A stretch of DNA of 64,000 nt. Origin: Arthrobacter sp. AK04. GTDB taxonomy: Bacteria > Actinomycetota > Actinomycetes > Actinomycetales > Micrococcaceae. Positions 1 through 64,000 of the stretch are shown in pieces. The notes under the pieces were generated by a model. The model was not told the DNA's origin, did no database searches, and saw only the letters and a program-made list of their open reading frames with translations. Made by a program: the position numbers and the translations under genes. The number at the start of each line of letters is the position of its first letter. The stretch's first letter is position 1. The DNA is taken from NCBI RefSeq assembly GCF_021129155.1, contig NZ_JAJOMC010000001.1, positions 1 through 64,000 on the forward strand. Direction: 5' to 3'.

Positions 1-283
1 GCGTGTCAGCTTCTGCCGGACAAATCCGGCCATTGCACGGCACTTCGCCGGGGTAACCTTTTTCTCCGACACCCGCCCTGAACTGAAAAAGGTGCGCACT
101 AACTGCCTGATCCTGCAGTGCTCCAACGATCGGCTTGCCCCGCCGGAAGTGGGCGCGTACCTGCACAAGAATCTGGAACACAGCACCCTGGTGCAGCTCC
201 AGGCCGCCGGGCACTGCCCCCACGTCAGCGCCCCGGAGGAAACGGCCCGGGCGATTCGGCACTACCTCGACACCCACTCCTGA
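1..283 (+). CDS. Alpha/beta hydrolase, RsbQ-like (C-terminal part)
   Basis: The reading frame is open from the window edge (frame starting at base 2) to the TGA at 281-283, so only the last 93 or so residues are visible. They include SFCRTNPAIARHFA, a catalytic-Asp strand (ILQCSNDRLAPPEVG) and a catalytic-His loop (AAGHCPHVSAP), matching the C-terminal half of RsbQ-type alpha/beta hydrolases. RsbQ of Bacillus works with the PAS-phosphatase RsbP in energy-stress activation of SigB; whether that partner exists here lies outside the window. The nucleophile Ser would be upstream and cannot be checked. Confidence 0.85.
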   Translation, partial: RVSFCRTNPAIARHFAGVTFFSDTRPELKKVRTNCLILQCSNDRLAPPEVGAYLHKNLEHSTLVQLQAAGHCPHVSAPEETARAIRHYLDTHS

Positions 284-394
284 CAGGCGCCGCTGGCCCC
301 CGCCCGGTTTTGAAGCCTTCTTTCATCAAACACCCCCGGGTGCCTGGATAACGGATGAAATGGCCGCAACTCAGGTGACCTGCGGGATCCGGGT

Positions 395-1627
395 TCAGGC
401 GAGTTTGGTTACCTGGTAGGTGTGGCCGGCTGCGCGGAGGCGCTGGATGAGCACGTTGCCCAGTGCTGTGGCCGGTGTCAGCGAGCCTTTCGCGGCCGGC
501 AGCCGGTCACCGTCGAGGGCAAGAGCGAGTGCAGTCTCGCCGGCCATCACGGCGGTGGCGGCATAGCCGGGATCGCCGGGGCCTGCAGCAATCGCCTGGT
601 ATCGGTGGCCGTCCTCGGTGCGGGCGGTTACTTGGGAGTTGAACCAGCCTGAGCGCTGCATGCTGGCGCGCGGTCCTGTCCCTGGTGCCGGAAGAAAGCG
701 GTCGAGCACCCTCCGGGTCGGCGGGAACGCCATCGCGCCGGTGAATGCCCGGAGCCCGAGTGTCATTGCCCTGGCGATGACCGCTCCTGCCGGTCCGGGG
801 GCCACTCCCATCACCTCGCCGTACTGGAGGGAGCGGCCGTAGGCCCAGCCCTGCAATGCGTTGCTGCGGCGCACTATCCGGGTGTTGAAAGGGGCCATGA
901 TGAAAGGCGCTGTCCAGGTGCCGTCATCGGAACGGCGAACAGGACCGTCATCGGGAGGCTGTGGTGTCGTCGGCTCCCGTGTGCGGTCGGGGCTCAGAGC
1001 GTAGGGGTCAGCGGCTAATAACCTCAGGGCGGTGCTCGACCGCATCGCGTCGAGCTGCCCGCGCATCGATTCAAGCGTTCCTCCGCTGATGCCAGCCTTG
1101 GCCGTAGCAACGAGTTGCACGTCGACCAAACCGCCAGCGCCATCGGCTTCTGCCGCCTGATGAAGCAGCAGTACGGCGAGGTCCGACGGCACGGAGTCGT
1201 AGCCGCAAGAGTGCACAATCCTGGCCCCGCTTGTCCTGGCTAGAGCGTCATAGCGATCGATCGCCTCCCGGATGAAGAACACCTCACCGGCGAGGTCGGC
1301 GTAGTCGGTACCTGCCCGTGCGCAGGCCTCGACAACAGGTAGTCCGTGTTGCGCGTACGGACCGACGGTTGTGAAGAGCACGCGTGTGCTCGCAGCCAGG
1401 GCCGCGATCGAGTCCGCGTCCTCCGAGTCGGCTTCGAGGAGGGCCCACCCGTGCGCCGCAACCGGCAACTGGGACCGAACCGCCCCGAGCCTGGCCCTCG
1501 ACCGGCCCGCGAGTCCAACCCGCATACCGGCCGGTGCATGCTCCGCAACGTAGCCGGCGATCAGTCGGCCAACGAAACCCGTCACTCCGAAGAGAACGAG
1601 GTCATGGTCCCGAGGTGAGTTGTCCAT
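395..1627 (-). CDS. Saccharopine dehydrogenase-like NAD(P)-binding reductase (trans-acting enoyl reductase type)
   Basis: This is a 410-residue protein with an N-terminal Rossmann fold: VLFGVTGFVGRLIAGYV at about 11-27 carries the GxTGxxG nucleotide loop. It is followed by LAGRSRARL and TTVGPYAQHGLPVVEACA, which are typical of the saccharopine dehydrogenase-like family. That family includes the mycobacterial trans-acting enoyl reductases Rv2449c and Rv2953. A second signature, GEVFFIREAIDRY followed by HSCGYDSVPSDL, is conserved in the same group. The length is normal. The gene stands alone: the flanking genes run in the opposite direction. The substrate cannot be deduced, and a lipid or polyketide enoyl reduction is only one possibility. 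Confidence 0.85.
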   Translation of the reverse strand: MDNSPRDHDLVLFGVTGFVGRLIAGYVAEHAPAGMRVGLAGRSRARLGAVRSQLPVAAHGWALLEADSEDADSIAALAASTRVLFTTVGPYAQHGLPVVEACARAGTDYADLAGEVFFIREAIDRYDALARTSGARIVHSCGYDSVPSDLAVLLLHQAAEADGAGGLVDVQLVATAKAGISGGTLESMRGQLDAMRSSTALRLLAADPYALSPDRTREPTTPQPPDDGPVRRSDDGTWTAPFIMAPFNTRIVRRSNALQGWAYGRSLQYGEVMGVAPGPAGAVIARAMTLGLRAFTGAMAFPPTRRVLDRFLPAPGTGPRASMQRSGWFNSQVTARTEDGHRYQAIAAGPGDPGYAATAVMAGETALALALDGDRLPAAKGSLTPATALGNVLIQRLRAAGHTYQVTKLA

Positions 1628-2168
1628 GACTGCAGCCTTTCACACAGGTACTCCAAGCTGACACCACGGCTCCTTGCCTTCGTCCTCGGAACCGCCCGAA
1701 CCGATCTGCGTTCGAAGGAGAAGTCCGGCCCGCCCGCCCGCAGCCGGGGACAATTCCCGGGAGTTATCCACCACTACTGCTGCCGGCGAGCCCCTTCAAA
1801 GCGACTGGGCACCATCGGGAAGGGTCCTTGTTGATGATGTGCTTCAGGCACCTGCGTATTGAGCGGGGGTATTGGCTTCGACTGCTGCGTTTAGTTCTGC
1901 TTCTCCTTGTTCCTGCTCTGATACTGGCGCTTCCTTCGATCGTGTTGCTGCTCTGGGATGCCCTGAACGACTGATCCCATCCGGCCCTGGGTGCGTCCGG
2001 GGGACCCGTAATGACGGAGCGTGTTGGTGCGTTCCAGCTTCTGAGTGGTGGAACACGAACGGGTAGAGGGCCTTTCGCCGTGCAGCATCAGGCTCACGGC
2101 GAGCCTGAGCGAGCCGTAGGATGCTGAAGGGGCGCAAGGTTCCCTCGACCTCCGCGATAAAGGAATCA
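1628..2168. other. Intergenic region between divergent genes
   Basis: No convincing gene is present. Short open frames on both strands have no recognisable domain and no good ribosome binding site. The only interpretable content is a decayed metH tail at about 2040-2120, listed separately. The region should hold the promoters of the two divergent flanking genes; I could not pick a clear -35/-10 pair. Confidence 0.5.
2040..2120 (-). pseudogene. Remnant of a methionine synthase C-terminus
   Basis: Bases 2043-2092 align with the 3' end of metH at about 3424-3475, sharing runs such as gtggtggaacacgaacg and gtgcagcatcag. Read on the minus strand, one frame gives LAVSLMLHGERPST and the adjacent frame gives FVFHHSEAG. 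The intact MetH ends with LSDELMLHPEQSTDAFVFHHPEAKYFKV. A one-base length difference separates the two halves. I interpret this as a decayed duplicate of the metH 3' end, in the same orientation as metH. The fragment is short, so confidence is moderate. Confidence 0.5.
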
Positions 2169-3356
2169 ATGGAACAGCCAGGCCTTGTCCATTTCAACCC
2201 TGTGCCTAAGCCGGACCTTTTCTGGCTTACCGCCTACGCCCTGATCCTGGGCACGGGTGTCCTCATCGGCGTTGTCCTGGCTTTCACCCCGGTGGTGCTG
2301 GTGGCAATGTACCCGGGCACATGGTTCCTCGTAACGTTGGCCGCGGTACCCCTCGGCGTGTGGATCGCGGTTCGACTGGTAGGCGTGGGCCGCAGACTCA
2401 TGCTGCGCTACCGGCACCTGCCCGAGTACAGGCTGTTTGAAGACCGGGTGGAGTCCGTGGAGTGGCCCAACCCCCAGGACAAGGGCGTCCGTTTGGACAA
2501 GAACACCGCTCCGACCCGGCGCTCTGTACGCCTCGATCAGATCACGTCAGCAGTGGCGTCCTTTTGCATCGTGCGGGAAACTTACAACCGATATGGACAG
2601 CGTTTTACCGAGACCGCGCCCATCCTGTACATCCGCTACCGCTCCGGCGGCCGGGACGAATTGCTGAGTATCCCCTTCCCGTCCCACTGGGATCAGGGAG
2701 TCGATATGTGGCTCAGCCACCTCAGCGACAGAGGAGTTCCGCTTCTCTACACTCCCAAGGCCCTTTACCGGCACGACACGCAGGTACTGGACGACGCCGG
2801 CAGGCTCCGGCTTCTGGACGAACTTCCCAACCTCGTCCCGTACCGGTTTGGCCGCGGCTGGCAGGCTGACGAGCAGGATATCCGCGCCCGATGGTCGGCT
2901 GTAGAGCAGGTGGAACGCGACGCCGAGGAGGCCCGGGATCCGGCGCTGAAGAGTGCCCGGGCGCGCCACCCCGTCACCGCGTGGATCATCCAAATGCTGG
3001 TCTTCGTCTGGCTGGGCATGACAGTCTTCTTGCAACAGCTTGCTTGGGCCGGCCGCCCCGCGGAACCGGCCAACTTCATCATCAGCTTCGCTGCGGTTCT
3101 GCTCTTCGGCCTGCTGTTCTTCTTCCTCCTGCGCAGCTACCTTCGCTGGCCGTATATCTTCATCTACTCCGGCGGTGCGCTCCTGACGGGGTTCATGACA
3201 GTTGTTGCCAGCACCGGCCTGTCTGACGCCGATCAGAGTGTCGCGGCAGCATTCTTCATTGCAACAGTCCTTTTCCAGCCTTTGTGCTGGGTTCCCTATC
3301 TGATAGTCAAGAGGCTTTCTGCGGGCTCGAAAAAGCGGGAGCAGGTTGCGGTATGA
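2169..3356 (+). CDS. Multi-pass membrane protein of unknown function
   Basis: The open frame extends up to an ATG at 2121, but the ATG at 2169 has AAAGGA four bases upstream and is the better start, giving 395 residues. Two hydrophobic segments lie near the N-terminus (LFWLTAYALILGTGVLIGVV and FLVTLAAVPLGVWIAVRLVG). A polar domain of about 200 residues follows, rich in charged and aromatic residues. Four more hydrophobic segments complete the C-terminus. The central domain includes a run of basic and acidic residues (ALKSARARHP) just before the third segment. I do not recognise the family. The gene converges with metH, leaving only about 40 bases between the two stops. Confidence 0.7.
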   Translation: MEQPGLVHFNPVPKPDLFWLTAYALILGTGVLIGVVLAFTPVVLVAMYPGTWFLVTLAAVPLGVWIAVRLVGVGRRLMLRYRHLPEYRLFEDRVESVEWPNPQDKGVRLDKNTAPTRRSVRLDQITSAVASFCIVRETYNRYGQRFTETAPILYIRYRSGGRDELLSIPFPSHWDQGVDMWLSHLSDRGVPLLYTPKALYRHDTQVLDDAGRLRLLDELPNLVPYRFGRGWQADEQDIRARWSAVEQVERDAEEARDPALKSARARHPVTAWIIQMLVFVWLGMTVFLQQLAWAGRPAEPANFIISFAAVLLFGLLFFFLLRSYLRWPYIFIYSGGALLTGFMTVVASTGLSDADQSVAAAFFIATVLFQPLCWVPYLIVKRLSAGSKKREQVAV

Positions 3357-3398
3357 CAGCCGGAGCGTGGCCAGCCCACCCCGCGGACCACCCCCGGC

Positions 3399-6300
3399 TC
3401 ACACCTTGAAGTACTTCGCCTCCGGGTGGTGGAACACGAACGCGTCCGTGGACTGCTCGGGGTGCAGCATCAGCTCGTCACTGAGGACCACGCCCATCCG
3501 CTCGGGCTTCAGCAGCTCCGTCACCTTGCGGCGGTCCTCCATGTCCGGGCACGCTGGGTAGCCGAGCGAGAACCGCGCACCGCGGTACTCCAGCTTGAAA
3601 TACCCGGCCGTGTCCTTCGGCTCCTCGGCCGCGAAGCCCAGCTCCTTGCGGATCCGGGCATGCCAGAACTCCGCAAGCGCCTCGGTGAGCTGCATGACCA
3701 GGCCGTTGAGCTCGTAGTAGTCGCGGTACTGGTTCGCGGCGAACATCTTGGACGTGAACTCCTCGATCTTCGAGCCGGCGGTGACCAGCTGCACTGGCAG
3801 CACGTCGATCTGCCCCGACTCGCGCGACTTCACAAAGTCGGCCAGGCACAGGTGCCGGTCGCGGCGCTGGCGCGGGAAGTCAAACCGCAGCCGGTCGGTA
3901 CCGATCGGACCGCCTGAACCACCGTCCGGGGCGAGGAGACCCGCGGCGCCCAGGACGCCGTCGCGATCCTCCCCATGGTGCAGGACCACCACCTGCTCCC
4001 CCTCGGAAACCACCGGGAAGTAGCCGTAAGCGACGGACGCGTCCAGCATGCCCTCAGCGAGGATGCGGTCCAGCCAGTAGCGCAGGCGCGGCCGGCCCTC
4101 GCGTTCCACCAGTTCCTCGTAGGAGGCGCCGTCCTCGCCGCGGCCGGGCTTGAGCCCCCACTGCCCCATGAACGTGGCACGCTCGTCGAGGAACGCAGCG
4201 TAGTCATGGAGCGCCACGCCGCGCACGATGCGTGTGCCCCAGAACGGCGGCGCGGGCACCGGGTTATCGGTGACGACGTCGGACCGGCCCGGCATCGCTT
4301 CCGGCTCGGTCACCGTGAACTTCGCCCCGCCCTTGTGGATGCGCTTCTTCAAAGGCGGCAGGCCGACGTCGTCCGGGGACGCGCCGCGGGCCACCTTCAC
4401 CAGCGGTTCCATGAGGGCGAGGCCCTCGAAGGCGTCCTTGGCGTACCGGACCACACCGTCGAACTGCTCGGCCAGGTCCTGCTCCACGTAGGCGCGGGTC
4501 AGGGCAGCACCGCCCAGGATGATGGGCCACTTCTTCGCCAGGCCGCGGGACTGCAGCTCGGCGAGGTTCTCCTTCATCACCACGGTGGACTTCACCAGCA
4601 GGCCGGACATGCCGATCACGTCGGCGTTGTGCTCCTCCGCGGCGGCCATGATCTCGGCGATCCCCTGCTTGATGCCGATGTTGATGACTTTGTAGCCGTT
4701 GTTGGTGAGGATGATGTCCACCAGGTTCTTGCCGATGTCGTGCACATCGCCGCGCACGGTGGCGATCACCATGGTGCCCTTGCCGGAGGAGTCCGACTTC
4801 TCCATGTGCGGCTCGAGCAGGGCGACGGCGTTCTTCATCACCTCGGCGGACTGCAGCACGAACGGCAGCTGCATCTCGCCGGCGCCGAAGCGCTCACCGA
4901 CGACCTTCATGCCCTCGAGCAGGTGGTCGTTGATGATGCCGAGCGGGGTCATGCCCTCGCTGCGCGCCAGGTCCAGGTCCTCTTCGAGGCCCTTGCCTTC
5001 GCCGTCGATGATGCGTCGCTCCAGGCGTGCGCCCGTGGGCAGCGCCGCAAGTTCCGCGGCGCGCTGGTCCTTGAGTGCTGCGGTGTCGACGCCGGCGAAC
5101 ATGTCCAGCATGACGGCGAGGGGATCGTAGGTGGTGTTGCCGTCGGCGTCGTATTCGCGACGGTCCCAGACGAGGTCCAGCGCCACCTTGCGCTGCTCTT
5201 CCGGCAGGGAGGCGAGCGGCACGATCTTGGCGGCATCGATGATGCCGCTGGTCAGGCCCGCCTGCGCGGCCTCGTGCAGGAACACCGAGTTCAGGACCAC
5301 GCGCGCCGCGGGGTTGAGGCCGAAGGACACGTTGGAGACGCCGAGCGTGGTGTTGATGCCGGGGTACTTGGCGGTGATCTGGCGGATGGCCTCGATGGTT
5401 TCGATGCCGTCCCGGCGGGTTTCTTCCTGGCCGGTGGCGATGGGGAAGGTCAGGGCGTCCACGATGATGTCCTCGACGCGCATCCCCCACTCGCCCACCA
5501 GGGCGTCGACGAGGCGGGAGGCGATGGCCACCTTGCCCTCGGTGGTGCGTGCCTGGCCCTCTTCGTTGATGGTGAGGGCGATTACGGCGGTGCCGTGTTC
5601 CTTCACGAGCGGCATGATGCGCGCGAAGCGGCTGTTGGGGCCGTCGCCGTCCTCGTAGTTGACGGAGTTGACCACCGGGCGGCCGCCGATGAGTTCGAGC
5701 CCGGCCTGCAGCACAGGCGGTTCGGTGGAGTCGATGACGAGCGGCAGCGTGGACGCCGACGCGAAACGCGACACGATCTCCTTGATGTCCGCGACGCCGT
5801 CGCGCCCCACGTAGTCGATGCAGACGTCGCGCAGGTGCGCGCCGCCGCGGGCCTGCTCGCGGGCGATGTCCACGCAGTCATCCCAGCGCTCTTCGAGCAT
5901 CGCCTGGCGGAACGCCTTGGAACCGTTGGCGTTGGTGCGCTCACCGATGGCGAGGTAGGCGGAATCCTGGTCGAAGGGCACGTGGTGGTAGAGGGAAGCG
6001 ATGCCTGCTTCCCTCTCGGTGGGGGTGCGGGCGGGCTGTGTCTTGCCTTCCCCGGTGGCGGGCGTGTTGGTGCCTTTGGCTGCGTTGCGGAAGGGCGCAA
6101 GGCGTTCGACGACGGCGGCCATGTGCTCCGGCGTCGTACCGCAGCAGCCGCCCACCAGGCCCAGGCCGAACTCGCGCACGAACTGCTCGTGCGCGGTGGC
6201 GAGTTCGGTGGGTGAGAGGGGGTAGTGCGCGCCGTTGGGGCCGAGGACGGGCAGGCCGGCGTTGGGCATGCAGGCGATGGCGACGGAGGACTGCTTGGAG

Positions 6301-7061
6301 AGATGGCGCAGGTGCTCGCTCATCTCGTCCGGGCCGGTGGCGCAGTTCAGGCCGATGGCGTCGACGCCGAGCGGCTCGAGGGCGGTGAGCGCGGCGCCGA
6401 TCTCGGAGCCCATGAGCATGGTTCCGGTGGTTTCGACGGTCACCTCGACGAAGATGGGGAGCCGGATGCCGCGGGTGACGATGGCCTGCTTGCAGCCGTT
6501 GACCGCGGCTTTGGTCTGCAGGAGGTCCTGGCTGGTTTCGATGAGGAAGGCGTCCGCTCCCCCGTCAATGAGGCCCTCGGCCTGGAGTGCGAAGGTCTGC
6601 TTGAGGTAGTCGTAGGTGGTGTGGCCGAGGCTGGGGAGCTTGGTGCCCGGCCCCATGGAGCCTAGGACCCAGCGCATCCGGCCGTCTGTTTTCTCAGCCG
6701 CTTCGGCGCGTTCGCGAGCGATCTGCGCACCCTTACGGGCGAGCTCTTCGATGCGGTCGTCGATGCCGTAGTCGGAAAGGTTGGACCAGTTCGCGCCGAA
6801 GGTGTTGGTTTCGACGGCATCGATGCCCGTGGCGAAGTAGGCGTCGTGGATGTCTGCGAGGACATCCGGGCGCGTGTCATTGAGGATCTCGTTGCAGCCT
6901 TCGAGGCCCTGAAAGTCTGTTTCCAGGGACAGGTCCCGGCCCTGCAGCATGGTGCCCATCGCGCCGTCGGCAATGACGACCCGGTGGTTCACTGCGTCCA
7001 AAAGCTCCTGCGAACGGGCGGGGCGGGGCACGGACTCAATATCAAGTGCAAAACGAGGCAT
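3399..7061 (-). CDS. metH: Cobalamin-dependent methionine synthase MetH
   Basis: At 1220 residues this is full length for MetH, which transfers a methyl group from methyltetrahydrofolate to homocysteine using cobalamin. The homocysteine domain starts at ADGAMGTMLQ (about 32) and carries the zinc ligands: Cys in LNCATGP and Cys306-Cys307 in GGCCGTTPEH. The pterin domain includes AIGERTNANGSKAF and NVSFGLNPAARVVLNSVFL. The B12 domain has the axial His774 in DVHDIGK. The C-terminal reactivation domain, which binds AdoMet, ends with LMLHPEQSTDAFVFHHPEAKYF. No obvious Shine-Dalgarno precedes the ATG at 7061. The gene is monocistronic. The upstream region shows no cobalamin riboswitch that I could recognise by eye. 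Confidence 0.98.
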   Translation of the reverse strand: MPRFALDIESVPRPARSQELLDAVNHRVVIADGAMGTMLQGRDLSLETDFQGLEGCNEILNDTRPDVLADIHDAYFATGIDAVETNTFGANWSNLSDYGIDDRIEELARKGAQIARERAEAAEKTDGRMRWVLGSMGPGTKLPSLGHTTYDYLKQTFALQAEGLIDGGADAFLIETSQDLLQTKAAVNGCKQAIVTRGIRLPIFVEVTVETTGTMLMGSEIGAALTALEPLGVDAIGLNCATGPDEMSEHLRHLSKQSSVAIACMPNAGLPVLGPNGAHYPLSPTELATAHEQFVREFGLGLVGGCCGTTPEHMAAVVERLAPFRNAAKGTNTPATGEGKTQPARTPTEREAGIASLYHHVPFDQDSAYLAIGERTNANGSKAFRQAMLEERWDDCVDIAREQARGGAHLRDVCIDYVGRDGVADIKEIVSRFASASTLPLVIDSTEPPVLQAGLELIGGRPVVNSVNYEDGDGPNSRFARIMPLVKEHGTAVIALTINEEGQARTTEGKVAIASRLVDALVGEWGMRVEDIIVDALTFPIATGQEETRRDGIETIEAIRQITAKYPGINTTLGVSNVSFGLNPAARVVLNSVFLHEAAQAGLTSGIIDAAKIVPLASLPEEQRKVALDLVWDRREYDADGNTTYDPLAVMLDMFAGVDTAALKDQRAAELAALPTGARLERRIIDGEGKGLEEDLDLARSEGMTPLGIINDHLLEGMKVVGERFGAGEMQLPFVLQSAEVMKNAVALLEPHMEKSDSSGKGTMVIATVRGDVHDIGKNLVDIILTNNGYKVINIGIKQGIAEIMAAAEEHNADVIGMSGLLVKSTVVMKENLAELQSRGLAKKWPIILGGAALTRAYVEQDLAEQFDGVVRYAKDAFEGLALMEPLVKVARGASPDDVGLPPLKKRIHKGGAKFTVTEPEAMPGRSDVVTDNPVPAPPFWGTRIVRGVALHDYAAFLDERATFMGQWGLKPGRGEDGASYEELVEREGRPRLRYWLDRILAEGMLDASVAYGYFPVVSEGEQVVVLHHGEDRDGVLGAAGLLAPDGGSGGPIGTDRLRFDFPRQRRDRHLCLADFVKSRESGQIDVLPVQLVTAGSKIEEFTSKMFAANQYRDYYELNGLVMQLTEALAEFWHARIRKELGFAAEEPKDTAGYFKLEYRGARFSLGYPACPDMEDRRKVTELLKPERMGVVLSDELMLHPEQSTDAFVFHHPEAKYFKV

Positions 7062-7380
7062 CTAAACAGGTTACGTGTGGGGGCTGAAACGTTGCGCTGT
7101 GTGTCCGTGTACTACGACGGAAAGTGGTGGGCTTCCTAATCTCTGTTCGCAGCCGCTTGGATCAGCGGCTGCGAACGACGACGGGCCAGCATAGGAGCCT
7201 CGCGTTGGCAGTTGTAGCGGTTGCACCAGCCGGAGAGGTTGTTTCCCCTCTTTCGACATGGAGTTATAGCTGGAAGCAGATAAGTGTCATTCAGGACAAT
7301 CACATGTAGTTTGTTGCTTCATCAGCTTGGATCTTTGCTGCACTTCGTTGTGCAGCATTGACGGTCTTGTAGGGGGACAA
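7062..7380. other. Intergenic region at the island's left boundary
   Basis: The stretch separates metH from the first island gene, which are divergent. Apart from a perfect 13-bp inverted repeat (listed separately) I see no gene. No tRNA gene or direct repeat was found that would serve as an integration site. Confidence 0.5.
7145..7176. repeat. Perfect 13-bp inverted repeat
   Basis: GTTCGCAGCCGCT (7145-7157) and AGCGGCTGCGAAC (7164-7176) are exact reverse complements around a 6-base loop. Neither side has a T-run, so it is a poor intrinsic terminator. It lies between the divergent metH and the island's first gene, where an operator or an island-junction site is possible. Confidence 0.75.
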
Positions 7381-8472
7381 ATGGAGTTCGCAGAAAAGCT
7401 TTCAGCGTTGGCAGCAAAGGTGCGCCAGCAGCGCGGCGTTATTCAGACAGAAGAGGCGACGAAAAACGCGTTCGTGATGCCGTTCATTTCGACGATTCTT
7501 GGCTACGACGTCTTCAACCCGATGGAAGTCGTTCCGGAATTTATTGCAGACGTGGGGCTCAAAAAGGGCGAAAAGATCGACTATGCCATCGTCAAGGACG
7601 GCGAAGTACAGATCCTGATCGAGTGTAAGAAGTCCAGTGAACCCGTGAAAATCGAGCATGCATCGCAGCTCTTCCGGTACTTCGCCGTAACCAACGCTCG
7701 CATCGCGATCCTTACCAACGGGGAGGTATATCAATTCTTCACGGACCTCGATGCCCCGAACCGTATGGACGCGAAGCCTTTCCTCGTGCTCGACTTGAAC
7801 GACATCGATCAAATGCTTATCCCCGAACTGCAGAAGCTGTCCAAGGATGTTTTTGATCTTGATTCGATCATCAGCGCGGCCGGCGAGCTGAAGTACATCG
7901 GCGAACTAAAGCGGACTCTGGCCGCGCAGTTCAAAGAGCCAGAAGACGAATGGGTAAAGTTCCTGACTGGGCGCGTTTATTCCGGCGCGTACACCCAGAA
8001 GGTGCGGGAACAGTTCACTGCTTTGGTGGCTAAGGCATCGAAGCAGTTCCTGAATGATCAGGTAAATGAGCGTCTGAAGAAGGCCCTCGGCAACCCGGGC
8101 TTTCCTCAGAGCGAGGAAGCCGCAGTGGCGGCTAGCGTCACCAGCGCTCCAGTAGCCGAAGCGGACCTGGCCGAAGCTGATGGGCTAGAGACGACGCTGG
8201 AGGAGATCGAGGGTTATCAGATTGTGCGGGCCATTGTTTGCAGCGAGGTGAAGCCAGCGCGAGTAGTTCAAAGGGATGCCAAGTCTTACTTCGCAGTGCT
8301 GCTGGACGATAACAACCGCAAGCCCATCGCACGCCTGCACTTCAACCGGACTCAGAAGTACATCGGGATCTTCGACGACAACAAGGAAGAGACCCGGGTG
8401 CCGATCAGTTCACTTGAGGAAATCTACGAACACACCGAAGCGCTGCGCGCGAGCGTCAAGAGTTACCTATGA
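7381..8472 (+). CDS. Orphan HsdR N-terminal-type PD-(D/E)XK nuclease
   Basis: The ATG at 7381 follows GTAGGGGGACAA and replaces an upstream in-frame start, giving 363 residues. The N-terminal part matches the type I restriction enzyme R-subunit N-terminal nuclease fold. It has an acidic residue in the first helix region (TEEATKNAF), Asp67 in EKIDYAIV and the Glu81-Cys-Lys83 of LIECKKSSE, followed by the conserved QLFRYFAVTNARIAILTNG. No helicase (DEAD) domain follows. Instead there are a helical region (about 150-250) and a C-terminal beta-rich segment (about 285-363). No hsdM or hsdS gene is nearby, so it is not a complete type I system. Such orphans are common in prophages and defence islands. 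The TGA overlaps the ATG of the next gene (ATGA), so the two are probably translated together. Confidence 0.85.
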   Translation: MEFAEKLSALAAKVRQQRGVIQTEEATKNAFVMPFISTILGYDVFNPMEVVPEFIADVGLKKGEKIDYAIVKDGEVQILIECKKSSEPVKIEHASQLFRYFAVTNARIAILTNGEVYQFFTDLDAPNRMDAKPFLVLDLNDIDQMLIPELQKLSKDVFDLDSIISAAGELKYIGELKRTLAAQFKEPEDEWVKFLTGRVYSGAYTQKVREQFTALVAKASKQFLNDQVNERLKKALGNPGFPQSEEAAVAASVTSAPVAEADLAEADGLETTLEEIEGYQIVRAIVCSEVKPARVVQRDAKSYFAVLLDDNNRKPIARLHFNRTQKYIGIFDDNKEETRVPISSLEEIYEHTEALRASVKSYL

Positions 8473-9147
8473 CGGCGCCTCCAACTGACCTGGATCTGCT
8501 TCTCGTCGCGATTGCCGCAATCCCAACGCCGTGGAAAAAGTGGCCCGGGGGATACCCCGGCCGCCTGGACCTGGCATTGGTGGATGCCGTCATGTCGATC
8601 AGATTCCGGTACGGCAAGGAACGTAACGGTGTCTGGACGGGTGCCAGAGGTGCGGTGCAGCGCTACCAGAGGCACACGGAACACGTCGCTCCTCGAGACA
8701 AGATGCGCCACCTGGCAGGCCAAGACCCGGTTGCCTTAGTGAAAATTCTGAATCGCCAGAAGGTACATGCAGGAAAGACGAAGGCGTTCGCCATCGTGGA
8801 AGCAGCTCAACGTTTCGTAGACATTGGCGTGACTGAACCGGCACAGTTAGTGCCCAACAAATGCCGAACACCGGAAGCAGTACACCGGAGTTTCGGGGTT
8901 GGGGCCAGTCACTTGGGAATACCTCACCATGCTTTTAACCCATGACGGGGTGAAGGCAGACTCATGGATCACAGAATTCGTCGGAAGAGCCATCGGGCAG
9001 CGTGTCTCCCCGGAGCGTGCCGGCAGGCTGGTCAAGGAAGCCGCTCAGAAATTGGGCGTGGAAGAAAAGACGCTCGACCATGACATTTGGAATTACGCCA
9101 GCCCCACGGGACTAAAGATATGTCTCCTTTTCCCTGACCTACCTTGA
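8469..9147 (+). pseudogene. HhH-type DNA-binding/glycosylase-like protein, frameshifted
   Basis: The first frame (8469-8945) begins with DLDLLLVAIAAIP, continues through RLDLALVDAVMSIRFRYG and then loses sense after about 8856. The second frame continues with NAEHRKQYTGVSGLGPVTWEYLTML, KADSWITEFVGRAIG and LDHDIWNYAS, ending at 9147. Joined, they give a protein of about 225 residues of an actinobacterial hypothetical family with a helix-hairpin-helix (GVSGLGPVT), reminiscent of HhH-GPD DNA glycosylases. Deleting one A from the AAA at 8858-8860 would restore the frame. This could be a true mutation or a sequence error. It is coupled by ATGA to the nuclease gene upstream. Confidence 0.7.
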
Positions 9148-9155
9148 AGGTGAGC

Positions 9156-9356
9156 ATGACCACGCGAGATCCGCATCTGCTGGCAGGCATTGTCGCTCTT
9201 GTCGAACAGACGGCCGACGCCCAGGACTCTCAGCCTGACGGCGTTAGCTACCTCCGGCAGGTCAACCGGACCTTGGCAGCGGCAGGTGTTCGTCGCGGCG
9301 CGCCTAGATTACGCTCCGGTGGAATCCCTTCTCGAAGGACACAACCAACGAAATGA
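9156..9356 (+). CDS. Small hypothetical ORF downstream of the HhH gene
   Basis: The ATG at 9156 lies just after the stop of the frameshifted HhH gene and has AAGGTG upstream. The product would be 66 residues, with LLAGIVALVEQTADAQ forming a plausible helix and a basic, low-complexity tail. The tail looks like out-of-frame translation. Another frame (to 9435) reads VFVAARLDYAPVESLLEGH, so this too may be a broken gene. I recognise no family. Confidence 0.3.
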   Translation: MTTRDPHLLAGIVALVEQTADAQDSQPDGVSYLRQVNRTLAAAGVRRGAPRLRSGGIPSRRTQPTK

Positions 9357-9437
9357 TCCTACGGGTGGAGGGACGCTTCAGCCCAGTAAGCACAAGGCCA
9401 GCTGCTTTGAGGTCATAACTCTTTTGACCCCTTAGTC

Positions 9438-9480
9438 GTTGGCGAAGTGCTGGTTCAACCGCAGCCAGCACTTCACCAAC
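9438..9480. terminator. Hairpin between convergent genes
   Basis: GTTGGCGAAGTGCTGG (9438-9453) pairs with CCAGCACTTCACCAAC (9465-9480) with one mismatch and an 11-base loop. It lies exactly between the converging transcription units, which suits a bidirectional terminator. There is no long T-run. The rest of 9357-9489 shows no gene. Confidence 0.6.
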
Positions 9481-9489
9481 TCCCCACTT

Positions 9490-10674
9490 TTACCCGCCCA
9501 AGTCTGACGCCGTGGCGGGAGCTGCGGCCGAAACACCACCAGGGTCTGGACTATCCGCCGACACCGGAGCCTGTGCCGACGGATGCTTGTACGACTCCAG
9601 CAGTGACGGCAAGAACTGCGAGAAAGCTTCTACGACGTTCGCGAGGAGTGGGTCGTCATGTGATGGCAAATCACGAGCCTGATGAAATAAGAAGTTCCGG
9701 ACCTTGTAAACCGCCTCGATGCCTTGATTGGACTTGATCCCCCGGGCATCAAGAAAATCCGAGGCCGCCACTCCAAATTCCCTGAGGCTAGAGGAACAGT
9801 CAGAGTACTTCTCCATAAGCAATTTCAGCCGCCCCTTTTCACGGATCTCATCGCCTAAAAGGTCAAATTGGTCACGAGCTGACGCGGTCCCATTCTGCAA
9901 ACTATCAATCATTTCCTGAACGACCAGAGGCAAACGATGACGCATCACGCTTTCCATGAGGTACTCGAAAACCTGGTACAAGTAGAAAAACTGTGTCAGC
10001 AAGGAGGGACTCGAAGTTGCCGAAAGCGTTAGCAACTTGGCCACAATGTTCGAGTTCTCCACGTCCTCAGAGACTAATGACACCTTGATCTTTTGTGATT
10101 CTGGAGGTGCACCTATCCACTCCAGATCGGCAGGCTTGCAGGCACCCGCAGGCACATAGCCATACTTGATCAAGCTTGGAAGAATTCGGTCCAACCCAAA
10201 ATTTGGTACCTCCGATAGGGTCGACTCGCTGACCACCAGAAAACAGATGTTGTCATGGAATAAGTCCGAGAAGAGCAAGGGTTCAGATCCATCTAAATGA
10301 TCCTCAAGAATCCCCGGGGATTTCGCGAGAAGGTCAGCCAATGCAAGGCGTATGGCCATATAGGCATACTGCTGAAAATAAGGTTTCTCGGCTTCGTCGT
10401 GCTCTATAGAACCCAAAGCATTGGCAGGAACCATTAGCCCGATCCGAGGCGGATCACCTTTGACAACTCCAGCGAGGTGAACAGGGTGAATGGAACTTTC
10501 ACGTAAGTCCTTCATGGCGAAACTATGGATGCTGAAGGGCATGGCTTCGAACGCAGGATTGAGCGTGAGCGGCGTCGATATGGACACCTCCAGGTCCCCT
10601 GTAGGGTCCATGGCCTTGAACATGCCCTTGTGAAATCTGATGCCCCAAGAGTCGCGGGGTCCTTCCGCTGGCAT
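9490..10674 (-). CDS. HEPN-motif protein of unknown family
   Basis: This 394-residue protein has low-GC codon usage for the window. Its C-terminal helical part contains KVRNFLFHQARDL. RNFLFH at about 326-331 fits the Rx4-6H motif (RN then three residues then H) of HEPN RNases, and the surrounding sequence (FLYLYQVFEYLMESVMRHRLP, LREFGVAASDFLDARG) is predicted helical as in HEPN domains. The first 190 residues are a mixed region I do not recognise. The last 30 residues are Ala/Pro/Ser-rich. It sits 11 bases after the stop of the DGQR-motif gene upstream, so the two form one transcription unit. HEPN proteins are frequent toxin or defence effectors; calling this an RNase is inference from one motif. 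Confidence 0.65.
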   Translation of the reverse strand: MPAEGPRDSWGIRFHKGMFKAMDPTGDLEVSISTPLTLNPAFEAMPFSIHSFAMKDLRESSIHPVHLAGVVKGDPPRIGLMVPANALGSIEHDEAEKPYFQQYAYMAIRLALADLLAKSPGILEDHLDGSEPLLFSDLFHDNICFLVVSESTLSEVPNFGLDRILPSLIKYGYVPAGACKPADLEWIGAPPESQKIKVSLVSEDVENSNIVAKLLTLSATSSPSLLTQFFYLYQVFEYLMESVMRHRLPLVVQEMIDSLQNGTASARDQFDLLGDEIREKGRLKLLMEKYSDCSSSLREFGVAASDFLDARGIKSNQGIEAVYKVRNFLFHQARDLPSHDDPLLANVVEAFSQFLPSLLESYKHPSAQAPVSADSPDPGGVSAAAPATASDLGG

Positions 10675-10685
10675 TACACCGAACC

Positions 10686-11846
10686 CTAAACGTACTGATC
10701 CTGGTATTTTCGCAGCGCACTAGAAGCGGCTGACGTCAGATCTAGATAGCTATCCGTCTCCCTATTCAGAAGTTCGCGGAAGTAGAAGGTGAAAAACGTT
10801 CGTTGCGCGTTTCCAATTTTGGGCGAGTTGTTCTTCAGCCACGAAAGCGAGGAATTCATTTCTAAAAGAAATTCTTCGGGGTCACCGATTTCAATTTCCG
10901 GAATTAACTTGGAGGCCTGATCAAGATTTTCAAGCAGGCCCCGGTCTATAAGCTTACCGAGTGCAGAACCGAGGCCAGACATCGCCTGCGGCTTCTTAAA
11001 GACCTGCGTCACGTTTTTGCCAAAGGGACTTGAATCATCCAACTCTTGCAACGGCAGCTCTGCATTACCCGAAAGAGCGACAACGTGCGTAACAAACTGG
11101 TCCACCGTATGGACGTAGTCCTTGAATACGTCAGAGTCCTGGTTCTCTCTTGAGAGCTTGTCGAGACTCCGGATATTTTCGAGCAAGCTCGCGCGATCGA
11201 TAGGAAGTTCATCACGGTTCAAGTACGCGTTGAAGCCTTCAACCACATCCTTAAAGTTGTACTGATGGGGTTTAGCGGCATACCGCCCATCAGCTTCTTT
11301 CAACAGTTCGATATGCGATTCTGTGTCCTGATAATCCAGGTAAAGCATTTCTATTTGCTGACGAAGAGACATCGGTGTCTGCCCGGTGTTCAGGGTCAGC
11401 ATGCGATAGAGGACGCCGATCCTATTCAGTCCGATGTAGACCTCAACCCGGACCTCCATGTTCGATACTTTTTCCGCTTCGGGGCCAGGGACCCGGCGCA
11501 CCTCATTCAGCAAATCGATGATGGTGTGTGTTCTCTGGAGTCCATCAAGAATTACGAGCCCTGAAGCACCGTTGACGATCAGCTCGGCCAGGCCCTCGTT
11601 GTCCAGGTCGTCGATGTCACCTATCTGCTCCGTGAGTGCAAGGACCAGGGGCGGAATAACGCAGCCCTTGCGCATGTCCTCCTTGAGAAGTGAGTACACG
11701 GTCTTTGACGAGCTAACCCTGCGCCTTTGAAACTCGTTCTTGTCAAGGTTCCCTGAAATCAGGCCCGCATACTCAGAAAGGGTCATCTCGGCCAGGACGT
11801 TTACCGCATCAATTCGTTGGTCACGAAGCTTCGAGGTGATTTTCAC
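10686..11846 (-). CDS. DGQR-motif protein (DUF262/DGQHR-like)
   Basis: This is a 386-residue protein with a GTG start and low local GC. VILDGLQRTHTIIDLL carries a D101-G-L-Q-R105 motif, and TLNTGQTPMSLRQQIEML follows at about 151-168. Both resemble the paired motifs of DUF262 (GmrSD-type) and DGQHR/DndB proteins, which use a ParB/Srx-like nucleotide-binding fold. The N-terminal region (SEYAGLISGNLDKNEFQRR) also fits the usual opening of such proteins. No HNH (DUF1524) domain is attached. The C-terminus is helical and unrecognised. It is the first gene of a two-gene unit with the HEPN-motif protein. A role in phage defence or modification sensing is inference from family and partner. Confidence 0.65.
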   Translation of the reverse strand: MKITSKLRDQRIDAVNVLAEMTLSEYAGLISGNLDKNEFQRRRVSSSKTVYSLLKEDMRKGCVIPPLVLALTEQIGDIDDLDNEGLAELIVNGASGLVILDGLQRTHTIIDLLNEVRRVPGPEAEKVSNMEVRVEVYIGLNRIGVLYRMLTLNTGQTPMSLRQQIEMLYLDYQDTESHIELLKEADGRYAAKPHQYNFKDVVEGFNAYLNRDELPIDRASLLENIRSLDKLSRENQDSDVFKDYVHTVDQFVTHVVALSGNAELPLQELDDSSPFGKNVTQVFKKPQAMSGLGSALGKLIDRGLLENLDQASKLIPEIEIGDPEEFLLEMNSSLSWLKNNSPKIGNAQRTFFTFYFRELLNRETDSYLDLTSAASSALRKYQDQYV

Positions 11847-11992
11847 GATTCTGCTCTCATGTTAGTCCGTCTGTAACTAGGTTCCTCGCACTACCGGTAA
11901 TCCTAACGTCGCCAGGACCAGCTAGAAGACACTTACGATCTCGAAACACCCCCGCGTCTTCGGACGCTATTACGCACCCGAAAGGACACCCT

Positions 11993-12871
11993 CTAGAGGG
12001 CTGAGACCTGCCTGTCCCGCATAACTTTCAACGTCTCGCCCAACTCCGTCTTCCACTCGACCAGTCCGTTGGCCGATCGTCCCAAAACCACAGCAGCAGC
12101 AGCAGATGGCGAATCAAAGGTGTACGGCCTGGTGAAGGCCATCCGCCCGTTCCTTTCTACAGCCAGGACTCCTCGCTCCACGAGGCGCGCACGGAGCTTC
12201 ACGGCCCAGGGCGGCGTTGAAGTGACCAATGCGGCGCGGGCGTGGCCGCTGGACACGACAAACCCGGCTCCGGACTCATGTCCGCGAGCATCAGCGTCTC
12301 GCCCGCGGATGAAGTATTGGGTTTCGCTGGTGGCAACCGTATCGTCGGGCACCTCGAATGAGGACACGCCGAGCACTGGCAGCAGAAGTAGCAGTTCATC
12401 AAGATACGAAGCAGCATCAGCAGTGTCTGGCTCCGACAATTTGACGGCGGAGCCGGCATTGCCATTCGAGACGTTCGTTTTAGCTGCCATCTTTGCCATT
12501 TTGATTAATTCAGCCTCAAGCCAGCGAAAGTGCGCCTTATTGAGGTTGTCGTCCTTGCTTGTGGCCACGATGACTTGCTGCCAAAAGTCGAGGTTCTTCC
12601 CCACGTGCTGCTTGATACGTCCTCGGACGTCATCCGACTCTCCTATGTACATATCAACAGTTGAGTCGTCGTTGGGTGGACCCACCAGGAGATAGATGCC
12701 GGGGCTCAGAAGCTCATCGCGTTTCAGGATGTGGACGATGTCCGCGCGAGAACAGACGAGTACAATCCCCGTCCATCCGGACTTCTCAACAAGGCGGAGA
12801 CCGTTAGGATCGCCATCTGCCATAAAGATGCGGATGGATGAAGCGCGACGAGTATGCCCAGCTGGAGTCAT
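11993..12871 (-). CDS. GIY-YIG nuclease with DUF4357 domain
   Basis: The 292-residue protein has GIYLLVGPP and YIGESDDVRGRIKQH, the GIY, YIG and Arg elements of GIY-YIG endonucleases, at about 56-90. The C-terminus (TFDSPSAAAAVVLGRSANGLVEWKT) is a DUF4357 domain, commonly fused to GIY-YIG domains in bacteria. About 100 residues of linker separate the two. An in-frame ATG 16 codons further in (MADGDPNG) is an alternative start. It lies in the same direction as the HEPN/DGQR pair but about 145 bases upstream of it, so it could be co-transcribed or independent. Its cellular role is not established for the family. Confidence 0.88.
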   Translation of the reverse strand: MTPAGHTRRASSIRIFMADGDPNGLRLVEKSGWTGIVLVCSRADIVHILKRDELLSPGIYLLVGPPNDDSTVDMYIGESDDVRGRIKQHVGKNLDFWQQVIVATSKDDNLNKAHFRWLEAELIKMAKMAAKTNVSNGNAGSAVKLSEPDTADAASYLDELLLLLPVLGVSSFEVPDDTVATSETQYFIRGRDADARGHESGAGFVVSSGHARAALVTSTPPWAVKLRARLVERGVLAVERNGRMAFTRPYTFDSPSAAAAVVLGRSANGLVEWKTELGETLKVMRDRQVSAL

Positions 12872-13102
12872 GCCCAGATCCTATTCGATCACAGTTCTCG
12901 TCTCGGAATATGGGCAGAGTCCCAAGGTGATTACGATTGGCACCCCACTCGTGGAGATGTTGTATTTTCAGGGCCGCAAAAAAGGCGGTAAGAAACTCAA
13001 AGCGCGGGTGATTGTCAAGGGGTAAGCGCGCAAAGGCATCGTCTTACCGAGCGACCGTCTACGGAACTGGTACTGACGACTGCAACCAACCCAGCTCTGG
13101 AG

Positions 13103-13861
13103 TTACTTGACTAGTAAAGCGTTGCACCAGCACGGTAACTCCCAGTTAGTTCCAGCAGTTACTGTTAGCCGGAGGCGGCTCAAACCATGGATGTCTATGT
13201 CGAATGGAACCCCTGCCGGGTACTCGACCCTCTGGGGAGGAAGCAGCACCGCACCCTCAGTTGATGTAATGGAGAAAAAGACGGTGCCATCAATCACGGT
13301 GTCGTGACGTGTGTCATCGGTAAGAGCAAGAACACCTTGGAATCGGCTATAGGTACCTGGCAAATTCACGTCCGTGGTGGATGTGCAATTGGCGCAGTTG
13401 TGAAACTCAAATGTGTAGCTGAACGGATAATCTACGCCATTGGCTTTGGCTGCGCCCCGGAATGCCCCGGGTTCCTGCCTCAGAAAGGCGGAAGGTGGAA
13501 GGCTGCTGAGGTAAAGCTGAACTGGGGCCGAAACGGCTCCATTAGCGGACGGCGCTGCTGAGGCAGGAGTTGAAAGCCCGGAAGTTGTGGGCGGGGACGA
13601 AACAGTAGTAGGGCTGGCGGGAACGACAGTCGGAGTCGGCGTCGGCGTCGGCGAAGAGGTTACGAGCGGCGAGGACGACGTCGGGGGCGCTACTGTTTCC
13701 GGCTGACGAGCGGGAGAACTTGTCATAGTCATAGTCAGGTAGAGGGACACTACGGTTGCTATGGCTCCGACCGCACCCCACCACCCTGCGGAATGCCATT
13801 TGGCTTTGCTCTGATTTCCGTCGGGACCGGTCGCATCGGGCACTTTCGTCCTCCCACCCAA
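13103..13861 (-). CDS. Membrane-anchored exported protein with NPCBM-like domain
   Basis: The 252-residue protein has a basic N-terminus, one hydrophobic segment (WWGAVGAIATVVSLYLTM, about 27-45) and no signal-peptidase site, so it is probably a type II membrane protein. A Pro/Ser/Thr-rich linker (about 50-110) follows. The C-terminal domain reads FEFHNCANCTSTTDVNLPG, YSRFQGVLALTDDTRHD and GTVFFSI. This pattern resembles NPCBM-type carbohydrate-binding beta-sandwich domains. Two Cys pairs (CANC and CWC) could form disulfides outside the cell. No enzyme signature is visible. Function is unknown. Confidence 0.65.
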   Translation of the reverse strand: MGGRTKVPDATGPDGNQSKAKWHSAGWWGAVGAIATVVSLYLTMTMTSSPARQPETVAPPTSSSPLVTSSPTPTPTPTVVPASPTTVSSPPTTSGLSTPASAAPSANGAVSAPVQLYLSSLPPSAFLRQEPGAFRGAAKANGVDYPFSYTFEFHNCANCTSTTDVNLPGTYSRFQGVLALTDDTRHDTVIDGTVFFSITSTEGAVLLPPQRVEYPAGVPFDIDIHGLSRLRLTVTAGTNWELPCWCNALLVK

Positions 13862-13975
13862 TTATTAGGAAAACCTCGTCGAACCAGCACCCCAGACTGG
13901 TTTCTAGATTAGGTGAGAGGTGATCGAAATAATAGAGACACCCGACACCGGCAGGAGTCTTCCTTCTCTCCGCTG

Positions 13976-14505
13976 TCAGTACGTCAAGAGGAGCCGATCA
14001 GCGACGACGTGGTCCTCCAGCGTTTGTCCTTCCATTCGAAAACGCTTCAGCATCGAGCGTCCGACGTTGACGAAGACTTCGTGTTCGAACAGGCCCTCTG
14101 GTATCGGCAGCTCCAAAAGCTTCTTTCCGGAACTTTGCTTCCGTCAATACTCAGTGCAACACGCACCCCGCGCGACTTGGCGTCGGCGATGCGTTCGAAA
14201 AGGTCTGCAAGGCTGAAGGTCTGAGCGCCATACAAAATCGTTTGAGTGTGAGTGTAGGGCGGATCGCAATAGACGACATCGCCTGGCTGGGTCATTTCCA
14301 AGGCCTCGCGGTAGTCAAGGTGCTTAAAGTCCACGCCCTCTGTACGGTGAGCCCATAAAACCGCCCGCTTGCCAAATGACTCTGGACTCACGGGCTTGTG
14401 CACGCACATAGGGGTGGACATGCATCCGTCCGCCTGCCGGAAGCGAACGACGCCGCCTTAGCAGGATCGTGAAAGAAAAGGAAGGTCTGCTGCATTTTAC
14501 TCGCG
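13976..14505 (-). pseudogene. DNA adenine methylase (D12 class), triply damaged
   Basis: Read on the minus strand, PFLSRSC, stop, GGVVRFRQADG, VHKPVSPESFGKRAVLW and GDVVYCDPPYTHTQTILYGAQ give the middle of a Dam-type N6-adenine methylase with the catalytic DPPY. The TAA at 14458-14460 sits where the family has Tyr or similar (SCYGG). After SIDGSK (about 14132) a one-base deletion moves the frame; the following frame reads KKLLELPIPEGLFEHEVFVNV to LLLTY and stops at 13976-13978. The N-terminal third, including the AdoMet loop, is absent: the homology ends next to the insertion sequence at 14508. The methylase is therefore almost certainly dead. Confidence 0.85.
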
Positions 14506-14507
14506 TT

Positions 14508-15847
14508 GAATCATCAAAGATGCCCGCGTAGCTACTATCGAAGAATCATCTGAGAATGCCCGCGTAGCGGCGCGTCTGCTGGGGTGGTATCTGCCGGCCG
14601 GGCACTGTGAGCCATGGAGCTTTCGATGAGCGAACGCAAGACCGTCACGAAGACCACTGCCCTTCGATATGCCCGGTCGGACCGGACCGCCGAGAAGACC
14701 ATCCTTGACGAGCTGTGTGCACTGACGCATTGGCATCGTGACCATGCGCGTAAGGCGCTGCGGCAGGCTCTGGTACTCAAGCAGGTCAAGCCCCGGACCT
14801 TCCCGGCCCCGGTCTACGGGGACGACGTGATCGAAGCGCTGCGGTTGTGCTGGGCGGTGCAGGGCAGCCCGTGCGGGCACCTGCTGGCAGCAGCACTACC
14901 GGATTTGGTTCCGCGGCTGCGCCGGTTCAAGGAGCTGACGATCGAGGACGGGCCGTGCTGCTGCTGAAGATCGCCCCGGCCACCGTTGACCGCCGGCTCA
15001 TGGCAGATCGGAAGAAACTCGACCCCAGAGGCCGCTCTCACCCCAAGCCAGGAACGCTGCTTAAGGACTGGATCCCGATGCGGACGTGGGCCGAGTGGGA
15101 CGATGCGGTGCCCGGCTTCGTGGAGATCGATCTGGTCGGCCACGAAGGCGGCAATTCCAAGGGTAAGTTCTGCTTCACCCTGACAATCACTAACATCTGC
15201 ACAGGGTGGACCGATACCCGGTCGGTGAAGAACAAGGCCCAGAAATGGGTGTTCGCCGCGATCAAAGAAGCCACCGCGTCGTTCCCGGTCCTGATTGTCG
15301 GGATCGATTCGGAAGACGGGAGCGAGTTCATCAATTGGGAGCTGCTGCGGTGGTGTAAACAGGAACAACTGACGTTCACCAGATCCAGGTCCGGGAACAA
15401 AAATGACGGCGCCCATGTGGAACAGAAGAACTGGCATGTCGTCCGGCAAACCGTCGGAGACCACCGGTACGACACGGCGGCTGAACTGGAATTACTGAAC
15501 CGGATCTGGGCATTGCAAGGGCAGCTGACCAACCACTTTGGGCCACAGCAGAAACTCGTCAGGAAGATCCGAACCGGTGCAAAGATCACCAAGAAGTTCG
15601 ATCTGCCAGCGACACCATACGAGCGGGGCCTGTCCGACGAGGGCACGGTCCGGAAACTCGTGAAGACCAGGCTAAAGCGGGAGAACAAGCCTTTGAACCC
15701 GGCGGCAATCCGACGTCAGGTTCAAGCCCTCTGCGCTGCACTGCTCACCCTGACTACAGCGAAGCAGGGCCCTAAAAGCCAACCAACCATCCGGGCATTA
15801 TCAAATGATTCCACGATGAAAGCTAGGCGCGCATCTTGACATGATTC
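14508..15847 (+). mobile_element. Insertion sequence with about 55-bp terminal inverted repeats
   Basis: The left end at 14508 (GAATCATC...GATGCCCGCGTAG) aligns, with a few mismatches, to the reverse complement of the right end at 15847 (GAATCATGTCAAGATG...). Each end has a second inner copy of the motif: GAATCATCTGAGAATGCCCG at 14543-14562 and its 18/20 match, inverted, at 15792-15811. The element is about 1.34 kb and holds one DDE transposase gene. No clear target duplication is visible. It abuts the truncated methylase gene, so it may have caused that truncation or a deletion next to it. The methylase N-terminus is not found on the far side. Confidence 0.8.
14614..15839 (+). pseudogene. 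DDE (rve-type) transposase, frameshifted
   Basis: The first frame from 14614 encodes an N-terminal helical domain (RYARSDRTAEKTILDELCALTHWHRDHARKAL) and runs into a stop at about 14967. The frame shifted by one base continues with VLLLKIAPATVDRRL, then the integrase core: FVEIDLVGHEGG (first Asp), VLIVGIDSEDGSEFIN and FTRSRSGNKNDGAHVEQKNW (Glu). One missing G near 14951-14953 (GACGGG) explains the break. There is no A-rich slippery site, so programmed frameshifting is unlikely. The second catalytic position, normally DNG in this group, reads EDG. It resembles ISNCY-type rve transposases; the exact IS family would need a database search. Confidence 0.85.
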
Positions 15848-15943
15848 CTCGGGCCACTATGGAGTTATCCTTTTAGATCCTGAGCCCAAGTGCGAAGCAC
15901 GGCTCCGAGGGGTGCGCCCACGCCAGAGAAACGAAGGTAGCTT

Positions 15944-17995
15944 CTATAACTCCGCAACAGGCGCCGCGAACTGCGCTTCGTACAGCCGCGCGTAGGCCCC
16001 ACCCGCGGCGAGCAGTGAAGCGTGCGTCCCCTGCTCCACGATCTGCCCGGCCTCCATCACCAGGATGAGGTCCGCGTCGCGGATCGTGGACAGGCGGTGC
16101 GCGATCACAAACGAAGTCCGGTCCGACCGCAAAGCACGCATCGCCTTCTGCACCAGCACCTCGGTCCGGGTGTCCACCGATGACGTCGCCTCGTCCAGGA
16201 TCAGCACCGACGGCCGGGCCAGGAACGCCCGCGCAATGGTCAGCAACTGCTTCTCCCCCGCGGACACATTCGAGCCCTCGTCCTCCAGCAGCGTGTCGTA
16301 CCCGTCCGGCAGCGACCGCACGAAGCGGTCCACATACGTCGCCCGGGCCGCCTCAAGAATTTCAGCCTCAGATGCCCCGGGCCGCCCGTACGCAATGTTG
16401 TCCCGGATGGTCCCGGCGAACAGCCACGTATCCTGCAGCACCATCCCCATCCGCGAGCGCAGCTCGCGCCGCGGCACCGAGGTGACGTCCACGCCGTCGA
16501 GCGTTATCCGCCCCGCATCGATCTCGTAGAACCGCATCATCAGGTTCACCAGCGTCGTCTTCCCCGCCCCGGTGGGCCCCACGATCGCCACCGTCTGCCC
16601 CGGCTCCGCCACCAACGAAAGAGAAGAGATCAGCGGCTGCTCCGGCGAATAGGAAAACGACACATCTGAGAACACCAGCCGCCCCCGCCCAAACACCGGA
16701 CCCGTAGAAGCAGCAGGCTCAACAGACTCCTCCTCCTCATCCAGCAAGGAGAACACCCGCTCGGCAGATGCCACCCCGGACTGCAGCACGTTCGCCATGG
16801 ATCCCAGCTGCGCCAGCGGCATGGTGAACTGCCGCGAGTACTGGATGAATGCCTGCACGTCGCCCAGCTGCATCGCCCCGGACGCCACCTGCAGCCCGCC
16901 CACCACGGCGATCCCCACGTACACCAGGTTCCCGATGAACGTCATGGCCGGCATGATCAGCCCCGATATGAACTGGGCGCCAAAACTCGCCTCATACAGC
17001 TCCGCGTTCTTCTGCCGGAACCGCTCCCCCACCTCCTGCTGCCGGCCGAACACCTTCACCAGCGCATGCCCGGTGTACGTCTCCTCGATCTGCCCGTTCA
17101 GCTCGCCCATGTGCTTCCACTGCGCCACAAACAGCTTCTGCGAGCGCTTGGCGATCAGCGCCGTCAGCCCCAGCGTCAGCGGAATGGTCACCAGCGCGAT
17201 CAGCGCCAGCGTGGGCGAGAGGATGAGCATCATCACCAGCACGCCCACCACGGTCAGCACCGACGTGACGGCCTGGCTGATGGTTTGCTGCAGGCTCTGC
17301 GAAATGTTGTCCACGTCGTTCGTCACCCGGCTGAGCAGCTCGCCGCGCTGGATCGAATCGAAATACCGCAGCGGCAGCCGGTTGATCTTCGCCTCGATCC
17401 GCTCCCGCAGCCCGAACACCGTCCGCTGCACCACCCCGTTCAGCACATACGCCTGCACCCACATTAATGCCGACGACAACACATACAGCACCAGCGCCCA
17501 CGTCAGCACACTGCCCAGCGCCGCGAAGTCGATCCCCTGCCCCGGCACCAGGTCCATCGCGCTGAGCATGTCCGCGCGCTGCCCCTCCCCGGACGCCCGC
17601 AGCTGCGCAATCACCTGCTCCTTGCTCACCCCGGCCTGCAGCTCGCGGGACACCACGCCGGCGAAAATCAGGTTGGTGCCCTCCCCCAGCAGCCGCGGCC
17701 CGATCACGGACAGCGCCACCCCGGCCACCGCCGTCACGAACACCAGCAGCAGCCACGCCCGCTCCGGCCGCAGCGTCCCCACCAGCCGTCTGGCCGACGG
17801 CCAGAAGTTCATCGCCTTCTCCGCCGGGACGTTCATCCCCGCGAACGGACCGCCCCTTCCGGGTCCGCCCGCCGGACGGGGAATGCGTACGACGTCGGCG
17901 CTTGCCGTTTTGGCCCCGGGCGCGGTTCCGGCGGGGGTTCCTGGAGCGCCGCTTCCGGAAGCAGCGCCCGACGGCGGGCGGTGCGGCGCGCTCAT
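15944..17995 (-). CDS. ABC exporter subunit (TM287/288-type), second of a pair
   Basis: The 683-residue half-transporter has an N-terminal Gly/Pro/Ala-rich cytoplasmic extension of about 60 residues, six predicted membrane helices and a C-terminal ATPase. The ATPase shows Walker A GPTGAGKTT, the signature loop as NVSAGEKQL, Walker B VLILDEATSSVDT and the His-switch IAHRLSTI. The signature is SAGEKQ instead of LSGGQ, which is typical of one member of heterodimeric exporters such as TM287/TM288 or LmrCD. Its ATG overlaps the stop of the partner gene by 4 bases, so the two are translated together. Substrate unknown; drug or lipid export is usual. Confidence 0.93.
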   Translation of the reverse strand: MSAPHRPPSGAASGSGAPGTPAGTAPGAKTASADVVRIPRPAGGPGRGGPFAGMNVPAEKAMNFWPSARRLVGTLRPERAWLLLVFVTAVAGVALSVIGPRLLGEGTNLIFAGVVSRELQAGVSKEQVIAQLRASGEGQRADMLSAMDLVPGQGIDFAALGSVLTWALVLYVLSSALMWVQAYVLNGVVQRTVFGLRERIEAKINRLPLRYFDSIQRGELLSRVTNDVDNISQSLQQTISQAVTSVLTVVGVLVMMLILSPTLALIALVTIPLTLGLTALIAKRSQKLFVAQWKHMGELNGQIEETYTGHALVKVFGRQQEVGERFRQKNAELYEASFGAQFISGLIMPAMTFIGNLVYVGIAVVGGLQVASGAMQLGDVQAFIQYSRQFTMPLAQLGSMANVLQSGVASAERVFSLLDEEEESVEPAASTGPVFGRGRLVFSDVSFSYSPEQPLISSLSLVAEPGQTVAIVGPTGAGKTTLVNLMMRFYEIDAGRITLDGVDVTSVPRRELRSRMGMVLQDTWLFAGTIRDNIAYGRPGASEAEILEAARATYVDRFVRSLPDGYDTLLEDEGSNVSAGEKQLLTIARAFLARPSVLILDEATSSVDTRTEVLVQKAMRALRSDRTSFVIAHRLSTIRDADLILVMEAGQIVEQGTHASLLAAGGAYARLYEAQFAAPVAEL

Positions 17996-19725
17996 ACCGT
18001 CTCCTCCGCTGCCAGCTGGGAGGAGACGATCTCGCGGTACGTCTCCGATGTCTCCAGCAGCTCGCGGTGCGTTCCGCGCCCCACGATCCTGCCGCCGTCG
18101 AGCACTAAGATCTGGTCCGCGTCCACGATGCTGGAGACGCGCTGGGCGATGATCACCAGTGTGGCGCCGGCGGTGCTGCGCTTGAGGGCCTGCCGCAGCC
18201 GGGCGTCGGTGCCGGTGTCCAGCGAGGAGAACGAGTCGTCGAAGATGTACAGCTCGGGGCGTTTCACCAGGGCCCGGGCGATGGCCAGCCGCTGCCGCTG
18301 CCCGCCGGAGACGTTGGTGCCGCCCTGGCTGATGGGCGCGTCCAGCCCGCCGTCCATCCGCTCCACGAAGTCGCGGGCCTGGGCGATTTCGAGCGCGGTC
18401 CAGAGCTCGTCCTCGGTGGCGTCCGGTTTGCCGTACTGCAGATTGCTGCGGACGGTGCCGCTGAACAGGTAGGGCCGCTGCGGGACCAGGCCGATGTGCC
18501 CCCAGAGCAGGTCCGGGTGCAGCTCGCGGACGTCCACGCCGTTCATCCGGACCGAGCCTTCCGTGGCGTCGAAAAGTCTCGGCATGAGGTTCACCAGGGT
18601 GGTCTTGCCGGATCCGGTGCTGCCAATGATCGCCGTCGTCTGCCCTGCCCTGGCGGTGAAGCTGATCCCGGACAGGACCGGCTGGTCGGCACCCGGGTAA
18701 GCGAATCCGACGTCGCGCATTTCCAGCTCGCCGCGGCGCACGTCGCTGCTTAGGGGGTTCTTGGGCGGGCGGACGCTGGACTCGGTGCGCAGCACCTCCC
18801 CGATCCGGTCAGCGGAGACGGCGGCGCGCGGGATCATCACGGCCATGAAGGTGGCCATCATGACGGACATCAGGATCTGGATCAGGTAGCTCAGGAAGGC
18901 GATGAGCGTGCCCACCTGCATGGAGCCGTCCTGGATGCGGAATGAGCCGAACCAGATCACGGCCACGGACGAGACGTTCAGCACCAGCATCACCATGGGG
19001 AAGGCGAGCGCCATCAGCCGGCCGGCGCGGAGGGCGGTGTCCGTGACGTCCTCGTTGGCGCGGGCGAAGCGTTCGGTCTCAATGTCCTCGCGGACGAAGG
19101 CACGGACCACGCGGATGCCGGTGAGCTGCTCGCGGAGGACGCGGTTCACGGTGTCGATCCGTTTCTGCATCTTGCGGAATAGCGGCACCATCCGGACGGT
19201 GATCAGGCCGACGGCGATCAGCAGCACCGGGACGGCGACGGCGATCAGCCAGGACAGCTGCACGTCCTGCCGCACGGCCATGATCACCCCGCCGATGCTG
19301 AGCATGGGGGCGGTGACCAGCATGGTGGCGGACATGAGCACCAGCTGCTGGACCTGCTGGACGTCGTTGGTGGACCTTGTGATGAGGCTGGGCGCACCGA
19401 ACTTGGTGACTTCCTGTTCGGAGAACTCCCCCACGCGTTTGAAGATCGCGCCGCGGAGGTCCCGGCCCACGCCCATCGCGGCCTTCGCCGCGAAGTACAC
19501 CGCGATCACCGCGCACACGATCTGCAGCAGCGTGATCCCCAGCATCACCCCGCCCAGGCTCAGGATGTAGCCGATGTTCGCCTTGGCCACGCCCTCGTCG
19601 ATGATGTCCGCGTTCAGGGTAGGCAGGTACAGGGACGCGATGGACTGCGCCAGCTGGAAAACCACGACGGCGGCCAGCAGCGGCCGGTGCGGCCGCAGGT
19701 ATTCAACAAGCAGCTTCCAGAGCAA
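17992..19725 (-). CDS. ABC exporter subunit, first of a heterodimeric pair
   Basis: The 577-residue half-transporter has six hydrophobic segments (for example PTLNADIIDEGVAKANIGYI opening the first loop) and an ATPase domain with Walker A GSTGSGKTT, a canonical signature NVSGGQRQRLA and Walker B ELYIFDDSFSSLDTG. The Walker B ends in D-D instead of D-E, so this site lacks the catalytic Glu. The partner's Walker B has DE. One degenerate and one competent site is the normal arrangement in asymmetric heterodimeric exporters. The gene precedes its partner with a 4-base overlap. About 160 bases upstream separate it from the TAXI gene; no regulator gene is adjacent. Confidence 0.93.
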   Translation of the reverse strand: MLWKLLVEYLRPHRPLLAAVVVFQLAQSIASLYLPTLNADIIDEGVAKANIGYILSLGGVMLGITLLQIVCAVIAVYFAAKAAMGVGRDLRGAIFKRVGEFSEQEVTKFGAPSLITRSTNDVQQVQQLVLMSATMLVTAPMLSIGGVIMAVRQDVQLSWLIAVAVPVLLIAVGLITVRMVPLFRKMQKRIDTVNRVLREQLTGIRVVRAFVREDIETERFARANEDVTDTALRAGRLMALAFPMVMLVLNVSSVAVIWFGSFRIQDGSMQVGTLIAFLSYLIQILMSVMMATFMAVMIPRAAVSADRIGEVLRTESSVRPPKNPLSSDVRRGELEMRDVGFAYPGADQPVLSGISFTARAGQTTAIIGSTGSGKTTLVNLMPRLFDATEGSVRMNGVDVRELHPDLLWGHIGLVPQRPYLFSGTVRSNLQYGKPDATEDELWTALEIAQARDFVERMDGGLDAPISQGGTNVSGGQRQRLAIARALVKRPELYIFDDSFSSLDTGTDARLRQALKRSTAGATLVIIAQRVSSIVDADQILVLDGGRIVGRGTHRELLETSETYREIVSSQLAAEETV

Positions 19726-19888
19726 TTGGCGGCTCCTGACACAGTGTCCACAAGGTGTGGTGCGAAGGTCAGTTTACGTCCGGCGGCTGGGAAGTGGAGC
19801 CAGGTATTGCGGACAAGCGTTGACGTGGGATCCGGCTAGGCGTTGCTCCTGCTACCCCAGACTCGGGAGGGCTCCGGCAAGCTCAGTC

Positions 19889-20893
19889 CTAACCATGCAG
19901 CGCCTGGTAGGCGGTAACTGCTGCTGGATGCAGGGGCAGGCCGGCGGTGTTGATCAGGGTCTCCCGGCTCAGGAACTGGACGCCACGGCTGGACTGGGGA
20001 ATGAGTTCACGGGCATGGGTCACCAGGAGCTCCACCGTCCGGGTGACTGTCCGGTCGTCCAGGTCACGGCGGCAGAGCAGCAGATTCGCTACCCCTACTG
20101 TTCCGACGGCGGGAGTTCCCTCATAGCTGTTTTCAGGGATGAGGACGCGGTCGTAATAGGCGCCGTGATTTCTCCGCAGGGCTGGGATAACGGGCGAAAG
20201 TTCGAGGAACCGGAGGCCCACTTCGTTGTTGGCCGCAGCTATGGCAGCGGTGGGTACGCCACCCGACCACAGCAGCGCATCCACGGAACCGGTCCGAAGG
20301 GCAGCCAGCCCGGCATTGAGGCCGAGGTAGACCTCCCGGACAGCCCGGTCTGGAGGCCCCGCCAGCCCGGCGGCCTGGATGATCCGGTGGGCGGTAAAGG
20401 ATGTTCCTGATCCGACGGCGCCGATGGCGGCCGTTTTGCCGGCGAGGTCGCTGACGCTCCGGAGGCCGCTGTCCGTTCGCACAATGCAGTGGACGTAGTT
20501 CTCGTACACCTTTCCCAGCGCAACGATCCGGCCGGACTCGGCGGCAGCTTTCTCCACAGCGGCATCTGCCAGGGCAACCGCCAGGGTGACCTCGCCCGCC
20601 ATCAGCCGTTCGATATTTTCTAGGCTGCCCCCGGTGGTCATGGGGACGGCATTGCCGGCCACCCCATGGCGCCGGAGCGACTCCGCCAGAAGGGTGCAGA
20701 ATTCGAGGTAGAAGCCGCCGGGCTCCCCGCCGGCAATCGTCATGTTCTCCCGCTTGTCATCCGGAGTGCAGGAAGTGACGGACGGAATCATGAGGCTCGC
20801 CACCCCCCAAGTGAGTGCCGCTTTCAGGGCGGACCGCCGCGGCAGGGAGCCAGGGGGCCCTGCCGTATTCCTCATCCCTGCGTTATTCCTCAT
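19889..20893 (-). CDS. TAXI-family TRAP solute-binding lipoprotein
   Basis: The frame is open from 20941, but the ATG at 20893 overlaps the end of the kinase gene by 11 bases and gives a sensible signal, so I prefer it. The N-terminus has twin Arg (PRRSALKAAL), a hydrophobic stretch and a lipobox VTSC, predicting a surface lipoprotein. The mature part has the TAXI pattern IAGGEPGGFYLEFCTLLAE and MTTGGSLENIERLMAGEVTLAVALADAA. TAXI proteins usually feed organic acids to TRAP permeases, but none is encoded here. Its coupling to a two-component system suggests it presents a ligand to the kinase. This is inference. Confidence 0.85.
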   Translation of the reverse strand: MRNNAGMRNTAGPPGSLPRRSALKAALTWGVASLMIPSVTSCTPDDKRENMTIAGGEPGGFYLEFCTLLAESLRRHGVAGNAVPMTTGGSLENIERLMAGEVTLAVALADAAVEKAAAESGRIVALGKVYENYVHCIVRTDSGLRSVSDLAGKTAAIGAVGSGTSFTAHRIIQAAGLAGPPDRAVREVYLGLNAGLAALRTGSVDALLWSGGVPTAAIAAANNEVGLRFLELSPVIPALRRNHGAYYDRVLIPENSYEGTPAVGTVGVANLLLCRRDLDDRTVTRTVELLVTHARELIPQSSRGVQFLSRETLINTAGLPLHPAAVTAYQALHG

Positions 20894-22319
20894 GGGCGGG
20901 CCTCGCCGCAGGTGCGGCCTGGACGGGTAGGGGAAACTCAAGGCGGGCGATCAGCCCGTGCGGCACGCGATGGTCCAGGATCAGCCGGCCACCGTTTGCC
21001 CCGGCGAGTTGGTTCACGATTGTCATGCCCAGGCCGTTACCCCGGATATCCCTGTGCCTCGGAGACCGCCAGAATCTGCCGAGGGACGCCGCCCTTTCCT
21101 CCGCTGAGAGTCCCGGGCCGTCGTCGGCGACTTCTATTGCCGCCGTTCCGGGGAGGCGGCTGAGGGCAACAGTGATTCGGGCACCGGGGGCGTATTTGAT
21201 CGCATTATTGATCAGCTCCCCAACCATCTGTGCCAGTTCCGCCGGGTTGCAGCTCAGTTCCACAGGGCGGTCCGGCGCCTCCAGAAGCAGCTCCGCGCCG
21301 GAGCGCTGTGCCGCGGGCCGGGCACGCTCCACTTCTTCCTGCAGCACGATCATGGGATCTGTGAGGGATTCGGTGTGGAGCGCGGGACCAACCGCAGTTC
21401 GGGCAGCACCTTCGACCGCCCGGTGCTCCGCAGCAGCGAGCTTCAGCACGCCGTCGAGAATGTCTTCCACCCGTTCCAGTTCTGCCAGTACTTTCGCCGC
21501 AGCCTCCTGCTCCTGCTGTGTGTGCAGCTGAAGCTGCAGCAGGTCCATCCTCAGCCTCAAGGCACCCACCGGGTTGCGCAATTCATGCGATGTGTCGGCA
21601 ATCAGCTGGCGCTGGAAGTCGATGCTTTCCGTGACGGCCTGCGCCATGGTGGTGAAAGAGTGGCTCAGTTCCCGCAGCTCCGGCGGGCCGTCTTCGGGAA
21701 GGTGGCTGGTCCTGCCCGTGGCAGCAAGTTCCGTCACGGCAGAGTTCAAGCGGTGAATGGGACGCAGCACCCAGCCGGTGACCCGGGCCGCCATGAAAAG
21801 CAGTACAGCCCAGAGAGCTACGGCCACGAGGCCAACCGCGAGCCACCGCTCCCGCAGCTTCTGCCGGGCCGCATCCTGGGTGACTTCGAGCACTGCCTCG
21901 CCCAGGACCTGGTTTGCGCTTCCAAAGGACCTGGAGATCACTTCGGAGCCCGTTCCAAACGGGAGCAGCGGCGGCAACGTGGTGTTGCTGAGATTAAGGC
22001 TCGCGCTGGAAAGCGCGGTGCGGACGTCGTCGCGATCCTGATCCAATCCGCCGGAGCTCAGCGTCCCATCCTGGAGGCGGATGATGATGCCCTCGCCGTA
22101 GAGCTCGGAGTACCTGTCCATCTCCCTCTTCAGCTGCGTGGTGTCATTGTCCAGGGCGGCATCAGAGGCCACCTGCGCGAAGCGGTTGAGCGCCGCGGCA
22201 CGGTTGATCTGGAGCTCCTGTGTCAGCTCCCGGCTGGCCGACGTCAGCAGGGCGAAGGACGCGCCGACCACCATGAGGAGTGACACCAGGCTCAGCACGC
22301 CCAGGACGCGCAGCCTCAT
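20883..22319 (-). CDS. Sensor histidine kinase
   Basis: The 478-residue protein has an N-terminal membrane segment (VLGVLSLVSLLMVVGASFALL), an external domain of about 130 residues, a second membrane segment (LVAVALWAVLLFMAARVTGW) and a HAMP-like linker. The dimerisation helix carries the phospho-acceptor His245 in DTSHELRNP. The ATPase has the N-box ELINNAIKYAP, the G1 box DDGPG and the G2 box GNGLGMTIV. It overlaps the response-regulator gene by 4 bases upstream and the TAXI lipoprotein gene by 11 bases downstream. The arrangement is like TctDE-type systems that sense carboxylates, but the ligand is not shown. Confidence 0.93.
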   Translation of the reverse strand: MRLRVLGVLSLVSLLMVVGASFALLTSASRELTQELQINRAAALNRFAQVASDAALDNDTTQLKREMDRYSELYGEGIIIRLQDGTLSSGGLDQDRDDVRTALSSASLNLSNTTLPPLLPFGTGSEVISRSFGSANQVLGEAVLEVTQDAARQKLRERWLAVGLVAVALWAVLLFMAARVTGWVLRPIHRLNSAVTELAATGRTSHLPEDGPPELRELSHSFTTMAQAVTESIDFQRQLIADTSHELRNPVGALRLRMDLLQLQLHTQQEQEAAAKVLAELERVEDILDGVLKLAAAEHRAVEGAARTAVGPALHTESLTDPMIVLQEEVERARPAAQRSGAELLLEAPDRPVELSCNPAELAQMVGELINNAIKYAPGARITVALSRLPGTAAIEVADDGPGLSAEERAASLGRFWRSPRHRDIRGNGLGMTIVNQLAGANGGRLILDHRVPHGLIARLEFPLPVQAAPAARPAHEE

Positions 22320-22984
22320 GCGGGTTCCGATTCAATCCTGTAACCGACGCCGCGGACATTGATGATGAAGCCCGGCAGGTCCAGTTTTGCGCGCAGTCCC
22401 GTGAGGTGGACATCCAGGGAACGGGATGAGGCCAGGAATGCGTCCCCCCACAGCGCATCCAGGATCTGCTCCCGCGTAACCACGGACCCCGCATGCTGGA
22501 CCAGGAGCGCCAGCAGATCGAATTCCGTGGCGGTCAATGGCAGGACCCGGGATCCTACCGATGCAACGCGGCGGTCGAGGTCGACGGCGAGCGTCCCGAC
22601 TGTGAGATTGCGGTCCTGGGCTCCAGTGGTCCAGGCCATCCGCCTGGTCACGGCCTCAATCCTGGCGAGCAGTTCCACGAGTTTCACCGGTTTGACCAGG
22701 TAGTCATCGGCCCCCAGCCGGAGCCCCAGGACCACGCTCCGTTCGTCATCGCGGGCGGTGAGGATCAGAATGGGGCACTGTGTCACTTGCCGGAGTTTCC
22801 GGAGGACGTCCAGGCCGTCAAGGTCGGGCAATCCGAGATCCAGGAGAATGACGTCGAATTTCCGGTGGACCAGCAGCGCATCCGTTCCCCGGGAAACCCT
22901 GGTGGCCTTGTGCCCGGCCGACACGACGGCAGCCTCGAGGGCAGAAGCCATGGCATCGTCGTCCTCGACGATCAGCAATTCCAT
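22316..22984 (-). CDS. OmpR/PhoB-family response regulator
   Basis: The 222-residue regulator has a receiver domain with acidic D8-D10, phospho-acceptor Asp49 (VILLDLGLPD), Thr in ILTARDD and Lys in LVKPVKL. A winged-helix DNA-binding domain follows (LTATEFDLLALLVQHAGSVVTREQIL, VDVHLTGLRAKL-type recognition region). It is the first gene of the operon with the kinase and TAXI genes. It is divergent from the Nramp-family transporter, with about 180 bases between the two starts, so that transporter is a candidate target. Confidence 0.95.
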   Translation of the reverse strand: MELLIVEDDDAMASALEAAVVSAGHKATRVSRGTDALLVHRKFDVILLDLGLPDLDGLDVLRKLRQVTQCPILILTARDDERSVVLGLRLGADDYLVKPVKLVELLARIEAVTRRMAWTTGAQDRNLTVGTLAVDLDRRVASVGSRVLPLTATEFDLLALLVQHAGSVVTREQILDALWGDAFLASSRSLDVHLTGLRAKLDLPGFIINVRGVGYRIESEPA

Positions 22985-23163
22985 CTGGCTGGGTCCCTTT
23001 TCAGCTCGGTGAGCATCCGCAGAACGACATCGTATGGTGCGCCGGCGCCGAAACCTAAGGGAGTGTTAGGAAACCCTGGATTGCCTTTGATGTGGCACCA
23101 GTCACCCGTAGTTTGGCTTCAGTCCTCTTACTTTCAGGACCCCAACAACATCGAGGAGGAGCC

Positions 23164-24522
23164 ATGAGCAACGATGCCATGGACAGCATAACCCCAAGGA
23201 ATAAACGGCTGATGACCGCGGGCCAGCAGGTTCCATCCGGAGTCAGCCACGCGGACCGCGTAGACGACGACGGCGGGCGGGCCGCCAAATGGCGCATCGT
23301 CGGCCCTGGCCTGGTGGTGGCTGCCACCGGCGTGGGTGCCGCTGACATGGTGGCCACATTGGTGGCTGGTTCACGCTACGGCTACGGCCTGTTCTGGGCC
23401 GTCATTGTTGGGGTGTTCTTGAAGATCATCCTCGTTGAAGGCGCCGGACGCTACACGCTTGCCACCGGAAAGACGATTTTCGAGGGGTGGCGCTCGCTCG
23501 GCAAATGGACCACCTGGTACTTCGGCCCCTACATCATGATCTGGGGGTTCGTGTACGGGGCCACGGCCATGTCCTCGGCGGCATTGCCGCTGGCTGCGGT
23601 GTTCCCCATCCTGCCGCTGTGGGCGTGGGCCATCCTGATGGGCCTGGCAGGATTCGCCATGGTGTGGTGGGGTAAATACGCCACCTTTGAGAAGATCACC
23701 GCCGCACTGGTAGGCATGATGTTCGTTACCGTCGTTGGCCTCGCGATCATCGCCACTCCGAACATCCCCGAGATGATTGCCGGCCTGGTCCCGATGATCC
23801 CAGAGGCGAAGGACGGCGTCTTCTACACGATGGCCCTGGCCGGCGGCGTCGGCGGAACCATAACCCTGGCAGCCTACGGTTACTGGCTGCGCGAAAAGGG
23901 ATGGTACACCCCGAAGTGGATGAAGGTCATGCGGATCGACAACTCCATGGCATACGTCATGACCGGCATCTTCGTGGTGGCAATGATGATTGTGGGTGCA
24001 GAAGTTGTCCGCTCCGCCGGTGTCTCGCTGAGTGCCGGTGATGAAGGACTGCTGGGTCTCTCCGACGTGCTCAAGGCAGAGTATGGCGACGTGGTGGGTA
24101 CTGGCTTCCTGATCGGTTTCTGGGCCGCTTCCTTCTCCTCCCTTATCGGCGTCTGGAACGGTGTCTCGCTCATGTTTGCTGATTTCTGGGGCAACATGCG
24201 GGGCAAGAAATCAGGCCACGCGGACACCCGGGTGGGCGGTAAGTACTTCAAGTTCTACCTTCTCTGGCTGACGTTCCCGCCCATGATCCTGTTTGCGCTG
24301 GGCAAGCCGATCGGACTGATCCTGGCCTACGGCGCATTGGGCGCTCTCTTTATGCCCTTCCTGGCGCTCACGCTGCTGGGCCTGCTCAACGGCAAGCGGA
24401 TACCCAAGGCATGGGCGAACAAGCTGCACACGAACATCTCGCTGGGATGCTGCGCCCTGCTGTTCGTTGTCCTGGGTATCCAGCAGCTCTGGACTTCCCT
24501 CTCGCCACTCTTCGGCGGTTAG
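23164..24522 (+). CDS. Nramp-family transporter lacking the canonical metal-site motifs
   Basis: The ATG at 23164 follows GAGGAGGAGCC, a strong ribosome binding site; the product is 452 residues with about 11 hydrophobic segments. The opening of helix 1, GPGLVVAATGVGAADMVATLVAGSRYGYG, aligns with the Nramp signature but has GAAD where classical Mn/Fe transporters have DPGN. Helix 6 reads GGVGGTITLAAYGYW with no MPH. An actinobacterial Nramp-related subfamily shares this loss. The substrate may therefore not be Mn2+ or Fe2+; Mg2+ has been shown for some Nramp-related proteins. It is divergent from the response-regulator gene. A hairpin follows its stop. Confidence 0.88.
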   Translation: MSNDAMDSITPRNKRLMTAGQQVPSGVSHADRVDDDGGRAAKWRIVGPGLVVAATGVGAADMVATLVAGSRYGYGLFWAVIVGVFLKIILVEGAGRYTLATGKTIFEGWRSLGKWTTWYFGPYIMIWGFVYGATAMSSAALPLAAVFPILPLWAWAILMGLAGFAMVWWGKYATFEKITAALVGMMFVTVVGLAIIATPNIPEMIAGLVPMIPEAKDGVFYTMALAGGVGGTITLAAYGYWLREKGWYTPKWMKVMRIDNSMAYVMTGIFVVAMMIVGAEVVRSAGVSLSAGDEGLLGLSDVLKAEYGDVVGTGFLIGFWAASFSSLIGVWNGVSLMFADFWGNMRGKKSGHADTRVGGKYFKFYLLWLTFPPMILFALGKPIGLILAYGALGALFMPFLALTLLGLLNGKRIPKAWANKLHTNISLGCCALLFVVLGIQQLWTSLSPLFGG

Positions 24523-24927
24523 CCGGCTTTACAGGGTTTCCCTGTAAATCAGTCCGGGAGAACAACAACTCCGTCAATCTCGACTTTCATTCCCGGCCCC
24601 CGCCCGGCCCTACAGTGGCCCGGGCGGGGTAGGAACGCGTCTTGGCAATTCTTGGCGGAGGTCGGCGCCCTGGACCACTTGCAGCGGGGAATTCACATGT
24701 CGATGACGGACAGCACACGGACGCAGGAGCTGAAGGAGAACATCCGTCAGCCCGGAACCGCGATAACCCTGCTGGTGGGCCGGCTGGCTAGATACGCTCC
24801 TGCACGATGCAATGTTCGTTGCCGTATCCGCAGCGCTTGACCAGATCATCATCTTTGACTCTGTCGGCTTCGCCGTCGAGGACGTCTTCGGGCTGGTGGG
24901 CGCCCTCTCTCCGGTAGGCTCGCCCGG
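24523..24927. other. Intergenic region with hairpin and gene remnant
   Basis: After the transporter stop there is a hairpin at 24528-24548 and then about 240 bases with no reliable gene. An open frame at 24652-24840 has no recognisable domain. A cyclodeaminase-like remnant occupies the end (24788-24931). The area looks like the scar of a lost gene. Confidence 0.5.
24528..24548. terminator. Hairpin after the Nramp-family gene
   Basis: TTTACAGGG (24528-24536) and CCCTGTAAA (24540-24548) are exact reverse complements around TTT, six bases past the TAG. There is no T-run after it, so termination is plausible but not certain. Confidence 0.5.
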
Positions 24928-24931
24928 CTAG
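24788..24931 (+). pseudogene. Possible ornithine cyclodeaminase C-terminal remnant
   Basis: One frame reads HDAMFVAVSAALDQIIIFDSVGFAVEDVFGLVG before a TAG at 24929-24931. IIFDSVGFAVED closely resembles the C-terminal FDSVGFALED motif of ornithine cyclodeaminase/mu-crystallin proteins. No start or Rossmann fold precedes it. It overlaps the stop of the PucR gene on the other strand. I treat it as a decayed fragment. Confidence 0.4.
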
Positions 24932-26526
24932 TTGTGTTCAAGCACGTGCAGGCCCAGCCATAGCACCAGGGTGTCCTCGGGCTGGTCCAGGTCCACGCCG
25001 AAGAGGTCACGCAGGCGCTTGAGCCGGTAGCGGAGTGTGTTCTGGTGCAGGGACAAGGCTGCCGCCGTCCTTGCGGAATCGCGGGAGCAGTCCAGGTAGG
25101 TTCGCAGCGTCAGCGCGTATCCGGTGCCGTAATCGGCGTCGTACTCTTTGATCCTCCGCGCGGCAGCGGACAGAAGGTGCGGCGACTTCCGGAACGTCGC
25201 GGCAAGCTCAAGGAGGGTGAGGCGGCTGCGGACCTCCCCTGCGCTGGCGTAGGTGCCCGGGGAGCCATCCGAGGCCAGCATCAGCAGGACCAGATCAGCG
25301 TCATGCCGTGAACGGCTGATCTCCGGGACGGTGCCGACGGCGGGACCCGCCGCCGCCCGCATCTCAACTCCCAGCGAGGCCCGGGCGCGCTCGTTGAGCC
25401 GCCGGGCAAGGGCTTCGATCGAGCCCAGGGAAGGCCCGGCCGCCGCCGGAAATATTGCATAAATGGTGGGGCCCACCTGCACGCACTGGGCGCCCTGCCC
25501 GTGGGCTTCGCACTGCGTGGTCACAAGGTCTGCAATCCGGACCAGCGTGGTCTCGGCTGCCTGCCCAACCTCCGGCTGGAATGCGACGACGGCGAAAGGG
25601 CCGGAGTGCCGCAGCCCCAACTGTTCTGAAACCAGGACGGCGTCGTCCCCTCCTTCGAGGAGCCTGCGCAGCAGCTCCGCCCGCTGCTGGCGGGCAAGAT
25701 CATGGCTGCTGCGGGCGCGGAGCATATGGAGCGCCGCGATATCCGCGGCACGTTCCAGGGCCTGTTCGGCGTCAGTATCCAGGTCTCCACTCACGTCGAC
25801 AACCCAGATTGACCCCAAGGGCTCCTTCCCGGCCCGGACCGCTATCGCCAACCTGTCCATGGCCGGGCGGACGCCCTCGATCCGGACTGCCCCGGAGGAC
25901 CGGAATACCGCGGCATACTGGGCGGCATTCTCCGGCAGGTAGGGAACCTGCCGGCCAAGGATTCCCCTGCGCCGGTCCTCATCGATCGGCTGGTCCTCAA
26001 GCGTGGAGTAGGCCAGCACCTGTTCCTGCAGGTTCTCTATGGTGGTGGCCCCGCCGACCATCGCCGCGATGGCGTTCGCCAGCGCAAAAAGATCCCCCAC
26101 TCCCAGCGGCGAGACCGTGCTGCCGGCATCTGCCGAGGCATTGAGCGCGGAGTCCAGGAGCGCGTTGAGATGCCGCCACCGCACATCGTCGTCCACCACC
26201 AGGAGGGCAATGCCGGCATCGTCGGCCACCCCTGCGAGGTGTCCGACGTCCTGCTGGAGCTTCTTGACCACCACGGCGGCAAAGCCGGCTTCCGCCGCGT
26301 CCCGGATCACGCCGGCGGTATCCGGCTCCGCAGGGTGCAGCCCGATCCCGAGCAAAATGCCCCCGCGCAGCCCTTCAAGCGGCACGAAGGGGTCGTACAG
26401 CGACGGACTCATCAGGGACACCCTGGGCGGCGCCGCCCTTGAGCCAAGGACCAGTCCGGTGTCCTGGAGCATCTCCAGCAGGTGGGGCAGGTGGATGCTG
26501 CTGTTGAGCTGCGGGGCCTCGGTCAT
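24928..26526 (-). CDS. PucR-family transcriptional regulator
   Basis: The start is uncertain: the frame is open to 26637, but MTEAPQLNSS at 26526 begins the conserved region, with 26544 a second option. The product is about 532 residues. The N-terminus fits the PucR/purine-catabolism regulator ligand region (VVVKKLQQDVGHLAGVADDAGIALLVVDDDVRW). The middle is a GGDEF-like region and the C-terminus is a PucR helix-turn-helix, DSARTAAALSLHQNTLRYRLKRL. It is divergent from the GNAT-ABC-racemase operon, so it most likely controls that operon in response to a nitrogen compound. Confidence 0.88.
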   Translation of the reverse strand: MTEAPQLNSSIHLPHLLEMLQDTGLVLGSRAAPPRVSLMSPSLYDPFVPLEGLRGGILLGIGLHPAEPDTAGVIRDAAEAGFAAVVVKKLQQDVGHLAGVADDAGIALLVVDDDVRWRHLNALLDSALNASADAGSTVSPLGVGDLFALANAIAAMVGGATTIENLQEQVLAYSTLEDQPIDEDRRRGILGRQVPYLPENAAQYAAVFRSSGAVRIEGVRPAMDRLAIAVRAGKEPLGSIWVVDVSGDLDTDAEQALERAADIAALHMLRARSSHDLARQQRAELLRRLLEGGDDAVLVSEQLGLRHSGPFAVVAFQPEVGQAAETTLVRIADLVTTQCEAHGQGAQCVQVGPTIYAIFPAAAGPSLGSIEALARRLNERARASLGVEMRAAAGPAVGTVPEISRSRHDADLVLLMLASDGSPGTYASAGEVRSRLTLLELAATFRKSPHLLSAAARRIKEYDADYGTGYALTLRTYLDCSRDSARTAAALSLHQNTLRYRLKRLRDLFGVDLDQPEDTLVLWLGLHVLEHN

Positions 26527-26630
26527 AACGCCAAAGCTATCCATCCGTAGTGCTGGAACACAACAAAGGCAGGCAACCTTCGTTGGCTGCACTGAAGCCC
26601 CCGCCTGCCAGCGCAACAGATAGTTGACGC

Positions 26631-27497
26631 ATGTCACTTACTCTTGACGCTGGCCCGGCCGCACTTCAGGCCGCAGAATCAGCAACCGCAGCAGCCTCCA
26701 GGGCCGGCGTCCTGGTGGTGGACGAACACGACCGCGACCGGCTGCGGGACGTGGAAGCACTGCTCATTGCCATCTGGGGCATGTCGCCGCACGGGGCACC
26801 CATCCCCTTCGATCTCCTGCGCAGCATCTCCCATGCCGGCTGCAACGTGTCCGCCGCCTACAGCCAGGCAGGCCAGCTGTGCGGAGCAGCGGTGGGCATC
26901 GTCTCCCCCGGGGGACGGTCCACCTACTCGCTGATTGCCGGCGTGCTTCCCGGCACCGGAGACAAGGGCGTCGGCTTCGCCCTCAAGCAACACCAGCGGG
27001 CCTGGTCGCTAGCCCGGGGCATTGACACCATGACCTGGACCTTCGACCCTCTGGTCAGCCGGAATGCCCGCTTCAACCTCACCAAGCTGGGAGCCCACGC
27101 CTCAGAGTACGCCCGCAACTTCTACGGCGAGATGCAGGACGAAATCAACGCCAACGATGAAAGCGACCGGCTGGTGGCCGTCTGGCCGCTGACCTCCCAG
27201 CGGAGCACGGATGCCGGACTGGGGATCCAGGCTGAGCTCGAACTTCCGCCAACCCACCTGGCTCACGTTCTCGAATACGGCCCTGACTCACTGCCTGTCC
27301 TCCTGGAATCGGATGGAACCCTCTGGTGCCGCGCCCCCAAGGACATCGTGGCGCTCCGCAGCTCCAACCCGGACGCCGCTGCCCAGTGGCGCGTGCTGCT
27401 GAGGGAGATTTTCGAATCCGCTTTCGCCTCGGGACGCCGGGCATCCGGCGTCACCCGCGGCGGCTGGTACCGGCTCGCCCCGGCCGGCCAGGCCTAA
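26631..27497 (+). CDS. GNAT-superfamily acyltransferase (COG3375-like)
   Basis: This 288-residue protein has the pattern of the COG3375 GNAT group: LLIAIWGMSPHGAPIPFDLLRSISHAG, VGIVSPGG, GVGFALKQHQRAWSLARGIDTMTWTFDPLVSRNARFNLTKLGA and then a conserved NFYGEMQDEINANDESDRLVAVWPL. In some bacteria a member of this group is an N-succinyltransferase acting on D-amino acids next to an N-succinylamino acid racemase of the enolase superfamily. An enolase-superfamily racemase ends this same operon, supporting such a role by context. There is no M20 desuccinylase here. Confidence 0.8.
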   Translation: MSLTLDAGPAALQAAESATAAASRAGVLVVDEHDRDRLRDVEALLIAIWGMSPHGAPIPFDLLRSISHAGCNVSAAYSQAGQLCGAAVGIVSPGGRSTYSLIAGVLPGTGDKGVGFALKQHQRAWSLARGIDTMTWTFDPLVSRNARFNLTKLGAHASEYARNFYGEMQDEINANDESDRLVAVWPLTSQRSTDAGLGIQAELELPPTHLAHVLEYGPDSLPVLLESDGTLWCRAPKDIVALRSSNPDAAAQWRVLLREIFESAFASGRRASGVTRGGWYRLAPAGQA

Positions 27498-27519
27498 TCC
27501 CACCCCAAGAGGAGTACCA

Positions 27520-28461
27520 ATGCGTATCACACCCCGTTCAGTAACGGCCCGCACCGCCGTCATGGCCGCCGGCCTCGCCCTGGCGACAGGCCTGGCAGCC
27601 TGCTCGGCAGAGACAACACCTGCCAGCAATTCCAACCCCTTCTCGGAAGGCGCCGTGGATCCCGCGGCCGCCGCCGCCCTGCCCGAGCGCTATAAGAGCG
27701 CCGGCGTCATCAACGTCGCCTCCGACATTCCCTATCCGCCCATGGAGATGTTCGACGAGAACCAGCAGCTCACGGGCCTGGACTACGATCTTGCGCAGGC
27801 CCTCGGAGCCAAGCTCGGTGTGCGGCTGGAGCTCCAGACCCAGGCGTTCGACAGCATCATTCCCTCGCTGCAGTCAGGGAAGAACGACATCATCATGTCC
27901 GGGATGAACGATACGCCCGAGCGCCAGGAAACCCTGGACTTCGTGGACTACTTCCACGCGGGATTCTCCATCCTGGTTCCCGAAGGAAACCCTGGGAACA
28001 TCACCACCGTCCTGGACCTCTGCGATAAAGACGTCGCCGTGCAGAAGGCCACCGTCCAGGCAGAAATCCTCCGCACGTACGAGCAGCAGTGCCTGGACAA
28101 GGGATCCAAGCCCATCAGGGTTTCCGAACTCCCGCTGGAGACGGATGTCCAAACAGCCGTCCGGTCCGGAAAGGCCGCGGCCGACGTCGTCGATTCCGCG
28201 GTGGCAGCCTATGCCGCCACCACCGCCGGCGACGGGAAGATCTTTGACCTCGTCAAGGACCCCGCCAACCCGGCCGGATACAACCCCGTCTACACCGGCA
28301 TCGGCGTGCTCAAGAAGGACGCGGAGCTTTCGAAAGCGTTGCTCGCCGCCCTCCAGTCGCTTATCGCCGACGGCACCTACGACCGGATCCTGGCGAAATA
28401 CAACCTCTCCGACTACACGGTCAAGGAAACAGGGCTGAACCTGGGCGGTACCAAGCCATGA
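27520..28461 (+). CDS. Polar amino acid ABC transporter, substrate-binding lipoprotein
   Basis: The ATG follows AAGAGGAGTACCA, a good ribosome binding site. The 313-residue product starts with a lipoprotein signal (AAGLALATGLAAC). The mature protein has the family 3 SBP pattern: GVINVASDIPYPPMEMFDENQQLTGLDYDLAQALG, QAFDSIIPSLQSGKNDIIMSGMNDTPERQETLDFVDYF and AKYNLSDYTV. This indicates an amino-acid or small-peptide ligand. It overlaps the permease gene by 4 bases. Confidence 0.95.
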   Translation: MRITPRSVTARTAVMAAGLALATGLAACSAETTPASNSNPFSEGAVDPAAAAALPERYKSAGVINVASDIPYPPMEMFDENQQLTGLDYDLAQALGAKLGVRLELQTQAFDSIIPSLQSGKNDIIMSGMNDTPERQETLDFVDYFHAGFSILVPEGNPGNITTVLDLCDKDVAVQKATVQAEILRTYEQQCLDKGSKPIRVSELPLETDVQTAVRSGKAAADVVDSAVAAYAATTAGDGKIFDLVKDPANPAGYNPVYTGIGVLKKDAELSKALLAALQSLIADGTYDRILAKYNLSDYTVKETGLNLGGTKP

Positions 28462-29471
28462 CCCCCGCCGTCGCAGCACCCCGCCAGCCTGCTGCCCCCG
28501 GAACCGCGCCTGCCGACGGCGGCGGCCAGGACGACGTCGTTGCCGTTCCCCTCCGGCACCCCTGGCGCTGGGTGGGAGCAGCGCTGCTGGCCCTAAGCGC
28601 CGCCGCGCTGGCGTCATCGCTGTGGACCAACCCGAACATCGACCACGGCACCATCGGCACCTACCTGTTCCATCCCCGGATCCTCGGGGGCGTGGGCCTG
28701 ACCATTGTCCTCACCGTTGTCTCCATGGTGGTGTCCACGGTCCTGGGCGTATTCCTCGCGGTGATGCGGCTGTCCAGGAATCCCGTCATGAACGCCTTCG
28801 CCTGGTTCTACGTCTGGGTTTTCCGGGGCACTCCGCTGCTGATCCAGGTGGTGTTCTGGGGCTACCTCGGGCTGCTTTATTCACAGATCTCGCTGGGTAT
28901 CCCTTTTACGGATTTCACGGTCTTCTCGGTGGACACCAACACCCTGGTTCCGGCCTTAACTGCCGGGCTGCTGGCCATGACCCTGAACCAGGCCGCCTAT
29001 TCCGCGGAAATCATCCGCGGCGGAATGCTGTCTGTCGACTCCGGCCAGCAGGAAGCCGCCTCCTCCCTGGGAATGTCCCCGGCGTTCACCTTGTTCCGGG
29101 TGGTCCTGCCCCAGGCCATGCGGGTCATCATCCCGCCGATGGGCAATGAGACCATCTCGATGCTCAAGAACACGTCCCTGCTCTCCGTCATCGCAGTGCT
29201 GGAGCTCTACACCGTCGCCACCCAGATCTCTTCCCAGAACCTGCGCCAGGTGGAACTCCTCATCGTGGTCAGCTGCTGGTACCTCCTCCTCACCTCTGCA
29301 TTGTCCGTCCCCCAGTACTACCTGGAACGCCACTACGGCCGGGGCAACGCCCGGCAGCAGGCGCCCACTCCCCTGGCCAGGATCAGGACGCTCCTCGGCA
29401 AGCAGCCGGCCCCCGGTACGGCAACGGCCCCCGGTTCGGCCCCGAAAGCATCGAAAGGACACCAGTCATGA
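28458..29471 (+). CDS. Polar amino acid ABC transporter permease
   Basis: The 337-residue protein has a polar N-terminal extension (about 45 residues), then a hydrophobic helix, then the HisMQ-type permease core: VGLTIVLTVVSMVVSTVLG, WFYVWVFRGTPLLIQVVFW and the cytoplasmic EAA loop SGQQEAASSLGMSPAFTLFRVVLP. One permease gene is present, so a homodimer is likely. Overlaps of 4 bases on both sides couple it to the binding protein and the ATPase. Confidence 0.95.
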   Translation: MTPAVAAPRQPAAPGTAPADGGGQDDVVAVPLRHPWRWVGAALLALSAAALASSLWTNPNIDHGTIGTYLFHPRILGGVGLTIVLTVVSMVVSTVLGVFLAVMRLSRNPVMNAFAWFYVWVFRGTPLLIQVVFWGYLGLLYSQISLGIPFTDFTVFSVDTNTLVPALTAGLLAMTLNQAAYSAEIIRGGMLSVDSGQQEAASSLGMSPAFTLFRVVLPQAMRVIIPPMGNETISMLKNTSLLSVIAVLELYTVATQISSQNLRQVELLIVVSCWYLLLTSALSVPQYYLERHYGRGNARQQAPTPLARIRTLLGKQPAPGTATAPGSAPKASKGHQS

Positions 29472-30274
29472 CTGAGGCACTGGTCTCTCCCAAACCTGGC
29501 CACCGCCCGGCAGCGCAGCCGCTCCTCGTGGCCAGCAACGTGCGGAAGCACTACGGCGGCGTCGAGGTCCTCAAAGGCATCTCCCTGACAGTCAACAGCG
29601 GCGAGGTCATGTGCCTCCTGGGCCCCTCCGGTTCAGGCAAGTCCACCTTCCTCCGGTGCATCAACCACCTGGAAAGGATCGACGGCGGCCGGATCTCCGT
29701 TGCGGGGGACCTGATCGGCTACGCACAACGCCAGGACCGAATTTTCGAGATGAGCCCCCGCGAGGTGGCCAGGCAGCGCCGCGGCATCGGAATGGTGTTC
29801 CAGCGCTTCAACCTCTTCCCCCACATGACGGCCCTGGAAAACATCTGGGCCGCCCCGGTAGGCGTCAAAAGGGTCCCCAAGGCAGAGGCAGTCAAGCGCG
29901 GGATGGAACTGCTGGACCGGGTGGGGCTGGCCCACCTGGCCAAGGCCTACCCGGCGCAGCTTTCGGGCGGTCAGCAGCAGCGCGTCGCCATCGCCCGCGC
30001 CCTTGCCATGGACCCCCAGCTGCTCCTGTTCGACGAGCCAACCAGTGCCCTTGACCCCGAACTGGTGGGAGATGTCCTGGACGTGATGCGCACCCTGGCA
30101 GCGGACGGAATGACCATGATCGTTGTCACCCACGAGATCGGCTTCGCACGCGGGGCCGGCGACAGCGTGGTGTTCATGGACGGCGGCGTGGTGGTGGAGT
30201 CCGGCGCCCCCGAAGACGTGCTGGACAACCCGCAAAACCCCCGGACCATCTCCTTCCTCGAAAGCGTGATGTAG
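29468..30274 (+). CDS. Polar amino acid ABC transporter ATPase
   Basis: This 268-residue ATPase has Walker A GPSGSGKST, Q-loop in IGMVFQRFNLFPHMTALENI, signature LSGGQQQRVAIARALAM and Walker B LLLFDEPTSALDPELVG, followed by VVTHEIGFARG with the switch His. The order SBP-permease-ATPase is a complete importer. It ends about 47 bases before the racemase gene. Confidence 0.97.
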   Translation: MTEALVSPKPGHRPAAQPLLVASNVRKHYGGVEVLKGISLTVNSGEVMCLLGPSGSGKSTFLRCINHLERIDGGRISVAGDLIGYAQRQDRIFEMSPREVARQRRGIGMVFQRFNLFPHMTALENIWAAPVGVKRVPKAEAVKRGMELLDRVGLAHLAKAYPAQLSGGQQQRVAIARALAMDPQLLLFDEPTSALDPELVGDVLDVMRTLAADGMTMIVVTHEIGFARGAGDSVVFMDGGVVVESGAPEDVLDNPQNPRTISFLESVM

Positions 30275-30321
30275 TCCCCGCTTTGCATGCCCCCTCCGAA
30301 CCGTCCTCCCCCTTGTGAACT

Positions 30322-31446
30322 GTGAGCCTTGCCGTGAAGATATCCCGCGCCACCATTACCCTTATCGACCTTCCACTGCTGGAACCGTTCGTGGTTTCCT
30401 ACGACAGCTACGCCTCCATGCCCAGCATCATCCTCACTTTGGAGACCGACGACGGCCTGACCGGGTACGGCGAAAGCGTTCCGGACGGGCACATCACCGG
30501 AGAGACGCCCACCGGGACGGTGGAAGCACTGCGGACGGAGCTGGTTCCGGCGGTGCTGGGGCTGGACCCCCGCGACATCACGGCCGTCCACCAGCACCTC
30601 AACAAGGCGCTTAAAGGCTGCGGAGCCGCGAAGGCCGCCGTCGACATTGCCTGCTGGGACCTGGCCGGGAAGGCGGCCAACCGCCCCATCTACAGCCTGC
30701 TGGGCGGGCGCCGTCCGGAACACCCCACCATCGCCCGGGTGATGAGCATCCTCGCCCCGGAGGCCCTCGCCGAACAGGCAGTGCAGGCCCGGAGCCAAGG
30801 GTTCCGCCACCTCAAAATGAAACTCGGCGGCGGTGACGGCCTGGATGTTGAACGCGTGCGGGCTGTCCGGGCAGCAATCGGCACGGACCTGGCCATCCGG
30901 GTGGACGCCAACCAGGGGTGGTCCGATCCCGCAAACGCAAGGGAAATGATCCGGGCCCTGGAACCGTACGGGATCGACTGGGTGGAACAACCGCTCCACG
31001 CCGACGACATCGACGGCTTCAGGCTGCTGCGCCAGGCCACCGGCGCCCGGCTTATGGCCGATGAATCAGTGGTGGACGCCGCCGACCTGGTCCGGTTTGT
31101 CCGGGACCGTTCAGTGGACATGGTGAACCTCAAACTGATGAAAAGCGGGGGAATCACGCCCTGCCACCGCCTGGCGACGCAGGCTGAACTCGGCGGCCTG
31201 AAGGTCCAGATCGGTTCCATGCTGGAAACCAGCATCGCCTCGTCCGCCGGATTCCACCTGGCCCTGTCCCACCCCAACATTGTGTCCACCGAACTCTCAG
31301 GACCGGTGAAGTTCGCCCGGGAACCCGGAAACCTTACCTATGTCCTGCCCGAAGTCCACGTGGGTGAAGGGCCGGGGCTGGGCGTTGACGTGGACGTCGA
31401 TGTCCTGGCCGACTTGACGGTGAGTGAGTGTGAGGTGACGGCCTGA
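30322..31446 (+). CDS. Enolase-superfamily racemase/epimerase (dipeptide epimerase or N-acylamino acid racemase type)
   Basis: This 374-residue protein belongs to the muconate-lactonizing subgroup. The first catalytic Lys pair is K165-M-K167 in RHLKMKLGG. Metal ligands are Asp in IRVDANQGW, Glu in DWVEQPL and Asp in MADESV. The second Lys is in VNLKLMKSGG, and the lid strand is FVVSYDSYASMP. These match L-Ala-D/L-Glu and other dipeptide epimerases as well as N-succinylamino acid racemases; I cannot separate them by eye. A GTG start is assumed and a second GTG is 4 codons in. Its operon with a GNAT and an amino-acid importer supports D/L interconversion of imported substrates. Confidence 0.88.
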   Translation: MSLAVKISRATITLIDLPLLEPFVVSYDSYASMPSIILTLETDDGLTGYGESVPDGHITGETPTGTVEALRTELVPAVLGLDPRDITAVHQHLNKALKGCGAAKAAVDIACWDLAGKAANRPIYSLLGGRRPEHPTIARVMSILAPEALAEQAVQARSQGFRHLKMKLGGGDGLDVERVRAVRAAIGTDLAIRVDANQGWSDPANAREMIRALEPYGIDWVEQPLHADDIDGFRLLRQATGARLMADESVVDAADLVRFVRDRSVDMVNLKLMKSGGITPCHRLATQAELGGLKVQIGSMLETSIASSAGFHLALSHPNIVSTELSGPVKFAREPGNLTYVLPEVHVGEGPGLGVDVDVDVLADLTVSECEVTA

Positions 31447-31510
31447 TCAACAAGGGAGGGCAGCGCTATCCTCCCGGCGGCACGTTCCGGCCGCCGGGGT
31501 CAGCGCTGGA

Positions 31511-32803
31511 TCAGGCGTTCTGCTTGATGAGGTCTTCGGCTTCCTTGAACCATGCGTCGGCGGCGCCGTCGATGGTGAGCTTGCCGTAGTTGAGGTCGGA
31601 GCTGACGCGCTTGAAGGATGCCTCGAGCGTGCCGAAGCCGACAATGGGCGGCTGCGGGGCGTCCTTGAGGTACTGCTCGATGGACTTCTCGTAATCCACC
31701 ACGAGCTTGTCCGTACCTTCGAAGGTGGTCCCGTCCCGCTGGGTCTTCGACGCCGGTACGCCACGGGAGGTCTTGAAGATCTGGCCTACTTCGGGGTCGT
31801 TGACCATGAAGTCAATGAAGCGGCCGGCAGCGTCCTTGTACTTGGTCTTGGCGCTGGCCACCATCAACATCGAGGGCTTCAGGAACAGGCCCAGGTTGTC
31901 CGGATCGTCCGACGGCGGCGGCACCAGCTTGAGCTCCTTGGCCCCGGTGTCCGAAAGGTAGCCGGCCATGAAGTTGTCCCAGGTAAACTCGGTCGCTGCA
32001 GAGTTGGAGCTAAACGGTGATTTCGGCGCCAACTGGGTAACGCGCTCTTCGGAAATCATGGCCGGGGTGCCGCGCAAGGCGGCCGTCGTATTCCACCATT
32101 TCTTGAGGTCATCCTTGGTGAAGCCGAGCTTGCCGTCCTCGGTGAAGGCCTCGATGTTGTTCTGCCGCAGCCAGATGTTGAACATCCACCAGACGGACGT
32201 GTAGTCGCCGCCGCCATAAATCGCGCCGTTGCTCTTAGTGCCAACTTCCGTCATGAAGTCGTTGAATTCCTTGTAGGTCCACGCCCCGTCCGGCTCAGCG
32301 ATGCCCAGGGGCGCCAGCTTGGCGGGGTCGTAGTAGACGGCGAAGGCGTTGGTGCTGGTGGGGATGCCGTACGTCTTGCCCTTGATCTGGCCCGAGGGCA
32401 GGAGGGACTTCTCGAACGCGTCCGTGTTGATGTTCACGGTGCCCAGGTCCAGGAGCTGGTTCCGCTGGCCGTAGTCGCGCAGGTAGGAAAGGTCCCACTG
32501 CATGACATCCGGCAGGCCGCCGCCGGCAGCCTCGGTGGCACGCTTCTGCCAGTAGCCGGCAAAGTCCGTGAAGTTGCCGTTGACCTTGATGTCCGGGTTC
32601 TTCTCCTCGAACAGGGCAATGGCCTTGCGGGTACGCTCGGCACGGTCATCGTTGCCCCACCAGGTGTAGTTGATGGTGACCGGGTTCTCCGCGGAACCCG
32701 TCTCTCCAGCGCTGGTGCTGGATCCCGTGCCGCACGCGGCCAAAGCTGCGGCAGATGCGGTGCCGACAGCCACGGTGGTGAGGAAATGCCTTCTGTTGAT
32801 CAT
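31511..32803 (-). CDS. Extracellular sugar-binding lipoprotein of an ABC importer
   Basis: The ATG at 32803 has AAGGAGG nine bases upstream and replaces a start further out; the product is 430 residues. It opens with MINRRHFLTTVAVG and a lipobox AAC, a Tat-like lipoprotein signal. The mature part has the SBP family 1 pattern (YTWWGNDDRAERTRKAIALFEEKNPDIKVNG, GGLPDVMQWDLSYLRDYG). No permease or ATPase gene is next to it. It is divergent from a LacI repressor and close to a GH127 arabinofuranosidase gene. The ligand is likely an arabino-oligosaccharide or similar sugar, by context. Confidence 0.9.
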   Translation of the reverse strand: MINRRHFLTTVAVGTASAAALAACGTGSSTSAGETGSAENPVTINYTWWGNDDRAERTRKAIALFEEKNPDIKVNGNFTDFAGYWQKRATEAAGGGLPDVMQWDLSYLRDYGQRNQLLDLGTVNINTDAFEKSLLPSGQIKGKTYGIPTSTNAFAVYYDPAKLAPLGIAEPDGAWTYKEFNDFMTEVGTKSNGAIYGGGDYTSVWWMFNIWLRQNNIEAFTEDGKLGFTKDDLKKWWNTTAALRGTPAMISEERVTQLAPKSPFSSNSAATEFTWDNFMAGYLSDTGAKELKLVPPPSDDPDNLGLFLKPSMLMVASAKTKYKDAAGRFIDFMVNDPEVGQIFKTSRGVPASKTQRDGTTFEGTDKLVVDYEKSIEQYLKDAPQPPIVGFGTLEASFKRVSSDLNYGKLTIDGAADAWFKEAEDLIKQNA

Positions 32804-32920
32804 GGGAGCCTCCTTGCTCAATGTGTTGCCTGATGGTCCGGACATTCCTCTGTGAGGTGACCTGGATTACACGTTGTGAAACGTATCAGTCACCGCCGGA
32901 AAAATCCAGAAACATTTCCG

Positions 32921-32949
32921 TTGACAGGAAAATTGCAGCAACATAGGCT
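32921..32949 (+). promoter_or_regulatory. Predicted promoter of the lacI-family gene
   Basis: TTGACA at 32921-32926 is followed by a 17-base spacer and TAGGCT at 32944-32949, 35 bases before the GTG start. GAAACATTTC just upstream is a near-palindrome like LacI-family half sites, so autoregulation and control of the divergent binding-protein gene are plausible. Prediction by eye. Confidence 0.5.
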
Positions 32950-32984
32950 TGGTTTCCAATCACACCCCCCAGGTCAGGAGAACC

Positions 32985-33980
32985 GTGAGCTTTCCTTCCC
33001 GTCGGGTCACCCTGGCCGACGTCGCCAACGCCTCTGGGGTGTCAATTGGGACGGTTTCCAAGGCGCTGAACAACCGGGGCCAGCTCCGGGAAGATACCCG
33101 GGACAGGGTCCTGGCTGCAGCACACAAGCTCGGCTTCGAAACCCTGCCCACCGAAAGCAGCAGCGGCGAGGTGATCACCATAGGCCTGGTCACCTCGGAT
33201 GACATCGGACGCTTCAGCATTCCGGTGATGTACGGCCTCGAGGATTCATTCGGCCCTGACCAGGCCTCGGTGCTTATCAGCAACTCACGGGGTGACCTGG
33301 TCCGCGAGCGCCACTGCGTTGAAACGCTCGCTTCGCGGAATGTGGACGGAATCGTCGTCATGACCAACCACACCGGCCCCCGCGCCCCGCTACCCAAGAC
33401 ATCAGTGCCGATCGTCTATGTCATGGGACAGTCTTCAGACCCAGAAGACATGTCAGTGGTGGTGGACCAGGTCCAGGGCATGCTGCTGGCCCTTGAACAT
33501 GCAGCCAACCTGGGGCATCAGAACATCGCCTACGTGGCGGGCCCCCGCCAGGACTACTCTGCCCGGATCCGCGCCCAGGCCGTCCAGGAACACGCCCCGG
33601 CCTTCGGGCTCACCCTCGTGGGCGACCGTGCACTGTACGGAAACTGGTCCGAGGCGTGGGGCAGGCAGGCAGCCCAGATGCTCCGCCAGCGGGTGGAGCC
33701 CGTGGACATGGTGCTCTGTGGCAGCGACGAAATCGCCCGCGGCGTAGCTGACGGCTTGCGCGAGGCGAACATCGTTGTGCCCCATGACGTCTCAATCATC
33801 GGCTTTGACAACTGGGCAGCAGCGGCCCTGAACAGCCGCCCCGCCCTGACCACCATCGACATGAACCTCGAAGAACTGGGCCGCGCGGCAGGAGCACGCG
33901 TCCTCGAAGCCATCACCGGAAATTCCAGGCCCGGGATAGACGCGCTGCCCTGCCAGCTCATCGTGCGCGACTCCACCTAG
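32985..33980 (+). CDS. LacI-family transcriptional repressor
   Basis: The GTG at 32985 follows CAGGAGAACC, the best ribosome binding site; an upstream in-frame start at 32949 lacks one. The 331-residue product starts with the helix-turn-helix VTLADVANASGVSIGTVSKALNNRGQLREDTRDRVLAAA and continues with a periplasmic-binding-like sensor (ITIGLVTSDDIGRFSIPVMYGLEDSFG). It lies between the binding-protein gene and the GH127 gene, and probably represses both until an arabinose-type inducer binds. Confidence 0.95.
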   Translation: MSFPSRRVTLADVANASGVSIGTVSKALNNRGQLREDTRDRVLAAAHKLGFETLPTESSSGEVITIGLVTSDDIGRFSIPVMYGLEDSFGPDQASVLISNSRGDLVRERHCVETLASRNVDGIVVMTNHTGPRAPLPKTSVPIVYVMGQSSDPEDMSVVVDQVQGMLLALEHAANLGHQNIAYVAGPRQDYSARIRAQAVQEHAPAFGLTLVGDRALYGNWSEAWGRQAAQMLRQRVEPVDMVLCGSDEIARGVADGLREANIVVPHDVSIIGFDNWAAAALNSRPALTTIDMNLEELGRAAGARVLEAITGNSRPGIDALPCQLIVRDST

Positions 33981-34053
33981 CCCCTGCAGGCACAAACCGC
34001 GGAAGCATGAGGGAGCGCGCGCCTTCCCCGGAAGCCACATCCAGAAAGCAACC

Positions 34054-36375
34054 ATGCACCTCACCAGTCCCCCGGCAATCACGCAACTGCCGCCGTCGTC
34101 CTTTCCCCTGGACCGGATCCGGCTGCTGCCCGGCCAATTCAAGACCGCGCAGGACGTGGACGTCCGGTATGTCCTCGAACTCGACGCCGACCGTCTCTGC
34201 GCGCCATACCTGAAAGAAGCGGGACTTGGCACGGCGGCGGAACCCTACGGCGGCTGGGAATCCGACGGGATGGGAGGGCACATCGGCGGGCACTACCTGG
34301 CGGCCTGTGCCCGGCTGTTCGCCGCCACCGGCGACGTCCGGCTGCTGGAAGGGGTGCAGTACGTTGTGGAGGTCCTGGAACAGTGCCAGGCTGCAGCCGG
34401 AAACGGCTACCTCGGGGGCGTTCCCGGCGGACGCCGGCTCGGCGAAGAGCTGGCGGCCGGGAACATCGACGCTGATCTCTTTACGCTCAACGGCCGGTGG
34501 GTCCCGCTCTACAACCTGCACAAGACCTTTGCCGGCCTCCTGGACGCGTGCACCCATGCCGGCTCCGAGAAAGCCCTGACGGTACTCACCCGGCTGGCGG
34601 ACTGGTGGCTCACGGTCTCGCGCCACCTGGACGACGACTCCTTCGAGGAGGTGCTCACCACGGAGTTCGGCGGCATGAACGACACCTGGACGTCCCTTGC
34701 CCGGCTGACGGGCCGGGAAGACTACTTGCGCGAGGCCCGCCGGTTCTCCCACCGGGCACTCCTCGACCCGCTGGCTGGGGGTGACGACCGGCTGGATGGG
34801 CTTCATGCGAACACGCAGATTCCCAAAGTGGTTGGCTATGAACGGTTTGCCCAGGCTACCGGGGACGCGCGCTACTTCGAGGCATCCGACTTCTTCTGGG
34901 ATGTCGTCACCAGGCAACGGACCGTGTCGATCGGCGGGAACAGCGTCCGGGAGCATTTCCATCCGTCGCGGGACTTCACTCCCATGGTCCTGGACGTCCA
35001 GGGCCCGGAAACCTGCAACACGTACAACATGCTGAAGCTCGCCAAGTTTCGCTTCGAGCGCACGGGTGATCCGGCAGCGGTGGAGTTCTACGAGCGCGCC
35101 ACCTTCAACCACATCCTTTCCTCCCAGCACCCCGAGCGGGGAGGTTTTGTGTACTTCACGCCCATGCGGCCGTCCCACTACCGCGTGTACTCAACAGTCC
35201 ACGAGTCAATGTGGTGCTGCGTGGGCTCCGGAATGGAGAACCACGCGGCTTACGGGGAGCTCATCTACAGCCACAGCGGAGACAACCTGGCGGTCAACCT
35301 CTACATTCCATCCACGCTGGACTGGACCGAGCGCGGGATACACGTTCAACTGAAGACAGATTTTCCGCACTCGGACATCGCCACACTGACCGTCACCGCG
35401 GACACACCCACAGAGTTCGCCCTGCGGCTGCGGCGCCCCGCGTGGGCCACGGACATGGAAGTCCGCTTACCCCACAGCGACGGGGCCGTCCCCCCACAGG
35501 CTGGAACCGCCGACGACGGCCATCCCGTGCTCATCCAGCGCGTCTGGGAGGGCACCACCACGGTTTCAATCCGGCTCCGCGCTGAAGTCCGGGCCGAAGC
35601 TCTTCCGGATGGTTCGCCGTGGGTGTCATTCCTCTACGGACCCGTGGTCCTCGCCGCCAGGGAAGGGAACGCAGGCATTGAAAGCTTCGAAGCACCCGAC
35701 GAACGCATGGGCCATGTTGCCGGCGGCCGCCAGCTGGCCCTGGCAACCACCCCGGTGATCTCCGCGCAAGAGCCGGCAGACGCCGTCGTCCTGGTCAACC
35801 GCGAAGCGCTTTCCGCGGAACTCACCGCCACCCAGGATGGTTCTCCCATCCGGATCCGGCTCGAACCGTTCGCAGGGATCCACGATGAGCGCTACACGGT
35901 CTACTGGCCAACCAGCCCCGTTCCCTCGGCGCGGACTGCCGAACTCGCCGCGATGGACGCAGACGCAGCGGAACTGGACGCCGTCGTCGATGCCGTCACG
36001 GCAGGCGAGCAGCAACCAGAAGCTGACCACTTCTTCGCCGGCGAGGGCACCCGCGCCGGAAGGCGGGACGGGCTGCATTGGCGAAGCGCTACAGGCTGGT
36101 TCTCCTATACCCTCAAGGATCCCAACTCTGAAGCAGCCGTCCTCAGGGTCAGGGTCCGGCAACATCCGGGACGCCGCCAGCGGCTCACCCTGAACGGCTC
36201 ACCGCTGACGAAGATACTGCGCTCCGGAACAGACCATGACTGCGAAGTAACCGAGTACGCCATCCCGGCGGAAGCACGGATCAAGGACGCGCACACCCTC
36301 GTGTTCGCGTTGCACGCAGAGCCCGGCTACATCACCAAGGACTTGCTGTCCGTGGAACTGCGAAAAGGACCCTAG
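34054..36375 (+). CDS. GH127-family beta-L-arabinofuranosidase-like enzyme
   Basis: The 773-residue protein has the (alpha/alpha)6 barrel pattern of GH127 (DUF1680): SDGMGGHIGGHYLAACARLFAATG, LYNLHKTFAGLLDA, EFGGMNDTW and HANTQIPKVVGYERF. Candidate active-site residues are Glu319 and Cys321 (GPETCNTYNMLK) and Cys388-Cys389 (MWCCVGSGMENH). In HypBA1 a Glu and three Cys hold a zinc next to the Cys nucleophile, and all four positions appear to be present here. It follows the LacI gene by about 70 bases. No signal peptide, so it acts in the cytoplasm on imported oligosaccharides. Confidence 0.92.
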   Translation: MHLTSPPAITQLPPSSFPLDRIRLLPGQFKTAQDVDVRYVLELDADRLCAPYLKEAGLGTAAEPYGGWESDGMGGHIGGHYLAACARLFAATGDVRLLEGVQYVVEVLEQCQAAAGNGYLGGVPGGRRLGEELAAGNIDADLFTLNGRWVPLYNLHKTFAGLLDACTHAGSEKALTVLTRLADWWLTVSRHLDDDSFEEVLTTEFGGMNDTWTSLARLTGREDYLREARRFSHRALLDPLAGGDDRLDGLHANTQIPKVVGYERFAQATGDARYFEASDFFWDVVTRQRTVSIGGNSVREHFHPSRDFTPMVLDVQGPETCNTYNMLKLAKFRFERTGDPAAVEFYERATFNHILSSQHPERGGFVYFTPMRPSHYRVYSTVHESMWCCVGSGMENHAAYGELIYSHSGDNLAVNLYIPSTLDWTERGIHVQLKTDFPHSDIATLTVTADTPTEFALRLRRPAWATDMEVRLPHSDGAVPPQAGTADDGHPVLIQRVWEGTTTVSIRLRAEVRAEALPDGSPWVSFLYGPVVLAAREGNAGIESFEAPDERMGHVAGGRQLALATTPVISAQEPADAVVLVNREALSAELTATQDGSPIRIRLEPFAGIHDERYTVYWPTSPVPSARTAELAAMDADAAELDAVVDAVTAGEQQPEADHFFAGEGTRAGRRDGLHWRSATGWFSYTLKDPNSEAAVLRVRVRQHPGRRQRLTLNGSPLTKILRSGTDHDCEVTEYAIPAEARIKDAHTLVFALHAEPGYITKDLLSVELRKGP

Positions 36376-36399
36376 CGCCACTGGTATAGGCAGATACTG

Positions 36400-37350
36400 T
36401 CAGCCAGCCCGCGTATCAAAACGCCGCCGGTACTCCGTTGGCGTCGTGGAAAAGGCGGCCGCGAAGTTCTGCCGGAGGGTGACGGCGTTGCCGAAGCCGC
36501 AGTCGGTAGCCACCTGTTCGATCGACAGGTCCGTAGTTTCGAGCAGCCGCCGGGCTGCGTCAAGGCGGCGGGCACGGATCCAGGCGGCCGGCGTCGTTCC
36601 TGTTGCGGCCCGGAAGGCGCGGACAAAGGTGCGGCGGCTCAGGTGAGCCTGCGCCGCCAGCAGGTCGACGGTTAGGGGTTCACCCAGGCGGCTTAGAGCC
36701 CATTCGAGAAGGCGTGAGATCGGGTCATCCGTGGCGCGTTCAGGCACCGGGCGCTCGATGTACTGTGCCTGCCCGCCCTCCCGGTGCGGTGCAATGACCA
36801 GGCTGCGTGCCACCTGGTTCGCCGCCTCGGCGCCGAGCCGTGCGCGCACGAGGTGCAGGCAAGCATCCAGCGCGGAGGCGGTACCGGCAGAGGTGAGCAC
36901 GTCGCCGTGGTCGATATAAAGCACGGACTGGTCAAGGGGAACATCCGGATGCCGCGCAGCAAGGGAATCGAACGCCTGCCAGTGCGTCACGGCCCTCCGT
37001 CCCGCAAGCAAGCCGGCGTCGGCGACGGGAATCGCGCCAAGGCACAACCCCAAAACAGGTGCACCACGCCCGTGCGCGCCTTGGAGCACCTGCCGCAGCG
37101 AATCACTGGGGACGCGCCCGTCGTCGAACCATGAAGGCACCACCACCACGTCCGCCGCCTCCGCGTCCTCCGGTCCTTCCACCTCGCCCAGCCGGTAGCC
37201 CTCAGCGGTGGTAACCTCACCTGCCTGGTCAGAGAACAGAACCGTCTTCCAGCCGGCAAGGCCCTGGCGGGCAACCTCGTCAAAAACCATCTGCGGAACG
37301 GCGAGATGGAACATCGTTGCCCCATCGAACGCATAGACCGCAATCTTCAT
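36400..37350 (-). CDS. GlxA-type transcriptional regulator (DJ-1/PfpI + AraC)
   Basis: The ATG at 37350 follows GGAAGGGGACGGG and is preferred over an upstream start; the product is 316 residues. The first 165 or so residues are a DJ-1/PfpI domain with GLCLGAIPVADAGLLAGRRAVTHW, where the nucleophile elbow has Cys. The C-terminus is an AraC helix-turn-helix (LAAQAHLSRRTFVRAFRAATGTTPAAWI, IEQVATDCGFGNAVTLRQNF). It is divergent from the cysteine hydrolase, about 138 bases apart, and probably controls it. Confidence 0.93.
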   Translation of the reverse strand: MKIAVYAFDGATMFHLAVPQMVFDEVARQGLAGWKTVLFSDQAGEVTTAEGYRLGEVEGPEDAEAADVVVVPSWFDDGRVPSDSLRQVLQGAHGRGAPVLGLCLGAIPVADAGLLAGRRAVTHWQAFDSLAARHPDVPLDQSVLYIDHGDVLTSAGTASALDACLHLVRARLGAEAANQVARSLVIAPHREGGQAQYIERPVPERATDDPISRLLEWALSRLGEPLTVDLLAAQAHLSRRTFVRAFRAATGTTPAAWIRARRLDAARRLLETTDLSIEQVATDCGFGNAVTLRQNFAAAFSTTPTEYRRRFDTRAG

Positions 37351-37487
37351 CCCGTCCCCTTCCCAACAGCTTGGCCCGAATCCATCGTATATCTGCCTTC
37401 GTGCCACTGTTGGCCTGCGCCCGCGACGGGAAGACTGGAAAAGTTGCCAGCAGGCAGCCGAGAGAAAACCCCAGGGAGAACAAAGAT

Positions 37488-38126
37488 ATGAGCACCCCCC
37501 GCCGCGCCCTCGTCCTCATCGACGTGCAGCAGCAGTACTTCAGCGGACCCCTCGAGATCCAGTACCCGCCGCACCAGGAGTCCCTGCCCACGATTGCCAG
37601 GGCAATTGACGCCGCCACCGCCGCAGGCATTCCGGTTGCCGTCATCCAGCACTCCGCGGGCGTTGGGGCCCCAGTGTTTGCACCGGGCACACCCGGGTTC
37701 GAGCTGCACCCCGAAATTGAAGGCCGCAAAACCGGTGAATGGAAGCAGCTGGTCAAGCAGTACGGCTCCGTCTACGCAGGTACGGACCTCGCCGAATGGC
37801 TGCGGAAGCACGACGTCGACACGGTCACCTTGGTGGGCTACATGACCAACAACTGCGTGCTCGCCTCCGCCGTGGAGGCAGAGTTCCTGGGCTTCACCAC
37901 CGAAGTCCTCTCAGACGCCACCGGCGCCATCAACCTCGCCAACCACGCGGGTTCCGCCGATGCGAAGACCGTGCACACCACGCTGCTCGCACTGCTGAAC
38001 TCGAACTGGGCAGCCGTAGCGGATACTGACAGCTGGATTAGTGCCCTGGCTGCGCAGCAGCCCATTCCTAGGAGCGACCTCGGCAGTTCTGCTGTGGCCG
38101 GTCTGGAGCTGGTCCCGCAGGCCTAA
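37488..38126 (+). CDS. Isochorismatase-family cysteine hydrolase
   Basis: The ATG at 37488 begins the conserved region (RRALVLIDVQQQYF, catalytic Asp). The product is 212 residues. The other triad members are a Lys in RKTGEWKQL or nearby and the nucleophile Cys in LVGYMTNNCVLASAVEAEFLGF, preceded by the usual cis-peptide loop. Members hydrolyse amides such as N-carbamoyl compounds, nicotinamide or isochorismate; the substrate here is not known. It is followed by a strong inverted repeat and then by an SMR pair. Confidence 0.9.
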   Translation: MSTPRRALVLIDVQQQYFSGPLEIQYPPHQESLPTIARAIDAATAAGIPVAVIQHSAGVGAPVFAPGTPGFELHPEIEGRKTGEWKQLVKQYGSVYAGTDLAEWLRKHDVDTVTLVGYMTNNCVLASAVEAEFLGFTTEVLSDATGAINLANHAGSADAKTVHTTLLALLNSNWAAVADTDSWISALAAQQPIPRSDLGSSAVAGLELVPQA

Positions 38127-38133
38127 CCGGCGG

Positions 38134-38173
38134 CCCGGGCTTCCCACCTGACAGCACCGGCGGGAAGCCCGGG
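38134..38173. terminator. Perfect 12-bp inverted repeat, probable terminator
   Basis: CCCGGGCTTCCC (38134-38145) pairs exactly with GGGAAGCCCGGG (38162-38173) around a 16-base loop. It starts 8 bases after the hydrolase stop. There is no T-run, but the stem is very stable. It separates the hydrolase from the SMR genes and may reduce readthrough. Confidence 0.6.
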
Positions 38174-38243
38174 AACACCAGCAGCACTTAGGCCGTTGCA
38201 CCCACGGGGACCAAGCCCCCACCGAATTTCAAGGATTGAATAC

Positions 38244-41379
<3,136 letters not shown>

Positions 41380-41928
41380 TGCACGTGAACTGAACCCCCT
41401 TTACTGATACAGGCGTGCGGCCCGGTTGCGTTTGCAGCCGGCCCGGACTGCTCTCATGCCGTCGGAAGTAGGGTGGTTGCCAGGCATAAAGGGGGTTATT
41501 GCCCTGCACGAGGGGATACTGCCCGTTAAAGAGGGGTGGGTTTCCGGCATTATTGGGGGCTGTTGCCCGTAGAGGACACGGAGTTCCCTATGCCAGAATG
41601 GGCGTGGTTTCGCTTGTCCACGATGGGAAATTCGTAGAAGGCAAGTCGTGTCCGGCCGCGTGACTCAACTCTTACGCGGCCGCTTCCGTCCCCGCCGATG
41701 CCGGGGGCGTGCCGGATTGAGGGTGGCAACTCGGCGTTCTCCTACATCCGTGGCACCCCGTGAGCCTGAAGAAGGCGTCTCAGTAATCGGAACTGGCGGT
41801 GGAGCCGTTCCGATCAATGATGGGCACGGAGATCATGACCGGGTTCCACCCCCTAGACCCTGACATCGGTTCGACGACGAACTGCACCGGAATAGCCGGG
41901 GTGATCCTGCACCCAGGATGCGAGCGCG
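41380..41928. other. Long leader region with repeats before the glucan cluster
   Basis: No convincing gene is present. A weak hairpin (GCCCGGTTGC at 41420-41429 with GCAGCCGGCC at 41434-41443) may terminate katG. A set of similar G-rich repeats follows at 41483-41569 (listed separately). An open frame at 41648-41863 has no ribosome binding site or recognisable composition. The region most likely holds the promoter and control sites of the downstream operon. Confidence 0.5.
41483..41569. repeat. G-rich repeats upstream of the glucan operon
   Basis: GGCATAAAGGGGGTTATTGCCC (41483-41504) and GGCATTATTGGGGGCTGTTGCCC (41547-41569) are similar, spaced about 64 bases. The first has GGCATAA facing TTATTGCC. 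A related stretch, AGGGGATACTGCCCGTTAAAGAGGGG, lies between them. The spacing of about six helical turns suits a pair of regulator sites. Confidence 0.5.
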
Positions 41929-44900
41929 ATGTCTACTGATCCGCCTGTCCCCTTCAATGGGGCCACGGACGGGGTCCTCCGCAAGGTGGAACCGCCGGAG
42001 GTCGCTCTCACTGCCCCGGCCCTTCCGCTGCGGCGGGTGCTGTTCGCCAGCGCCGAGGCCTACCCGTTCATGAAGGTGGGCGGACTGGCTGATGTCAGCA
42101 GTGCCCTGCCGAAACGACTGTCCGAGCTGGGCTTTGACGTCCGTCTGGTGATCCCGGCCTACAGGGGCCTCGCAGGCAGCCCGGTCCTGACGATCGATGT
42201 CCCGCTCGGTCCGATCGCCGAGCAGATCACTGTTCGCCGTCTCCCGTCCTTGGGCGCCGTGAAGGTCCTTGCGCTTGACGCTCCGGGGTGGTTCGACCGG
42301 AAGTTGCCGTACAGCTACCAGGACGGCGATGTCATGCCGTTTGTGCTGTTCTCCAAGGCAGTTACCGCATTGGCCGCCCAGGAGGAGTGGCGTCCGGACA
42401 TCATTCACTGCAACGACTGGCATTGCGGTCTCGTGGCACAGGAAGCCCGGCAGGGACCGCACAGGCAGGCATTAGCGAGAACCGGGATCGTCTTCACCAT
42501 CCACAACATCACCTATCAGGGGCCGGTGGGCGCGGCAACCGACCAGCTGATAGGACTGCCGCCGGGCGGAAGCATGCTGGAACGGGGCATCACTTTTGCA
42601 GACCGGATAAACACCGTCAGTCCCCGCTACATGGAGGAAATCCTGACCCCGGCCCAGGGAGCGGGCATGGACGGGCTGCTGCGTGCCCGCAGGGAAGACG
42701 CCCGCGGCATCCTTAATGGCGTCGACTACGAGGAGTTCAGCCCCGGGCGGGACCCGTGGATCGACACCCGCTACAACGGGGACTTCATCGCAGGCAAGGG
42801 CGCGAACAAGAAGGTCTTGCAGAACCTGAGCAACCTGGAGCCCGCCCCGGACCGGCCGGTCTTCGGCATGGTCGCCCGGCTGGTGTCCCAGAAGGGGGTC
42901 GGCCTGCTGACGTCCGCTTTGGAGCAGTTCGTCAGCCGGGGAACCCAGGTGGTGGTGCTGGGTGAGGGGGCAGCCCGGTACCGGCGCCAGCTGCAGTCGG
43001 CCACGCGGCGTTACCCCGGAAGCGTGAGCTACCATCCCACGTCGAGTGAGTCACTGGCACGGCAGGTCTACGCCGGCAGTGACTTCTTCCTTGCGCCGTC
43101 CGTTTTCGAGCCGTGCGGGCTGACGCCGCTGATCGCCATGAGATACGGGACCATCCCCATCGTGCGTCACACCGGCGGCCTCGCCGACACCGTGACGGAT
43201 TACGCCGAGGATCCAGCCGAAGGCCTGGGGTTCGTCTTCGTGCAACGCCGCGTCGCGTCCATGCTGTCGGCGGTGGACAACGCACTGGCAGTCTACTCGC
43301 GGGGGCCTGAATGGAACCGTCTGCGGCGGCGGGCAATGATGGCAGACTTCTCCTGGCGGGAGCCTGCACGTGAGTATGTGGTTTTGTACCAGGAGGCTCT
43401 GCACTCACGCAGCACCGTGGAGGTCAGCCGGAGAACCGAACAGACCAGCCGGCCGGGACTACGGTCGAGGCCGGGTCCGGCTCCGCTTCCCTTGGCGCTC
43501 GTCCATCATGCCAATCAGTTCCTGATCACAGACGGCTACCAGGACCGGGAGGGCCTGACCTCGCTCATCAGGGGGTACAGTGCGCTGCTGCGGCTGCACG
43601 AGAAGTACCGCGTCCCGCTCAACCTCCACTTGTCCGGGACGCTGGTCGAAGCCGCAGCCTGGCAGCACCCCTGGTTCCTTGCGGAAGTCCGCCGGCTCCG
43701 CGACGTCGGCCTGCTCTCACTCACGGGCGGCACGTATTCCGAAAACATCCTCACCTCCTTCGACAGGGAATTCAACCGGCGGCAACTGCAGGAGTTGTTT
43801 TGGCTCTACCGGCACCACCTTGGGTGCGATCCGGGCGATCTGGAGATCTGCTGGGTCCCTGAACGCGTGTGGGACACGGACCGCCTTGCCAAGGTCCTGA
43901 CCGACCCGCGGCTGCCAAATGGCGGATATCGATACGTCCTGCTCGATGACCGGCTGTTGTATCCCTCCGATGGTGGAGACGGAGTCAGCGACAGGCTTGA
44001 ATTTGACGGGGCTGACCCGGCCAGCCCTCCTCCTTCGGATGCCCTCCGCCCCTACCGCATCAAGGGCGGCAAGGGCCTGCAGGTTGTGCCGATGTCCACC
44101 CGCCTGCGCTACTGGATCCCTCCGGAAAACAGGAGCCACTGGCGTAGCCTGTCCCGGGCGGCCGAGCTTCCAACGGCTCCCGGTGACGACAGCATCCTGG
44201 TCTACGCGGACGACATGGAAAAGAGTGCGGGAGTGGGGCCGTGGCACCCCAGTGCCCTCGGCCGGTATGAGGAGTTCCTGCGCTGGCTGGCCACCCAGCC
44301 CAAGCTATTACCTGTGGACCTCTTATCGTGGCTTCACCAGCGCCGCAGGAGCCCCGGTGTCCGGGTCGTGGAACGCGGAACCTTCGTGGAACTGGCCAAG
44401 GACTGGCACGCGGGAGAAGACTACAGCGGCTGGGGCAACGACGAAGCATGGGCCCCTTATCAGGAGCACCTCGCCCGCGCCCGCCGTGTTGTGGCAGACG
44501 CCGAGCGGGCGGACGCAGAACCGCGGCTGACGGCGCTCGCCTGGAAGCATGTGCTTGCTTCCGGATATGAGACGGCATGGCACGACACTGACCAGCCCGA
44601 CCGGCGGCCGGCCGCCTGGGCCAAGGCTGTGGCGAGCCACGGGCGAGCCGCCTTCGTGCTGGCCGCCGCCGCCGTCTGGTTCGGCCGGGAGGCCCGCCCG
44701 CTGGAAGCCGAAATGGCTGACATTGACGACGACGGCACCGACGAGCTGGTGATGCGAAGCGAGCACCTGTTCGCGGTGCTCGCGCCGGATCACGGCGGCC
44801 GGCTGGTCTATCTGGCGTACCGGGGAGCAAACGGGGGCGTTTTGGTAATCGGCAACCCTACCGACGACTGGAACCGCCAGGAGGGGCTGAACGGCTTTAT

Positions 44901-45459
44901 GGACGTCCCGGCCAACCACCCCGGTGCCCTCGCCGATGGCGGAGGACTGCACGACCGATACGAAGCCAGCATCCACTGGTTGGACGGAGTAATCGTTTCG
45001 GAGCTCAGGAACGTGCAGGAGGACAGCCCTCTCTTCGGGTTGTGCAAAAGGGTGGTCCTTGATGACACTGCCGCCGCCCTGCTGGTGGCCTACGACCTGC
45101 CCCCGGGCGCGGACGGGGTCACCGTTCATACGTGCCTGTCGCCGGACTACTACCGGTTGCTCCGCCACGGCATGGCAGAGCTGCACCGCATGGGAGGAAC
45201 CAGTTGGCAGGGCGCCTCCAGCCGGGCAACACAAGTATGGATAGCGCTGGCCGACGACGAAGACAGCGCCTGGTGCGGCCCGGAGGCACAGGTACAGGGG
45301 CACGGCGTCCTCATCAGCCTGCGCGCGCAAGCAAGGTCCTTCCACCTGCTCATCGGTCTCGGCGAGGTCGACGAGGAGCTCGCCCAAAGGACAGTAAGGT
45401 CGGCCCGGGAACGGCTCGTCACCCTGGCTGCACGCGAGCTGACGGGAGACGGGGCGTGA
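41929..45459 (+). CDS. Fusion of GT5 glycogen/starch synthase and GH57 alpha-glucanotransferase-like domain
   Basis: This 1176-residue protein has two enzyme parts. Residues about 35-505 are a GT5 glycogen synthase: KVGGLADVSSALPKRLSELG holds the ADP-glucose loop, and FEPCGLTPLIAMRYGTIPIV holds the donor-binding Glu. From about 521 a GH57 barrel begins (LALVHHANQFLITDGYQ). Its candidate nucleophile is Glu645 in CWVPERVWD, and the candidate acid Asp761/762 is in YADDMEKSAG, both as in 4-alpha-glucanotransferases. The last 250 residues form a beta-sandwich region (VLAPDHGGRLVYLAYRGANGG) like the GH57 C-terminal domain. It heads a six-gene operon; its TGA overlaps the GTG of the next gene. Likely role: building and remodelling an alpha-1,4-glucan. 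Confidence 0.88.
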   Translation: MSTDPPVPFNGATDGVLRKVEPPEVALTAPALPLRRVLFASAEAYPFMKVGGLADVSSALPKRLSELGFDVRLVIPAYRGLAGSPVLTIDVPLGPIAEQITVRRLPSLGAVKVLALDAPGWFDRKLPYSYQDGDVMPFVLFSKAVTALAAQEEWRPDIIHCNDWHCGLVAQEARQGPHRQALARTGIVFTIHNITYQGPVGAATDQLIGLPPGGSMLERGITFADRINTVSPRYMEEILTPAQGAGMDGLLRARREDARGILNGVDYEEFSPGRDPWIDTRYNGDFIAGKGANKKVLQNLSNLEPAPDRPVFGMVARLVSQKGVGLLTSALEQFVSRGTQVVVLGEGAARYRRQLQSATRRYPGSVSYHPTSSESLARQVYAGSDFFLAPSVFEPCGLTPLIAMRYGTIPIVRHTGGLADTVTDYAEDPAEGLGFVFVQRRVASMLSAVDNALAVYSRGPEWNRLRRRAMMADFSWREPAREYVVLYQEALHSRSTVEVSRRTEQTSRPGLRSRPGPAPLPLALVHHANQFLITDGYQDREGLTSLIRGYSALLRLHEKYRVPLNLHLSGTLVEAAAWQHPWFLAEVRRLRDVGLLSLTGGTYSENILTSFDREFNRRQLQELFWLYRHHLGCDPGDLEICWVPERVWDTDRLAKVLTDPRLPNGGYRYVLLDDRLLYPSDGGDGVSDRLEFDGADPASPPPSDALRPYRIKGGKGLQVVPMSTRLRYWIPPENRSHWRSLSRAAELPTAPGDDSILVYADDMEKSAGVGPWHPSALGRYEEFLRWLATQPKLLPVDLLSWLHQRRRSPGVRVVERGTFVELAKDWHAGEDYSGWGNDEAWAPYQEHLARARRVVADAERADAEPRLTALAWKHVLASGYETAWHDTDQPDRRPAAWAKAVASHGRAAFVLAAAAVWFGREARPLEAEMADIDDDGTDELVMRSEHLFAVLAPDHGGRLVYLAYRGANGGVLVIGNPTDDWNRQEGLNGFMDVPANHPGALADGGGLHDRYEASIHWLDGVIVSELRNVQEDSPLFGLCKRVVLDDTAAALLVAYDLPPGADGVTVHTCLSPDYYRLLRHGMAELHRMGGTSWQGASSRATQVWIALADDEDSAWCGPEAQVQGHGVLISLRAQARSFHLLIGLGEVDEELAQRTVRSARERLVTLAARELTGDGA

Positions 45460-46463
45460 GTGCACCAAACCCTGACCCTGATGCACGGGCGCAGAGGCAC
45501 GCGATTGCCCAGGCTCTGCTAGCTTCGCCGCCACCACTGGATGCCCTGCCTCCGGCACGGGTGCAGGTGCTCACACGCTCGGTTGTGCACGCCTCCCGCA
45601 GCCGGCCCGTCGTCCGGTGGACCGTCGCCCTTGACTCCGGGTCCGGCGCCTCCACCCTGTTGGCAGTAATCGGCAAGGGCTACCGTGCCGGCGGCGGCGA
45701 GCAGGCATGGCGGCTGCTCAGGAGCCTGCGCCTGGCCGGCTTCGATGACCCGGAGCTCAGCGTCCCTGCACCATACGGTTATGACCCGTACCGCCAGCTT
45801 CTCGCGCAGGAGGAGGCCCCGGGAACCACGCTGCATTCGCTCCTGGACGGCGAGCCAGCAGCCGCGGCACCCGAAGCCGGGCGGGCGGGGCGCTGGCTGG
45901 CCCGCCTGCACCATGCCAGGGGCGTTCAGGCGCCCGATCTGGCGGCAGACTTTGAGCAGCTCAAGCTGGCCCAGTATGCCGAGGCGCTGGCCGTGGTCCT
46001 GCCCCAGGCCGCTGCCCGAATTGCCGAGCTCACCGCGGCCACCCTTGGGGAACTGGCAAGGACTGACGGGGCCCGTGTGCTCACGCACGGCGACTTCCAA
46101 CCCAAGAACATCCACTTGGACCGGTCCCGTCTTGTGGTTATCGACTTCGACCGGGCCGCGTGGGCCCCTGCCGGGCGGGACCTCGGCCATTTCATCGGCC
46201 AGACCCTGACCATGGGCGCCTCCCGGCACGGAAACCTGACGGCCGCCGTGCCATGGGTGGACAGATTCCTGGAAGGATACTCGGCTGCCGGCGGCGATGA
46301 AGGCGGAGTCCGATCCGTCCCGGCCTATGTTGCCCGCACCTTCGCCGAGGTCCTTTTCTACCGACTCGTGGTACGCCCGGTCCCGGACTCCTCGTTCGTC
46401 CCTGACTGGCTGGACGCCTGGGAAGGGGCCGTCAGCTCCGCCGCGGGAGGGAGGTACCGGTGA
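45456..46463 (+). CDS. APH-fold kinase with intact active site
   Basis: A GTG at 45456 overlaps the stop of the synthase; the frame is open further upstream but only as a shadow. The 335-residue product has the aminoglycoside phosphotransferase/choline kinase fold. The catalytic loop is VLTHGDFQPKNIHLD (His211-Gly-Asp213, Asn218) and the metal-binding motif is VVIDFDRAAW. Maltokinases and other small-molecule kinases share this fold, and a phosphosugar step would suit the neighbouring glucan enzyme. The true substrate is unknown. It is the only kinase in this operon with a complete catalytic loop. Confidence 0.85.
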   Translation: MSAPNPDPDARAQRHAIAQALLASPPPLDALPPARVQVLTRSVVHASRSRPVVRWTVALDSGSGASTLLAVIGKGYRAGGGEQAWRLLRSLRLAGFDDPELSVPAPYGYDPYRQLLAQEEAPGTTLHSLLDGEPAAAAPEAGRAGRWLARLHHARGVQAPDLAADFEQLKLAQYAEALAVVLPQAAARIAELTAATLGELARTDGARVLTHGDFQPKNIHLDRSRLVVIDFDRAAWAPAGRDLGHFIGQTLTMGASRHGNLTAAVPWVDRFLEGYSAAGGDEGGVRSVPAYVARTFAEVLFYRLVVRPVPDSSFVPDWLDAWEGAVSSAAGGRYR

Positions 46464-48394
46464 GACGGACCGGCAGGCGCCAGACTTCCGCCGCTGCCGC
46501 GGCGGCGCACCCGCCCGGTTCTTCGATTCCGGTCATGCAGGCCCGCATGATCCTGCGCATCTTCGGACCGTTTTTGCGCCCGCAATGGCCAGGCTGCCTG
46601 CTGGCCGCGCTGCTCGCGGTCGCCGGGACGGGCATCGCGCTGCTCAAGCCGTGGCCGCTGAAGTATCTCTTCGACGAAGTGCTGCTGCCCAGCGGGAACC
46701 CCACCAGCCAGGACATCCAGTACATCCTGGTCCTGGTCGTCGTGGCGCTGGCCGCCATCACCGTCCTGGACTCCCTGGTCGGCGCAGCCCGGAGCTACAT
46801 CATGACCGTGGTGGGCGAACGCGTCGCGGCATCAATCCGCACCAGGCTCTATGACCACCTGCAGCGGCTGCCGCTTGCCTACCACGAAGGCACACCCACA
46901 GGTGAACTGACCACCCGCCTGACAGGGGACGTCGACAAGGTGCGGGCGCTGCTTACCGTGACATTCGTTGACGCCTCAACGCACGTGCTCACACTGGCCG
47001 GCATGGCAGGGGTGCTGCTGATCCTGGACTGGCAACTCAGCCTGGCACTGCTGTTGGTGCTGCCACTGTTGCTGCTCACGGTGTCCGGCTTTCGGGCCCG
47101 CATCCGCACAGTGGAGCAAAGCGCGCGCAACAGCGAGGGCGATCTGGCGGCGGTTGCCCAGGAGTCGCTGGTGGCGATCAAGCTGGTCAAGGCCACAGGA
47201 CGGGAAGAGGACGAGTCCAAGCGCTTCCGCCGCCACTCCGACGCCTCAGTCGCTGCCGTGCTGCGCTCGGCGCGCACCAGCGCCGCGTTTGGCGCCGCCG
47301 TCGACGCTGTTGTTGCAGTTGCCACCACAGGCCTGATCTGGCTTGGAGCCCAGCGTGTGCTGGAAGGGGCGCTTACACCGGGGGACCTGATCATCTTCAC
47401 CTCGTACCTGCGGGATTTCTTCGGCCCAACACGGGCGTTGTCCAAACTGCCCGCCCAGCTGACTCGCGCCGGGGTGCGCGCGGCGCGCATCGCGGACACA
47501 CTCCGGCGCAGCCCTGACATCCAGGACAAGCCCGGTGCCCGTCCCGCCGGCCCGCCCCGGAAGCAGCTGAGCCTGGACGGTGTTGGATTTGCCTACACCC
47601 AGGACCGCCCCGTCCTGCGGGACGTGGACCTCACCGTCCCGGTGGGCAGCACCCTGGCAGTCGTCGGACCCACCGGGGCCGGGAAGTCCACAATCGCTGC
47701 CCTTATGTGCCGGCTGCAGGACCCCACCAGCGGCCGGGTCCTTCTGGACGGCACGGACCTGCGCGACCTGACCGGCGCGAGCCTGCACGCCCAGGTGGGG
47801 CTGGTTACCCAGGACGCCGTGCTGTTCCGGGCATCCGTACGGGAGAACATTGCCTACGGCCGCCCGGATGCCTCGCTGGAAGAGGTCCAGGACGCAGCCC
47901 GCGCGGCCCAGGCCCACGCCTTCGTGCAGGCGCTGCCCCGCGGTTACGACACCGTGCTGGCTGAGCGCGGGGCAACGCTGTCCGGGGGCCAGAAACAACG
48001 GTTGGCGCTGGCGCGCGGATTGCTGCAGGGCTGCCCGGTCCTGGTGCTCGACGAACCGACCACGGGCCTGGACGCCCAGTCCGAGCACGCGCTGCTGGAG
48101 GCCCTCCGGCAGGTGGCGTCCGGGCGGACCACAGTGATAATCACCCATCGCATGGCGGCGGCCATGGCAGCGGACCAGATCGTCGTCCTTGACGCGGGCC
48201 GGGTAGTGGAACGCGGCACACACCACCGGCTCATCACCGGCGGGGGCCTCTACGCCGAGATGTGCCGTCTGCAGGGCATCACCGGCTTGCCTCCCACGTG
48301 GAACGGCACCACCCACGGCAATGGGCACCATCCCTCACGGCAGTCCAAACTCGACGCTGACCACGCCACCCACCCGAGAGGAAGCCGACAATGA
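46460..48394 (+). CDS. ABC exporter (half-transporter) of the glucan operon
   Basis: A GTG start overlaps the kinase stop. The 644-residue protein has about six membrane helices (PQWPGCLLAALLAVAGTGIALL, QYILVLVVVALAAITVL and others) and a full ATPase: Walker A GPTGAGKST at about 403-411, signature LSGGQKQRLALARGLL, Walker B VLVLDEPTTGLDAQ and switch His in IITHRMAAAM. It has a Pro/His-rich C-terminal tail. One intact half-transporter suggests a homodimer, as in MsbA- or LmrA-like exporters. Placement between APH-fold genes suggests it exports the operon's product. Confidence 0.93.
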   Translation: MRRTGRRQTSAAAAAAHPPGSSIPVMQARMILRIFGPFLRPQWPGCLLAALLAVAGTGIALLKPWPLKYLFDEVLLPSGNPTSQDIQYILVLVVVALAAITVLDSLVGAARSYIMTVVGERVAASIRTRLYDHLQRLPLAYHEGTPTGELTTRLTGDVDKVRALLTVTFVDASTHVLTLAGMAGVLLILDWQLSLALLLVLPLLLLTVSGFRARIRTVEQSARNSEGDLAAVAQESLVAIKLVKATGREEDESKRFRRHSDASVAAVLRSARTSAAFGAAVDAVVAVATTGLIWLGAQRVLEGALTPGDLIIFTSYLRDFFGPTRALSKLPAQLTRAGVRAARIADTLRRSPDIQDKPGARPAGPPRKQLSLDGVGFAYTQDRPVLRDVDLTVPVGSTLAVVGPTGAGKSTIAALMCRLQDPTSGRVLLDGTDLRDLTGASLHAQVGLVTQDAVLFRASVRENIAYGRPDASLEEVQDAARAAQAHAFVQALPRGYDTVLAERGATLSGGQKQRLALARGLLQGCPVLVLDEPTTGLDAQSEHALLEALRQVASGRTTVIITHRMAAAMAADQIVVLDAGRVVERGTHHRLITGGGLYAEMCRLQGITGLPPTWNGTTHGNGHHPSRQSKLDADHATHPRGSRQ

Positions 48395-49584
48395 TTGAGC
48401 CCAGTTTCCAGCCGGACCCCGCTGCCCTGACGGTTGGCGTCGCCGACGGCGGGGTCCTGTCCGGCGTCAAGGATCCCTCAACCGACCCGGCAGAGCACGT
48501 GCTGCTGCAGAGTTCCGTGGCCCGCCGGGGCGGCCGGCTGCCGGCCACCACCGTCGATGAGGCCGCGCTGTTCCCACTGCTGCGGGACGCTTACAACTTC
48601 GGCCGCTGGCACTCCTGGCGCCGAACCGACAAAGGCTCATCGAACATCAGCTGGTTCGTCCAAACGGATGCCGGTGAGATGGTACTGCGCCGCTCACACA
48701 ACCTGAAGACCGTGGCAGGGGCACGGTTCGAGTTCGCCCTCATTGAGCATCTGCGCGGGCACGGATATCCTGCCCCGCCCATCCAGCGGACGCAGGACGG
48801 CGCCATTTATGCCGAGGTCCAAGGCGTCTTGCACATGGTGATGGGCCTGCTTCCTGGAAGCGCCTATGATCCCGGCGACCCGGCCCAGCTGGAGTTGGCC
48901 GCCAGGGGACTGGGCCGCTACCACTCCATTGTCTCGGAGCTGACGCCGGCCGGAGAGCCGAACCGGTCATCGGGCCTGGCAGCGCTGGGACAGCTCGGGC
49001 AGGAAAACCTCTACGCCGCGGTCAACGTCGTCCTGCCGCTGCTGTCCCCGCATGCGGCAGCGCAACTGACCGAAGACGCCCGGTATCTGGGCGAACGGAT
49101 GGAGCAATTGAATGTCGGGCTCGGGCAGCGGCAGAAGGAACTGCGCTCCCTGGTGATTCACGGCTCCTACGGCCAGTCGGCTGTGCTGGTGGACGGGCAC
49201 CAGCTGACCGGGGTGCTCGACTTCGACCGAGCGGCCCACGATCTTCTGGCCCTGGACCTGGCCTATGCGTTGAGGTCTTTCTGCCGGGAAGGCCCGATCC
49301 GCCCCAGCGGCCCCTCCGTCAATGCAGGTCTTGGCCGGGCTTTTCTCCGCCACTACCGCAGCCAGGCCCCCTTGGGGGACGCGGACCTGGCGGCCCTGCC
49401 GGAGGCCTTCCAGGCCCAGCGGCTGATTGTGGTCGCCAAAAAATGCCAGAACCTGCTGACCAAGCAAGCGATAACACCCCGGCAGTCCAAGGACGCCCAC
49501 AGTTTTTCGCTGCTGCTGAACCGCGAGTGCACGCGAGTGCGCTGGATTACCCATAACCCCTTCCCAGCAACGGAGGACGCATGA
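48391..49584 (+). CDS. APH-fold protein with degenerate catalytic loop (HGS)
   Basis: The 397-residue protein has the APH fold: a nucleotide-binding N-lobe (SNISWFVQTDAGEMVLRRSHN), FEFALIEHLRGHGYPAPPI and a catalytic-loop position reading LVIHGSYGQSAVLVDG. The expected HGD and Asn are replaced by His257-Gly-Ser259 and Ala. The metal-binding GVLDFDRAAHDLLALDLAYAL is intact. This predicts binding without classical phosphotransfer. It overlaps its neighbours by 4 bases on both sides. Confidence 0.85.
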   Translation: MIEPSFQPDPAALTVGVADGGVLSGVKDPSTDPAEHVLLQSSVARRGGRLPATTVDEAALFPLLRDAYNFGRWHSWRRTDKGSSNISWFVQTDAGEMVLRRSHNLKTVAGARFEFALIEHLRGHGYPAPPIQRTQDGAIYAEVQGVLHMVMGLLPGSAYDPGDPAQLELAARGLGRYHSIVSELTPAGEPNRSSGLAALGQLGQENLYAAVNVVLPLLSPHAAAQLTEDARYLGERMEQLNVGLGQRQKELRSLVIHGSYGQSAVLVDGHQLTGVLDFDRAAHDLLALDLAYALRSFCREGPIRPSGPSVNAGLGRAFLRHYRSQAPLGDADLAALPEAFQAQRLIVVAKKCQNLLTKQAITPRQSKDAHSFSLLLNRECTRVRWITHNPFPATEDA

Positions 49585-50612
49585 CCCGCACCCAAATCCG
49601 GTCCCAGCACCGCCATATCCAGGAGCAGCAGGTGAACCGTGCCGAACGGGTCTGTGCCCCTGAGTTTCTCAACCGTTACGTCCGCCCACACGTGAGTCCT
49701 GCGGGTGCCGGCGCCTCGGACGGAGGCGCGTGGACAACACAAGTGATTCAGCTGGATGGATCGGGGGCCGCCACCGTAAAGATCAACCTCGACGGCGGTC
49801 CCCCTGTCTTCGCCAAGCTGTTCCCCTTCGAGGATGGCCCGGCCGTGCACGCAAAACTGCAGGCCCTGCGCAATGCCGGGCTGGGGGCAGGTTCCCCGTT
49901 CCAGGCTGTTGAGCCGCTGGCGTGGTACGGGGACGAAAAGGTCCTGCTGTGCCGGGAAGCCCCGGGCCGGGCACTGTCGGAAATGTTCGACGACGGCGCT
50001 GAACTTAGTGAGGGCTGCGTCCGGGCCGGATCATGGCTGGCCCGCCTGCACAAGGTGGATCTCCGGATCGGGGCCCCGCACTCCCTTCTGGTGACAGGGG
50101 AACTGACCAGCCTGGCAAAACGCCTTGTCAAAGCGGTGGCTGACCATCCTGGCTACGCCGAGGTGGCGCTGGGCATGCTCGAACGGTTGGACCAACTCAC
50201 CCATGACACCGTGGACGGCGTCGTTGCCCAGAGCCACGGGCAGTACCGGCCAATCCACGTCTTCCTTGCAGGGGAAACCGTCACGGTGATCGACCTCGAC
50301 CGCAGTGCCCCTGCGGACCCCGCCCGGGATGTGGCCGAGTTCCTCCACCGGTTGCGCCAAGGCGTTTACTCAGCCACTGGCGACATTTCCCGGGCCGACC
50401 AGCCGTGCAACGCTTTCCTCGGTGCGTACCGGGAGGCAGCCGGCGCTGAGCGCCTGCGGAACCTGCGGTTTCACTGGGCGCGGTATGCATTCCACAGCCT
50501 CAACCGCGAGGTGAAAGGCGGGGACGCCGACTGGCGGGACGGCGGAAACGATGTATTCCGGCACTACCGGGAGGAGTTCTACAGGGTGGCAGAGGGACGG
50601 GCAGGCGCATGA
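49581..50612 (+). CDS. APH-fold protein with degenerate catalytic loop (HGQ)
   Basis: The 343-residue protein has the APH fold with a beta-hairpin N-lobe (GSGAATVKINLDGGPPVFAKLFPF), the helix ALSEMFDDGAELS and the loop AQSHGQYRPIHVFLAG. The HGD Asp is Gln221 and the loop Asn is His. The DFG-like motif VTVIDLDRSAPADPARDVAEFL is intact. It also appears unable to catalyse standard phosphotransfer. Start and stop overlap the neighbouring genes by 4 bases. Confidence 0.85.
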   Translation: MTRTQIRSQHRHIQEQQVNRAERVCAPEFLNRYVRPHVSPAGAGASDGGAWTTQVIQLDGSGAATVKINLDGGPPVFAKLFPFEDGPAVHAKLQALRNAGLGAGSPFQAVEPLAWYGDEKVLLCREAPGRALSEMFDDGAELSEGCVRAGSWLARLHKVDLRIGAPHSLLVTGELTSLAKRLVKAVADHPGYAEVALGMLERLDQLTHDTVDGVVAQSHGQYRPIHVFLAGETVTVIDLDRSAPADPARDVAEFLHRLRQGVYSATGDISRADQPCNAFLGAYREAAGAERLRNLRFHWARYAFHSLNREVKGGDADWRDGGNDVFRHYREEFYRVAEGRAGA

Positions 50613-51607
50613 CGTCAACCATGGGCGTCCTGCTGGACCGTGCGGGGGTTGAGCTCCCGCTGTCCGATCTCGCGAATCTGTGGCCGCTGGGCGGCTGGAA
50701 CTCAGTTGCCCCCGTGCCGGGCGGCAAAAATGAGCACCTGCGCGTTGCTGCCGGTGAAGGCGTCCACTACCTGCGCCGCTCGTACCGGTCCAAACCGCAG
50801 GCGGAACTCACCGGCCAGCTCCGCCTGATGCGGCTGCTGCGGGACCGGGGGTTCCCCGCACCGGAGGTGGTCCCCGCCAGCTCCGGCAGCAACCACGCCG
50901 AGCTGGACGGCCGGTTATGGATCGCCACGCGGGGAGTTGAAGGGACACCGTTCAACGATGCATCGGCGGCGCACGTTCGGGCCATGGGACGGACACTCGC
51001 AAGGTACCACCAGACAGTGGCCGACCTTCCGGCGGCAGTGACCGAACCCGCCGTCCTGGTTGAGTTGCGCACCCGGGCAAAGGACGACGGGGTGGATCCT
51101 GACCTGAGAAACCGGACCGCGCACCTGGTCGCGCAATTATCCGAAGTCCTGCCGCACCTGCCCCGGGTGGTGGTCCACGGCGGGGCCCGGCGCGGCAGCC
51201 TGGTATTCAACGGCAGCGAGGTGGCGGGCGTCCTGGATTTCGACAGTGCGCACGCGGACGTGCGCGTCCTGGACCTTGCCGTCGCCGTGCACGACGTCGG
51301 CAAGGTCTACACCGGTCCAGGCGAAGCCGACAACAAGGTCGCCCTCGACCTGAGCCGGGTCGCTGAACTGCTGGCCGCATACAACGGGGACTTGCAGCCT
51401 ACGGAGGCGGAGATCGAGGCCCTGCCGCTGCTGCTGGAGGCCAAACGGCTGAAGCGCGGCCTGGGGCGGCTCAGCCGGTCACGGCACGGCGAAAACCTCT
51501 CCGCCAATGACTACATGAAGATCCGGCTGGAAGACCAGCGGATCGCTTGGCTGGACGAACACCGCAGCGCGTTGGCAGCCACTGTCCGGAAGGCCCTGGC
51601 CGGATAA
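50609..51607 (+). CDS. APH-fold protein with degenerate catalytic loop (HGG)
   Basis: The 332-residue last gene of the operon has the APH fold: GGKNEHLRVAAGEGVHYLRRSY, LMRLLRDRGFPAPEVV, and the loop VVVHGGARRGSLVFNG where HGD is His190-Gly-Gly192 and Asn is Ser. AGVLDFDSAHADVRVLDLAVAV keeps the metal-binding Asp. A late segment, LLLEAKRLKRGLGRLSR, resembles the late helices of the two sister proteins. The operon ends here, about 35 bases before a convergent gene. Confidence 0.85.
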   Translation: MTSTMGVLLDRAGVELPLSDLANLWPLGGWNSVAPVPGGKNEHLRVAAGEGVHYLRRSYRSKPQAELTGQLRLMRLLRDRGFPAPEVVPASSGSNHAELDGRLWIATRGVEGTPFNDASAAHVRAMGRTLARYHQTVADLPAAVTEPAVLVELRTRAKDDGVDPDLRNRTAHLVAQLSEVLPHLPRVVVHGGARRGSLVFNGSEVAGVLDFDSAHADVRVLDLAVAVHDVGKVYTGPGEADNKVALDLSRVAELLAAYNGDLQPTEAEIEALPLLLEAKRLKRGLGRLSRSRHGENLSANDYMKIRLEDQRIAWLDEHRSALAATVRKALAG

Positions 51608-51641
51608 GGGCCGGCCGGGCACGGAGCACGGGCAAAACTGC

Positions 51642-52733
51642 TCAGGGAATCAGGTTCTCGGCCTTATAACGGTCGAAGAGCGCAGTAAAGGCGTCGAGCG
51701 TCCGCCGGTACCCGGTGAACCCCGCGTCCCGACTCTTGCCCATGTCAGTTATAACCTCAATGCCGCGCCCCAGGTCGCCGTCCGTGTGCCACCAGGATGC
51801 CAGGCGGTTCAGGTCGGGTTCGCTGAGGTTGTGGCGCGCGGCGATGTCCTGCCACTGGTCCTCCCTGCCTGCCATTGACTGCTCGAGGGGCCGGGGCATT
51901 CCCTTGTACCCCTCCCAGTCCACACCGAAGTAGGCCGCGAGCTTCGGCCACATCCAGCGCCAGCGGAACACGTCGCCGTTGACGATGTTGAAGGCCTCGT
52001 TCGCGGCGGCGGGTGTGGTGGAGGCCCACAGCATGTGTTCGGCGAGCAGGCCCGCGTCCGTCATGTCCGTCAGGCCGTTCCACTGTGTTTCGGAGCCCGG
52101 GAAGACGAACGGCTCCCCGCTCTCGCGGCAAAGGGTGGCCTGGGCGGCGAGCGTGAGGCCCATGTTCATGGCGTTTCCGACGGCGTGCCCGATCACCGTG
52201 TGCGCGCGGTGCACGGACCAGGTGAACCCCTGCCCGGCCGCGGCGGCCCAGAGCTCGTCCTCCTGGGCGTAGTAGAAGTTCCGCACGGGAAGGCGCGGTT
52301 CCTCCTCGTGGAAGGGCGTGTCCGGCATTTCCCCGGCGGCGTACGCCTCGAAGGGTCCGAGGTAGTGCTTGAGGCCCGTCATCAGTGCAACGTGGGCCAC
52401 GTCCTTGCCGCGAAGCGCAGCCAGGAGGTCCCGCACCATGGCGGCATTGACCGCAATGTTTTCCTCCTCCGTGTCCCGCCGCGACCACGCCGTGAAGAAG
52501 ACATGCGAGAGGTTCTCCGGACCGAGCACGGCGGCCAGCGATGCAGCCGAGGTCAGGTCTGCTGAAAGCCACCGGACCCCGGGCCTCTCTGCCCCTGGCT
52601 TCCGGGAGAGGGCGAGCACGGTCCACCCCTGGCCTGACAGTGTATCGACGAGGGCGGACCCAGCGATGCCGGTCGCCCCCACTACAAGAGCTGTACGCCC
52701 GGTGCCCGCTGTTGTTCCTGCCTCAATCGTCAT
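51642..52733 (-). CDS. PRISE-like short-chain reductase (SDR family)
   Basis: The ATG at 52733 has GGAGAAG just upstream and is preferred to one five codons earlier. The 363-residue product begins with a Rossmann fold, TALVVGATGIAGSALVDTLSGQGW. Later motifs LMTGLKHYLGPFEAY, RNFYYAQEDELWAAA and WSVHRAHTVIGHAVGN are characteristic of the progesterone 5-beta-reductase/iridoid synthase-like (PRISE) SDRs. Catalytic Lys and Tyr are in GLKHY and NFYYAQED. Such enzymes reduce activated C=C bonds with NADPH. The substrate here is unknown. Confidence 0.9.
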   Translation of the reverse strand: MTIEAGTTAGTGRTALVVGATGIAGSALVDTLSGQGWTVLALSRKPGAERPGVRWLSADLTSAASLAAVLGPENLSHVFFTAWSRRDTEEENIAVNAAMVRDLLAALRGKDVAHVALMTGLKHYLGPFEAYAAGEMPDTPFHEEEPRLPVRNFYYAQEDELWAAAAGQGFTWSVHRAHTVIGHAVGNAMNMGLTLAAQATLCRESGEPFVFPGSETQWNGLTDMTDAGLLAEHMLWASTTPAAANEAFNIVNGDVFRWRWMWPKLAAYFGVDWEGYKGMPRPLEQSMAGREDQWQDIAARHNLSEPDLNRLASWWHTDGDLGRGIEVITDMGKSRDAGFTGYRRTLDAFTALFDRYKAENLIP

Positions 52734-53172
52734 GCTTCTCCTTCTCACGCCTGCTGCTCACGCCCGCGCACGGTCGCGCGCCAAGTCCTCTAGCGACAAG
52801 CCGCCGGCCGAGTGAGATATTCCGCGGCCCCGTGGCACACCGCTCCTAGACATACGTGGCTGGTACTCCTGCGCCGGGCGACCCTTGACCGGGGCCGCGC
52901 GCTGGCGGCACGTCCCCGAGGATTTTGCTTCTCCCCAAGCGGCGCCATGCGATCGTCACTCAGGTCCTTCCTCAGCGCACTGGCCGCGCCGGCACTGGCA
53001 CTCTGTTCGTGCAGCTGTTCCGAGCTGAATCCCCACCGTTCCACCGAAGGGAAGCGAGTAAATTCCGGTCGAGCAAGCAGTCAAAGTGCTCGGTTCCCGA
53101 AGGACCCAGCGACAAGTTTCGGGAACATAATTGGAAGTGGGCTGGGCGACTCGTTCTCGGAGAGGAGTGATC
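52734..53172. other. Intergenic region with an operator-like palindrome
   Basis: No gene with a recognisable product or good start is visible. Open frames on both strands are short and unlike their neighbours. A 9-bp inverted repeat at 53093-53126 precedes the small CxxC gene. The rest appears to be upstream sequence of two divergent units. Confidence 0.5.
53093..53126. promoter_or_regulatory. Inverted repeat upstream of the CxxC-lipoprotein unit
   Basis: GTTCCCGAA (53093-53101) and TTCGGGAAC (53118-53126) are exact reverse complements separated by 16 bases. They end 46 bases before the start codon at 53173. This looks like an operator or an RNA hairpin. Confidence 0.5.
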
Positions 53173-53355
53173 ATGATCCGGGCCCTGATGTGCAGGCTCA
53201 ATGTCGGGCACCACTGGGTGGTGGAAAGGACGCCCGACGGCGGCTTCCGTCGGCGTTGCACTAGGTGTGGAAAGTACGGTCGCCGCAGCCAGGGATGGAC
53301 GGGGCATCTGGAGGCTGGAGACCGGCCGGGTAATCCGATGGGGCCGGTTCCGTGA
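53173..53355 (+). CDS. Small CxxC protein, 60 residues
   Basis: The ATG at 53173 has GAGAGGAG upstream, a strong ribosome binding site. The product is basic, with a pattern CRLNVGHHWVVERTPDGGFRRRCTRCGKYG that could hold a metal with CxxC and a His pair. Its TGA overlaps the start of the lipoprotein gene, so translation is coupled. I do not recognise the family. Confidence 0.6.
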   Translation: MIRALMCRLNVGHHWVVERTPDGGFRRRCTRCGKYGRRSQGWTGHLEAGDRPGNPMGPVP

Positions 53356-54479
53356 TGAACAGGCACGCTGCGGTGGTGGCTGTAGCTATTGTGCTTTCCG
53401 GCTGCACGTTCGGCACCCCCGACGAAACAGCCACCACCCCGGCTGTAAAGCTGGCCGTGGCGCTGGAAGCTTTTGCCGCCGACGCGGCCACCCATGGAGC
53501 GCCTGCTGTGGTCTTCCACGTGCGGAACGGAGACCAAGAAGAGCTAATGGCTACCGGGGTAAGAGACATGGAGTCCAACACAATGGCCGTCCCCACGGAC
53601 AAGACGTGGATCATCGGGGCGGGTACGCCCATGGTGGCCGTGTCGGTGATGAAGCTGGTGGAGACCGGTTCCGTGCGCTTGGACGATCCCGTCTCCGCTC
53701 ATCTGCCCGAGTTCACAGCAATCTTCCCAGCGTGGGACCGGGTCACGGTGCGGGACCTTTTGGGCAGTACCTCCGGCCTCCCTGACTACTTTCCACCCCT
53801 GATTGAATCCGCGAGCCTGGACGAGCTCCAAACGCGCGTATTGACCTTCGAAGAACGGCTCAGGATTGCAGCGGGGGTGGACCTTCCGCCAGGGCCTGTG
53901 ACCTTCTTTGCATGGTCTGCAACGGACTGGGAAGTGCTGGGTTGGCTGTTGGAACGCAGACACAACCGCGGCCTCGATGAGGTTCTCGCCAAGGATGTGT
54001 TTGGGCCGGCAGGAATGGGAAACACTCACTTGGCGGCGGCAGGGCAGCCGCCCGAGCCCATGCTGCATGGGTACGTGCTGGAGGGCGGAAACAGGCGCGA
54101 CTTCACGCGTGTTGATGCTATTGCCGGGTCGGCTGATTCCGGGGTCATTTCAACGGTTGAAGACCTCAGCAGATTCGTGGCAGCGCTCACCACGGGCCGG
54201 CTCATCCGCGCGGAAACGTGGAAGAGCATGATTGAGGCCGATCCATTTTCGTTGGGTGGCATCGGTCCGCGGGACGACATCTGCCCGTGTGCGCGCCACG
54301 TCGTCGTGTCCGGGGGCGGGGGGCCGTACAGTGTCCAATCTGTTTCCTCTTTGGACGGGCACCAGCAGGTGTCGGTGGCTACGGTGCTTCCGCCCCGGGA
54401 GCTGAACGTCACTGACGCGCCCCCGCTCGTCCCCGAGATGGAGGACGCTATCCAGCAGACAGCCAGTAGCATGTGCTAG
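53352..54479 (+). CDS. Beta-lactamase-fold lipoprotein lacking the catalytic residues
   Basis: The 375-residue product (GTG at 53352 or ATG at 53355) has a lipoprotein signal (AVVAVAIVLSGC). Its body follows the class C beta-lactamase/serine-hydrolase family: MKLVETGSVRLDDPVSAHLPEF, DLLGSTSGLPDYFPP and VLAKDVFGPAGMGNT. The family's SxxK segment (IGSxTK) is IIGAGTPMVAV, the YxN is W-S-A in FFAWSATDWEVLGWLL and the third motif is VSGGGGPYSV. All three catalytic elements appear lost, so it is probably a binding or scaffolding protein at the membrane. Confidence 0.8.
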   Translation: MMNRHAAVVAVAIVLSGCTFGTPDETATTPAVKLAVALEAFAADAATHGAPAVVFHVRNGDQEELMATGVRDMESNTMAVPTDKTWIIGAGTPMVAVSVMKLVETGSVRLDDPVSAHLPEFTAIFPAWDRVTVRDLLGSTSGLPDYFPPLIESASLDELQTRVLTFEERLRIAAGVDLPPGPVTFFAWSATDWEVLGWLLERRHNRGLDEVLAKDVFGPAGMGNTHLAAAGQPPEPMLHGYVLEGGNRRDFTRVDAIAGSADSGVISTVEDLSRFVAALTTGRLIRAETWKSMIEADPFSLGGIGPRDDICPCARHVVVSGGGGPYSVQSVSSLDGHQQVSVATVLPPRELNVTDAPPLVPEMEDAIQQTASSMC

Positions 54480-54492
54480 CTCTAACACCTCA

Positions 54493-54523
54493 GAGCCGTC
54501 GGGGCATGGTGTGCGGACGGCTC
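54493..54523. terminator. Hairpin after the lipoprotein gene
   Basis: GAGCCGTC (54493-54500) pairs exactly with GACGGCTC (54516-54523) around a 15-base loop, 13 bases past the stop. No T-run follows. The rest of the gap up to 54743 shows no gene. Confidence 0.45.
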
Positions 54524-54743
54524 CAGGTTCTCGCAGCCTCCGATTCGAGTCGCAGGGCTAAGACCGCTTTAAGACTGCCCCTCTATGCACCCGAACGGGG
54601 ATTTTGCCGTTCCGTGGGTCTCTTGATTCGTCAGTGTCGTTAGTTGACTAGGCCGAGGATGCTGGCGGCTGGTTCGATGGCGTTGTCGGTGATGGTTTCG
54701 AGTTAGTTATTTGTTGTCGGGCTTCACCCGTTAGCCTGCTGGA

Positions 54744-55496
54744 ATGGTCCCGGAGGAGCAGGAACTGACAGGCGGCAACGCGTCGGGCAGGGTTGTGCGC
54801 ATCGGCAACACCGTACGGAAACCCTGGCTGGAGAACTCCGCCGCTGTGCAGGACTACCTCAGCGCGCTCCGCTCGTCCGGCGTCGACGTTCCCCGGCCCC
54901 TGGGAAGGGACGACGGCGGCAGGAATGTTTTCGAGTACGTGGACGGGGTCCTGGCACTGGAGGAGTTGCCTCTCGGCCGCGATGATTTGCTGCGGGTCGG
55001 GCGCATGATCCGCAAGATCCATGACGCGAGCGAAGCTTTTGTGATCCCTGATCCAGGCGGCTGGAACATGCTTCTGCCTGCTGAAGCGCGAGACCTGATG
55101 TGCCACAACGACCTCGCGCCATGGAACCTCGTCAGGGGCGATCGGTGGGTCTTTATCGACTGGGACGGTGCCGGTCCCAGCACACGGCTGTGGGACCTTG
55201 CGTATGCAGCGCAGTCTTTTGCCATGCTGTTCGACGGACAGCCGGTGGAGGAAGCGGCCGCAAGACTGCGTGCCGTTGTTGACGGTTACCAGGCCGATGA
55301 CACTCTCCGCGCGGAGTTGCCCGCCGCCATGGTCCGGCGGACGGAAGCGATGCTCAACCTCCTGGAGTCCGCCCACGGAACCGGATTCCAGCCTTGGGCG
55401 GACATGTACATCAACGGCCACGGGGAACACTGGCGTGGCGCTGCCCAGTATGTCCGGCAGCATCAGTCGGCGTGGGAGCAAGCCCTCCACCGGTAA
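54744..55496 (+). CDS. APH-family phosphotransferase
   Basis: The 250-residue protein has the APH fold. The catalytic loop is DLMCHNDLAPWNLVRGD (HND with Asn five residues on) and the metal motif is VFIDWDGAGPSTRLWDLAYAA, both complete, as in ChoK-like phosphotransferases. It starts near a short upstream region and has no obvious operon partner before it. The substrate is unknown. An enzyme of this kind can phosphorylate choline-like amines or aminoglycosides. Confidence 0.88.
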   Translation: MVPEEQELTGGNASGRVVRIGNTVRKPWLENSAAVQDYLSALRSSGVDVPRPLGRDDGGRNVFEYVDGVLALEELPLGRDDLLRVGRMIRKIHDASEAFVIPDPGGWNMLLPAEARDLMCHNDLAPWNLVRGDRWVFIDWDGAGPSTRLWDLAYAAQSFAMLFDGQPVEEAAARLRAVVDGYQADDTLRAELPAAMVRRTEAMLNLLESAHGTGFQPWADMYINGHGEHWRGAAQYVRQHQSAWEQALHR

Positions 55497-55548
55497 CCTG
55501 CGAGGTTTTGGTGCCAGCCTCGGCTGCAGCCGCCGCTAGCCTTGGGGA

Positions 55549-56268
55549 GTGGAAATTCGAGCTGTCCTCTTCAACCTGGACAACACCCTGTTCGACCATG
55601 CAGCGTCAGCCCGGGCAGGCCTCGATGCTTTCCTTCAACATCTCGAAACGCCACAGAACGATGAACTGGCCCTCATGTGGTTCCAGCTTGAGCAAGCAAA
55701 CTACGCCCGGTTCCTGGCCAAAGAACTGTCCTTCCAGGAACAGCGACGTGAACGGCTCCGCCAGTTCCTTCCGCTGGCTGGGCTTGAGGTTCCCGCAACG
55801 GACAGAATGTTGGACGAACTCTTCGACATCTACCTTCAAAACTACGAGGCAGGCTGGGCAGCATTTCAGGACACGGTTCCCGCCCTTCAAAGTCTTCGCA
55901 ACGGCGGCCTTCCACTAGGCGTCATCACTAACGGGAACCACCGCCAGCAAACACTGAAAATCAGCAAGATTGGCCTCACCCCGCTGATAGACCGTATTTT
56001 CAGCTCGGAATCGACGGGCCACGCGAAGCCCCTTCCGGAAGCATTCCTCCAACCCTGCAGAAGCCTCGGAATCTCTCCGGCCAATGCCCTCTACGTCGGG
56101 GACAACTTCCGCGTTGACGTTGAAGGCGCCAGGAACGCGGGGCTGCCGGCGATTCACCTCAAACGGGACGGTGGCGGACCAGAGGGCACGATCCAAAGCC
56201 TCGCAGATCTGGTTCCGCTTCTTGGCGCAGGAACCGGTGCCGCGAATGATTCGACTACGCTCGTGTGA
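55549..56268 (+). CDS. HAD-superfamily protein with nucleophile Asp replaced
   Basis: A GTG starts this 239-residue HAD-like protein. The motif I position reads VLFNLDNTLFDH: Asn9 stands where the nucleophile Asp normally is (DxDx), while Asp11 is kept. Motif II is VITNGNHRQQ, motif III is in GHAKPLPEAF and motif IV is LYVGDNFRVDVEGARNAG, all intact. The GNAT gene begins in the last bases of this gene. Loss of the nucleophile predicts no phosphatase activity, unless the Asn is deamidated or mis-sequenced. Confidence 0.88.
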   Translation: MEIRAVLFNLDNTLFDHAASARAGLDAFLQHLETPQNDELALMWFQLEQANYARFLAKELSFQEQRRERLRQFLPLAGLEVPATDRMLDELFDIYLQNYEAGWAAFQDTVPALQSLRNGGLPLGVITNGNHRQQTLKISKIGLTPLIDRIFSSESTGHAKPLPEAFLQPCRSLGISPANALYVGDNFRVDVEGARNAGLPAIHLKRDGGGPEGTIQSLADLVPLLGAGTGAANDSTTLV

Positions 56269-56786
56269 TGGCCCGACTCATCGCTCCGGACGTCAGTTAC
56301 CACTCCTCCTGGCTGGAAGGGGCGGCGGAATTCGACGGCGCCCGGCAGGACGGCGCGGGCACAGAGGGCTGGCAGATGGAAGAGCTCAAGGATCCGCAGT
56401 GGTTCAGCCGCTTTGTCGACTGGCTCGTCAAAGATGCCCTCCCGGAGAGCCCGCGGAATCCGGCGCATGTGCCCTGCACCTACCTGTGGGTAGTGGAAGG
56501 TGGCACCTTCCTTGGGTCCCTGGCCATCAGGCACGAACTGACGGACTTCCTCCTCAACGAGGGTGGCCACATCGGCTACAGCGTCAAGCCCTCAGCCCGG
56601 CGCCGCGGCCATGCCGCAAAAGCACTGGCCCACGCCTTGCCCATTGCCAGGGAACTGGGAATCACCAGGGTCCTCCTCACCTGCGATGAGGACAACTTCG
56701 CCTCCCGGGCCACCATCGAAAAGAACGGTGGCGCCTACGAAGACAGCCGCAACGGCAAGCGCCGCTACTGGATCGACGACGCCTGA
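56268..56786 (+). CDS. GNAT-family N-acetyltransferase
   Basis: The ATG at 56268 overlaps the stop of the HAD gene by one base. The 172-residue protein has CTYLWVVEGGTFLGSLAIRHELTDFLLNEGGHIGYSVKPSARRRGHAAKALAHALPIA, the acetyl-CoA-binding pattern (R-R-x-G-x-A), and LLTCDEDNFASRATIEKNGG, all typical of GNAT enzymes. The substrate is unknown. Confidence 0.92.
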   Translation: MARLIAPDVSYHSSWLEGAAEFDGARQDGAGTEGWQMEELKDPQWFSRFVDWLVKDALPESPRNPAHVPCTYLWVVEGGTFLGSLAIRHELTDFLLNEGGHIGYSVKPSARRRGHAAKALAHALPIARELGITRVLLTCDEDNFASRATIEKNGGAYEDSRNGKRRYWIDDA

Positions 56787-56823
56787 CTGGACCCGCGAAT
56801 TAGCGGCCTGACGAGGTGCCTAC

Positions 56824-57276
56824 TCAGACGAATTGTCTCCAGCCGCCGCGGGACTGGACATCCTCCCGCGCTGACTCCACGAACTCTTCAACCTCTGCCC
56901 GGCAACGTTCGCCCTGCTCGTTTAGGTCCCTGCGGCTGTCGAGTTTCTTCAGGGCAGTGATATGCAGCAGGCATGTGTACGCCAGGTCCCCAATCTGCTT
57001 CTTGCTGGAAAGAAGGCGTACGCCATAGTAGGCGGACCAAGCCGCACCACGGGCTCGGTGAACGTCGTCGTCCTCGGTTTTTAGGTCCATACCATGGCCC
57101 TCGAACCACTCATCCATCACAGTCCGCCGATACTCCATGGCAGCTTCCGCGAACGTCTTGTAGGCATTAATTCGGGCATCATGAATCCGTGTCTCGAAGG
57201 CGTTCTTGCGGTTGAACGCATACGTCAGGATGGCCCCGAGCAGAGCTCCAAGGAGGCCGATAATTGCAGCATCCAT
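56824..57276 (-). CDS. Small membrane-anchored hypothetical protein
   Basis: The 150-residue product begins with one membrane helix (AAIIGLLGALLGAILTYAF) followed by charged helical sequence (NRKNAFETRIHDARINAYKTFAEAAMEYRRT). This suggests a signal-anchored coiled-coil. It follows the nar lipoprotein gene in the same direction, 10 bases downstream. I do not recognise a family. Confidence 0.65.
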   Translation of the reverse strand: MDAAIIGLLGALLGAILTYAFNRKNAFETRIHDARINAYKTFAEAAMEYRRTVMDEWFEGHGMDLKTEDDDVHRARGAAWSAYYGVRLLSSKKQIGDLAYTCLLHITALKKLDSRRDLNEQGERCRAEVEEFVESAREDVQSRGGWRQFV

Positions 57277-57286
57277 GCCAGTGCCC

Positions 57287-58030
57287 CTACCCCGCCGGCC
57301 GCAGCGAAGTGATCATCCGTTTGATGTCCGCGTACTCCGGCGTCGCCGCGTACAGCTTGGCCTTCTCCAGGTACGGCAGCGAGGGATCGCCCGGTGTCAG
57401 GTTCAGCTCGGGGTTGTAGAACGCCCCGAATGTGGCGGCGTTGGGCGGCCAGTTGAAGAAGTGGAACATGTAGCAGGCCGAGTCACCTTCCGGGAGCGGC
57501 GCGGTGGTGATGCCGTAGGCCGCTGCGGGGGTTTCCGGCGGGCCGGGGGAAGTGGAGTTGCCGCGGGTTTCGAACGTGTACCGTGGCACCGTTCCGTACT
57601 GCGCCAGCTGCGGCAGGTCCTGCGACTCCAACACTGAGTAGGAGTACTTTTCCATGCAGGTGGAACCCGTCGCCATGTTGGTGCGCAGCGTCGCCAGCAG
57701 TCGCCCGTCCTCGCTGGTCACTTCCGCGAACGCCCCGCCGCCCTCCGCCAGTTCCCCAGCCGGATCCCTGATGCTCCAGGTGGACGGCAGGTCGAAGGCG
57801 AGGTCCCCCGCCGCCGTCGTGTACGTGGTCCAGGAGGCCGACGCCGGGGCGCTGGTTGTCGGCACCGGCGTCGCTGGGGCAGAGGGTGTTTCCGTAATTG
57901 TTGGGGTTGCCGTCGCTGATGCAGAAGCGCCCGACGGCGTCTCTTCCGGCGCCGCGGCCGGCCCGCCGCACGCGGTGAGCAGCGAAAGTGAAAGAAGTAG
58001 TCCCGCGCCGGGCCACGCTGACCGCCGCAT
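57287..58030 (-). CDS. Lipoprotein trailing the nitrate operon
   Basis: The 247-residue product has a lipobox (LLSLSLLTAC) followed by a Thr/Pro/Ser/Ala-rich linker (about 25-65). The domain that follows (WTTYTTAAGDLAFDLPSTWSIRDP, DGRLLATLRTNMATGSTCMEKY) resembles small DcrB/PsbP-like lipoprotein folds. It starts 3 bases after narK ends, in the same direction, so it is probably co-transcribed. Function unknown. Confidence 0.7.
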   Translation of the reverse strand: MRRSAWPGAGLLLSLSLLTACGGPAAAPEETPSGASASATATPTITETPSAPATPVPTTSAPASASWTTYTTAAGDLAFDLPSTWSIRDPAGELAEGGGAFAEVTSEDGRLLATLRTNMATGSTCMEKYSYSVLESQDLPQLAQYGTVPRYTFETRGNSTSPGPPETPAAAYGITTAPLPEGDSACYMFHFFNWPPNAATFGAFYNPELNLTPGDPSLPYLEKAKLYAATPEYADIKRMITSLRPAG

Positions 58031-58033
58031 CGT

Positions 58034-59287
58034 CTACGTCCCCCTCAACGCACTTTGCGGTGCGGGCTGCTTGGGCGAGCGGATGGCAACCAGCGTGAAC
58101 ACGAAGGCGGCCGTGGCCGTAACCACCAGCAGCATCAGGCCGATGAAGTAGCTGTTGTCCTCGGCGTTGTACGTGGCCCCCATGACCAGCGGCGGGAAGT
58201 AGCCGCCCATCCCGCCGGCCGCGCTGACAATGCCGCTGATGCTGCCCACCTTCCCCTGCGGGGAGAGCCTCCCCACCCAGGCGAACACGCCGCCGGTACC
58301 CAAACCGAGCGCGGCAGCCATCGCCACGAAGGTCAGGCCCGCCGGGATCTCGCCGTCGGGCCGCAGGTTCACCACGAACGCCAGCACCGCGATGCCCGCC
58401 AGGGACGAGAGGACCACCGGCTTGGACCCGATCCGGTCCGCCAGCACTCCCCCGACAGGCCTGAACAGCACCGCCGCCAGGGCGAACCCGGCCGTGCGGG
58501 TGCCGGCCGCCGTCGGATCAAACTGGTAGATGTCCCGGAGGTACGTGGGCAGGTAGGTGGCGAAGGAGACAAACCCGCCGAAGACAATCGCGTAGAGGAA
58601 GCACAGCTTCCAGGTGACGGCGAGCCCGGCCGCGTCCTTGAGCTTGGGGATCACCGGCGCGGTGTTCCGATGCCAGTCCGGCGACTCCTTCAGGTTGAAC
58701 CAGATCACGGCCCCCATCACCACCAGCAGCCCGGCAATCAGCACGTGCGTGGGCAGGTAGCCGATCCAGGTCACCAGGCGCGGGGTGAGGAAGGCCGCCA
58801 GCGCGGTCCCGCCCATCCCGGCGCCAAACACGCCGGTGGCAAAGCCGCGCCGCGACGGCTCGTACCAGGCAGACACAAAGGGAATCCCGACGGCGAACAC
58901 GGTGCCTGCGATGCCCAGCAGGAGGCCGGCGCCCAGCACCACCGCGTAGGAACCCAGGCTGCCGCCGAGCGCCACCAGCAGGACCGGCGGGACACTGCCC
59001 AGCAGCACGAACGTGAACATCACCCGCCCGCCGAACCGGTCCGTCATGGCTCCCACCACGATCCGTCCCAGCGATCCCACGAAGATCGGCATGGCCACCA
59101 GGACGGCGGTGGCAGTGGAGTCCAGCCCCATCTCCTGGGTATAGCGGGCGCCCAGGGGCGCCACGATGTTCCACGCCCAGAAGGCCATCACCGACGCGCT
59201 GGTGGCCAGCGCCAAGTTCAGGCCCTTGCCGGGATGGGAGGTTTCCGTGGGCGGCACGGGATTGGCGGGGCGTGCGGCTTCAGTCAT
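58034..59287 (-). CDS. narK: Nitrate/nitrite transporter NarK
   Basis: The 417-residue MFS protein has about 12 hydrophobic segments. The nitrate-transporter signatures lie in helices 5 and 11: GLLLGIAGTVFAVGIPFVSAWY and KVGSISGIVSAAGGMGGYFPPLVMG. The conserved Arg of substrate binding is in GRIVVGAMTDRFGGR. It starts 12 bases after narI and supplies nitrate to, or removes nitrite from, the respiratory reductase. Confidence 0.93.
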   Translation of the reverse strand: MTEAARPANPVPPTETSHPGKGLNLALATSASVMAFWAWNIVAPLGARYTQEMGLDSTATAVLVAMPIFVGSLGRIVVGAMTDRFGGRVMFTFVLLGSVPPVLLVALGGSLGSYAVVLGAGLLLGIAGTVFAVGIPFVSAWYEPSRRGFATGVFGAGMGGTALAAFLTPRLVTWIGYLPTHVLIAGLLVVMGAVIWFNLKESPDWHRNTAPVIPKLKDAAGLAVTWKLCFLYAIVFGGFVSFATYLPTYLRDIYQFDPTAAGTRTAGFALAAVLFRPVGGVLADRIGSKPVVLSSLAGIAVLAFVVNLRPDGEIPAGLTFVAMAAALGLGTGGVFAWVGRLSPQGKVGSISGIVSAAGGMGGYFPPLVMGATYNAEDNSYFIGLMLLVVTATAAFVFTLVAIRSPKQPAPQSALRGT

Positions 59288-59299
59288 GGTGTGCTCCCC

Positions 59300-60208
59300 T
59301 CAGCGGTTCCGGGTGTCCCGGTCCTCGGTCCCCACAGCCGACCAGCCGCGTTTTCCGGCGGGGGCGTTGGGGTTGTGGACGGCACTGGCGCCGGCCCTGC
59401 TCCCGGCCCTGCCTCCGGGCCGTGCACCCGCGCGCCCGCCTGTCCTGCCGCCGTCGCGATCCCGCGAGCGGTACACAATGTACGGGCGGAACAGGTAGTG
59501 GAACGGCGCGGTGAAGGCGTGGACCAGCCGCGTGAAGGGCCAGATGATGAACAGCGCCATCCCCACCAGCGTGTGCAGGTGGAAGGAGAACGGCGCCGCT
59601 GCCATGGCGGCAATGTCCGGCTGGAAGATGAACAGGGACCGGAACCACGGCGCCACGGTTTCGCGGTAGTTGTGCCCGTGCTCCCCTTCGAACACGCTGG
59701 CCAGGGTGGTCCATAGACCGAACACGATGGCGGCCGTCAGCACCACGTACATGGCCTTGTCGTTCTTGGTGGTGGCCATGAACACCGGCCCCGTGGTGCG
59801 GCGCCGGTAAATCAGCAGGATGATCCCGCCCAGCGTCCCGATGCCCGCGATCCCGCCCACGAACAGGGCGTTGAAGTGGTAGAAGTCCTGGCTCATCCCC
59901 ACCGCCTCGGTCCAGGACTTCGGAATGACCAGCCCGAAGAAATGCCCAGCGACCACGGCGAGCAGGCCGAAGTGGAACAGCGGCGAGGCGATCCGCAGCA
60001 GTTTTGATTCGTAGAGCTGTGAGGACCTGGTGGTCCAGCCGAACTGGTCGTACTTGTACCGCCAGACCAGCCCGCCCACCAGGACCACCACCATGACGTA
60101 GGGCAGCACGCCCCACAGCACAATGTCCAGGGCGGAAAGTTCGACGGCGGCGCCGGGCTCTGTTTCTAAGGGCAGCGTTTCAAGGTTTGGCCCTGCGGAA
60201 ATCACCAT
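59300..60208 (-). CDS. narI: Respiratory nitrate reductase gamma subunit NarI
   Basis: The 302-residue protein has five hydrophobic segments, with His heme-b ligands in FHFGLLAVVAGHFFGLVIPKSW and PFSFHLHTLVGMALFIIWPFTRLVHAFTAPFHYLF. It passes electrons from menaquinol to NarGH on the cytoplasmic side. The usual size is about 225-240; extra sequence is present at the N-terminus (about 25 residues) and as an Arg/Gly-rich C-terminal tail. It begins right after narJ. Confidence 0.94.
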   Translation of the reverse strand: MVISAGPNLETLPLETEPGAAVELSALDIVLWGVLPYVMVVVLVGGLVWRYKYDQFGWTTRSSQLYESKLLRIASPLFHFGLLAVVAGHFFGLVIPKSWTEAVGMSQDFYHFNALFVGGIAGIGTLGGIILLIYRRRTTGPVFMATTKNDKAMYVVLTAAIVFGLWTTLASVFEGEHGHNYRETVAPWFRSLFIFQPDIAAMAAAPFSFHLHTLVGMALFIIWPFTRLVHAFTAPFHYLFRPYIVYRSRDRDGGRTGGRAGARPGGRAGSRAGASAVHNPNAPAGKRGWSAVGTEDRDTRNR

Positions 60209-60210
60209 GG

Positions 60211-60831
60211 TCAGGCCCCCTTCACAGGCAGCAGGCGCGGATCGTACGGGTCAAGGCCAACCGCCTCCGTGGGTGGCCCGTAGCCTGCCATCCGCATCAC
60301 GGCCTGTTCATCCGCCGGCGATTTCCCGGGAAGCGTGGCGCAGATGGCTTCCAGGATCCTCGCGTGCGCCAGCTTGTCCTTGAGCAGCCCGAACTTCAGC
60401 ATCTCCAGGCTGGGGCGGTACCTGATCAGCAGCTCCCGCCCGGCGGCGAAATCCACCAGGGCCGTATACTCCAGCACCATCGGCAGGTAGTCCGGCAGCT
60501 CCCCCTGGGTGTCCACCAAGATGTCGCTTTGCCGGTAGGCCTTCTTGAAGCTGCCCAGCACCTCGCCGCGGCGCCGGGTGTCCCCGTCCGTCCAGTAGCT
60601 CAGGTGCAGGGCATGGCGCCGGCTGAGGTCGAACTCGCGCACGTAATGCGCCTGGGCCTCCATCAGCGGCGTGGCCTCCAGCGCGTCCAGCACCTCCTGG
60701 AAGCTTTCGACGGCGCCCGGAAACTCCGCGAGAGCGGCGCGCATCAGCGGCACCTTGCCCAGGAGGTCCTGGTCCGGGTAGGACAGACACCACGCACCGG
60801 CCATGTACACCACCTGGTCCCGGCGGCTCAC
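60211..60831 (-). CDS. narJ: Nitrate reductase assembly chaperone NarJ
   Basis: The 206-residue TorD-like chaperone contains YPDQDLLGKVPLMRAALAEFP, HYVREFDLSRRHALHLSYWTDGDTRRRGEVLGSFK and DYLPMVLEYTAL, all typical of NarJ. It inserts the molybdenum cofactor into NarG before NarGH docks to NarI. It overlaps narH by 4 bases. Confidence 0.95.
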   Translation of the reverse strand: MSRRDQVVYMAGAWCLSYPDQDLLGKVPLMRAALAEFPGAVESFQEVLDALEATPLMEAQAHYVREFDLSRRHALHLSYWTDGDTRRRGEVLGSFKKAYRQSDILVDTQGELPDYLPMVLEYTALVDFAAGRELLIRYRPSLEMLKFGLLKDKLAHARILEAICATLPGKSPADEQAVMRMAGYGPPTEAVGLDPYDPRLLPVKGA

Positions 60832-62522
60832 GGCTGGTCCTCGGCCGCGGCCAGGGTCCCCGGCTCGGGGCCCTTGTCCGGGAAGAGCCCCGGCGGAGCT
60901 CCGCGTCCGTCCCAGTTCAGCAGGTTTACCCTGCCCTTCAGGCTCGTCCCGGCCGATACCTCGTCGCTGGTCTGCCGGTCCCGCAGGGCGTTGAACGTGT
61001 CCACCGCGACCGGCACCGGCCTGCCGCTCGCCTCACCGAAGGGCGAGGAATCCTGCATGCCCGGGCCGCCGTCGAAATCCAACGAACAGCCCATCTCCTC
61101 CAGGTCATGCGCCTGCTCCACGTGCGCCTTGGGGATGACGTACCGCTCGTCGTACTTGGCGATGGCCATCAGCCGGTACATCTCGTACATGGTCTGCCCG
61201 TCCATGCCCACGGCCTCAGCGATGGACTCGTCCGGATCATTGCCCAGGCTGATGCCGCGCATGAAGGACCGCATGGCCGCGAGCTTCTTCAGCACCGCGG
61301 TGACCCGGTCCGCGTCCCCGGCCGTGAAGAGCTCGGCGAGGTACTCCACCGGGATGCGCAGCGCATCAATGGCGCCGAACAGGTTGCCGTGGTCCTCGCC
61401 GTCGTGCCCCTGGTCCCGCAGCAGGTCAACCACCGGGGACAGCGGCGGCACGTACCAGACCATCGGCATGGTCCGGTACTCCGGGTGCAGCGGCAGCGCC
61501 ACCTTGTACACCTTCGCGAGCGCGTACACCGGCGAGCGCCGGGCGGCATCGATCCAGTCTTCGGGGATGTCCTGCGCCCTGGCTTCGGCCTGGACGGCGG
61601 GATCGTTGGGGTCCAGCAGCACGTCCATCTGGGCGTCGTAGAGTTCCTTCGGGTCGGTGACGGACGCCGCCGCGGTGACGGCATCGGCGTCGTACAAAAA
61701 CAGCCCCAGGTACCGCAGCCTGCCCACACAGGTCTCCGAGCACACCGTAGGAATCCCCACTTCCACCCGCGGGTAGCAGAAGGTGCACTTCTCGGCCTTG
61801 CCGGTCTTGTGGTTGAAGTAGATCTTCTTGTACGGACATCCGGTGACGCACTGCCGCCAGCCGCGGCACTTATCCTGGTCCACCAGGACGATCCCGTCCT
61901 CCACCCGCTTGTAGATCGCGCCGGACGGACAGGAGGCCATGCAGGACGGGTTCAGGCAGTGCTCGCAGATCCGCGGCAGGTAGAACATGAACGTCTGCTC
62001 GTAGGCGAACTTGATCTTGTCCTCGGACTCCCGCCGGACCTTCTCCACCAGCGGGTCCAGGTGGCCGTGCTCCGCGGACCCGCCCAGATTGTCATCCCAG
62101 TTGGCTGACCACGTGACCTTGGTGTCCTCCCCGGTGATCAGGGATTTGGGCCGGGCCACCGGGAAGTCGTCGCCCAGGGGCGCGTCCACCAGGGTCTTGT
62201 AGTCGTAGGTCCACGGCTCGTAGTAGTCCTTGAGCTCCGGCTGGACCGGGCTGGCGAACAGCCCGAACATCTTCTTCACCCGCCCGCCGGCCTTCAGCAC
62301 CAGCTTTCCCCGCTTGTTCAGGCTCCAGCCGCCGCGCCACTTGTCCTGGTCCTCATAGCGGCGCGGATACCCCTGCCCGGGGCGCGTTTCCACGTTGTTG
62401 AACCAGACGTACTCGGTGCCCGCCCGGTTGGTCCACGCCTGCTTGCAGGTGACCGAACACGTGTGGCAGCCGATGCACTTGTCCAGGTTCATCACCATGC
62501 CCATCTGAGCCATGACTCGCAT
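60828..62522 (-). CDS. narH: Respiratory nitrate reductase beta subunit NarH
   Basis: The ATG at 62522 overlaps the stop of narG (TGATG); the frame is open further upstream only as a shadow of narG. The 564-residue protein carries four Fe-S clusters. The Cys groups are CIGCHTCSVTCKQAW, CEHCLNPSCMASCPSGAIYKR, CRGWRQCVTGCP (Trp marks the 3Fe-4S site) and CTFCYPRVEVGIPTVCSETC. It transfers electrons from NarI to NarG. Confidence 0.97.
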   Translation of the reverse strand: MRVMAQMGMVMNLDKCIGCHTCSVTCKQAWTNRAGTEYVWFNNVETRPGQGYPRRYEDQDKWRGGWSLNKRGKLVLKAGGRVKKMFGLFASPVQPELKDYYEPWTYDYKTLVDAPLGDDFPVARPKSLITGEDTKVTWSANWDDNLGGSAEHGHLDPLVEKVRRESEDKIKFAYEQTFMFYLPRICEHCLNPSCMASCPSGAIYKRVEDGIVLVDQDKCRGWRQCVTGCPYKKIYFNHKTGKAEKCTFCYPRVEVGIPTVCSETCVGRLRYLGLFLYDADAVTAAASVTDPKELYDAQMDVLLDPNDPAVQAEARAQDIPEDWIDAARRSPVYALAKVYKVALPLHPEYRTMPMVWYVPPLSPVVDLLRDQGHDGEDHGNLFGAIDALRIPVEYLAELFTAGDADRVTAVLKKLAAMRSFMRGISLGNDPDESIAEAVGMDGQTMYEMYRLMAIAKYDERYVIPKAHVEQAHDLEEMGCSLDFDGGPGMQDSSPFGEASGRPVPVAVDTFNALRDRQTSDEVSAGTSLKGRVNLLNWDGRGAPPGLFPDKGPEPGTLAAAEDQP

Positions 62523-64000
62523 CAGTACTGCACCTCCTGTGAGCGGCGGCGGACCGTGGCCACCATGTCGCGCTGGTTTCCGGTGGGGCCGAGGTAGTTG
62601 AACGCGTAAGCCAGCTGGGCGTAGCCGCCGATCAGGTGCGAGGGTTTCACCAGCAGCCTGGTCACCGAGTTGTGGATGCCGCCGCGCCGTCCGGTGGCCT
62701 CCGACTTCGGCACGTCGATGGTGCGTTCCTGGGCGTGGTGGACGTACACCACGCCGGCGGGCATCCGGTGGCTGACGATGGCCCGGGCCACCAGGACGCC
62801 GTTGATGTTCAGGCACTCCACCCAGTCGTTGTCCCTGACCTGGATGGAGTCGGCGTCCGCCGGGCTCATCCAGACCGTCGGCCCGCCCCGGGAGAGGGAA
62901 AGCATCAGCAGGTTGTCCTGGTATTCGGAGTGGATGGACCACTTGGAGTGCGGCGTCAGGTACCGGACCACCACCTCCAACTGCCCGTTCTGCCCGAGTT
63001 TGGGTTCGCCGAACAGCCGGTGCATGTCCAGCGGCGGCCGGTAGATGGGGAGCCCCTCGCCGATGTCCGTGATCCAGTCGTGGTCCAGGAAGAAGTGCAT
63101 GCGCCCGGTGAGGGTGTGGAAGGGCTTGAGCCGTTCGATGTTGATGGTGAACGGGGCGTAGCGGCGGCCGCCGGTCTCCGAGCCCGACCATTCCGGCGAG
63201 GTGATCACCGGGACCGGAGCCGCCTGGGTCTGGGCGAAGGTGATGAACTTTTCCTCGGACCCCTCGGAGAGGTCAGCCAGTTTCCGCCCGGTACGGACTT
63301 CGAGGTCCTTGAAGCCCTGCACGGACAGCACGCCGTTGGTGGTGCCGGAGAACGCCAGGATGGCCTCCGCCATCTTCGCGTCAGTGTCGATGGCGGGGCG
63401 GCCGTCCGCGGCGCCGCCGAGCATCACGCCGTTCGAGTGGCTGAGCCGCTTCAGCGGCTCCTCCAGTTTGTAGGTGATGTTCTTGACGGTGAAGCCCAGC
63501 TTGTCCGCAAGGGGTCCGACGGCGGCCAGCTTGTCCGCGATGGTTGTGTAGTCCCGCTCCACCACGGAGAAAACGGGCATGTTTTGCCCCGGAACGGCGG
63601 GGATGTCCGGCTCCCGCCAGTCGCGGACGATTCCACCGGGCTGGGCGAGCTGGCCCGGGGTGTCGTGCTGCAGCGGCACGCTCACCAGGTCGCGGCGGAC
63701 TCCCAGGTGGGTCTTGGCCAGCCGGGAGAACTCCCGGGCCAGCAGGTGGAAGGTGTCAAAGTCGGTCTTGGTTTCCCACGGCGGGTCGATGGCCGGAGTG
63801 AACGCGTGGACGAACGGGTGCATGTCCGTGGAGGACAGGTCGTGCTTCTCGTACCAGGTGGCGGCGGGAAACACGACGTCGGACAGCAGCGTGGTGGAGG
63901 TCATCCGGAAGTCGGCGGAGACCAGGAGGTCCAGCTTCCCTTCCGGCGCCTTCTCGTGCCACTTCACGGAGGTGGGCTTGAGCCCTTCGGCATCCTTGCC
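62522..64000 (-). CDS. narG: Respiratory nitrate reductase alpha subunit NarG (C-terminal part)
   Basis: The frame is open to the window edge, giving the last 493 or so residues of a protein normally of about 1230-1250. It matches the molybdopterin-binding regions: LDLLVSADFRMTSTTLLSDVVFPAATWYEKHDL, HPFVHAFTPAIDPPWETKTD, FFLDHDWITDIGEGLPIYRPP and the C-terminal dinucleotide-binding domain NDWVECLNINGVLVARAIVSHRMPAGVVYV. The [4Fe-4S] and Mo-ligand region lies outside the window. It starts the narGHJI-narK operon. Confidence 0.97.
   Translation of the reverse strand, partial: GKDAEGLKPTSVKWHEKAPEGKLDLLVSADFRMTSTTLLSDVVFPAATWYEKHDLSSTDMHPFVHAFTPAIDPPWETKTDFDTFHLLAREFSRLAKTHLGVRRDLVSVPLQHDTPGQLAQPGGIVRDWREPDIPAVPGQNMPVFSVVERDYTTIADKLAAVGPLADKLGFTVKNITYKLEEPLKRLSHSNGVMLGGAADGRPAIDTDAKMAEAILAFSGTTNGVLSVQGFKDLEVRTGRKLADLSEGSEEKFITFAQTQAAPVPVITSPEWSGSETGGRRYAPFTINIERLKPFHTLTGRMHFFLDHDWITDIGEGLPIYRPPLDMHRLFGEPKLGQNGQLEVVVRYLTPHSKWSIHSEYQDNLLMLSLSRGGPTVWMSPADADSIQVRDNDWVECLNINGVLVARAIVSHRMPAGVVYVHHAQERTIDVPKSEATGRRGGIHNSVTRLLVKPSHLIGGYAQLAYAFNYLGPTGNQRDMVATVRRRSQEVQY

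Follow-up and report, generated by a model that had tools for sequence, protein, structure and literature searches.

A rare, patchily distributed operon of six overlapping genes was identified in Arthrobacter sp. AK04, in which a glucan synthase fused to a glucanotransferase-like enzyme is followed by an APH-fold kinase, an ABC half-exporter and three pseudokinases. The operon lies within the 64,000-nucleotide stretch of contig NZ_JAJOMC010000001.1 that was analysed as a whole (hereafter, the window). We tentatively read it, on the evidence of the sequence, as a self-contained operon for making, modifying and exporting a saccharide derived from alpha-1,4-glucan, with the pseudokinases as binding or assembly subunits (rough probability, about 0.42).

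Gene content and organization of the operon

The six genes, denoted A to F, fill positions 41929 to 51607 of the plus strand, and every junction between their open reading frames is a stop/start overlap. All five junctions, from A/B to E/F, are 4-base overlaps (GTGA, GTGA, ATGA, ATGA and ATGA, respectively), and the same overlap was found at 57 of the 64 junctions across 14 loci, window included. An earlier note on this DNA had given exactly these coordinates, and its claim of 4-base overlaps throughout agrees with the ORF ends; the gene content that it listed (GT5 with GH57, an APH kinase, an ABC half-transporter and three APH-fold proteins) is recovered by Pfam and by motifs, with GT5, glycosyl transferase group 1 and GH57 domains in A, APH domains in B, D, E and F, and ABC membrane and ATPase domains in C. 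For gene B, a longer mechanical ORF from 45132 also exists; the start was set at 45456 because the overlap there is kept in other loci. The features are as follows.

41449..51639, plus strand: accessory stretch flanked by katG and an SDR-type gene, comprising the operon and a leader of about 480 bp upstream of it
41449..41928, plus strand: leader preceding A, with G-rich repeated stretches followed by a part that has a counterpart in congener G006
41929..45459, plus strand: gene A, 1176 aa, GlgA-type GT5 glucan synthase fused to a GH57 4-alpha-glucanotransferase-like enzyme
42034..43398, plus strand: GT5 domain of A, residues 36-490
43507..45456, plus strand: GH57 part of A with C-terminal domain, residues 527-1176
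45456..46463, plus strand: gene B, 335 aa, GTG start, APH-fold kinase, catalytic motifs intact
46460..48394, plus strand: gene C, 644 aa, GTG start, ABC half-exporter, MsbA-related
48391..49584, plus strand: gene D, 397 aa, APH/homoserine-kinase-like pseudokinase
49581..50612, plus strand: gene E, 343 aa, APH-fold pseudokinase, related to B
50609..51607, plus strand: gene F, 332 aa, APH/homoserine-kinase-like pseudokinase, related to D

An accessory operon with conserved gene order

The operon is accessory. A congener (G021, L077) carries the same flanks (GH127, AraC and katG; SDR, APH, HAD and MFS) with no operon between them, only about 100 bp separating katG from the SDR gene, and blastn homology to this site stops at about 41448 and restarts at about 51640; five congeners carry the neighbouring genes without the operon. 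The operon-free site may reflect either gain or clean loss. In the window, G006 and L018, the operon has katG on its upstream side, and these three and L019 have the SDR gene nearby; the place is therefore shared within Pseudarthrobacter-like strains, which may result from one old insertion with later losses or from repeated insertion. Part of the leader is 83% identical over 413 bp to that of G006, with no such likeness in L018. The leader gave no Rfam match to a riboswitch or other known RNA, even at E ≤ 1, and no match to a sigma-70-type promoter; the terminator count was 6 compared with 5.5 from shuffles, that is, no excess.

Relatives were sought in the genome collection with short peptide patterns from one protein, so that distant relatives were missed; the scan gave 20 loci, of which L034-L037, weak partial matches, were left out of the neighbourhood comparison. 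Among the 16 actinobacterial loci with the fusion gene, nine, window included, carry A-B-C-D-E-F in order, in five named genera (with A split in one of the nine, L028); five lack D only, the Cellulomonas locus is without both D and E, and the remaining genome shows a rearrangement. Genes B, C and F are present in all 16 (with broken frames in L030) and E in 15, whereas D is absent in L024, L030 and L031 and decayed in L020 and L047. Thus, in the gene-neighbourhood check that had been set beforehand, the order proved to be conserved in several genera and not unique to the strain. The view of the six genes as one set, taken in the earlier note, holds in part: the order recurs in nine of 16 loci, but D, the only gene missing in five of them, is dispensable. 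Moreover, GH57, kinase and exporter genes are adjacent, without the rest, in three divergent loci from other phyla (L029, L032 and L045), and a further divergent locus, L033, has the kinase and GH57 followed by the contig end. Because this small core has no GT5 domain, the basic reaction does not require the glucan synthase; both the GT5 domain and D-F seem to have been added to a GH57-kinase-exporter core.

The operon is rare, occurring in two of 59 relatives (here as elsewhere, distribution counts include the window's own genome). In a sample of 396 genomes of the phylum, 15 had any GH57 match at E ≤ 0.001, of which 13 were partial and weak (26-35% identity) and were not counted as the operon system; at E ≤ 1e-30, one of 251 Chloroflexi genomes and one of 247 Acidobacteria genomes were positive, in each case the starting genome only. 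Across the flanks of 13 loci, no family but a group of unrelated ABC ATPases recurred in at least three, which places the limits of the shared unit at A and F. No match was found in 72,556 plasmid records, and among 47 pattern matches in viral contigs no relative was confirmed.

In these comparisons, rows that were partial or had broken frames (L002, L003, L028 and L030) were excluded from all profiles, L027, L029, L032 and L033 from those for C-F as well, and L020 from that for D. The tree left out L002, L003, L019, L022, L030 and the D fragment of L020, with Cellulomonas F cut to its APH part, and has long branches for the B rows of L032, G505, L033 and L029 and for G250 F; structure alignments left out L030.

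Conserved residues of the fusion enzyme, kinase and exporter

Gene A belongs to the GT5 glycogen/starch synthases (448.4 bits against TIGR02095, glgA; cut-off 328.45) and scores under the respective cut-offs of 11 narrower GlgA models. Its residues 36-488 align to E. coli GlgA and keep the Lys of KxGGL, the His of the HN motif, the Arg/Lys of RL..QKG and the Glu of FEPCGL, which we take to be functional or catalytic positions. Gene A is also a member of GH57 (48.2 bits against PF03065; cut-off 21.2), and the profile of the GH57 part matches the Thermococcus litoralis 4-alpha-glucanotransferase 1k1w (E = 9e-17), with E123 and D214 of the latter, presumably the nucleophile and the acid/base, pairing with E645 and D762 of A, both invariant in 11 of 11 rows. 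The GH57 part could simply hydrolyse. Gene A carries a frameshift that splits it in L028, and it is broken in L030 and interrupted in G250; unless sequencing errors account for this, some strains may do without it. On another contig of the host genome, separate from A, a glgC gene and a GT4-type glycogen synthase gene lie near each other; hence A is not the housekeeping enzyme, and, given glgC, ADP-glucose is likely available.

Gene B encodes an APH-fold kinase (PF01636, 64 bits compared with a cut-off of 23.2) with the motifs HGDFQPKN...IDFD; the catalytic Asp, with the HGD....N and DxD motifs, is found in 18 of 18 aligned rows, and the motifs are intact in G250 and G505 as well. The AlphaFold model (pLDDT 90) agrees with an APH kinase fold, and its closest structural neighbours, at Z 22-23, are LxmK (top, Z 23.1), PsiK, homoserine kinase and MTR kinase, effectively tied; the maltokinase of the mycobacterial pathway is also among the neighbours (Z 20.9). 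The substrates of these neighbours (peptide, tryptamine, homoserine, methylthioribose, maltose and glucosamine) are so varied that a sugar substrate is not favoured by the fold. LxmK is also the best NCBIfam match for both B (39.6 bits) and E (27.8 bits), well short of the cut-off of 315, and Pfam detects no lyase or cyclase domain of a class V lanthipeptide synthetase among the six genes. The GlgE-pathway maltokinase model TIGR02457 has no match to B at E ≤ 0.1 and scores 14.2 bits for E, compared with a cut-off of 375.

The cargoes of ABC half-exporters of the type encoded by C include lipids, peptides and drugs in addition to glycans. Gene C scores 467.6 bits against MsbA_rel (cut-off 780.4) and 244-409 bits against the models for MsbA lipid A, HepA, glucan (PRK13657) and ChvA, each time below the cut-off; likewise, no cut-off is reached among the best 25 of 192 matching NCBIfam models. 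The Walker A, signature and Walker B motifs are conserved in the 16 rows that extend to them.

Pseudokinases under purifying selection

The corresponding motifs of the last three genes are HGSYGQSA...LDFD in D, HGQYRPIH...IDLD in E and HGGARRGS...LDFD in F. As the earlier note had it, the catalytic Asp is missing, replaced by Ser, Gln and Gly, respectively; the downstream Asn is gone as well, and the second metal-site Asp (DxD) is retained. Judged by the catalytic Asp of HGD, none of the three belongs to the active APH-fold kinases. The replacements are constant: Ser in nine of nine full rows of D, Gln in 13 of 13 rows of E and also in G250, and Gly in 14 of 14 rows of F at the aligned column, including the row of L030, which is frame-broken there; apart from that row, the HGG.RR motif of F is present in the other 13 and in G250. 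Gene E has a mean column identity of 80% across 12 rows, and its own-family matches are limited to two of the 396 sampled genomes, both of which also hold A; its structural model (pLDDT 66) is too poor to use.

Purifying selection acts on D, E and F: dN/dS is 0.20-0.28 for D (three pairs), 0.11-0.19 for E and 0.10-0.25 for F, compared with 0.12-0.26 for B (four pairs). D is the least constrained gene in two of three pairs, the two with the lowest divergence. Neither D (42.2 bits) nor F (21.0 bits) reaches the cut-off of 172.7 for the CotS family (TIGR02906), and homoserine kinase models outscore the CotS model for both, also under their cut-offs.

In Cellulomonas, F is in one open frame with a nucleotide-sugar dehydrogenase. 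A sulfatase-family gene was observed within the G250 version of the operon. Both involve carbohydrate or ester chemistry and were counted for the saccharide reading.

Proposed function and alternative explanations

The analysis shows the gene content and overlaps, the conservation, the residues kept and lost, the purifying selection, the operon-free congener site and the phylogeny; the following sequence of events is putative. The GT5 domain of A, judging from its kept residues, would build an alpha-1,4-glucan from host-supplied ADP-glucose, and the GH57 part, acting as a 4-alpha-glucanotransferase, would cut this glucan and move it onto an acceptor or onto itself. Kinase B would then phosphorylate the acceptor or the product, and a C homodimer would move the product out. 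In the most conjectural step, the APH-fold proteins D, E and F would not phosphorylate but may serve as subunits that bind a ligand (a sugar, a nucleotide or a nucleotide-sugar), bring A, B and C together at the membrane, or do both, by analogy with CotS, on which its partner glycosyltransferase, CotSA, reportedly depends for entry into the spore. The earlier note had suggested synthesis, phosphorylation and export of an alpha-glucan product; this putative role is compatible with the kept GT5, GH57, kinase and ABC residues, the host ADP-glucose enzyme and the GH57-kinase-exporter core. Some pseudokinases catalyse other transfers, such as AMP transfer, and a more speculative, rather unlikely version is an undescribed actinobacterial machine for alpha-glucan synthesis and export in which three dedicated pseudokinases would perform a non-phosphorylation transfer, or would form a ligand-sensing scaffold coupling the glucan synthase to the ABC exporter.

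The operon might instead be a cytoplasmic unit for alpha-glucan remodelling or control, in which A makes and trims storage glucan under regulation by B and the pseudokinases, through phosphorylation or binding, and an unrelated small by-product or a lipid leaves the cell through C. The GT5-GH57 pair by itself would suffice for glucan metabolism, and an archaeon is described in excerpts of PMC11046441 as having less glycogen once a GH57 amylase is lost. However, all 16 actinobacterial loci contain C, as do the three divergent loci with enough sequence to tell, which ties the exporter to the core more firmly than GT5; furthermore, housekeeping GlgC and GlgA genes exist elsewhere in the host, and an operon this rare among relatives is unlike one with a housekeeping role. 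We regard this explanation as doubtful. An acarbose-like, phosphorylated oligosaccharide natural product, whose core would be extended by the glucanotransferase, phosphorylated inside the cell for self-protection and released by the ABC exporter, has a precedent in the 4-alpha-glucanotransferase AcbQ and the acarbose 7-phosphotransferase AcbK, which are described as acting on acarbose intracellularly (excerpts of PMC10146171), and would suit the accessory distribution, which resembles that of a metabolite cluster. This appears unlikely: no cyclitol synthase, aminotransferase or other core-forming enzyme was found in the six genes or the ten scanned neighbours, none recurs in at least three of the 13 flanks, and the three pseudokinases would have no place.

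The rank of LxmK among the matches of B and E and the structural neighbours of B could point to a peptide-modifying system, with B acting on Ser/Thr of a peptide exported by C. Considering the scores far under the LxmK cut-off, the missing lyase/cyclase domain, the overlapping genes, which leave no room for a precursor gene, and the GT5-GH57 protein, which would be left unexplained, this is highly improbable. Least probable of all is an anti-phage or conflict system, despite the accessory distribution, a weak TCAD9 conflict-domain match of B (E = 7e-5, 22.6 bits, below the cut-off of 40; likewise for B of G250) and CHAT-, NACHT- and subtilase-like genes, read from translations, near the Chloroflexi locus L029. 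PADLOC gave eight ATPase-type matches for C (best, mad3, 112.7 bits), read as general ATPase, one marginal match for E and none for A, B, D or F, and no defence neighbours recur in at least three of the 13 flanks.

Relationship to known systems

The earlier note knew of no named system with this composition, and in our literature searches no description of the six-gene set was recognised among the matches listed. Fungal alpha-glucan synthases combine an amylase-like domain, a GT5 domain and a membrane part, for cell-wall alpha-glucan; they differ in having GH13 instead of GH57, in being one polypeptide, and in the absence of kinases and ABC components. The acarbose cluster of Actinoplanes includes an ABC exporter, and AcbK is a kinase of another fold. 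In common with the operon, this cluster has a 4-alpha-glucanotransferase and a kinase that acts inside the cell on an oligosaccharide, whereas the six operon genes include no cyclitol or aminosugar genes and the excerpts of PMC10146171 name no pseudokinases or GT5 for the acarbose cluster. Mycobacterial capsular alpha-glucan of the GlgE pathway, another actinobacterial product, is made inside the cell with involvement of a maltokinase, the structural neighbour of B, and is partly exported by a mechanism described as unknown in excerpts of PMC11046441; GlgE, TreS and GlgB are absent from the six operon genes.

The closest precedent is the spore-kinase (BSK)/glycosyltransferase clusters of Firmicutes, a likeness absent from the earlier note. 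As excerpts of PMC2860764 describe them, the CotS-CotSA-YtaA-YtcC clusters of Bacillus and Clostridium place APH/CAK-fold proteins, several of them pseudokinases without the catalytic Asp, beside glycosyltransferases, and in Clostridium several BSKs share one operon with flanking glycosyltransferases; the gene content of the operon likewise clusters kinase and pseudokinase members with a glycosyltransferase. The UDP-glucose 6-dehydrogenase within the Bacillus cluster (same excerpts) parallels the dehydrogenase in frame with Cellulomonas F. In contrast to the BSKs of endospore-forming Firmicutes, however, the operon is found in Actinobacteria, it combines GT5 with GH57 in its glycosyltransferase and has an ABC exporter in its core, D and F score nearer homoserine kinase than CotS, and B and E are nearest LxmK.

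Because the operon links glucan synthase, glucanotransferase, kinase and exporter through gene overlaps in bacteria of soil genera, it is directly open to gene removal. Its three pseudokinase genes, with conserved replacement motifs and under purifying selection outside the endospore-forming Firmicutes, make it a natural case for the spore-kinase puzzle, namely, why APH-fold pseudokinases persist beside glycosyltransferases.

Gene content of the operon

The coordinates assigned to the operon in the earlier note match six + strand open reading frames exactly, and the described 4-base overlaps between stop and start codons were seen at 5/5 junctions of genes A to F.

Features of the operon (domains from Pfam)
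41929-51607, + strand: six-gene operon A-F
A: GT5, glycosyl transferase group 1 and GH57 domains
B: APH domain, with intact motifs HGDFQPKN and IDFD
C: ABC membrane and ATPase domains
D: APH domain, HGSYGQSA at the HGDFQPKN site
E: APH domain, HGQYRPIH at the HGDFQPKN site
F: APH domain, HGGARRGS at the HGDFQPKN site

Because these motifs replace HGDFQPKN, the products of D, E and F lack both the catalytic Asp and the Asn (pseudokinases). The second metal-site Asp is retained in all three, and the invariant Lys of E (K79) probably corresponds to the invariant K74 of B. Downstream of the operon and outside it lies a separate APH-domain ORF of 250 aa (54744-55496), with 85% identity across its 250 aa in the congener G021.

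Recurrence of the operon

When one genome per species was searched using the GH57 part of A as the query, relatives were found in Pseudarthrobacter, Arthrobacter, Pseudonocardia, Geodermatophilus, Nocardioides and Cellulomonas and, outside Actinobacteria, in two Chloroflexota MAGs and one Acidobacteria MAG. A GT5-GH57 gene is present at 16 actinobacterial loci (the window, L018-L028, L030, L031, L047 from genome G006, and genome G250, represented by L046 and L049). Neighbourhood comparison bore out the gene order, with all six genes arranged as A-B-C-D-E-F at 9/16 loci (the window, L018, L019, L021, L022, L023, L025, L026 and L028). D is missing from 5/16 (L020, L024, L030, L031 and G006), and D and E are both missing from the Cellulomonas locus L027; in G250, A-C are followed by a sulfatase-family gene and an ELWxxDGT repeat protein, and then by B-E-F. 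The 4-base overlap is retained at 57/64 junctions in the 14 of the 16 loci that were scored (all except L030 and G250). A frameshift splits gene A in L028 (Arthrobacter sp. CAU 1506), at 10597-10801 and identically in locus L048; the gene is broken in L030 (Arthrobacter sp. OVS8) and also interrupted in G250. These disruptions reflect either sequencing errors or ongoing loss. That a conserved system exists is nearly certain. Among the literature matches listed, in a search whose coverage did not extend to most subscription journals and bioRxiv, no paper was recognised as describing the six-gene set.

Boundaries and accessory status

The six-gene operon is a unit, and an accessory one. Apart from unrelated ABC ATPases, no flanking gene family recurs in at least 3 of 13 loci. 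In G021, which lacks the operon, both flanks match those of the window in gene content and order, and ~100 bp separates katG from the SDR-type gene; homology with the window ends near 41448 and restarts near 51640. At four further congener loci (L078-L081), katG is likewise close to the SDR gene and A is absent. Gain of the operon and its clean loss are both compatible with this operon-free site and cannot be told apart, because the operon is also preceded by katG in G006 and L018 and has the SDR gene close by in G006, L018 and L019.

Counting the window's genome each time, the GH57 gene occurs in 2/59 sampled relatives, in 3/197 genomes of the family sample (one of these, G505, with a GT5-less form) and, at good length, in 2/396 genomes of the phylum sample. 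The A protein of Cellulomonas, which belongs to the same order as Pseudarthrobacter, is more divergent from that of the window (57% identity) than the A protein of Geodermatophilus, from another order (72%), suggestive of horizontal spread, which the 46-row kinase tree does not settle. Searches of plasmid and viral records found no operon.

Between katG and the operon (window ~41449-41590) there are repeated G-rich stretches resembling GGGGGTTATTGCCC, without an Rfam match; similar stretches upstream of A are more numerous in G006 (L047). Elsewhere in the window, 8001-16000 has a lower GC content (0.515-0.592 vs. ~0.65), encodes a DUF4357 protein and a weak integrase-core match, and is probably a genomic island; an HsdR-N-like protein (7327-8472) begins just before this stretch and reaches into it.

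Conservation of the pseudokinases

D, E and F have been conserved. A tree of 46 B, D, E and F rows, with long branches flagged, shows two well-separated groups, B+E vs. D+F (100/100). The E family (100/100) and the F family (99/100) both take in the distant G250 sequences; 6/7 D rows group together (100/99), with Nocardioides D loosely placed at the base of the D/F group, and those of actinobacterial B form a group of their own (90/99), which excludes the uncertainly placed B rows of G250 and other phyla. The residue at the catalytic position is Ser in D (9/9 full rows), Gln in E (13/13) and Gly in F (14/14, the L030 row being frame-broken there). dN/dS was 0.20-0.28 for D (three pairs), and 0.11-0.19 for E and 0.10-0.25 for F vs. 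0.12-0.26 for B (four pairs). Among the pseudokinases, constraint is weakest on D in most comparisons. The E profile (E<=1e-12) matched only 2/396 genomes, both holding A, and the second match in each was the B gene. Remnants of D persist between C and E in L020 (~14940-15390, tblastn E 1e-18) and in L047 of G006 (~14590-14757, E 1e-7); thus, loss of D is under way in some strains.

Possible function

The GT5 part of A scores above the general glgA cut-off and retains, in alignment, the residues of E. coli GlgA that we take to be catalytic. The GH57 part has one solved-structure match, the 4-alpha-glucanotransferase of T. litoralis, whose E123 and D214 (presumably nucleophile and acid/base, respectively) align with residues invariant in 11/11 rows. 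The host carries glgC and a GT4-type glycogen synthase, ~2.6 kb or less apart, on another contig; therefore, a supply of ADP-glucose is expected, and A is an additional synthase, separate from the GT4-type enzyme. B is confidently predicted to adopt the APH fold (pLDDT 90), and its substrate cannot be read from the fold because LxmK, PsiK, homoserine kinase and methylthioribose kinase tie as nearest solved structures, with maltokinase and glucosamine kinase slightly below. We assign a probability of about 0.4 to alpha-glucan synthesis and export as the function of the operon.

For the pseudokinases, the nearest precedent is the bacterial spore kinase (BSK) family. APH-fold kinases and pseudokinases of this family are described as clustering with glycosyltransferases and with nucleotide-sugar enzymes including UDP-glucose 6-dehydrogenase, and assembly of CotSA is reported to require CotS (PMC2860764). 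In Cellulomonas, F and a nucleotide-sugar dehydrogenase are encoded in a single open frame, which hints independently at the same parallel. D and F fall below the CotS-family cut-off, so the likeness is a parallel and not membership.

A core without GT5

At three divergent loci, a GH57 gene without GT5 adjoins a B-type kinase and a C-type exporter.

GT5-less loci
L029, Chloroflexi: GH57-kinase-exporter
L032, Acidobacteria: GH57-kinase-exporter
L045 6355-11369, from G505 in the window's own family: kinase-GH57-exporter, compact

The L045 kinase is very divergent (motif HGDLHPDN), and the 18 kb read there contain none of D, E and F as a separate gene; the end of a fourth contig (L033) falls within the GH57 gene. 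Because GH57, kinase and exporter form such a small set, glucan transfer, phosphorylation and export may be the basic process, and the GT5 part and the pseudokinases seem to have been added in the actinobacterial form.
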